IMG/VR virus record: IMGVR_UViG_3300037264_002979
Location: 1 to 25,503 of that record
DNA from: a virus
Length of the DNA: 25,503 nt
Reading direction: 5' to 3' (one strand)
This document shows, piece after piece, positions 1 through 25,503 of the stretch; position 1 is the stretch's first letter; each line of letters opens with the position of its first letter. Made by a program: the position numbers and the translations under genes. The notes beneath the pieces are model-generated. The model was not told where the DNA came from and made no database searches. It was given only the letters and a program-made list of their open reading frames with translations.

Positions 1-13
1 AGGAGTCATCACC

Positions 14-460
14 ATGGCGACAGGCAATGTCTACACCGGAGTACGCGCACGGTTCTCCATCAGCGGCGTGAAGGTCGGCTACGCGACGGGCGTGAACGCC
101 CGCGAGTCGGTTCAGTGGGATCCAATCAAAGTGCTCGACAACATCCAGGTGACCGAGCACGCTCCCGTGGACTACAACGTGTCGCTGACGGCGGACCTCG
201 TTCGCATCGTCGGCACCACGCTCAAGTCGCAAGGATGGTTCGCCGCGCAGGGCGGATCGCCGGAGGATCACCTCACCAACATCCTCAACTCGGGCGAACT
301 CGTCGCCACGTTGGAGGACACCAAGAGCGGCAAGATCATCGCCACCGTGGAAGGCGTGAGGATCTCCGAAGTCGGGTTGCAAGTCACCGCCCGGGGCATC
401 GTCGGGCAGAACGTGTCAATGGTCGCAATTCGCATGAGGGACGAGTCGGACGTGGCCTAG
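14..460 (+). CDS. Tail tube protein (probable)
   Basis: This 148-residue protein probably forms the hexameric rings of the inner tail tube, through which DNA passes during infection. An AGGAG ribosome binding site at bases 1-5 lies eight bases before the ATG. The sequence is beta-rich and has no membrane segment. Its N-terminal half carries the pattern often seen in tube proteins (a short GNVYTGVRARFSI strand followed by an acidic loop). The size fits the family. The stronger argument is position: it is directly followed by a chaperone pair with a frameshift and then the tape measure gene, the canonical order in contractile-tailed phages. The sheath gene would be expected just upstream, outside the window. 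A minor tail or structural protein of the same fold remains possible. Confidence 0.65.
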   Translation: MATGNVYTGVRARFSISGVKVGYATGVNARESVQWDPIKVLDNIQVTEHAPVDYNVSLTADLVRIVGTTLKSQGWFAAQGGSPEDHLTNILNSGELVATLEDTKSGKIIATVEGVRISEVGLQVTARGIVGQNVSMVAIRMRDESDVA

Positions 461-502
461 CGCCGACTCGCCCATGCACACCTTGTCGGGAGGTAGCAGC
501 GC

Positions 503-1063
503 ATGAGCAACAAGCCGCAGGGCATCGGCCCCGCCAAACAGTCCCCCATCGGCATCAAGGTGGACTCGCCCCCGCTTCCCGTGGAGGCGGTCAAGCAGGC
601 CGCTGCGCTGGACGGGCCCAAGCATGACGACAAGGGCGCGGGCGACATTCCTTCCGCGCTCGTGTTCGACCTCGACTACTTGGACAGACGCGGGCGTCGA
701 TGGCAGGGGCGCTTCCGCTCGCACATCCTCACCATCCGCGAGCGCATGCAAGTCGGACTCGTGCGCGCACGGCTCGCGGGCGGGCTCCCGCCCATGGCGC
801 TCGACGCGGCGACCGTGGACATCCTCGAAATGCAGGCGCATCTCGCTGTGGCGCTGGATCAAGCGCCCGAGTGGGCGGCGACGTTGCAGGACGTGCGCGA
901 CGTGAACGTACTCGGCGCCATCTACAAGGAGGTCGCCTCCCACGAGGTACGATTTTGGGGAGCGGACGCCGGAGGAAGTGGCGGAGGCACTGACGCGCGA
1001 CCCGAAGGTGATGATGGAAAGGGCGTGGCTCAGGCGGATGGGCCACCCGGCTCGGGCTCCTGA
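503..1063 (+). CDS. Tail assembly chaperone, short (G-type) product
   Basis: This 186-residue protein is read in the zero frame of the tail chaperone locus. Chaperones of this class coat the tape measure protein and recruit tube subunits during tail assembly; they are absent from the finished virion. The core (residues about 50-150) has the usual pattern: a strand-rich WQGRFRSHIL segment, an arginine-rich helix, and a conserved-looking end, AIYKEVASHEVRFWG. After that the zero frame becomes low-complexity Gly/Asp/Ala sequence, as expected for a tail read only when no frameshift occurs. A GGGAGG site at 489-494 precedes the ATG. It lies between tube and tape measure and overlaps an out-of-frame ORF that looks like the second half of the chaperone. 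Confidence 0.75.
   Translation: MSNKPQGIGPAKQSPIGIKVDSPPLPVEAVKQAAALDGPKHDDKGAGDIPSALVFDLDYLDRRGRRWQGRFRSHILTIRERMQVGLVRARLAGGLPPMALDAATVDILEMQAHLAVALDQAPEWAATLQDVRDVNVLGAIYKEVASHEVRFWGADAGGSGGGTDARPEGDDGKGVAQADGPPGSGS
953..960 (+). other. Candidate programmed ribosomal frameshift site (TTTTGGGG)
   Basis: Zero-frame codons here are CGA (950) TTT (953) TGG (956) GGA (959). The downstream frame reads TTT (954) GGG (957) GAG (960). A +1 slip of tRNA-Phe from TTT at 953 to TTT at 954 would re-pair perfectly and yield ...EVRF-GERTPEEVAEAL. A -2 slip on the G run (GGA at 959 back to GGG at 957), as reported for phage Mu, would give nearly the same fusion with one extra Trp. The downstream frame is open from 906, so any shift in 906-1060 is allowed, but this is the only homopolymeric run placed where zero-frame coding character stops. 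A -1 shift would not reach the second ORF. Confidence 0.55.
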
Positions 1064-1289
1064 GGACCATGACCCGTTGACCCTGGAAGCGGTGCTTTTC
1101 CACCTCGATGACGCCATCGAAGCCATGGTGGGCGCGATGGACGGCTCGGACGCCCCGCCAAGGGCCCCCGGACGGCCCTACAAGGCGCGCAACTGGCATG
1201 AACCCGTCCTGACGGGGGATCCGGTCACGGACGCCTGGGAACGTGCCGTGGCGGCCGGGGACGCCCCCGACCTCGACGCGCCGGGGTAA
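978..1289 (+). CDS. Tail assembly chaperone, T-type extension (frameshift product)
   Basis: This second ORF is probably translated only as a C-terminal extension of the upstream chaperone. Its frame is open from base 906. The sequence already looks coding before the first usable start codon: GERTPEEVAEALTRDPKVMM begins at 957. The GTG at 978 has a GGAGGA only one base away, too close for initiation, and the ATG pair at 1011/1014 lacks a properly spaced site. A +1 shift at 953-956 would give a fused protein of about 261 residues (151 from the first frame, 110 from this one). In phages the T domain binds the tape measure protein. The extension is charged and helical early, with a proline-rich end. 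Independent initiation is the alternative. Confidence 0.6.
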   Translation: MAEALTRDPKVMMERAWLRRMGHPARAPEDHDPLTLEAVLFHLDDAIEAMVGAMDGSDAPPRAPGRPYKARNWHEPVLTGDPVTDAWERAVAAGDAPDLDAPG

Positions 1290-1300
1290 AGGGGATCACC

Positions 1301-3286
1301 ATGGCGGGCGACACCCGAGTATCCACGACCCTTGAGATCAAGACCAACGCTCGGCAAGTCGGCGATCTCGACAAGGCACTGAGCGCTGCGTTCAACGCGA
1401 ACAAGACTCGCGACTTCCATACAGCCATCGGACAGATCAACCGCTCGCTCACCGAGTCCGTGCGGCTCGCGGAGCAGTTCGGGCGTGCGATGAAGAGCGC
1501 GGCGGAGGGGCCCGGCTTCAAGAGCCTTGCCGCTGACCTCGCCAAGCTCCGCGACACCGCCGAGGAAGCCATCCGGTCCCTGGACCGGCTGGGGGACGCC
1601 AGAAGCCGCGCAGGGGGCGGCGGTGGCGCTGGTGGGGGAACGGCGGGCGGCGCGGCCGGAGGCGCCGCTGGGGGCGCTTTCGGGGCGGGAATGGGCGGCA
1701 TGGGGGCCGGACAGCTTCCGATGCCCGGGATCGGTGGGCTCGCCACGGCGGCCTCGGCGGTTCCCGTCGCCGGGTTGATCCTCGCCGGCTCCATGCTGGC
1801 CGCGTCGGGCACCTACTCGTCATTGCTTCGTTACGAGCAGGCGCGCGGTGGCGGGATGGGGATGCTTGTGCCGACCACGCAAATGCTCGGGCTGGGCGAG
1901 CGGTCGTCGCAAATCGGAGCGGCTCGCGCGGCAGGTGTCACGCGGGCGGGTGCGGGCACGCAAGAGAAGATGCTTGCGAATTTGCAAGAAATACAAGCGA
2001 TGGGGATGGCTACCGGGCCGACACCGGAGCAACCGCAAGGCCAGGGACCGGCGACGTTCGAGAACGCGGCAAGGCAGATGTTGTTGGGGATGGTGGGCGG
2101 GAGCAAGCTCGCGGGCGCCCCGCAAGTCGCGCAAGCGGCGAATCAGACACAACTCGCCGAAGCGACGGCAACCGCGCAAGCTCGCGTAGCGGCGCATCAA
2201 GCGGCCACCGCTGCCGGAGCGCGTTCCGCTCGTGCGAGCGGTGCCGGAGCCGCCGTGCGCGAAGTGTTCAACACCCGCGACATCGAGCAGGCCGGCATCC
2301 GGTTCGGCGTCAATCCAGCCGAAGCCGTCACCGGGGCGGCGGGCGTGGCGCGCGGTGCGCGGCGTCCCGTGGGCGCGGAGACATACGAGTTTGCACTCGC
2401 GATGCGGACACTCACGGGCGGCGCGGTGAGCACGGAGCAAACGGGCGCGCTGCTCGGCGGCATCAGTCGCACGGGCGGACGCGGCTCGCCGGAAGAGGTC
2501 GCCGAGTTGGTAGGCGGCGCCGTGGCGCGCGGATTGGAGGCGAGCGAGATCGGCGACTACCTCGCGGAGCAGACGGGCCTCTTGAACGAGATGGCCCAAC
2601 GCGGGCAACGTGTGGACCTCGCGAGCTTGGGCGCGATGGAAGGGCGGCTCGCCGCGACCGGCATCCAGGGCTTCCGCGCCGGTCCCATCGCAGGACAGTT
2701 CGGGCGTGGCGGCGCGGAGATCGGATTCCAAGGGCCCGGCAACGCCGCCGAGTTCCAACTCATGCAGGCGATGGGCTTCACGGGGCGTGGTGGTGCCGAG
2801 GAGTACGCGCGTGTCCGGTTGCAGATGCAGGATCCCGGCGCGGCGGCGGGCGCGCTTCCCGGCTACCTGCAACGCACGGTGGGCGGGCGCGGTGGCGAGA
2901 TCGGTGCGTTGCTCACGCAACGCGCCATGAGCGCTATCGGCGGTACTCGCGTGGGCGCCGAGGAGGCGCGCATGATGTCGCAGGGCATCTCGCTCGGGGG
3001 CGTGGGAACGGCCGGGCTGACCGCTGAGGGCATCACGGCGGCCGGGCGCGCAGCGGCGGCGGGCACCATGGGCGCGACGCGCGAGGAGGCCGCCATCGAG
3101 GCCGACCGTATCGCCATCGGGGCGAAGGTTGCCAAGACGATGCAGAACCTGGAGCGCACCACCAACAACCTCGCAGGTTCATTCGAGAACGTGTTTAAGC
3201 CCGCGATGGATGCCTTCACGGACGGGCTCAAGGATGCGTCAGGCTGGTTGCGGACGATGACTGGCAACTACCGGGCGGCGCACTAG
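1301..3286 (+). CDS. Tail tape measure protein
   Basis: At 661 residues this is the longest protein in the window. It follows the chaperone pair directly, as tape measure genes do. Residues 10-95 are helical and heptad-like. A Gly/Ala-rich linker follows at about 103-138, then a hydrophobic stretch at 147-172 that could insert in the host membrane. The rest is long Ala/Gly-rich helix with many short repeats, ending in a helical segment with TMQNLERTTNNLAGSFENVF. No lytic transglycosylase or peptidase domain is visible. By the usual rule of about 1.5 angstrom per residue, the tail would be near 100 nm, fairly short for a contractile phage. A GGGG element six bases before ATCACC-ATG serves as ribosome binding site. 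Confidence 0.85.
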   Translation: MAGDTRVSTTLEIKTNARQVGDLDKALSAAFNANKTRDFHTAIGQINRSLTESVRLAEQFGRAMKSAAEGPGFKSLAADLAKLRDTAEEAIRSLDRLGDARSRAGGGGGAGGGTAGGAAGGAAGGAFGAGMGGMGAGQLPMPGIGGLATAASAVPVAGLILAGSMLAASGTYSSLLRYEQARGGGMGMLVPTTQMLGLGERSSQIGAARAAGVTRAGAGTQEKMLANLQEIQAMGMATGPTPEQPQGQGPATFENAARQMLLGMVGGSKLAGAPQVAQAANQTQLAEATATAQARVAAHQAATAAGARSARASGAGAAVREVFNTRDIEQAGIRFGVNPAEAVTGAAGVARGARRPVGAETYEFALAMRTLTGGAVSTEQTGALLGGISRTGGRGSPEEVAELVGGAVARGLEASEIGDYLAEQTGLLNEMAQRGQRVDLASLGAMEGRLAATGIQGFRAGPIAGQFGRGGAEIGFQGPGNAAEFQLMQAMGFTGRGGAEEYARVRLQMQDPGAAAGALPGYLQRTVGGRGGEIGALLTQRAMSAIGGTRVGAEEARMMSQGISLGGVGTAGLTAEGITAAGRAAAAGTMGATREEAAIEADRIAIGAKVAKTMQNLERTTNNLAGSFENVFKPAMDAFTDGLKDASGWLRTMTGNYRAAH

Positions 3287-3290
3287 CCCG

Positions 3291-4805
3291 ATGCCGAGGA
3301 CGCATCAGAACACGACGCTTGCGCGAGTAAGCGTCCACACCTTCGACAACGGCGTCATCTCCGCCATCAACGAGGATGGGTTCAGTCCCGTCGTCTCGTT
3401 CGAGACGGACAAGCGCATCGGCCCGGCGGCCGGCGGATGGTCCGTGACGCTCAAGGGTCACGTCATCGGTGGGAGGTTCCACACGCGCCCGTGGGCGGAC
3501 CTCGTGGATCACGGCGACTGGGTGGTCATCGACACCATCAAGAACGGCGTCGAGTACGGCACGATGATCGGTGCCGTGGATTCCGTCGCCATGGGCATCG
3601 ACGCGGGCGGCTCGGGCGAGGGCGCGACAACGATCACGCTCTCTGGCCGGGACGTGGGCGCCCCGTTGGAGAACGTGCCGGTCTACTTCAACCCATGGGA
3701 TCCGTTGCACGACAACGCGATTGGCGAGGACATGCTTCGCATCACGGGCGGGCTCGTGGGTGGGCGCCCGCACGAGTTCATCACCAACCTGATTCGCGGG
3801 CTCTTCGCGGCGGATGGACTCTACGGCGGGCATGTGCAGACGCCAGCCGGTGTCGCCGACGCGACCAAGGGATTCTGGATCGACATGCTTGATCTCAACA
3901 CGGTGGTGCAACCGAATCTGCGAGGACAGGTGTTCGCGCCCAACGTGCTTACTCCCGAAGGGAGCCCGAGCGTGTGGTCCTTCCTCGACGCATGGCGCAA
4001 CCCGACGATGAACGAACTGTTCATCGACACCACCGTGGCGACGGGCACGCCTCGGCGTGCCTACGTGTACTTGCGCGAGCGCCCCTTCGTGAACACGCTC
4101 AATCGATCCGCGTCACCGTGGTTCCGCTTGCCCACGCACGAGATCCCGACTTCCACGATCCGCTCGCTATCGTTGGAGAAGGGACGCAACCGGATCAACC
4201 ACATCACGGTGCTCGGCACGCTCACCGCGCTTCTCGGCAAGGACGCCTATGCGATCTACCGGCCGATGGTTGATCCGGATTCCATCGCCCGGTACGGCGT
4301 GCTGCGGATGGAGGAACAGACTCGCTACTTTGACGAGTACAAGGGTGACGCCGGGTTCGAGTCCGCCGTGAAGGATTGGCTGGATCTCGTCGTCGCGTGG
4401 AACGCGCTCAATGCGAAGCAGTACCAGGGCCAGATCGTCCTCGCGGAGATGCGGCCCGAGATCCGCATTGGTCACAAGGTATGGATCTCCGGCGGTCCTC
4501 CGGCCGGCTACACCACCTTCCCGGTGGATAAGGGCAACCGGCTTCGCGCGATGATGTTCTACGTGGAGGGCGTGAAGCACTCGTACACGGAAGGCGAAGC
4601 GCCCATGGCGAGCACCGTGATCAGTGTGTCTCGTGGCTACATCGAGGGGTCCGTGGTCGCCGACACCGTGGCGGCGCATGGGCGCTTCGTCGGCGTGGAC
4701 ACGCTACCCACCGGCACGCTCAACGAGTTGCCCTCCATCGAGTTCGAGAACCGGGATGGGCGCTTCGTGCCGACAAGCACGACGCCGGGCCGGGAGGGCG
4801 CGTAG
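3291..4805 (+). CDS. Baseplate hub protein (gpD/gp27-like), probable
   Basis: This 504-residue protein lies between the tape measure and the spike, the place of the trimeric baseplate hub in contractile tails. The N-terminal part is beta-rich (DNGVISAINEDGFSPVVSFE; GWSVTLKGHV). A following segment, TTITLSGRDVGAPLENVPVY, resembles the pattern in hub proteins of the Mu gp44/T4 gp27 kind, where a hub domain begins with a conserved Gly-Arg-Asp. The C-terminal half contains short strands typical of the second barrel (EIRIGHKVWISGG; RLRAMMFYVEGVKHSYTEG). No signal peptide or membrane segment is seen. Only four bases separate it from the tape measure gene. The assignment depends on order and weak motif resemblance; another tail protein is possible. 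Confidence 0.6.
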   Translation: MPRTHQNTTLARVSVHTFDNGVISAINEDGFSPVVSFETDKRIGPAAGGWSVTLKGHVIGGRFHTRPWADLVDHGDWVVIDTIKNGVEYGTMIGAVDSVAMGIDAGGSGEGATTITLSGRDVGAPLENVPVYFNPWDPLHDNAIGEDMLRITGGLVGGRPHEFITNLIRGLFAADGLYGGHVQTPAGVADATKGFWIDMLDLNTVVQPNLRGQVFAPNVLTPEGSPSVWSFLDAWRNPTMNELFIDTTVATGTPRRAYVYLRERPFVNTLNRSASPWFRLPTHEIPTSTIRSLSLEKGRNRINHITVLGTLTALLGKDAYAIYRPMVDPDSIARYGVLRMEEQTRYFDEYKGDAGFESAVKDWLDLVVAWNALNAKQYQGQIVLAEMRPEIRIGHKVWISGGPPAGYTTFPVDKGNRLRAMMFYVEGVKHSYTEGEAPMASTVISVSRGYIEGSVVADTVAAHGRFVGVDTLPTGTLNELPSIEFENRDGRFVPTSTTPGREGA

Positions 4806-5744
4806 GTGGCTGGGCGCCCATCCACCTTCCTTCCGTCCTTCCTGAGCCACCACGCGGCCGGGGAGCCCCGTCATGGGCGCGGAAGGCACGCGGCGGGCGT
4901 GATGCTGCGCTGTGTTGTGATCGCCACGTACCTGCCCGACGACCGCCCGAGCCGCGAGGACATTCCCGAGTCGCAGAATCCGTGCGTCACCGTGGACGCG
5001 GTGCCGTTGCACTCGCGCTACAAGAGCGTGCTGCGCGACGTGCCCGTGCTGGTGCGTTCCGGCGGACTCAATGATCACGAGGTATGGGTGCCGCGCGCCG
5101 CGAGCGTGGCCTTCGTGGGCGGTGCGTCACTCGCCATCGACCCGAAGAACCCCGCTACAGCCACGGACCTGTCGCAGACGGATGGGGATCATGTGCTCAT
5201 CGGGTTCCTCGGCAACGATCTCAACGAGCCCGTGGTGCTCGGCCAGCTTCCGCATCCGCGCACCAAGCGCCGGCCCTCGCGCAACGATGCGCCCGCGTAC
5301 ATCTCGCGCACGCATACGCGCGGCATCGAAACGGCGGTGCTGTCCTCCGGTGACGTGGAGATCGACTTCACCAACGCGAGCGCGGGCACCATAAACGCGG
5401 ATGGTGTGGAGGTCGCGGACGGCGGCGGCAAGCTCACGCTGCGATTCAAGAACGGACTCGTCATCGAGGCGCACCCCACCAACGGGCTGACGATTTCGCT
5501 CGGCACCGTGACGCTGACGCATAAGTTCACCGTGGACGCTGGCGGCGCTGGGCCGCAACCCGTTATCCTGGGTACGAGCTTCCTGACCGACCTTCTTTCC
5601 TCGCTATCGGAGATCAACGGGATGCTCACGTCGTTGCTTGGAGGCAGCGCGCCGCCGATCACCACCGCCTTCCTCGTGCAACTGACGGCGGCGCTCACGC
5701 CCGTGCGCGCGCCGTACCTCTCCGCTCGCACGGAAACGGAGTAG
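4806..5744 (+). CDS. Baseplate spike / puncturing protein (gpV or gp5-like OB fold)
   Basis: The 312-residue product starts with a GTG that directly abuts the upstream TAG; a GGGAGG at 4792-4797 inside the previous gene is the likely ribosome binding site. Residues about 36-150 look like the OB-fold of phage spike proteins: the segment GDHVLIGFLGNDLNEPVVLG matches the classic end of this domain, in which a G-x-x-N/D-x-P-V-V-L-G turn is conserved. Residues about 175-245 are short repetitive strands (VLSSGDVEIDF; KLTLRFKNGLVIEAH) consistent with the start of a triple-stranded beta helix. The C-terminal 60 residues are helical and hydrophobic. The protein would sit at the tip of the tail tube and pierce the outer envelope. 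No lysozyme domain is present. Confidence 0.75.
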   Translation: MAGRPSTFLPSFLSHHAAGEPRHGRGRHAAGVMLRCVVIATYLPDDRPSREDIPESQNPCVTVDAVPLHSRYKSVLRDVPVLVRSGGLNDHEVWVPRAASVAFVGGASLAIDPKNPATATDLSQTDGDHVLIGFLGNDLNEPVVLGQLPHPRTKRRPSRNDAPAYISRTHTRGIETAVLSSGDVEIDFTNASAGTINADGVEVADGGGKLTLRFKNGLVIEAHPTNGLTISLGTVTLTHKFTVDAGGAGPQPVILGTSFLTDLLSSLSEINGMLTSLLGGSAPPITTAFLVQLTAALTPVRAPYLSARTETE

Positions 5745-5747
5745 CGG

Positions 5748-7073
5748 ATGCCGATTCCCGCCGCCGAAGCCATCGCGCTGGATCTGAAAGCGCAGTTCAT
5801 AGCTCGCAACCCCAGCATCGCCGCGCTGGGTGGTGGGCTGGATTGGTTGATCGGATCGGTCGCAGCGTGCGAGGAAAGCATCGCGCTGGCCGCCGTCGAA
5901 GAGGCTGTGGCGACCGCTCCCGTGCAAAGCGTGTTCGGGCGGATGGGCGCGGTGCTAGCGCAAGCTGGCGACTACACGGCGGGAGACGTGGGCGCGGATC
6001 CGACCGGAACCGCCATCGCCGTCGTTGTCGCTCACGAGTCTGTTTTCGATCATGCCGACCTTCCTTCCGCTGACGAGAAGGATGCGCTGGCAGGAACCAA
6101 CGGAGTTCCATCGGGAGGAAATCGCTACGTCACCAATTCTGATCCGCGACTCGCGGCGGGCGGTGATGTCGCCGGGCCCGCGAGCGCGACGGACAACGCC
6201 ATCGCGAGATTCGACGGTGTGACTGGGAAGTTGATCCAGAACTCGGGCATCCAAGTGACGGACGCGGGCGCGCTCAAGTTGCCGACTGCAGAGCCAGCCG
6301 CGAGCGGCGAACTCGGCATGGACGCCGCCGGCAACCCGCGTGTGAAAGTGGACGGTGCGATCACGTCCGTGATGATCCTCGGGCGCAATCGCGGCATCCT
6401 GATCTGGGACGACTTCGAGAACAACAACACGAGCGCCGGCCAGATCGGCGAGTGCGGCTGGGGGATCGGGGACATCGGAACCGGCGTCAACCTGACGATC
6501 AGCAAAGTCGCCATCACGCCGGCCGACGACTTCAGGACGTTCGGCCAGATCCGCATGACGACGGTTGCGACCAACGGCGAGGGCGGCACCATCCGGCTCG
6601 GGAGCGGCACGGCTGACTTGTGCAAGGGGGTGCCGCCGGTCGGCGTGGTGAACCAGACCAAGATCCGAAATAGCGGGGTGCTCACCAACAACACGGCATG
6701 GTCCGGGCTCGCGAGCCTCACGCAGCTAGTGCCGACGACAGCGGCGGCGATGGCGTTCATAGGAGTGCGAGCGATTTCCGTGGGGGGCGCCGCCAACTGG
6801 TTCGGCGTCTGCAAGTCTGGCGCGAACCAGGAAACGACCCGCGACCTCGGCGTGCCCTTCGACAGCGCCTACCGGATTCCCGGGTGGCGCAGGACCGCGA
6901 CCGGGATCCAGTTCATGGTGAACGACGCCGACGTGGGCGCGGAGATCACGACCAACTTGCCGCTTGCCGCGACCGAGCACAACGCGGTCATCGGACTCGT
7001 CACCACCGCGACCGGCGCGAAGGATGCCGATGTCGATTTCTACATCCTCGCGGGTGCGTTCGCCCGGATATAG
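5748..7073 (+). CDS. Tail fibre / receptor-binding protein
   Basis: This 441-residue protein contains two modules that recur in tail fibres of many unrelated phages: VFGRMGAVLAQAGDYTAGDV at about residue 65-84, followed by GADPTG; and GDVAGPASATDNAIARFDGV followed by TGKLIQNSGIQVTDAGAL at about 143-180. Both form shaft-like trimeric beta structure. The N-terminal 60 residues are helical and could be the baseplate attachment region. The C-terminal half, from WDDFENNNTSAG near residue 220, is a beta-rich globular domain with a lectin-like look and probably binds the host surface. It sits four bases after the spike gene and directly before the poly-gamma-glutamate hydrolase gene, so the two may work together at the cell surface. 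No chaperone gene is recognisable. Confidence 0.8.
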   Translation: MPIPAAEAIALDLKAQFIARNPSIAALGGGLDWLIGSVAACEESIALAAVEEAVATAPVQSVFGRMGAVLAQAGDYTAGDVGADPTGTAIAVVVAHESVFDHADLPSADEKDALAGTNGVPSGGNRYVTNSDPRLAAGGDVAGPASATDNAIARFDGVTGKLIQNSGIQVTDAGALKLPTAEPAASGELGMDAAGNPRVKVDGAITSVMILGRNRGILIWDDFENNNTSAGQIGECGWGIGDIGTGVNLTISKVAITPADDFRTFGQIRMTTVATNGEGGTIRLGSGTADLCKGVPPVGVVNQTKIRNSGVLTNNTAWSGLASLTQLVPTTAAAMAFIGVRAISVGGAANWFGVCKSGANQETTRDLGVPFDSAYRIPGWRRTATGIQFMVNDADVGAEITTNLPLAATEHNAVIGLVTTATGAKDADVDFYILAGAFARI

Positions 7074-7095
7074 CCACCGCTACACAGGAGTCCTC

Positions 7096-7968
7096 ATGTC
7101 CACCTACGCCTGCACCGTCAAGAAACCCCTCTCCGGTCAAGACCTGTCGAGCAAGGAGCACCTGTCGGCCGACCCCGAGAAGCTCGCGACCATCGGCCGC
7201 GCGCTCGGGCAACAGGTTCGCGTGAAGCGCTCCTCGACGCAGTACGCTCTCTACACCGTCCACCTGACGCCGCAGGAGTCGCCGGACAGCACGGTGCGAA
7301 TGGGCACCGACGGCCGCGCGAAGATCGGCGGCTCCTTCAACTTCTCGGCGACGGTGGACTCGCAGGTTCCGCACCTGACCTACACGGACGCGGAGGCCGA
7401 GACGAACAGCGAGTTTGTCGAGCGGCTGACCGACAACGGGACGCACACCGGGCTCGTCGCCATCGCCCCGCACGGTGGCGCCATCGAGGCGTGGACCGAC
7501 GAGCAGGCCGAGCGAGTGGAGTCGCAGCTTGTCACGAAGGGCGTCTCATCGTGGCGCTGCAAGGGTTGGAAGAGTGGCGGCGGCGCCTTCGACCGTTGGC
7601 ACATCACGAGCACCGAGATCAATGAGGACAGCTTTCCGCTGCTCGACTCGATCATCGCTCGCGGGTTCACCTACGCCGTCTCGTTCCACGGATTCAGCGA
7701 CACCAACATCTTGATCGGCGGTGCCGCGCCGCTCGCATTGAAGCAGTCGATCCAAGCGGCGATCCAGGCTGCCATCGCCGGGAGTGGCATCAGCGTCGAT
7801 ATCGCCACGGGCGGCGGGTATTCCGGCGACTCGCCGGCCAACATCGTGAACCGCCTGACCTCCGGCGGCGCGAACGGCATCCAGATCGAGCAGAGCCTCG
7901 CTGCGCGCACGAGCTACTGGCAAGCCATCGCCGACGCGGTGGCGAGTGTCTACGCCCCACTGATCTGA
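7096..7968 (+). CDS. Poly-gamma-glutamate hydrolase-family protein
   Basis: I chose the ATG at 7096 because AGGAG (7086-7090) precedes it; the frame is open farther upstream but overlaps the fibre gene. The 290-residue product resembles the poly-gamma-glutamate hydrolase family (phage PghP type), zinc enzymes that cut gamma-glutamyl polymers. Motifs visible: APHGG-x-IE (His126, Glu131), WRCKGWKSGGGAFDRWHITS at residues 153-172, SFHGF (His198) and GIQIEQS (Glu265). These His and Glu residues are the likely metal ligands and catalytic groups. There is no signal peptide or membrane segment. Its position between fibre and baseplate genes suggests a virion-borne or late-expressed depolymerase that clears a gamma-polyglutamate capsule. 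The substrate is inferred from family; a cell-wall gamma-glutamyl bond is an alternative. Confidence 0.85.
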   Translation: MSTYACTVKKPLSGQDLSSKEHLSADPEKLATIGRALGQQVRVKRSSTQYALYTVHLTPQESPDSTVRMGTDGRAKIGGSFNFSATVDSQVPHLTYTDAEAETNSEFVERLTDNGTHTGLVAIAPHGGAIEAWTDEQAERVESQLVTKGVSSWRCKGWKSGGGAFDRWHITSTEINEDSFPLLDSIIARGFTYAVSFHGFSDTNILIGGAAPLALKQSIQAAIQAAIAGSGISVDIATGGGYSGDSPANIVNRLTSGGANGIQIEQSLAARTSYWQAIADAVASVYAPLI

Positions 7969-7994
7969 TTCACGCGCACCCTCGCCCACGGCGT

Positions 7995-8000
7995 TAGAAT
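7995..8000 (+). promoter_or_regulatory. Candidate -10 element (TAGAAT) for a leaderless transcript
   Basis: TAGAAT ends seven bases before the ATG at 8007, and no Shine-Dalgarno sequence precedes that ATG. The spacing places a transcription start on or next to the start codon, as in leaderless mRNAs. TTCACG at 7969-7974 is a poor -35 at 20 bases distance. The call rests on the -10 and the missing ribosome site only. Confidence 0.35.
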
Positions 8001-8006
8001 CCGCGC

Positions 8007-9797
8007 ATGGGCTTTTCCGAGACCGTAGCGGAGATCGCACGTCGCAACGTGACGGGGGACACCTGGTTCGTGCAGGAGCACCCTTACGTGCTCGTGCTCA
8101 CTTGCCTCAAGCCGGGCGGGATCCCCAATGCCGTGTCTGTGTTCGTGCTTCCGCGAGGCCCGCAGGCGTACACCACCACGCGCGTGTTCCGGCAATCCGT
8201 CACGCCCACCGTGGGCGGGTTGGTCGCGGAGGAACGTGGAGCGCTGTGGCGCGAGATCACCGTTGTCGGTTCGTTCGGGTTGGAACCCAAGACCACCGAG
8301 GACACGAGCGCCGCGCCGGAGCCGCCAAACACGAGCGGGCTCGCGTTGTCCGGCCCCATGTGGACGCGGCGCATGCTGCGCAACTTCTTCGACAAGTACG
8401 CGGAACTGAAAGCTGACCCTGAGTTCGCGAGCGTCACTACGTTGGAGTGGCACGACATCAAGCTGGACGAGCACTTCGTTGTCGTGCCGCTGTCGGTGGA
8501 CATCGCGCGCACGTCCGAGAAGCGGATGCAGTACCCGTACACGCTCAAGCTCCGGGCGGTGGCGGAAGCCGGGCGGATCATTCTGCCCGAGCCGGCGAGC
8601 GGGCTGCTCGCCGCCATCAAGGATGTGATCGCCAATGTGAGCGCGGCACTCACGCTCATCGCGTCGGCGATTCAGGAGGGCTCCGAGATCCTGGGCGAGG
8701 TGCGCTACTTCGTCGCCACCATCGACGGCATCCTCACCGATCTCGACACCATCGTGAACTCGGCACAGGACTTCGTGGACGGGGTGACGGACACAATCTC
8801 TGTCGGGCGCGTGTTCATCACGAGCACGGCGACGCTGCTTGAAGATGCGCTCGCGCTCATGGAGTCGGCGGAGGGCTTGCCCGTGGAGGTGCGGCAGAAC
8901 TACCAGGACGCGCTCGATGGGTTGCACACCGTCGCCGCGCAGGCCGCCGCCTTCGGGACCACCTACGCGCAGGAGATCGCTGCCGTCGCGGCGGCGGAGG
9001 CCGGCGCCGGGGGCGACGATGCCGAGGTACTGGGCGCATCCGCCGAAAGCGGCCCATCCACGTCCACGGGCGACTTCGCCGCGCGCACCATCCGAAGCAC
9101 GGACCAGGCCCGCGTGGGCGCCGGAGCGGTGCCCATGGGCCGCCCATTCGGGGTCTACGCGGGCTTCCGTGACTACACGCTCACCGCCGTGGATACGTTG
9201 CCGTCCATCGCCGCGCGCCTGCTCGGCGACGGCGCGCTGTGGTACGACCTCGCCATATTCAATCGCTTGAAGCCGCCCTACACCTCGCCGAGCGGCATCC
9301 CCGGCACGGTGAGGCCGGGTGATGTCATCATCGTGCCCATCGTCGGCGGCGCCAACGCGGGCGCGGTGGTGTCGGGGAGCAACGCCCCTGACGAGGACTT
9401 GCTCGGGACGGACGTCATGCTTGACGAGTTCGAGGACTCGTCACCTGGGCGCCCGGTGGTGGACATCGCCATCGACCGCCGCACGCTCAGGGACGTGCGA
9501 TCCATCGTGGGCGTGCCAAACCTCGTGCAGGCGTTGCAGATGCGCTTGTGGACGGAGCGCGGGCACATGCCACTCGTGCCTGGTTATGGGCTCTCGCGTG
9601 TCGTCGGATTTGGGAGCACGGCGGCGAACGCGAGCGCGCTGCAAGTATCGGTGCGCGGAACGGTGCTCGATGATTCGCGCGTGCAGTCCGTGTCGCGCTT
9701 GACGATCAAGGCCGAGGGCGACACCATCGAGATAGAGGCCGACGTGCTCCCCATCGGCGCGACCACGGCGCAATCCGTGAACGCGGCGCTCGCGTAA
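8007..9797 (+). CDS. Baseplate protein: LysM-like domain fused to gp25-like wedge domain
   Basis: This 596-residue protein seems to combine three functions usually found on separate genes. Residues 1-200 are beta-rich (TTRVFRQSVTPTVGGLV; TLEWHDIKLDEHFVVVPLSV) and resemble the N-terminal part of tail proteins near the hub. Residues 200-335 are Ala-rich helix. Residues about 389-447 look like LysM: DYTLTAVDTLPSIAARLLGD, then a Trp-Tyr, then LKPPY and RPGDVIIVP. Residues about 480-590 look like the gpW/gp25 wedge domain: RSIVGVPNLVQALQMRLWTE, GYGLSRVVGFG and SRLTIKAEGDTIEIEADV. In contractile tails gp25 joins the sheath to the baseplate, and LysM proteins of this type (XkdP or gp53-like) clamp the hub. 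No catalytic residues for lysis are evident. It is followed directly by the J-like gene, as gp25 usually is. Confidence 0.75.
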   Translation: MGFSETVAEIARRNVTGDTWFVQEHPYVLVLTCLKPGGIPNAVSVFVLPRGPQAYTTTRVFRQSVTPTVGGLVAEERGALWREITVVGSFGLEPKTTEDTSAAPEPPNTSGLALSGPMWTRRMLRNFFDKYAELKADPEFASVTTLEWHDIKLDEHFVVVPLSVDIARTSEKRMQYPYTLKLRAVAEAGRIILPEPASGLLAAIKDVIANVSAALTLIASAIQEGSEILGEVRYFVATIDGILTDLDTIVNSAQDFVDGVTDTISVGRVFITSTATLLEDALALMESAEGLPVEVRQNYQDALDGLHTVAAQAAAFGTTYAQEIAAVAAAEAGAGGDDAEVLGASAESGPSTSTGDFAARTIRSTDQARVGAGAVPMGRPFGVYAGFRDYTLTAVDTLPSIAARLLGDGALWYDLAIFNRLKPPYTSPSGIPGTVRPGDVIIVPIVGGANAGAVVSGSNAPDEDLLGTDVMLDEFEDSSPGRPVVDIAIDRRTLRDVRSIVGVPNLVQALQMRLWTERGHMPLVPGYGLSRVVGFGSTAANASALQVSVRGTVLDDSRVQSVSRLTIKAEGDTIEIEADVLPIGATTAQSVNAALA

Positions 9798-9802
9798 GGA
9801 GG
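9796..9802 (+). promoter_or_regulatory. Shine-Dalgarno AAGGAGG that fixes the ATC start at 9808
   Basis: AAGGAGG overlaps the TAA of the previous gene and is followed by five bases (TTCCC) and ATC. The same layout occurs at 15748: AGGAGG, five bases (CTTCC), then ATG. No ATG, GTG or TTG lies at proper distance in the J frame. Confidence 0.65.
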
Positions 9803-9807
9803 TTCCC

Positions 9808-11181
9808 ATCAGGTTCGAGCCCAAAACATTCGCGACCTTCTTGACGCGCATGGCGCAGCGTGTCGTCGCTCGCACGGAGTTGACCGATCTCGAAGAGGGT
9901 GGCGTGCTCCACACCTTCATCTCGTCGGTGGCGCGCGAGTTGGATGACGTGTCGTTTCAGACCGTCAACTTGCAGAAGATTTGGGACATCGACACGGCAG
10001 AAGGCGAGGACTTGGATGAACGGATCAAGGACGCGAACCCGGACGAGATCAGTCGGCGAGGCGCGCTCAAAGCGTCGGGGTCCGTCATCTTCTCGCGCAC
10101 GGGGACCAGCGGCACGGTGGCGATCCCGAGCGGCGCCATCGTGAAGGTGCCCGAGGGCGGGCCAGAGTTCGCGACGACGGCGGCGGGCTCCATCCTCGAC
10201 ACCTTCTCGTCGTCCATCGCCGTGCCCATCTCCGCCGTGGAGGCGGGTGAGGCCGGCAATGTGGACGCCGGCACCATCACGCAGTTGTCCGCCGTCACAG
10301 GCGTGGAGACGGTGACGAACCCCGCCGCGACGACGGGGGGCCAAGACAAGGAAACGGATGCGCAGTTGCGAGCGCGGCTGAAAGCCTATTTCCGCTCGCT
10401 CCCTCGCGGCACCGTGCAGGCGTTGGAGTTCGCCGCGCTGTCCACCGAGTTGGATCCGTTCGGGCGTGTGATCACCGCGCAAGTTGTCGAGTTGACGGGC
10501 GTCGATCTCGGCAAGGTGGAAGTCTACATTGACGACGGCGCGGGGACCGTCGAGCGCACCGACAACTCTGGAGGCTCTCCCGAGACAGTGGTGGCGTTCG
10601 CGGCGGGCGGCGAGGTGCGCCTGTTCCTCGACAATGTGCCGGTGGTGCCGGGGCAGCCGTTCAGCATCCTGCTCAACGCGGGGCTGCTCATCGAAGGCGT
10701 GGACTTCACACTGAACAAGCCGACCGGGCAGATCACTCTGGACCCCACCGTGTTTCCGAGTGGGCTCACACCGGGCGACAACGTGATCGCGAGCTACTAC
10801 TGGTTCGAGGGCCTCATCGCCGAGTGCCAGAAGATCATCGACGGCGACTTGGGCGACCCGACCAACTACCCGGGGTATCGCGCCGCCGGGACCATCGTGG
10901 CTGTCCTTCCGCCCGTCGTGTACCAGCAGATCGTGGAGGCCGCCATCGTGATCGAGGATGGCTTCGACGGCGACGACGTGCGCACCAAGGTGCAAGCCGC
11001 CATCAACCGCTACATCAACGGACTCGGCATCAACGGCGACGTGATCGCGTCCGAGCTTGTGCATCTCGCGCAGTCCATCCCGGGCGTGTTCGATGTCGCC
11101 TTCACCACGCCCACCGCCAACGTCGTCATCGGCGATGGCGAGTTGGCGCGCGTCGCTAATGCCAACATCGACTTGACCTAG
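9808..11181 (+). CDS. Baseplate J-like wedge protein (Mu gp47 / P2 gpJ type)
   Basis: This protein forms part of the baseplate wedge, on the periphery of the central hub. From the ATC at 9808 it has 457 residues. The first TTG (9841) or ATG (9850) in the frame would cut off RFEPKTFATFL, and J-like proteins usually open with just such a M-x-F-x-P-K-T-F-x-x-x-L stretch followed by an Arg-Val-Val-Ala-Arg segment. Other family features seen: RTELTDLEEGGVLHTFISSV near residue 23-42; ISRRGALKASGSVIFSRTGT; the strand VAIPSGAIVKVPEGGPEFAT; the EAGEAGNVDAGTI turn; and KETDAQLRARLKAYFRSLPR near 184. A beta-rich insertion follows at about 225-330 and the C-terminal domain ends in a helix and strand pair. 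It starts 10 bases after the gp25-like gene, the normal order. Confidence 0.85.
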   Translation: MRFEPKTFATFLTRMAQRVVARTELTDLEEGGVLHTFISSVARELDDVSFQTVNLQKIWDIDTAEGEDLDERIKDANPDEISRRGALKASGSVIFSRTGTSGTVAIPSGAIVKVPEGGPEFATTAAGSILDTFSSSIAVPISAVEAGEAGNVDAGTITQLSAVTGVETVTNPAATTGGQDKETDAQLRARLKAYFRSLPRGTVQALEFAALSTELDPFGRVITAQVVELTGVDLGKVEVYIDDGAGTVERTDNSGGSPETVVAFAAGGEVRLFLDNVPVVPGQPFSILLNAGLLIEGVDFTLNKPTGQITLDPTVFPSGLTPGDNVIASYYWFEGLIAECQKIIDGDLGDPTNYPGYRAAGTIVAVLPPVVYQQIVEAAIVIEDGFDGDDVRTKVQAAINRYINGLGINGDVIASELVHLAQSIPGVFDVAFTTPTANVVIGDGELARVANANIDLT

Positions 11182-11190
11182 GAGTTCCTC

Positions 11191-11553
11191 GTGAACGCAC
11201 ACGACACCGCACATCGCAGCGTCAAGACGCAGAACAACGTCGGGCTCGCCAACATTGCCGTGGACTTCTCCGCGTCCACGCCCACGCCGCCCACCAAGAA
11301 GGGCTACTACCGCGAGATCCGCATCACCAAGCTCGCCGGGCCCGGGACGACGGCTTCCTTCAACGTGTACGAGGGCACGGCTGGGGTGCGGCTGCTCAAG
11401 GCGCAAGGACTCGTCGCGTTCCCCGTGTCCGTGGTCAATGACCACATCTACTACGAGACGCCCGGCTTGCAGAACTTCACCGTGGAGGTCGCCACCAACG
11501 ACGGCGCCGCCACGACCAACGTGCAGATCGAAGTCACGACGGGAGGGCTGTAG
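11191..11553 (+). CDS. Small beta-rich tail/baseplate protein, unknown role
   Basis: This 120-residue protein begins with GTG, eight bases after AGGAG at 11181-11185. I do not recognise the family. It is predicted mostly beta: IAVDFSASTP, KGYYREIRITKLAG, TASFNVYEGTAGVRLLKAQG and FTVEVATNDGAATTNVQIEV. There are no cysteines, signal peptide or membrane segment. The content of Thr, Val, Asn and Ala fits a virion surface or minor tail protein with an immunoglobulin-like or jelly-roll fold. It lies between the J-like gene and a gene with a fibre-like C-terminus, so it probably belongs to the baseplate or fibre network. The fold is inferred only. Confidence 0.5.
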   Translation: MNAHDTAHRSVKTQNNVGLANIAVDFSASTPTPPTKKGYYREIRITKLAGPGTTASFNVYEGTAGVRLLKAQGLVAFPVSVVNDHIYYETPGLQNFTVEVATNDGAATTNVQIEVTTGGL

Positions 11554-11556
11554 TCC

Positions 11557-12504
11557 ATGCGCCACGAGACACCACAGTTCGATCAAATCTTCGCCCACCT
11601 CGAAGTCGTCATCGCAGGCGTGGGGCAGGCGGGACTCGCGCCCGTGTGCTCCATCCAACGGGTCAACGATGGGTTCTGGCTGGCGGCCGGCGGGCTCTCG
11701 TTCGCCGCTCCTTTCGCCACCAACCCACTCGTGGAACCGGACGCGGTGAACCTGCCCGGGAAGTACGAGTTCAAGATTCCCACGGCGACCATCGATCCGG
11801 TGCTCGGCATCCCGGGCTACCGCATCAAGATCACCGAGGCGGTGAACAGCATCCTCGAATATGTGCATGCCGTCCCGTTGCGACGCGCGGCATGGGCAGA
11901 GCCGCGCACCACGTTCCCCGTCGCCGGCACGTTCGGCGAGACGACCGGACAGGAGATCCTTCGCTCAGGTACAGCGGCGGCGGGTGCCGCCGGATCGATC
12001 ACGCTCGACGCGGGCGCTCCGGCGCTCGTGGACTTCTTCAAGCATGCGCTTGTCGTCATCATCGCGGGCACGGGCCTCAACCAGTCACGCCGCATCACGG
12101 CGTACAGCGCGCTTCGCGTTGCGAGCGTGGATCCCAACTGGGTGATTGCCCCCGACGCAACGAGCGCGTTCAAGATCGTCGCGCAAGGCGAGGCTGCGGT
12201 GGACGAGGCTTCGCTCGTGGACGCCATCTGGGACGAAGGCATCGCCGGGCACGCGACGGACGGCACCTTCGGCGACCACATGCGCCGCATGCTCTCGTTG
12301 CGGCAGAGCAACATGCGCGTGGTGTGGGACACCTACGCGAGCAACGGCCAGCCTTCCCACGGCTTCGCCTACATCTACAACTCGAAGGCCGACCTCGACG
12401 CCGACGTGACTCCATTCCCGCTCGCCACCGGCAAGTACGAAATCACCGCTGCTTACGATGGTAGCGGGCGTGTCACCTCGTACAAAAGTGGAAAGCTGTC
12501 CTAG
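11557..12504 (+). CDS. Predicted tail/baseplate protein, unknown
   Basis: The protein has 315 residues. Residues 1-105 are beta-rich (EPDAVNLPGKYEFKIPTATI; GIPGYRIKIT), looking like a structural jelly-roll. Residues 125-205 form a second segment with an Ala/Gly-rich loop (GTAAAGAAGSITLDAG) and paired strands (HALVVIIAGTGLNQSRRITA), similar to a domain seen in several virion proteins. Residues 220-315 contain VDAIWDEGIAGHATDGTFGD and a terminal sheet (HGFAYIYNSKADLDADVT; KYEITAAYDGSGRVTSY). The W-D-x(2-5)-H-x(2)-D/A-G-T-F-G-D/E pattern is common in phage structural proteins of unknown role. No membrane segment is seen. It is spaced three bases from the previous gene and abuts the next one, so the products are probably made together. 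Confidence 0.5.
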   Translation: MRHETPQFDQIFAHLEVVIAGVGQAGLAPVCSIQRVNDGFWLAAGGLSFAAPFATNPLVEPDAVNLPGKYEFKIPTATIDPVLGIPGYRIKITEAVNSILEYVHAVPLRRAAWAEPRTTFPVAGTFGETTGQEILRSGTAAAGAAGSITLDAGAPALVDFFKHALVVIIAGTGLNQSRRITAYSALRVASVDPNWVIAPDATSAFKIVAQGEAAVDEASLVDAIWDEGIAGHATDGTFGDHMRRMLSLRQSNMRVVWDTYASNGQPSHGFAYIYNSKADLDADVTPFPLATGKYEITAAYDGSGRVTSYKSGKLS

Positions 12505-12981
12505 ATGGTGTCGTCGCTCGCCACCACAGGCATCCTTGGCGGCGTCACGGGCACGTCCACCTCGGGCATCACCACGACGAGCAGCGCGGGGCTCGCGCTC
12601 GGGTCCATCGATCCGGAGTCGCTGGGCGACGACGGCGGATGGGAGGTGACGGCGACGGGATTGTTCCCGCTGGACCAGGGCGTGACCTTCCGCGTGCAGG
12701 ATGGTGGGTCGCTCGATGTGCCATGCTACTCGGGCGTCATCGGGAGCGAGAACGTGTCGCAGTCGGAGGATGGCGTCACGGCGAGGTTCACCATTCCGCC
12801 CTTGCCCATCGGCGGACCTTATGACATTTACTGCGAGTCCGAGGACGCGACGCTTACCGCCACGCTCGCCGCCGCGTTGACGATCATCCACCGGAGCGCG
12901 AGCACGCCGCTGTACGGGATGCGCCGCAACGCACCACCGCCGCGCCGCGTCGGGCCCTACGACATCTTGGACGAGGAATAG
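12505..12981 (+). CDS. Small structural protein with IPT/TIG-like Ig fold (tentative)
   Basis: This 158-residue ORF starts with an ATG abutting the TAG of the previous gene; no strong ribosome site is visible, so coupled translation is likely. Residues 1-35 are Ser/Thr/Gly-rich and probably flexible. Residues about 38-130 look like an immunoglobulin-like module of the IPT/TIG sort: GGWEVTATGLFPLDQGVTFR, VTARFTIPPLPIGGPYDIYC and LTIIHR show the alternating strand pattern and the proline-glycine turn before the last strands. Three cysteines are present but without a metal-binding pattern. The C-terminus is basic and then acidic. Such modules often decorate tails or capsids and aid weak surface binding. 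The family assignment is tentative. Confidence 0.45.
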   Translation: MVSSLATTGILGGVTGTSTSGITTTSSAGLALGSIDPESLGDDGGWEVTATGLFPLDQGVTFRVQDGGSLDVPCYSGVIGSENVSQSEDGVTARFTIPPLPIGGPYDIYCESEDATLTATLAAALTIIHRSASTPLYGMRRNAPPPRRVGPYDILDEE

Positions 12982-14358
12982 GTGGACGCGCCTCGCCCGA
13001 TGTGGGAAGGCATCTTCTCCGCGCTGGCTGACACCATCTACGAGATGGCCGGCACGCTCATGGTGCGCACAACGGCGGCGTACACGTCCGGTAGCGGCTC
13101 TCTGGCCGTCGAAGGCACGCACAGGTGGCCGGAGTCCGGGCGCATCGCCGTCGCGGGCGTGACGGGCTTCTACGCCACCAAGACGGACACCTCTTTCGAC
13201 GGCATCACCGACGAGGACGGCAACCCTGGGCTCCCGCGCGACGTGCGCGTGCGTTCGGTGGTGTCGGATATCTCGCAGTCGTCCACGCAACTCGACGGGC
13301 TGCGCCTGTCCTTCCTCGTTGCTTACGCGCAAGGGACGGAACTCGCCACGCTGGGGCGCAACTACGGGATCTCGCGTCCTCGGAGCGTTGACGACGACAC
13401 CTACCGCGAGTTGCTCAAGGTGCTGATCTACCTGGACGCGCAGACGATCCACGCCTGCACAAAAGTGCTCGACGCGCTCCTCGGCTCTGGCAACTATGAG
13501 CTTTACGAGGATCTCGTATCCGACCCGTTCACCGTGCATGTGATCATCACGCCGACCGCCAGCACAAGCTCGGTGGCAAAGACCTTCCTTGTCGGGCGCG
13601 AGCCGCACGCGAGCGCCGGCTTCACTGTCACCACGACGCATCCTCCCGAGCGGGTTCACGGCATCTGGGACTCGGCCGATCCGTTCCGCCTCGGGACGAA
13701 CTTCGTATATGCCACGATCTCGGGCTTCACCGACGCGGGCGATCCGACGTGGTTCCAATCCGGTGTTGCCGCGTTCCTTCCCACGGACGAGAACCAACCG
13801 GCGATCATCGGGATTGAGATTTGGAAGGTCGTCGCCTACATCGATCCGATGACGATTCAACTCGGCCAGCCGACGCGCGCAGACGCCACGCTCAACTCCG
13901 GATCGCCTGACGTGCTCGTCACCGACACCGACTGGTTCCGCTCGTGGATGGTTGGACACGAGATCGCCGTGGTCGCGGTCAACGCGGGCAACTCGGGCAT
14001 CTTCGCCATCCTCGAAGTGCTGACGCCGAGGTCCGTGCGCTTGTCCGGTGCGACCTTCACCACCGAAACGGACGTGACGTGGCAACTGCGCCCCGTGTTC
14101 GGCACCGCGAGCCCGGTGCTCGTGGACATCATGCGCGTGACCATCGCGGGCAACGTCGTCACCGCGCCTGTCGCGTTGCCCGTCAACGTGCTCGTGGACT
14201 ACACCACCGTGGATTCCGCGCAACTAATGGAAAGCCCGAGCACGGCAGGCGTCGGCGCGGGTGCGTCACCGTTCTTCCTGTTTGACGAGGGCGCCACTGT
14301 CGAGCAAACCTTGGATCTCATCACCGCAGCCGGCGTGCGGGTTGTCGTGGAGTCATAG
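12982..14358 (+). CDS. Baseplate/tail wedge protein with gpI- or gp48-like core (tentative)
   Basis: The 458-residue protein starts with a GTG abutting TAG; GAGGA just upstream serves as ribosome site. Residues 95-170 carry a recognisable tail-wedge pattern: LSFLVAYAQGTELATLGRNY, then GISRPRSVDDDTYRELLKVL, where a leucine-rich helix and a Gly-x-x-R-x-x-x-x-x-D-x-x-Y-R-x-x-L pattern recur in P2 gpI, Mu gp48 and related proteins. A sheet follows (YELYEDLVSDPFTVHVIITP). Residues 210-390 are beta-rich and repetitive (PAIIGIEIWKVVAYIDPMTI; HEIAVVAVNAGNSGIFAILE) and could be a shaft or surface domain. Its place after J and before a fibre-like gene matches gpI/gp48. It is longer than those proteins because of the extra beta domain. 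Confidence 0.5.
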   Translation: MDAPRPMWEGIFSALADTIYEMAGTLMVRTTAAYTSGSGSLAVEGTHRWPESGRIAVAGVTGFYATKTDTSFDGITDEDGNPGLPRDVRVRSVVSDISQSSTQLDGLRLSFLVAYAQGTELATLGRNYGISRPRSVDDDTYRELLKVLIYLDAQTIHACTKVLDALLGSGNYELYEDLVSDPFTVHVIITPTASTSSVAKTFLVGREPHASAGFTVTTTHPPERVHGIWDSADPFRLGTNFVYATISGFTDAGDPTWFQSGVAAFLPTDENQPAIIGIEIWKVVAYIDPMTIQLGQPTRADATLNSGSPDVLVTDTDWFRSWMVGHEIAVVAVNAGNSGIFAILEVLTPRSVRLSGATFTTETDVTWQLRPVFGTASPVLVDIMRVTIAGNVVTAPVALPVNVLVDYTTVDSAQLMESPSTAGVGAGASPFFLFDEGATVEQTLDLITAAGVRVVVES

Positions 14359-15738
14359 ATGCCTTCCTTCCGTGATCTCGTTCGATTCGAGCCCGCAGAA
14401 CGCTGCGACTTGCCCGACTTCGAGGTGGTGCAACGCAACGCGCACAGCGAGGCGCGCTCGGCGTTCAGCCACCTCCTGTTCGGTGGCGACGCCATCAAGG
14501 TGCTCGGCGGCTGGGACGTGACGCCGAGTGCGCCGCCCGATGCCTTCGTGTCCATCGCCGCCGGCACCGCCGTCACGACGGAGGAACGCGAGGACGGCAC
14601 GTTCGAGTACGGCGTCACGGTTGGATTGGAGGGTGACCCATCGCAAGTGCTCGACTTCACCGGCAAGCCCAACGGCACCTACGGCGTGTGGGTACGCTTC
14701 ATCCACACGGCGGGCGAGGTCGGCAACCGTGTGTTTTGGAATGCCACCACCGGCATGGAGGAAGTGACTGCCATCGACACCAGAAACGTCGCGGGATGGG
14801 ACGCGCAACTCAATCTCGTGTCGCCCGGTACGGAGTACTTCAAGGTCGCGAGCGTGATCTGGGGTGGCGCCACCGTGTCGAGCGCCAACATCGGCGGCAC
14901 TCGCGATATGTTCTTCGAGGGTGACGAGGGCGCTGGCTTCCCGCAAGTGTGGGGCGATGGCGCCAACGACCGGAGCAACTTCCGTGGCTACGACGGGCTC
15001 ATGGACCTCTACACATGGGTCCATGCCGTCCGCCGGCAACTGGAGGACATCATCGGCGGAGCGCAGCGGTGGTTCGAGGTTCCCGACTACACGTTGCAGG
15101 ACGCGCAGGATCACTTCCTCGACACTGTGGACGCGCACTCGTCCTCGCCGACGTGGACCGGCACCCTCACGCTCTCGCAAGCTCCAAACTTCGCGCCCAC
15201 CTTGGCGGGCACCGCGAGATTCTCTTTCCATAACTTCGGGTGGGACGTGACGGCAACCAACGCCACACTTCTCGCATACGGGCCCGGTGACGTGGGACCG
15301 GGCGCCACGGAGTCCCGCTATCTGAGCTACGGCGCCGCCAACCAACTCGCCCCCGACATCTTCCTTCCGCTCAACTCGTTCATCGGGCAACTCCGCACAC
15401 TCGGCACCATCGTGTCGTTTGACCTCTATTGGAACCACGCGACGGCGGCGGGCAACGGCAACGCGGCGACTCGCATCAACTGGCGATTGGAGAAGCGCAC
15501 GTCGTCCACGGTGCAAGGCGTATGGACGACGGTGGCGAGTTCGTTCTTCAACGGCGGCACGGAGTACGGAGCCGCTGTCAACGTCGGGAGCAGCGGTGCA
15601 ATCAACTACACGCCCGTGAGCGCGCAGGAAGAAGCGAGGATTGTGCTCAATATCCAAAGCACCGCGCCCGGTGGCCTCGCGCCTTTCGTCTACGGTGGTG
15701 TCATCAACTACACCACGCCCAAGCTGTTCCCCACTTAG
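14359..15738 (+). CDS. Second tail fibre / minor tail protein
   Basis: This 459-residue protein starts with an ATG abutting the upstream TAG, with GGAG nine bases before it. The N-terminal 60 residues are mixed helix (AERCDLPDFEVVQRNAHSEA) and could dock to the wedge protein encoded upstream. Residues 60-205 are beta-rich with GTYGVWVRFIHTAGEV and ESF-like turns, and hold FFEGDEGAGFPQVWGDGAND; residues 215-260 are a short helix with HAVRRQLEDIIGGAQRW, a shape like the linker in fibre proteins. The C-terminal 200 residues form a repetitive sheet (FDLYWNHATAAGNGNAATRI; NWRLEKRTSS) with jelly-roll appearance, plausibly carbohydrate-binding. I do not recognise a named family. Position at the end of the tail gene run favours a peripheral fibre or collar protein. 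Confidence 0.5.
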   Translation: MPSFRDLVRFEPAERCDLPDFEVVQRNAHSEARSAFSHLLFGGDAIKVLGGWDVTPSAPPDAFVSIAAGTAVTTEEREDGTFEYGVTVGLEGDPSQVLDFTGKPNGTYGVWVRFIHTAGEVGNRVFWNATTGMEEVTAIDTRNVAGWDAQLNLVSPGTEYFKVASVIWGGATVSSANIGGTRDMFFEGDEGAGFPQVWGDGANDRSNFRGYDGLMDLYTWVHAVRRQLEDIIGGAQRWFEVPDYTLQDAQDHFLDTVDAHSSSPTWTGTLTLSQAPNFAPTLAGTARFSFHNFGWDVTATNATLLAYGPGDVGPGATESRYLSYGAANQLAPDIFLPLNSFIGQLRTLGTIVSFDLYWNHATAAGNGNAATRINWRLEKRTSSTVQGVWTTVASSFFNGGTEYGAAVNVGSSGAINYTPVSAQEEARIVLNIQSTAPGGLAPFVYGGVINYTTPKLFPT

Positions 15739-15747
15739 GAGGCTTCC

Positions 15748-16128
15748 ATGTCTTTCGAGGACATCATCACGAGTTGGCAGTTCTACGTGACCACCGCCGT
15801 TGTGCTCGGCCTCACGCAAGCCATTTCGCGCGTGCTGTGGATCCGGTTCCCCACCACCGCCGACCACAAGGCGATTCGCGCTGGCGAGCGGTTGGGCACG
15901 CTGTTCTGGGGCGGCGTGGCTGGCGCCATCCCGGGATTCCTTCCGGGCGACAACCTCGGCATCCGAATCGTGATCGGAATGCTCGCCGGCTTCCTCGCAC
16001 CGAGCACATGGAGCGTGATGAAGTCCGTGTTCCCGCAACTCGATTCGGAGCGCGCCACACACCAAAGCAACGGGACACCCGCGCCCGGCAACGGCGACAA
16101 GCCGAGCAACCCCCCTTCCGCGTTGTAG
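15748..16128 (+). CDS. Small membrane protein, candidate holin
   Basis: The 126-residue protein has three hydrophobic segments: about 10-30 (WQFYVTTAVVLGLTQAIS), 47-66 (LGTLFWGGVAGAIPGFL) and 71-90 (IRIVIGMLAGFLAPSTW). Between the first two is a charged loop (TTADHKAIRAGERL), and the C-terminal 30 residues are polar and Pro/Asn/Gly-rich, probably cytoplasmic. This fits a holin, which opens the inner membrane at lysis, or another small phage membrane protein such as a spanin partner or anti-superinfection factor. AGGAGG at 15737-15742 precedes the ATG by five bases. It follows the last tail gene and is paired with another small membrane protein. No endolysin gene lies next to it, which weakens the lysis reading. 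Confidence 0.5.
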   Translation: MSFEDIITSWQFYVTTAVVLGLTQAISRVLWIRFPTTADHKAIRAGERLGTLFWGGVAGAIPGFLPGDNLGIRIVIGMLAGFLAPSTWSVMKSVFPQLDSERATHQSNGTPAPGNGDKPSNPPSAL

Positions 16129-16152
16129 ACGTTCACCTCAAGGAGTCCTCCC

Positions 16153-16392
16153 ATGTCCGAGAAGAAGAAGCCCATCAAGAACCTCATCCACAAGCTCTTC
16201 GGCAGCGACCGCGTGTGGATCACCATCGCCTACGGCGTGCTCGCCATCGCAAACTCGGCGCTCGGGCTCGGTATCCCCGACGACACGCTGCACACCATCG
16301 GCGGCGTGGCGGGCGCGCTCGTGGTCGGCAAGTCGCTGCGCTCCACGACGGGCGAGACGATGATCAACCGCAAGCCCGAGGACGCCGAGTAG
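16153..16392 (+). CDS. Small two-segment membrane protein, second holin candidate
   Basis: This 79-residue protein begins with a very basic stretch (KKKPIKNLIHKLFGSDR) and then has two hydrophobic segments: about 22-39 (WITIAYGVLAIANSALGL) and 47-60 (HTIGGVAGALVVGK), separated by the short loop GIPDDT. The C-terminus is acidic. A small size, a charged N-terminus and two membrane spans are typical of class II holins or antiholins. AAGGAG at 16140-16145 gives a good ribosome site. The gene lies 24 bases after the first holin candidate and is followed by a 12-bp hairpin, so it appears to end the late operon. Alternative: a membrane protein involved in superinfection exclusion. Confidence 0.45.
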   Translation: MSEKKKPIKNLIHKLFGSDRVWITIAYGVLAIANSALGLGIPDDTLHTIGGVAGALVVGKSLRSTTGETMINRKPEDAE

Positions 16393-16409
16393 CGCCGACG
16401 CGACCGCGT

Positions 16410-16415
16410 TAGCCT
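16410..16415 (+). promoter_or_regulatory. Possible -10 element (TAGCCT) sharing GCGTTAG with 7991-7997
   Basis: GCGTTAGCCT at 16407-16416 resembles GCGTTAGAAT at 7991-8000 and fits TANNNT. It could start the mRNA for the winged-helix gene, with the hairpin in its 5' leader. No -35 is apparent. Confidence 0.2.
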
Positions 16416-16424
16416 TGGAACTGC

Positions 16425-16454
16425 GAAGGGCGGTGGCGCAAACCACCGCCCTTC
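16425..16454 (+). terminator. 12-bp perfect hairpin ending the late operon
   Basis: GAAGGGCGGTGG (16425-16436) and CCACCGCCCTTC (16443-16454) pair perfectly around the loop CGCAAA. There is no T run afterwards, so it is either a factor-dependent terminator, an mRNA 3' end stabiliser, or, if transcription starts near 16420, a leader hairpin. It sits 33 bases after the last late gene. Confidence 0.55.
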
Positions 16455-16499
16455 TCGCCCGACCGACTCACGTTTGCCCGCCCCGGGCACAGGAGCACA

Positions 16500-16865
16500 A
16501 TGGAGCCCCCGAAAGATAGCACGACAAGCACCGCCGGCAAGGACGAACGGATTGAAGTCGTTGACGAGTGGACCGGATTCCACGCGATCATCTTCCAAGA
16601 CGCGATGGAGTGCCCGGAGGTCCGAACGCTGCACCCCGCTGCGTTCCGGTTGTGGGTGTACCTCAAGACATGGACGACGCGCGGAGTCGCGAGCCCATCG
16701 CAGCTTGTGATGTCCAAACGACTCAAGATTCCTTTGCGCACAGTGAAGCGCGCTGTGGCCGAGTTGGAACGAGCATTGTTGCTACGGCGCGAACGTCACT
16801 CGACTCGCGGGCGCTCTGTGGTCTACCGGATGCTGCGCCCGCCATCCTTCGGCAAACGATCTTGA
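16500..16865 (+). CDS. Winged helix-turn-helix protein (replication or regulatory)
   Basis: The 121-residue protein has AGGAG at 16491-16495 before its ATG. Residues 1-40 are polar and acidic. Residues about 42-115 form a winged-helix domain: TLHPAAFRLWVYLKTWTTRG, then VASPSQLVMSKRLKIPLRT (a helix-turn-helix in which SQLVMSKRL and LRTVKRAVAELE are the two helices), then LLRRERHSTRGRSVVYRML as the wing. The pattern matches the HTH_36-type domain found in phage and plasmid replication-initiation proteins. The basic surface fits DNA binding. It lies before a set of replication genes and next to a region of hairpins which may be its target site. A transcription regulator is an alternative. Confidence 0.65.
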   Translation: MEPPKDSTTSTAGKDERIEVVDEWTGFHAIIFQDAMECPEVRTLHPAAFRLWVYLKTWTTRGVASPSQLVMSKRLKIPLRTVKRAVAELERALLLRRERHSTRGRSVVYRMLRPPSFGKRS

Positions 16866-16874
16866 CTTGCGATA

Positions 16875-16917
16875 GGGGCCATGGGTGGCCCCAATGACAG
16901 GGGCCATGGGTGGCCCC
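16875..16917 (+). repeat. Two identical 18-nt hairpin repeats, 25-nt period
   Basis: GGGGCCATGGGTGGCCCC occurs at 16875-16892 and 16900-16917. Each unit folds into a 7-bp stem (GGGGCCA/TGGCCCC) with a TGGG loop. The two are separated by AATGACA. The element lies 9 bases after the winged-helix gene. Possible roles are binding site, origin component, or paired terminators without a T run. Confidence 0.85.
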
Positions 16918-16952
16918 CTAACGATCAGAACAGAGAGAACCAGCGGAACAGA

Positions 16953-16989
16953 CTGATCCTACTCCGTAGGATCAGACGCGAAGCGCGTC
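16953..16989 (+). repeat. Two adjacent perfect hairpins before the helicase gene
   Basis: CTGATCCTAC (16953-16962) pairs with GTAGGATCAG (16966-16975) around TCC: a 10-bp perfect stem. It is followed at once by GACGCG-AAG-CGCGTC (16975-16989), sharing base 16975. With the tandem repeats upstream this makes four hairpins in 115 bases, in a gap of 179 bases with no gene. The stretch 16918-16952 is purine-rich and repeats GAACAGA. Confidence 0.8.
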
Positions 16990-17044
16990 CCTGAAGTTTC
17001 CTTCCCGAGGACCGATCCACCTTCCCGGCTACGTCCACCCCGGC

Positions 17045-18595
17045 ATGGTCGAAGTCATCATCAACAATGCCACCTCCCGGCTCATCGCCCCGAGGCCCAT
17101 CCTCCGCGACGTGCGGCACCTCGTGTCCTTCCGCGCCGCTGACCTTCCTCCGGTAGCGGCGCAGTCCGCCATCAAGGGATGGATGCGGGAGCACGGGACG
17201 TGGGGCGGCGCCGCATCCACCATCGCGAGCATGGTGGCGAACGATGATCTCGTGACCGCGTGTGCCGAGGCCGACTTCGACCTTGGCGCGTTCACTCCCG
17301 CGATGCTCGAAGCCATCAAGCGCATCCGGGGGCTGTGGGACGGGTGGAAGCCGCTCGTGGACTCCACGGGGACGTTCCCCACCGGGCTCTTGGGGCACGT
17401 CCGCCGGGCGCTGATCCTCCGGCTGGGTGTGGAGGTGGCGGAAACGGACGCCAGAGCCGTCTACAGGCCCCGAGGGCCGCTTACCCCCCTCCCGGGCCTA
17501 TTCGACTACCAGATCGCGGCCCAAGCCGCCTTTTTGGCCCGGGAAAGGGGCGTCGTGGACCTTCCGCCGAGGTCTGGGAAAACCCGAATCGCCGTTTCCA
17601 TCGTTGTCGCTTTGGGCGAGCCGGCGCTGTTCGTCGCCCCCACGGTGGGCATTGTGGGGCAAACGGAGGCGGCCTTTCGCGAGAACCTCCCGGCGCGTGA
17701 CGTGGTGGCGGTGACGGGCGGGGAGCCGGATGCGCGCACGCGGCGGGTGATGAACGGTGCCCTCGTGTGGATCGTCACGGCCCCTACCGCCGCGAAGCTC
17801 ACGGGCATCGAAAGCCGGCGCGTGCTCGTGCTTGACGAGTTCCATCATGCAAGCTGCGACACCTTCCAAACGATCTCTGAGCGCGCGGTCAACGCCTATT
17901 GGCGCCTCGGGCTCACGGGGACGCACTACCGCGCCGATGGGCGGGACATGGAGATGCGCGGCGTGCTCGCGGAGACGGTCTACCGGCGCACGGTGGGCGA
18001 GATGGTGGCGATGGGCCGGCTCGTGCCGGCGCGTATCGCCATGGTGCGCGTGCCGGGGAGCGAGATCGATGCGCGCGGGCGGGAGGTCTACACGGAGGGC
18101 GTGGTGGATCACGTCTTTCGCAACTTGGTGCTTGTGCGCGCGGCGCAGGAGTTGCGCGACAAGGGGCGGCGCGTGCTCGTGCTGGCGAAGGAGATCCGTC
18201 ACGCGGGCGCGCTGGCTGAAGCCATCGGCGGCGCGGTGGCGGTGGACGGTGGCGACAACGAGCGCGCCGATTGGGCGTTGAAGGAACTCGCCGAGGGACG
18301 CCTGCGCGTCGTCGTGGGCACGAGCGTCATCGGGGAGGGGCGCGACGTGCCGGCGGCCGACGCGCTCGTATACGCGGCGGGCGGAAGCTCGCGCGTGAAG
18401 GTCAAGCAGGATGTCTACCGTGTGCTCACCGTGAGCCGGGGCAAGACGCGCGGCATCATCGTGGACATGGCGGACAACCACCATCCCCGGCTGTGCGAGG
18501 CGGCGGCGGAACGGCTCGCGCTCTACCGCGAGGAGTCGTCATTCACGACGGACATCATCGAGCCGAGCGGGCTCACTGCTTGGTTGGCCGAATGA
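17045..18595 (+). CDS. SF2 DNA/RNA helicase (UvsW/XPB-like)
   Basis: This 516-residue protein uses ATP to unwind or remodel DNA; UvsW-type phage helicases act at stalled forks and in recombination-dependent replication. Helicase motifs seen: Q-like region before LFDYQIAAQAAFLARERGVV, Walker A PPRSGKT (residues 174-180), VAPTVGIVGQT (Ia), Walker B DEFHH (264-268), GLTGTHYR (III, near 290), and VVVGTSVIGEGRDVPAADAL (V, near 425-442). Motif VI reads QDVYRVLT (455-462), lacking the G and final R of QxxGRxxR. The N-terminal 150 residues are an extra helical domain, possibly substrate-binding. The ATG at 17045 has no Shine-Dalgarno site; the frame is open upstream to 16970 with only a CTG at 16991. 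Downstream genes are coupled by overlapping codons. Confidence 0.85.
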   Translation: MVEVIINNATSRLIAPRPILRDVRHLVSFRAADLPPVAAQSAIKGWMREHGTWGGAASTIASMVANDDLVTACAEADFDLGAFTPAMLEAIKRIRGLWDGWKPLVDSTGTFPTGLLGHVRRALILRLGVEVAETDARAVYRPRGPLTPLPGLFDYQIAAQAAFLARERGVVDLPPRSGKTRIAVSIVVALGEPALFVAPTVGIVGQTEAAFRENLPARDVVAVTGGEPDARTRRVMNGALVWIVTAPTAAKLTGIESRRVLVLDEFHHASCDTFQTISERAVNAYWRLGLTGTHYRADGRDMEMRGVLAETVYRRTVGEMVAMGRLVPARIAMVRVPGSEIDARGREVYTEGVVDHVFRNLVLVRAAQELRDKGRRVLVLAKEIRHAGALAEAIGGAVAVDGGDNERADWALKELAEGRLRVVVGTSVIGEGRDVPAADALVYAAGGSSRVKVKQDVYRVLTVSRGKTRGIIVDMADNHHPRLCEAAAERLALYREESSFTTDIIEPSGLTAWLAE

Positions 18596-18648
18596 CGGCG
18601 AGGATGGGATTTCTCGCCTGTGCGACCGTGTATGGGACGACGGAGTGA
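18592..18648 (+). CDS. 18-codon bridging ORF (coupling peptide, tentative)
   Basis: ATG at 18592 overlaps the helicase stop (ATGA). The ORF ends in TGA at 18646-18648, which overlaps the GTG of the next gene (GTGA). The peptide is MTARMGFLACATVYGTTE. It may keep ribosomes moving between the two genes. It could also be chance, since no independent ribosome site is seen. Confidence 0.25.
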   Translation: MTARMGFLACATVYGTTE

Positions 18649-19205
18649 CGATCTTGGGACCGGATGCTTGGAAGCGCGCCATCGGCGTGCAGGCGTGGAA
18701 TCACATCATGCGCGCGTCGGCGGGGAGATCCCCCGAGGATCTGGTTGCCGACGTGCTTACCAAGGCGAGCGAGGCCGGCTTCCGCGCCCCGGAAGTCGCG
18801 CCCCGCGTGACGCCGGAGGGCACGCGGGTGCTGTGGCCCCGTGAGGACGGCGCCGGAACGCCCGTGCTCACCGCCGCCGGATTGGAGGCGCACTACGCGG
18901 TGCGCGGTCACGGGTTCATCCTGCTTCGCATGCCGCAACTCGTGAGGGGCGCGGCAGGTTCCCTGCTCCCGCGATTGCAGGAGGTGCTCGCGGCCTACGA
19001 GGAACAATGCACGACAGAGAAGGTGTCGGCGCTGCCCGGGTGGGCGGACCTCACCGTGTTTGTCGGTGGGAGAGAGGGCGGGGTCATCGGCACCGCGCAT
19101 GGCTTCATCGCGCATGCGCGCGAGTTGCTAGAGGGGCTCGTGAAGGAATCGCCCGAGCCCGGCAAGGTGCATCGGGTTCACGTCCCTGGGTCCGCACGCG
19201 CATGA
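18645..19205 (+). CDS. Hypothetical protein in the replication operon
   Basis: The 186-residue product starts with a GTG inside GTGA that overlaps the stop of an 18-codon ORF, and a weak GGAG overlaps the start. I recognise no family. The N-terminal 50 residues are helical (GPDAWKRAIGVQAWNHIMRA; DLVADVLTKASEAGF). The central part is mixed, with a hydrophobic strand pair (LEAHYAVRGHGFILLRM), then a long amphipathic helix (LLPRLQEVLAAYEEQCTTEK). The C-terminal part has VSALPGWADLTVFVGG and a helix pair. There is one cysteine and no membrane segment. It lies between the helicase and an Fe-S-motif protein, all linked by overlaps, so a replication accessory role is likely. Nothing in the sequence decides the role. 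Confidence 0.55.
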   Translation: MTILGPDAWKRAIGVQAWNHIMRASAGRSPEDLVADVLTKASEAGFRAPEVAPRVTPEGTRVLWPREDGAGTPVLTAAGLEAHYAVRGHGFILLRMPQLVRGAAGSLLPRLQEVLAAYEEQCTTEKVSALPGWADLTVFVGGREGGVIGTAHGFIAHARELLEGLVKESPEPGKVHRVHVPGSARA

Positions 19206-19729
19206 CACCGGATGCCGCCCTCGTCATCTACAACCAGATCACCGCCGGGGCGGCACCGCGCACGAGAACCGGCGCCCCGATTCCGTGGCCCCTGACGCCG
19301 AAGGTGCGCGGCGACGTGGTGAGGTTCCTCGCGTGGTGCGTAGAGCATCAGGTGGACCCCGAGCGATGGATGCGCGCCCGCATGGATTCGGTGGGGCATC
19401 GTTTCCGCGTGGCGCCGGATAAGTTGATCTCGCCCAAGTTCCTCGTCGCGTTCAAGCGGTGGGGCGACGGGCACCAAGCCGAGCGGCAAGGGCAGGCCGC
19501 GATGGTCGCCGACACGGTGGACGACACACCCCGCTCCGGTGGCGAACTCGTGGAGTTGGCGGAAGCGGTGAAGATGCGCCTTCGGGCGGAGCCCGAGGTG
19601 TGTATGCTCTCGTGGAGCGTCACCTTGGGGTGCAACCCAAGGAGCCAGTGGTGTGCGCGTTGTCCGATGATCGGTGCATGCTGGGCGATGTTGGACGACG
19701 CGACCCGGGCCGCGCGCTCGGCGGGGTAG
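19202..19729 (+). CDS. Small protein with EndoIII/MutY-type 4Fe-4S cysteine motif
   Basis: The ATG at 19202 overlaps the upstream TGA (ATGA), so I use it and not the much earlier open-frame start. The protein has 175 residues. Residues 144-160 read CNPRSQWCARCPMIGAC: a C-x6-C-x2-C-x5-C pattern, the same spacing as the iron-sulfur loop of EndoIII and MutY. The rest has no helix-hairpin-helix GPD motif or catalytic Lys/Asp pattern of those glycosylases. Residues 1-110 are helical and basic (RFLAWCVEHQVDPERWMRAR; KFLVAFKRWGDGHQAERQ). It precedes the DnaB-like helicase by four bases, the place where phages often keep helicase loaders or accessory factors. A zinc site is an alternative for the four cysteines. 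Confidence 0.6.
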   Translation: MTPDAALVIYNQITAGAAPRTRTGAPIPWPLTPKVRGDVVRFLAWCVEHQVDPERWMRARMDSVGHRFRVAPDKLISPKFLVAFKRWGDGHQAERQGQAAMVADTVDDTPRSGGELVELAEAVKMRLRAEPEVCMLSWSVTLGCNPRSQWCARCPMIGACWAMLDDATRAARSAG

Positions 19730-19733
19730 CGCC

Positions 19734-21101
19734 GTGATCGGGGCGGATCGATTTGGTGGTGGGTTCCAACGTGTGCTCGCTCGCGCGTGCTTGGATGATC
19801 CGGCACTCAAGGCGCTCGTCAAGCGGTTCATCGACGCTGGGCAACTCGGCTTCACCGACCCGGCGAGCGCGTGGGCGTGGCGCGTCATCGCGAGTACGGA
19901 CACGCCGACGACGTTGCAACTGGAAACGGAGGCCGGGCGCATCCCTGCTGACGATCCGGCGCGTGGGGGCATCGAGTCCATCATCCGGGGCGCGGACGTG
20001 CGCGAGGACGAATACGTGCGCGGGCAAGTCGTGGAGTGGGCGCGGCAGCAGGTGTTCCGGCTCGGGTTTGAGGAGGCGCGCAGCGCGTGGAACACGGGGC
20101 GCACCGACGACGCGATGCACAAGATGATGGCGCGCATCGAGGAGATGGCGGCGATGCGGTTGGACGCTGCCGACCGTGGATGGTTTTTCGAGGACTTCGA
20201 CGCGAGGCAGACGCGGCGCGAGTTCACCGCCGCCGGGCTCGATCACTTTCCCAGCGGCATCGACAAGATCGACAAGGCGATGAACGGCGGGCTGCACTAT
20301 GGCGAGTTGGAGGTGCCGCTCGCGTACTCCGGTATCGGCAAGACGTTCTGGTGCGTGCAGCGCGGATTCGTGTGCTCGCGCATGCGCGAGCGGTGCATCC
20401 ATTTCGTATTGGAGGGCGGGCGCGGCAAGACGGAGGACCGTTACGAGGCACGCTTCACCGATACGCTCTACTCGCAAGTGCGGCGCGGTGACTTTGACGA
20501 ACGCGCGTTGGCGATCCTGCGTCGCGAGTACGACATTCTCAAAGCCAATCTCGTGGTGCGCGGCTTCGCCGACCGTACCGCGTGGCGCATCACGTTCGAG
20601 GACATGCTGGGCGAGTTGTCCGAGTTGCGCCGCGCGCACGGATGGGTGCCGTCGCTGATCGTGGTGGACTACGGGGATCTCGTACATGCGGAAGGCGAAG
20701 GCGTGCGCGAACGGCAGATGACGGCGTTCCGGCAATTGCACGCGCTCGCCGAGCGGCAGGAGTTCCGTGGGCATCGCGGCTACGCTGTATGCGCCCCGAG
20801 CCAGGCGCAGCGCCCCGACGACGGCGCCGACGAACGCGAGCACGTCCTACGCCCGCACAAGATCGCCGACTGCTACGAGAAGGTGCGGGTCGCGGATGCC
20901 ATCGTGAGCATCAACCGCACGCGCAGCGAGCGCGAGCGTGATCGCGTGCGCGTGCATCTCGGCAAGTACCGCGACGCGCAGGACGGGATCACGGTGCGCG
21001 TGGCTACCGGGTACGCCAAGGGCGCGTTCAGCGTGCTCGGGTGCGAGGAAGATGACGTGACCTCGGCCGGCTCCCCCGTCGCGGCGGGCGGTGATGCGTA
21101 A
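19734..21101 (+). CDS. DnaB-like replicative helicase (RecA-fold ATPase)
   Basis: I use GTG at 19734; the frame is open earlier, but that part overlaps the previous gene. The protein has 455 residues. It resembles phage replicative helicases of the DnaB/gp41 type, which unwind the fork 5' to 3' as a hexamer. The N-terminal 150 residues are helical, as for the primase-binding part. The RecA core begins with FPSGIDKIDKAMNGGLHYGE. Walker A is LAYSGIGKT (residues 196-204); the first Gly is Ala197. Later features: the conserved-looking HFVLEGGRGKTEDRY, Walker B VVDYGD (Asp312), the CAPSQAQR segment near 360, and the DAIVSINRTRSERERDR end. A primase gene overlaps its 3' end by 11 bases, which supports a joint primosome. 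Confidence 0.8.
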   Translation: MIGADRFGGGFQRVLARACLDDPALKALVKRFIDAGQLGFTDPASAWAWRVIASTDTPTTLQLETEAGRIPADDPARGGIESIIRGADVREDEYVRGQVVEWARQQVFRLGFEEARSAWNTGRTDDAMHKMMARIEEMAAMRLDAADRGWFFEDFDARQTRREFTAAGLDHFPSGIDKIDKAMNGGLHYGELEVPLAYSGIGKTFWCVQRGFVCSRMRERCIHFVLEGGRGKTEDRYEARFTDTLYSQVRRGDFDERALAILRREYDILKANLVVRGFADRTAWRITFEDMLGELSELRRAHGWVPSLIVVDYGDLVHAEGEGVRERQMTAFRQLHALAERQEFRGHRGYAVCAPSQAQRPDDGADEREHVLRPHKIADCYEKVRVADAIVSINRTRSERERDRVRVHLGKYRDAQDGITVRVATGYAKGAFSVLGCEEDDVTSAGSPVAAGGDA

Positions 21102-22230
21102 GCCTCGCCCGGCGGAGTACGCGCTCACGGCGGCAGAGGTGCGTTTCGATCTCGCCGCGTGGCTCTTGCGCCACGCTGTCGTCGTCCACTCGGCCGGGCA
21201 GGAGTGGATCTGCGCGTGCCCCGCGTGCGGGCGTCCGAAGCTGCAAGTGAACATCTCGCGCAAGGCTAGCCATTGCTGGGTGTGCGCGTTCGCCACATGG
21301 CGGCCCGTCGTGCTCGTGGCCGCGCTCGCCAACGTCACGACGGCGGAGGCGACGGAGATCGTTGCCGCTCATGGCGCCGGGATGGAACTCGGGCCGGTGG
21401 ACGCGCTCGCCATCGGAACGCGCGCCTACAAGCCGGCGTTGCCCGAGGCGCCGTTTCCGTCGGTGTCGTGGACGTTGACCGGCACCGTATTGGAGTACGC
21501 GAGAACGCGCGGCATCTCGGATGATCACGCGCGCATGTTCGGCATCGGCATGGGCGCCGGGTTGACGAGCACGAAGATCGATTGGATGACGCGCGGGCGG
21601 CTCGTGTTCCCTGTGTGGGCGCCGGATGGGCGACTCGTGTACTGGACGGCACGGGCAACGGACGCGAGCACGCCCAAGGTGTTCAACCTCCCGACCGCGT
21701 GCGACAAGGCGGGGCACCCGCCGCTGTGTGCTTGTGAGCACGAGCGATGGGGATTGCGATCCACGCCTGGGTGCGCCGGCAAAGAGGACGTGCTTCTCGG
21801 CATCCACCTTCTACGAGCGGGCGATCCGGTTGTGCTCGTGGAGGGGCCGATGGACGCCGCCGTGTGCGGGCCGGGCTTCGTGTCCGTGGGCGGCGCGGCG
21901 CTGTCCATGCGGCAAGCGGTGTTGCTCGCCGGCACGGGTGCGTCGGAAGCCATCGTGCTGTTCGACGGGGACGATGCCGGGCGCGCGGGGACGTGGGGAC
22001 GCGGGCGCGGCGATGGCGGCGCGGTGGCGATGCTGGCAGCCTTCATGCCGACTCGCGCGGCGCGGTGCCCCGAAGGCACGGACCCGGCGCAGCTAGGTCG
22101 GGAACGGGCGATGGAACTCGCATTGTCTGCGCCGCCTATGGGCGACGGCGGGGACTTGGTGGATCGCTCCGGCCGAGTGGAGAGAATCAAGGGCGAACCG
22201 CCCTATATCGGGCCGCTCAAAGAAACTTGA
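21091..22230 (+). CDS. DNA primase, DnaG/TOPRIM type
   Basis: The start is GTG at 21091 or ATG at 21094; both overlap the helicase gene. The protein has 379 residues. The N-terminus has a zinc site CACPACG (Cys41-46) and HCWVC (61-65), as in DnaG/gp4-type primases. The catalytic TOPRIM fold follows: a first lobe near 120-200 (TRGRLVFPVWAPDGRLVYWT), then VLVEGPMDAAVCG (Glu251, Asp255) and LFDGDDAGRAG (Asp292-Asp295), with the metal-binding acidic residues present. Between the lobes is a Cys/His-rich insertion (Cys204 to Cys228). No helicase domain follows, so it must work with the DnaB-like protein encoded next to it. It makes RNA primers for lagging-strand synthesis. Confidence 0.85.
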   Translation: MMRKPRPAEYALTAAEVRFDLAAWLLRHAVVVHSAGQEWICACPACGRPKLQVNISRKASHCWVCAFATWRPVVLVAALANVTTAEATEIVAAHGAGMELGPVDALAIGTRAYKPALPEAPFPSVSWTLTGTVLEYARTRGISDDHARMFGIGMGAGLTSTKIDWMTRGRLVFPVWAPDGRLVYWTARATDASTPKVFNLPTACDKAGHPPLCACEHERWGLRSTPGCAGKEDVLLGIHLLRAGDPVVLVEGPMDAAVCGPGFVSVGGAALSMRQAVLLAGTGASEAIVLFDGDDAGRAGTWGRGRGDGGAVAMLAAFMPTRAARCPEGTDPAQLGRERAMELALSAPPMGDGGDLVDRSGRVERIKGEPPYIGPLKET

Positions 22231-22254
22231 TCACCGGGCCGCTGAGCGTGCCCG

Positions 22255-22260
22255 TATAAG
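22255..22260 (+). promoter_or_regulatory. Possible -10 element (TATAAG)
   Basis: TATAAG lies 25 bases after the primase gene. TTGATC at 22227-22232 is a poor -35, 22 bases away. A transcript from here would have a leader of roughly 78 bases to the ATG at 22345. The evidence is weak. Confidence 0.25.
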
Positions 22261-22344
22261 GTGTGCGAGGAGCATTCCGCGAGGTGCGGATACGTCTCGC
22301 GTGCCGGCAACGGTATCAACCAACAACGACAAGGACATCACCCA

Positions 22345-23247
22345 ATGGCAACCCCACTCATCCTCATCGCCTTCGCCGTGGAGAACGGCGATCCCACCAT
22401 GATCAAGCTGACGGTCAAGGGGCCGTCGTCCAAGATCCCCAAGGACATCAAGAGCGAGGCAGGGCCGAAGGGCACGCGGGTCATCACGCTCGCCGACACG
22501 CGGCACGACGCCCTCTACTCCGTGGGCGCGGTGCTCGGCGTCAACGACGTGAAGGTTGGTGACGACGACGGCGAGTACCTCGCGTGGTTCAAGAACTTCG
22601 TGCCGGCCGCCAACGGCGGCACCATGGCCGAGGGTGCCGACAAGGAAGCCGAGCCCGAGGCGTCGCCTCCGCCCGCGTCCGAGTCCACGGGCGATGCGCC
22701 CTCCGCCAAGCCCGCGAAGGGCGGCAAGGGCAAGAAGGCCAAGGCCACCGAGCCCGCCCCCGCCCCCGTCAAGAGCCGCAAGGACGAGTTGACTGAGATG
22801 CCGTTCGCGGATCTCAAGAAGCTCGCCGGCAAGCTCGGCGTCAAGTTCGTGGCGGTCAAGCGCGCGATGATCGAGAAGGGCATCATCAAGGCCGAGGCGA
22901 AGGTCGATGACGGCGGCGCGAAGCCGGAGGGCAAGAAGGCGAAGGCCACCGCGCCCAAGGGCAAGAGCAAGGCGACCACCTACGACAAGAGCAAGCGCGA
23001 CGATTTCGGGCCCGAGTTCGCGCCGGGCAAGGAGGTCCGCGTGTCCTACAACCACCGGGAGTTCGGTGTCTGCGAGTACGGCGTCACGCGCACCAAGGAC
23101 GGCGAGTTCAAGCTGTCCCACTTCAAGGGCGCGCGGCCCGGCATCAAGAAGGGCATGTCGTGGGCGCACGCTTGGGACATGCTCGAAGCGCTCGTGGGGC
23201 GGCCCAAGCACAATGTCCCCATGCGGCGCTGGTTCCGCCTGCCCTAG
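22345..23247 (+). CDS. Basic Lys/Ala/Pro-rich protein with helix-extension-helix motif
   Basis: I use the ATG at 22345 because AAGGA at 22331-22335 precedes it; the earlier GTG at 22261 lies on the possible promoter. The protein has 300 residues. Residues 1-95 form a small mixed domain (LILIAFAVENGDPTMIKLTV; DVKVGDDDGEYLAWFKNFV). Residues 95-145 and 190-222 are Lys/Ala/Pro/Gly-rich linkers, histone-H1-like. Between them DELTEMPFADLKKLAGKLGV followed by KFVAVKRAMIEKGII looks like a SAP or Rho-N type motif, often a DNA or RNA binder. The C-terminus, from residue 223, has VRVSYNHREFGVCEYGVTRT and ends with WFRLP. It is probably a nucleic-acid-binding protein. It stands alone between a possible promoter and a terminator. 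Confidence 0.55.
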   Translation: MATPLILIAFAVENGDPTMIKLTVKGPSSKIPKDIKSEAGPKGTRVITLADTRHDALYSVGAVLGVNDVKVGDDDGEYLAWFKNFVPAANGGTMAEGADKEAEPEASPPPASESTGDAPSAKPAKGGKGKKAKATEPAPAPVKSRKDELTEMPFADLKKLAGKLGVKFVAVKRAMIEKGIIKAEAKVDDGGAKPEGKKAKATAPKGKSKATTYDKSKRDDFGPEFAPGKEVRVSYNHREFGVCEYGVTRTKDGEFKLSHFKGARPGIKKGMSWAHAWDMLEALVGRPKHNVPMRRWFRLP

Positions 23248-23260
23248 TCATCGCCCAGCG

Positions 23261-23305
23261 ACGACACCCGCCCCGGAGGCCCGCGCTCCGGGGCGCGTCG
23301 TTTTT
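23261..23305 (+). terminator. Rho-independent terminator
   Basis: GCCCCGGAG (23270-23278) pairs with CTCCGGGGC (23286-23294), and ACGAC (23261-23265) with GTCGT (23297-23301) across an internal loop. TTTTT at 23301-23305 follows. This is the only hairpin in the window with a real T run. It ends the transcript of the basic protein gene. Confidence 0.85.
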
Positions 23306-23348
23306 GCAAGGGGCACCCCGCTCCCCAAGTGCAAGGAGGCACACCACC

Positions 23349-24380
23349 ATGACCGAAGCCCCGTCCATCATCAAGCGACCCCCGCCGCCCCCGCCGCCGA
23401 TCTCGTCCGTCGTGCGCGGAGACACGAGCCACGTACAGCGCGTGACGCTCAATCTGATCCGGCTGTCCGCCGCGTGCCCGCCAGAGTTGCGGCGCGTGCT
23501 CGACACGCTGGCCGACGACGATCACGAGTGGATGGTGGATCGGCTCCCTCGTAGCGACATCGAGCGCGTCTACGCCTACGTGGACGGCGCGCTCGCCAAC
23601 CGCGCGATGGCGGAGTTCACCGCCGATACCAACTCGCTGATCGATCACCGCTCGTGTGATGCCGAGTGCCGCCTGTGCGGGCAGAAGCACATCCGCTTCG
23701 AGTTCCTCCTGCGCAATGGGCAGGGCGGGCGCGACGTGTGGACGGGCTCGACGTGCATCGAAGAGTACGGGCTGAGCGTCGATGGCGAGACGACGGCCGA
23801 GGAAGCCCTCAAGTTGTTGCGCGCCGCCATCGGTCGCGCCAAGCGCAAGGCCGAGCGCGAGGATTGGCAGGCCGCGCACCCGGATCACGTCGCCGACTTC
23901 GCCGACATCTCCCGCGCCGTGTCCGTCGTGCGCACCACGCCATCGTACTCGTTCAAGACGGCGCTGCCGGGGAACTGGTGGCGGACGTGCAAGGACTTCC
24001 TGCGCGTCGGGAAAGCGCCGCTCAAGTTCTACTCGCGCGAGGAGTTTCTTACCGAGTTGCGCACGCGACAGGTGTACGGCTCTGGCGACAAGCCCGGCGT
24101 GCTCGTGATCGCGCGGTCGCTGTGCGCTGCGTGGGACGCCGCCAACGCGGGCGCCAAGGTGGCCGGCAAGACGTGGCGCGCGTACATCGACGCCAACAAG
24201 GATGTGCTCAACTCGTCCGATCTCGACTACTTGCAGCGGTGGGAAGTCGAAGGCAAGGGAGAGGACACGCTTGCCAACTGGGAGCGTGATCGTTGGGCGA
24301 ATATCCGCATGCGCGTCGAGGCGGCTCGTGCGCCCAAGCCACCGCCGGCCAAGGACGACACGGGCGATCTCCCGCTGTAG
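23349..24380 (+). CDS. Zinc-binding phage protein with CxxC...VGSxC-like domain
   Basis: I use the ATG at 23349, with AAGGAGG at 23333-23339; the frame is open farther upstream but overlaps the terminator. The protein has 343 residues. After a proline run (about residues 9-17) there is a helical region and then C103-x3-C107-x2-C110-G-Q-K-H-I-R-F-E-F, continuing to TGSTCIEEYG with Cys136. This matches a zinc module seen in many phage and bacterial proteins of unknown role, where C-x-x-C-G-x-x-H-I-x-Y-x-F is followed after about 20 residues by V/T-G-S-x-C-I. Two helical domains follow (TAEEALKLLRAAIGRAKRKA; SLCAAWDAANAGAKVAGKTW), ending in a proline-rich tail. DNA or RNA binding is a reasonable inference. 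The true role is unknown. Confidence 0.6.
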   Translation: MTEAPSIIKRPPPPPPPISSVVRGDTSHVQRVTLNLIRLSAACPPELRRVLDTLADDDHEWMVDRLPRSDIERVYAYVDGALANRAMAEFTADTNSLIDHRSCDAECRLCGQKHIRFEFLLRNGQGGRDVWTGSTCIEEYGLSVDGETTAEEALKLLRAAIGRAKRKAEREDWQAAHPDHVADFADISRAVSVVRTTPSYSFKTALPGNWWRTCKDFLRVGKAPLKFYSREEFLTELRTRQVYGSGDKPGVLVIARSLCAAWDAANAGAKVAGKTWRAYIDANKDVLNSSDLDYLQRWEVEGKGEDTLANWERDRWANIRMRVEAARAPKPPPAKDDTGDLPL

Positions 24381-24391
24381 CCAATCCGCTC

Positions 24392-24442
24392 GGCTCCCCG
24401 CCGCCGCTTCGCTTGCGCGAGGAATGACGACGGCGGGGAGCC
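24392..24442 (+). terminator. 12-bp hairpin after the zinc-protein gene
   Basis: GGCTCCCCGCCG (24392-24403) pairs perfectly with CGGCGGGGAGCC (24431-24442). The 27-base loop contains a smaller stem, TCGC-TTGC-GCGA. There is no T run, so factor-dependent termination or 3' end protection is likely. It separates the zinc-protein gene from the AAA+ gene. Confidence 0.55.
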
Positions 24443-24493
24443 TACACCCCGACATCTACCACCATCACCACCATTCACGGCAAGGACATCACA

Positions 24494-25503
24494 ATGGTAA
24501 CGCCCCCTCCCCCTCCGCCCCGAAAGACCGCCCCCAAGCCCCCCGTGGCGGCCCCGGCGCCCCAACCCGCGTCCGAGTCCGCCCCCGTGTCGGAAACGCC
24601 CGCGTCGGGCGCATGGGAGCCCTTCGCCTTCCCCGGCATCGACGTGCGGTGCTGGCGCGTGACTGGCTACCGTCGCCCCGGCGTGCCCGGCGTCGATCCC
24701 AGCTACGTGTTCCGCGAAGAACTCGTGCGAGAGTTGGCGTGGGCGATCTGGCCCCACGACAACCTGCACCCCGTTCCATCCGTGCTTGTGGGCCCGAAGG
24801 GGTGCGGCAAGACTTCGCTGATCGTGCAACTCGCCGCCTACGCGAACGTGCCCGTGTTCCGCGTGAATCTCAACGTGGGGACCACGGTGCGACACCTCAA
24901 GGGGCAGCGCGGCGTGGAGGATGGCCGCACTATGTTCGTGCCGGGCGTCGCCACGCTCGCCATGGAAACGGGCGGGTGGCTCATCCTTGACGAGTTGAGC
25001 GGCGCCACGCCTCCGGTGGCGCTGAGCCTCTTCCCGATCCTTGAACCGGATGGCGCGGTGATTCTGGAGGACGAGCAGCCGCCCCGCTACGTGCGCCGGC
25101 ACCCCGACTTCCGCGTGTTCGCCACGGACAACACCATCGGCGCCGAGCAGGAGGACTCGCGGTTCTTGTACGGCGGCACCAACCCCGACATGAACGATGC
25201 GCTCATGGATCGCTTCGGCTCGTGCTTGCAAGTGGATTATCTCTCGCCCGTTGCCGAGCACGAGGCGGTCACGAAGATCGTCCCCGGCATCAACCCGTTT
25301 GATCTGGAGGGCATCATCCGCGTGGCTCGCGCGGTGCGCGAGTCCAAGGACATCGGCGTGGGGTTCTCGACGCGCATGGTCGTGGAGTGGGCACGGCGCG
25401 TGGCGGCCGGGCACATGGGCGCCAACGGAACGCGGGATGGCGTCGTTGACTCGCACATCCTCAAGGCGGCGTACCCCGCGTTCCTGTCGCGCATGCGGAG
25501 CAA
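24494..25503 (+). CDS. CobS/MoxR-type AAA+ ATPase (partial, cut by window end)
   Basis: The gene starts at ATG 24494, after AAGGA at 24482-24486, and runs off the window with no stop (336 full codons). Residues 1-40 are Pro/Ala-rich. The AAA+ core has Walker A GPKGCGKTS (100-108), the CobS-like VNLNVGTTVRHLKGQRG segment, AMETGGWLILDELSGATPP with Walker B Asp166-Glu167, the HPDFRVFATDNTIGAEQED stretch holding sensor 1, and ALMDRFGS with the probable arginine finger. This arrangement matches CobS/MoxR ATPases, which remodel proteins or insert metals with a VWA-domain partner. In phages such ATPases are common and their targets mostly unknown. A VWA (CobT-like) gene would be expected downstream. 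Alternative: a general MoxR chaperone. Confidence 0.8.
   Translation, partial: MVTPPPPPPRKTAPKPPVAAPAPQPASESAPVSETPASGAWEPFAFPGIDVRCWRVTGYRRPGVPGVDPSYVFREELVRELAWAIWPHDNLHPVPSVLVGPKGCGKTSLIVQLAAYANVPVFRVNLNVGTTVRHLKGQRGVEDGRTMFVPGVATLAMETGGWLILDELSGATPPVALSLFPILEPDGAVILEDEQPPRYVRRHPDFRVFATDNTIGAEQEDSRFLYGGTNPDMNDALMDRFGSCLQVDYLSPVAEHEAVTKIVPGINPFDLEGIIRVARAVRESKDIGVGFSTRMVVEWARRVAAGHMGANGTRDGVVDSHILKAAYPAFLSRMRS

Follow-up and report, generated by a model that had tools for sequence, protein, structure and literature searches.

In the Herelleviridae, a Rep-type replication gene lies between the genes for a ResIII helicase and a DnaB-like helicase; we found this arrangement in SPO1, Goe26, LysYB1, P100, phiSA012, A9, Mater, and EF1TV. 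The product, whose mechanism is little known, is called gp20.1 in SPO1 (phrog_14232) and 'Rep' or HTH DNA binding protein in phiSA012, P100 (gp43), A9 (gp114), and Mater (phrog_1098). In the helicase loader DnaI, the helicase-interacting domain is a zinc-binding fold (PMC3791466). Cysteine modules comparable to the one described below are known from other systems: in WhiB1, C9, C37, C40, and C46, located on helices 1-3, hold a 4Fe-4S cluster (PMC5741622, PMC6282962), and the iron staple of Cas4 and AddB has a similar cysteine arrangement, although a DUF3799 nuclease with these AddB/Cas4-type cysteines was crystallized with zinc (PMC3466216).

The window analyzed here, a complete IMG/VR record of 25,503 bases, contains on its plus strand a 175-amino-acid open reading frame, P0001 (19202..19729), which combines a helical N-terminal domain with a C-terminal module of four cysteines (Cys4 module). 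An ATGA (19202-19205) combines the start of P0001 with the stop of the ORF before it, and the GTG start of the DnaB-like helicase gene, at 19734, lies 4 nt past the P0001 stop. The C-terminal part reads ...VCMLSWSVTLGCNPRSQWCARCPMIGACWAML..., and a first-pass annotation had identified the motif CNPRSQWCARCPMIGAC in it as an iron-sulfur loop of the EndoIII/MutY type, C-x6-C-x2-C-x5-C, on a protein lacking the HhH-GPD domain. Taken literally, both observations are correct: the motif is present at the claimed position (C144-x6-C151-x2-C154-x5-C160), and searches of Pfam, PHROGs, and NCBIfam with P0001 and its relatives returned no family match, HhH-GPD and EndoIII included. Sequence searches of the PDB (queries P0001, A5, and A7) gave chance matches only, and tblastn with P0001 or its relatives found no significant match among INPHARED phages. 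A TnsA-like NCBIfam match of one family member (E = 0.0019) was far under the cut-off and was taken as chance. P0001 is a genuine gene of a previously undescribed family, which ends in a conserved four-cysteine site and is encoded directly before the replicative helicase gene. That no described family has this layout is true of Pfam, PHROGs, and NCBIfam, but not of the N-terminal domain, which has described relatives, or of the cysteine spacing class, which is shared with WhiB and Cas4/AddB.

Relatives were reached through the neighboring helicases. The first came from the IMG/VR record L002, which shares the gene order of the window and encodes, immediately before the helicase, a product with 32% identity to P0001. 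Further contigs were collected with degenerate DNA patterns that target a conserved stretch in each of the two helicases, ResIII and DnaB-like, and the remaining ones by a scan with the helicase alignment; in GTDB genomes, scanning with this type of alignment yielded no relative. By tblastn, P0001 relatives were identified in every locus of the group that extends to the gene. They amount to 12 distinct sequences in addition to P0001 itself; when all 13 are aligned, these show 26-39% identity to P0001. In L005, a related ResIII helicase is present and no P0001 relative was found.

The same operon recurs in the IMG/VR relatives, in the order HTH protein, ResIII helicase, small protein, P0001, DnaB-like helicase, primase. 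In the window, where all these genes are on the plus strand, the HTH protein (16500..16865) matches phrog_270, replication initiation (E = 2.5e-4), has an ortholog in L002 (E = 4.8e-9), and is followed by a ResIII/DEAD superfamily 2 helicase (17045..18595; Pfam ResIII, 1.5e-12; phrog_16, 1.6e-52). The conserved small protein of 186 amino acids (18645..19205), whose gene is the one in start-stop overlap with P0001, is 48% identical in L002 and present in most related loci; its function is unassigned, with no family match in Pfam or PHROGs and no similarity to Rep. Downstream of P0001 lie the DnaB-like replicative helicase (19734..21101; phrog_19, 1.3e-24), which is 57-66% identical across the relatives, and a DNA primase (21091..22230; phrog_47, 5.5e-31). 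The coupling to helicase genes asserted in the first-pass annotation is borne out, as P0001 is the gene immediately before the DnaB-like helicase in 13/13 members and usually overlaps its start or ends within a few nucleotides of it. In one locus (L021:2288-2762), the P0001 relative stops right after the last cysteine and a 472-nt stretch precedes the helicase gene, whereas most others overlap. The upstream half of the window (503-14358) carries tail assembly chaperone and baseplate genes; their placement before the replication genes is as in SPO1-like myoviruses.

The N-terminal helical domain of P0001 (residues 1-95; 19202..19486, plus strand) proved to be a distant relative of the domain that follows the HTH in Rep, and of SPO1 gp20.1. 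With hhalign, residues 2-95 aligned with the region of Rep after the HTH, with P = 1.4e-4 for the combined Rep profile and 3.5e-5 when the N-terminal domain was used alone. When nine Herelleviridae gene families were compared, the P0001 profile matched only two, both representing the syntenic inter-helicase gene (P = 0.001-0.004, against 0.14-0.76 for the other families). In a column-shuffle control, 99 of 100 shuffles scored no better than P = 0.18; the remaining shuffle gave a strong six-column match at the end of the profile, which we take as an hhalign edge artefact. We also searched 16 complete phage genomes and two further viral records blind with the 13-sequence profile, the genomes having been picked mostly for carrying Rep and the positions not preselected. 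Three of the four matches were Rep genes, namely gp20.1 of SPO1 (78605-78931, E = 0.0027) and the HTH Rep genes of Mater (76339-76413, E = 0.006) and CM1 (36055-36135, E = 0.012), and the fourth was SPO1 gp27. A Foldseek search of predicted viral structures (BFVD) picked up A9 gp114 weakly (E = 1.1; the best of all matches had E = 0.03), and such weak matches served as a hint only. The phrog_1098 and phrog_14232 models gave no match at P0001 in the 13 records. Each of these scores is weak alone; together they point to distant homology between the N-terminal domain and the helical domain of Rep.

The N terminus of Rep, in turn, aligned with the HTH protein encoded at 16500-16865 (hhalign P = 1e-6, probability 91%), so the fused Herelleviridae protein seemingly corresponds to two genes in the lineage of the window, the HTH protein being the counterpart of the N-terminal HTH of Rep. 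SPO1 gp20.1 is shorter too, and its match to the fused Rep proteins begins past the HTH part. Like Rep, P0001 is encoded between the ResIII and DnaB-like helicases, with one extra small gene in the window lineage, and shares with it the helical domain (residues ~1-95 of P0001, the post-HTH region of Rep); unlike Rep, it is shorter, lacks a fused HTH, and carries a Cys4 module, for which no counterpart was found in the Rep proteins. Judged from these comparisons, the P0001 family is a novel form of the Herelleviridae-type replication protein in which the HTH has its own gene and a Cys4 site is added.

The alignment also redefined the cysteine site. C134 (19601..19603), C151 (19652..19654), C154 (19661..19663), and C160 (19679..19681, all on the plus strand), the putative metal ligands, are kept in 13/13 sequences as C-xn-C-x2-C-x5-C, with n = 16, 17, or 20, and the CxxC is preceded by T-G-G-W-H-P-x-S or a near variant. 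As they make up four of only seven invariant columns at ~30% identity, conservation of the site goes beyond chance. C134 lies outside the motif of the first-pass annotation, and C144 (19631..19633, plus strand), with which that motif begins, is replaced by W, F, or Y in each of the 12 relatives; in L019, a Y at this position is followed by a C one residue on. The search for relatives that the same annotation had proposed thus corrects the first ligand and also the residue to mutate, which is C134 instead of C144. Because the family layout starts at C134, the EndoIII spacing in P0001 is a coincidence of one sequence. That C144-C160 would form an EndoIII/MutY-type 4Fe-4S loop used for redox-controlled DNA binding has in its favor the exact spacing in the window protein and a C-x2-C-x5-C end common to the family; the non-conserved first ligand, the lack of an HhH-GPD domain or glycosylase fold, and the outcome with Pfam EndIII_4Fe-2S (PF10576), which matched 0/13 records while 14/14 controls were positive, make it highly improbable. 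With C134 as first ligand, the arrangement is therefore as in WhiB or Cas4/AddB.

The WhiB-like (Wbl) proteins share this spacing class, with x27 as the first spacer in WhiB1, and likewise have helices around the cysteines. Pfam Whib made contact with one member (E = 0.044-0.1) and one related record (E = 0.0015), both under cut-off. At residues 111-163, the P0001 profile moreover matched SPO1 gp27 (L059:1762-2229; phrog_13400; E = 0.005), annotated as 'regulation and/or late gene expression'. gp27, whose N terminus reads CFGIGHDPNVKECKMCDVREQC, and its homologs in three phages (L061, L062, and L063), which keep the N-terminal cysteines, combine a conserved C-x11-C-x2-C-x5-C module at the N terminus with a Rho_N-like C terminus; in SPO1, G-x2-P-x4-C stands before the pair. 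P0001 could accordingly be read as a transcription regulator whose WhiB- or gp27-like Cys4 module has RNA polymerase or sigma, not the helicase, as its binding partner. The similarity to gp27, in which the module is N-terminal, is nevertheless at motif level only (hhalign P = 0.0095-0.02), and with WhiB just ten columns aligned, the CxxCxxxxxC itself (P = 0.02). The G(V/I)WGG that follows the WhiB cysteines is absent in all aligned P0001 members, and WhiB membership was rejected, there being no profile match above cut-off and nothing in common beyond the cysteine spacing. The genomic role differs as well: P0001 sits in a purely replicative operon, its N-terminal domain points to Rep, and we consider a transcription regulator unlikely. 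Together with a motif in an ORF of a 485-kb phage (L064), the gp27 module suggests, at the level of the motif only, that a small Cys4 module is common to several phage DNA-transaction proteins.

The Cys4 module (residues 108-175; 19523..19729, plus strand) was modeled by AlphaFold2 as short helices, C134, C151, and C160 lying within them. Confidence was high both for the entire, nearly all-helical P0001 (pLDDT 88.9) and for the module alone (pLDDT 88.4, pTM 0.74). Foldseek and VIA searches of the PDB with P0001 or the Cys4 module gave no significant fold match, although this does not establish that the fold is new. The site is probably metal-binding, and a 4Fe-4S cluster appears slightly more likely than zinc, given that all four putative ligands are cysteines, with a single CxxC, an x5 spacer, and a distant first cysteine in a helical setting. 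A lone CxxC combined with an x5 spacer is a typical feature of 4Fe-4S staples. The arrangement of a distant first cysteine and three clustered C-terminal ones recalls the Cas4/AddB staple, although the first cysteine of P0001 is only 16-20 residues off and no RecB or PD-(D/E)XK nuclease domain was matched by Pfam in P0001 or its relatives. The metal cannot be read from sequence, since an AddB/Cas4-type nuclease contained zinc (the DUF3799 protein; PMC3466216) and the DnaI domain is a zinc fold (PMC3791466). These two precedents also speak for a version in which the same protein, with the same role, holds a structural zinc in its four cysteines as DnaI does, with nothing redox-related about it. 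DnaI resembles P0001 in being a helicase loading factor with a small metal-binding domain, if the function predicted for P0001 is correct; P0001 differs in having no AAA+ domain, and membership in DnaI_N was rejected (Pfam PF07319, 0/13 records). As the module is also modeled as helices and not as paired CPxCG zinc knuckles, and its CxxC-x5 pattern is that of the staples, we regard the zinc version as plausible but somewhat short of probable.

Since P0001 adjoins the DnaB-like helicase in 13/13 members and its N-terminal domain is related to a Rep protein encoded at the same place, we infer that it is a helicase-linked replication factor, in keeping with the helicase-loading role suggested in the first-pass annotation. 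In the reading we favor, with somewhat better than even confidence, P0001 is one part of a split replication initiator or helicase-loading factor, extended by a Cys4 metal module, and is predicted to be accessory to the DnaB-like helicase; direct contact with the helicase is suggested by gene order. P0001 would most likely pair with the HTH protein (16500-16865), which would bind the origin, while P0001 would bridge to the helicase and help to set it on DNA. C134, C151, C154, and C160 would hold one metal center with a mainly structural role, which may stabilize a contact surface at the helicase or at single-strand DNA. In the Herelleviridae, the HTH and helical parts are fused, or the helical part occurs without the HTH, as in SPO1 gp20.1. 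Redox control is conceivable. A stronger version, in which the mobile Cys4 module carries a 4Fe-4S cluster and loading depends on its integrity, strikes us as rather doubtful; if an iron-sulfur cluster is indeed present, P0001 would be an unusual Fe-S protein in phage helicase loading. The analysis ties an orphan gene to the inter-helicase replication protein of SPO1-like phages and reveals a lineage in which its HTH and helical parts are encoded separately, with a conserved four-cysteine site on the helical part that is missing from the Herelleviridae protein.

Some minor observations concern other proteins. In L064 (LR745208.1), a 485-kb uncultured phage, an unannotated ORF starting from ~4067 has CFGGWSSKARPCEGCPVSRQC in its C-terminal part, near 4778. 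Downstream of the primase gene in the window, a Lys/Ala/Pro-rich protein (22261-23247) contains a weak Rho_N-like stretch and loosely resembles the C-terminal half of SPO1 gp27. A protein of unassigned function (23343-24380) contains the cysteine cluster CDAECRLCGQKHIRF...STC and shows only weak similarity to zf-HC2.
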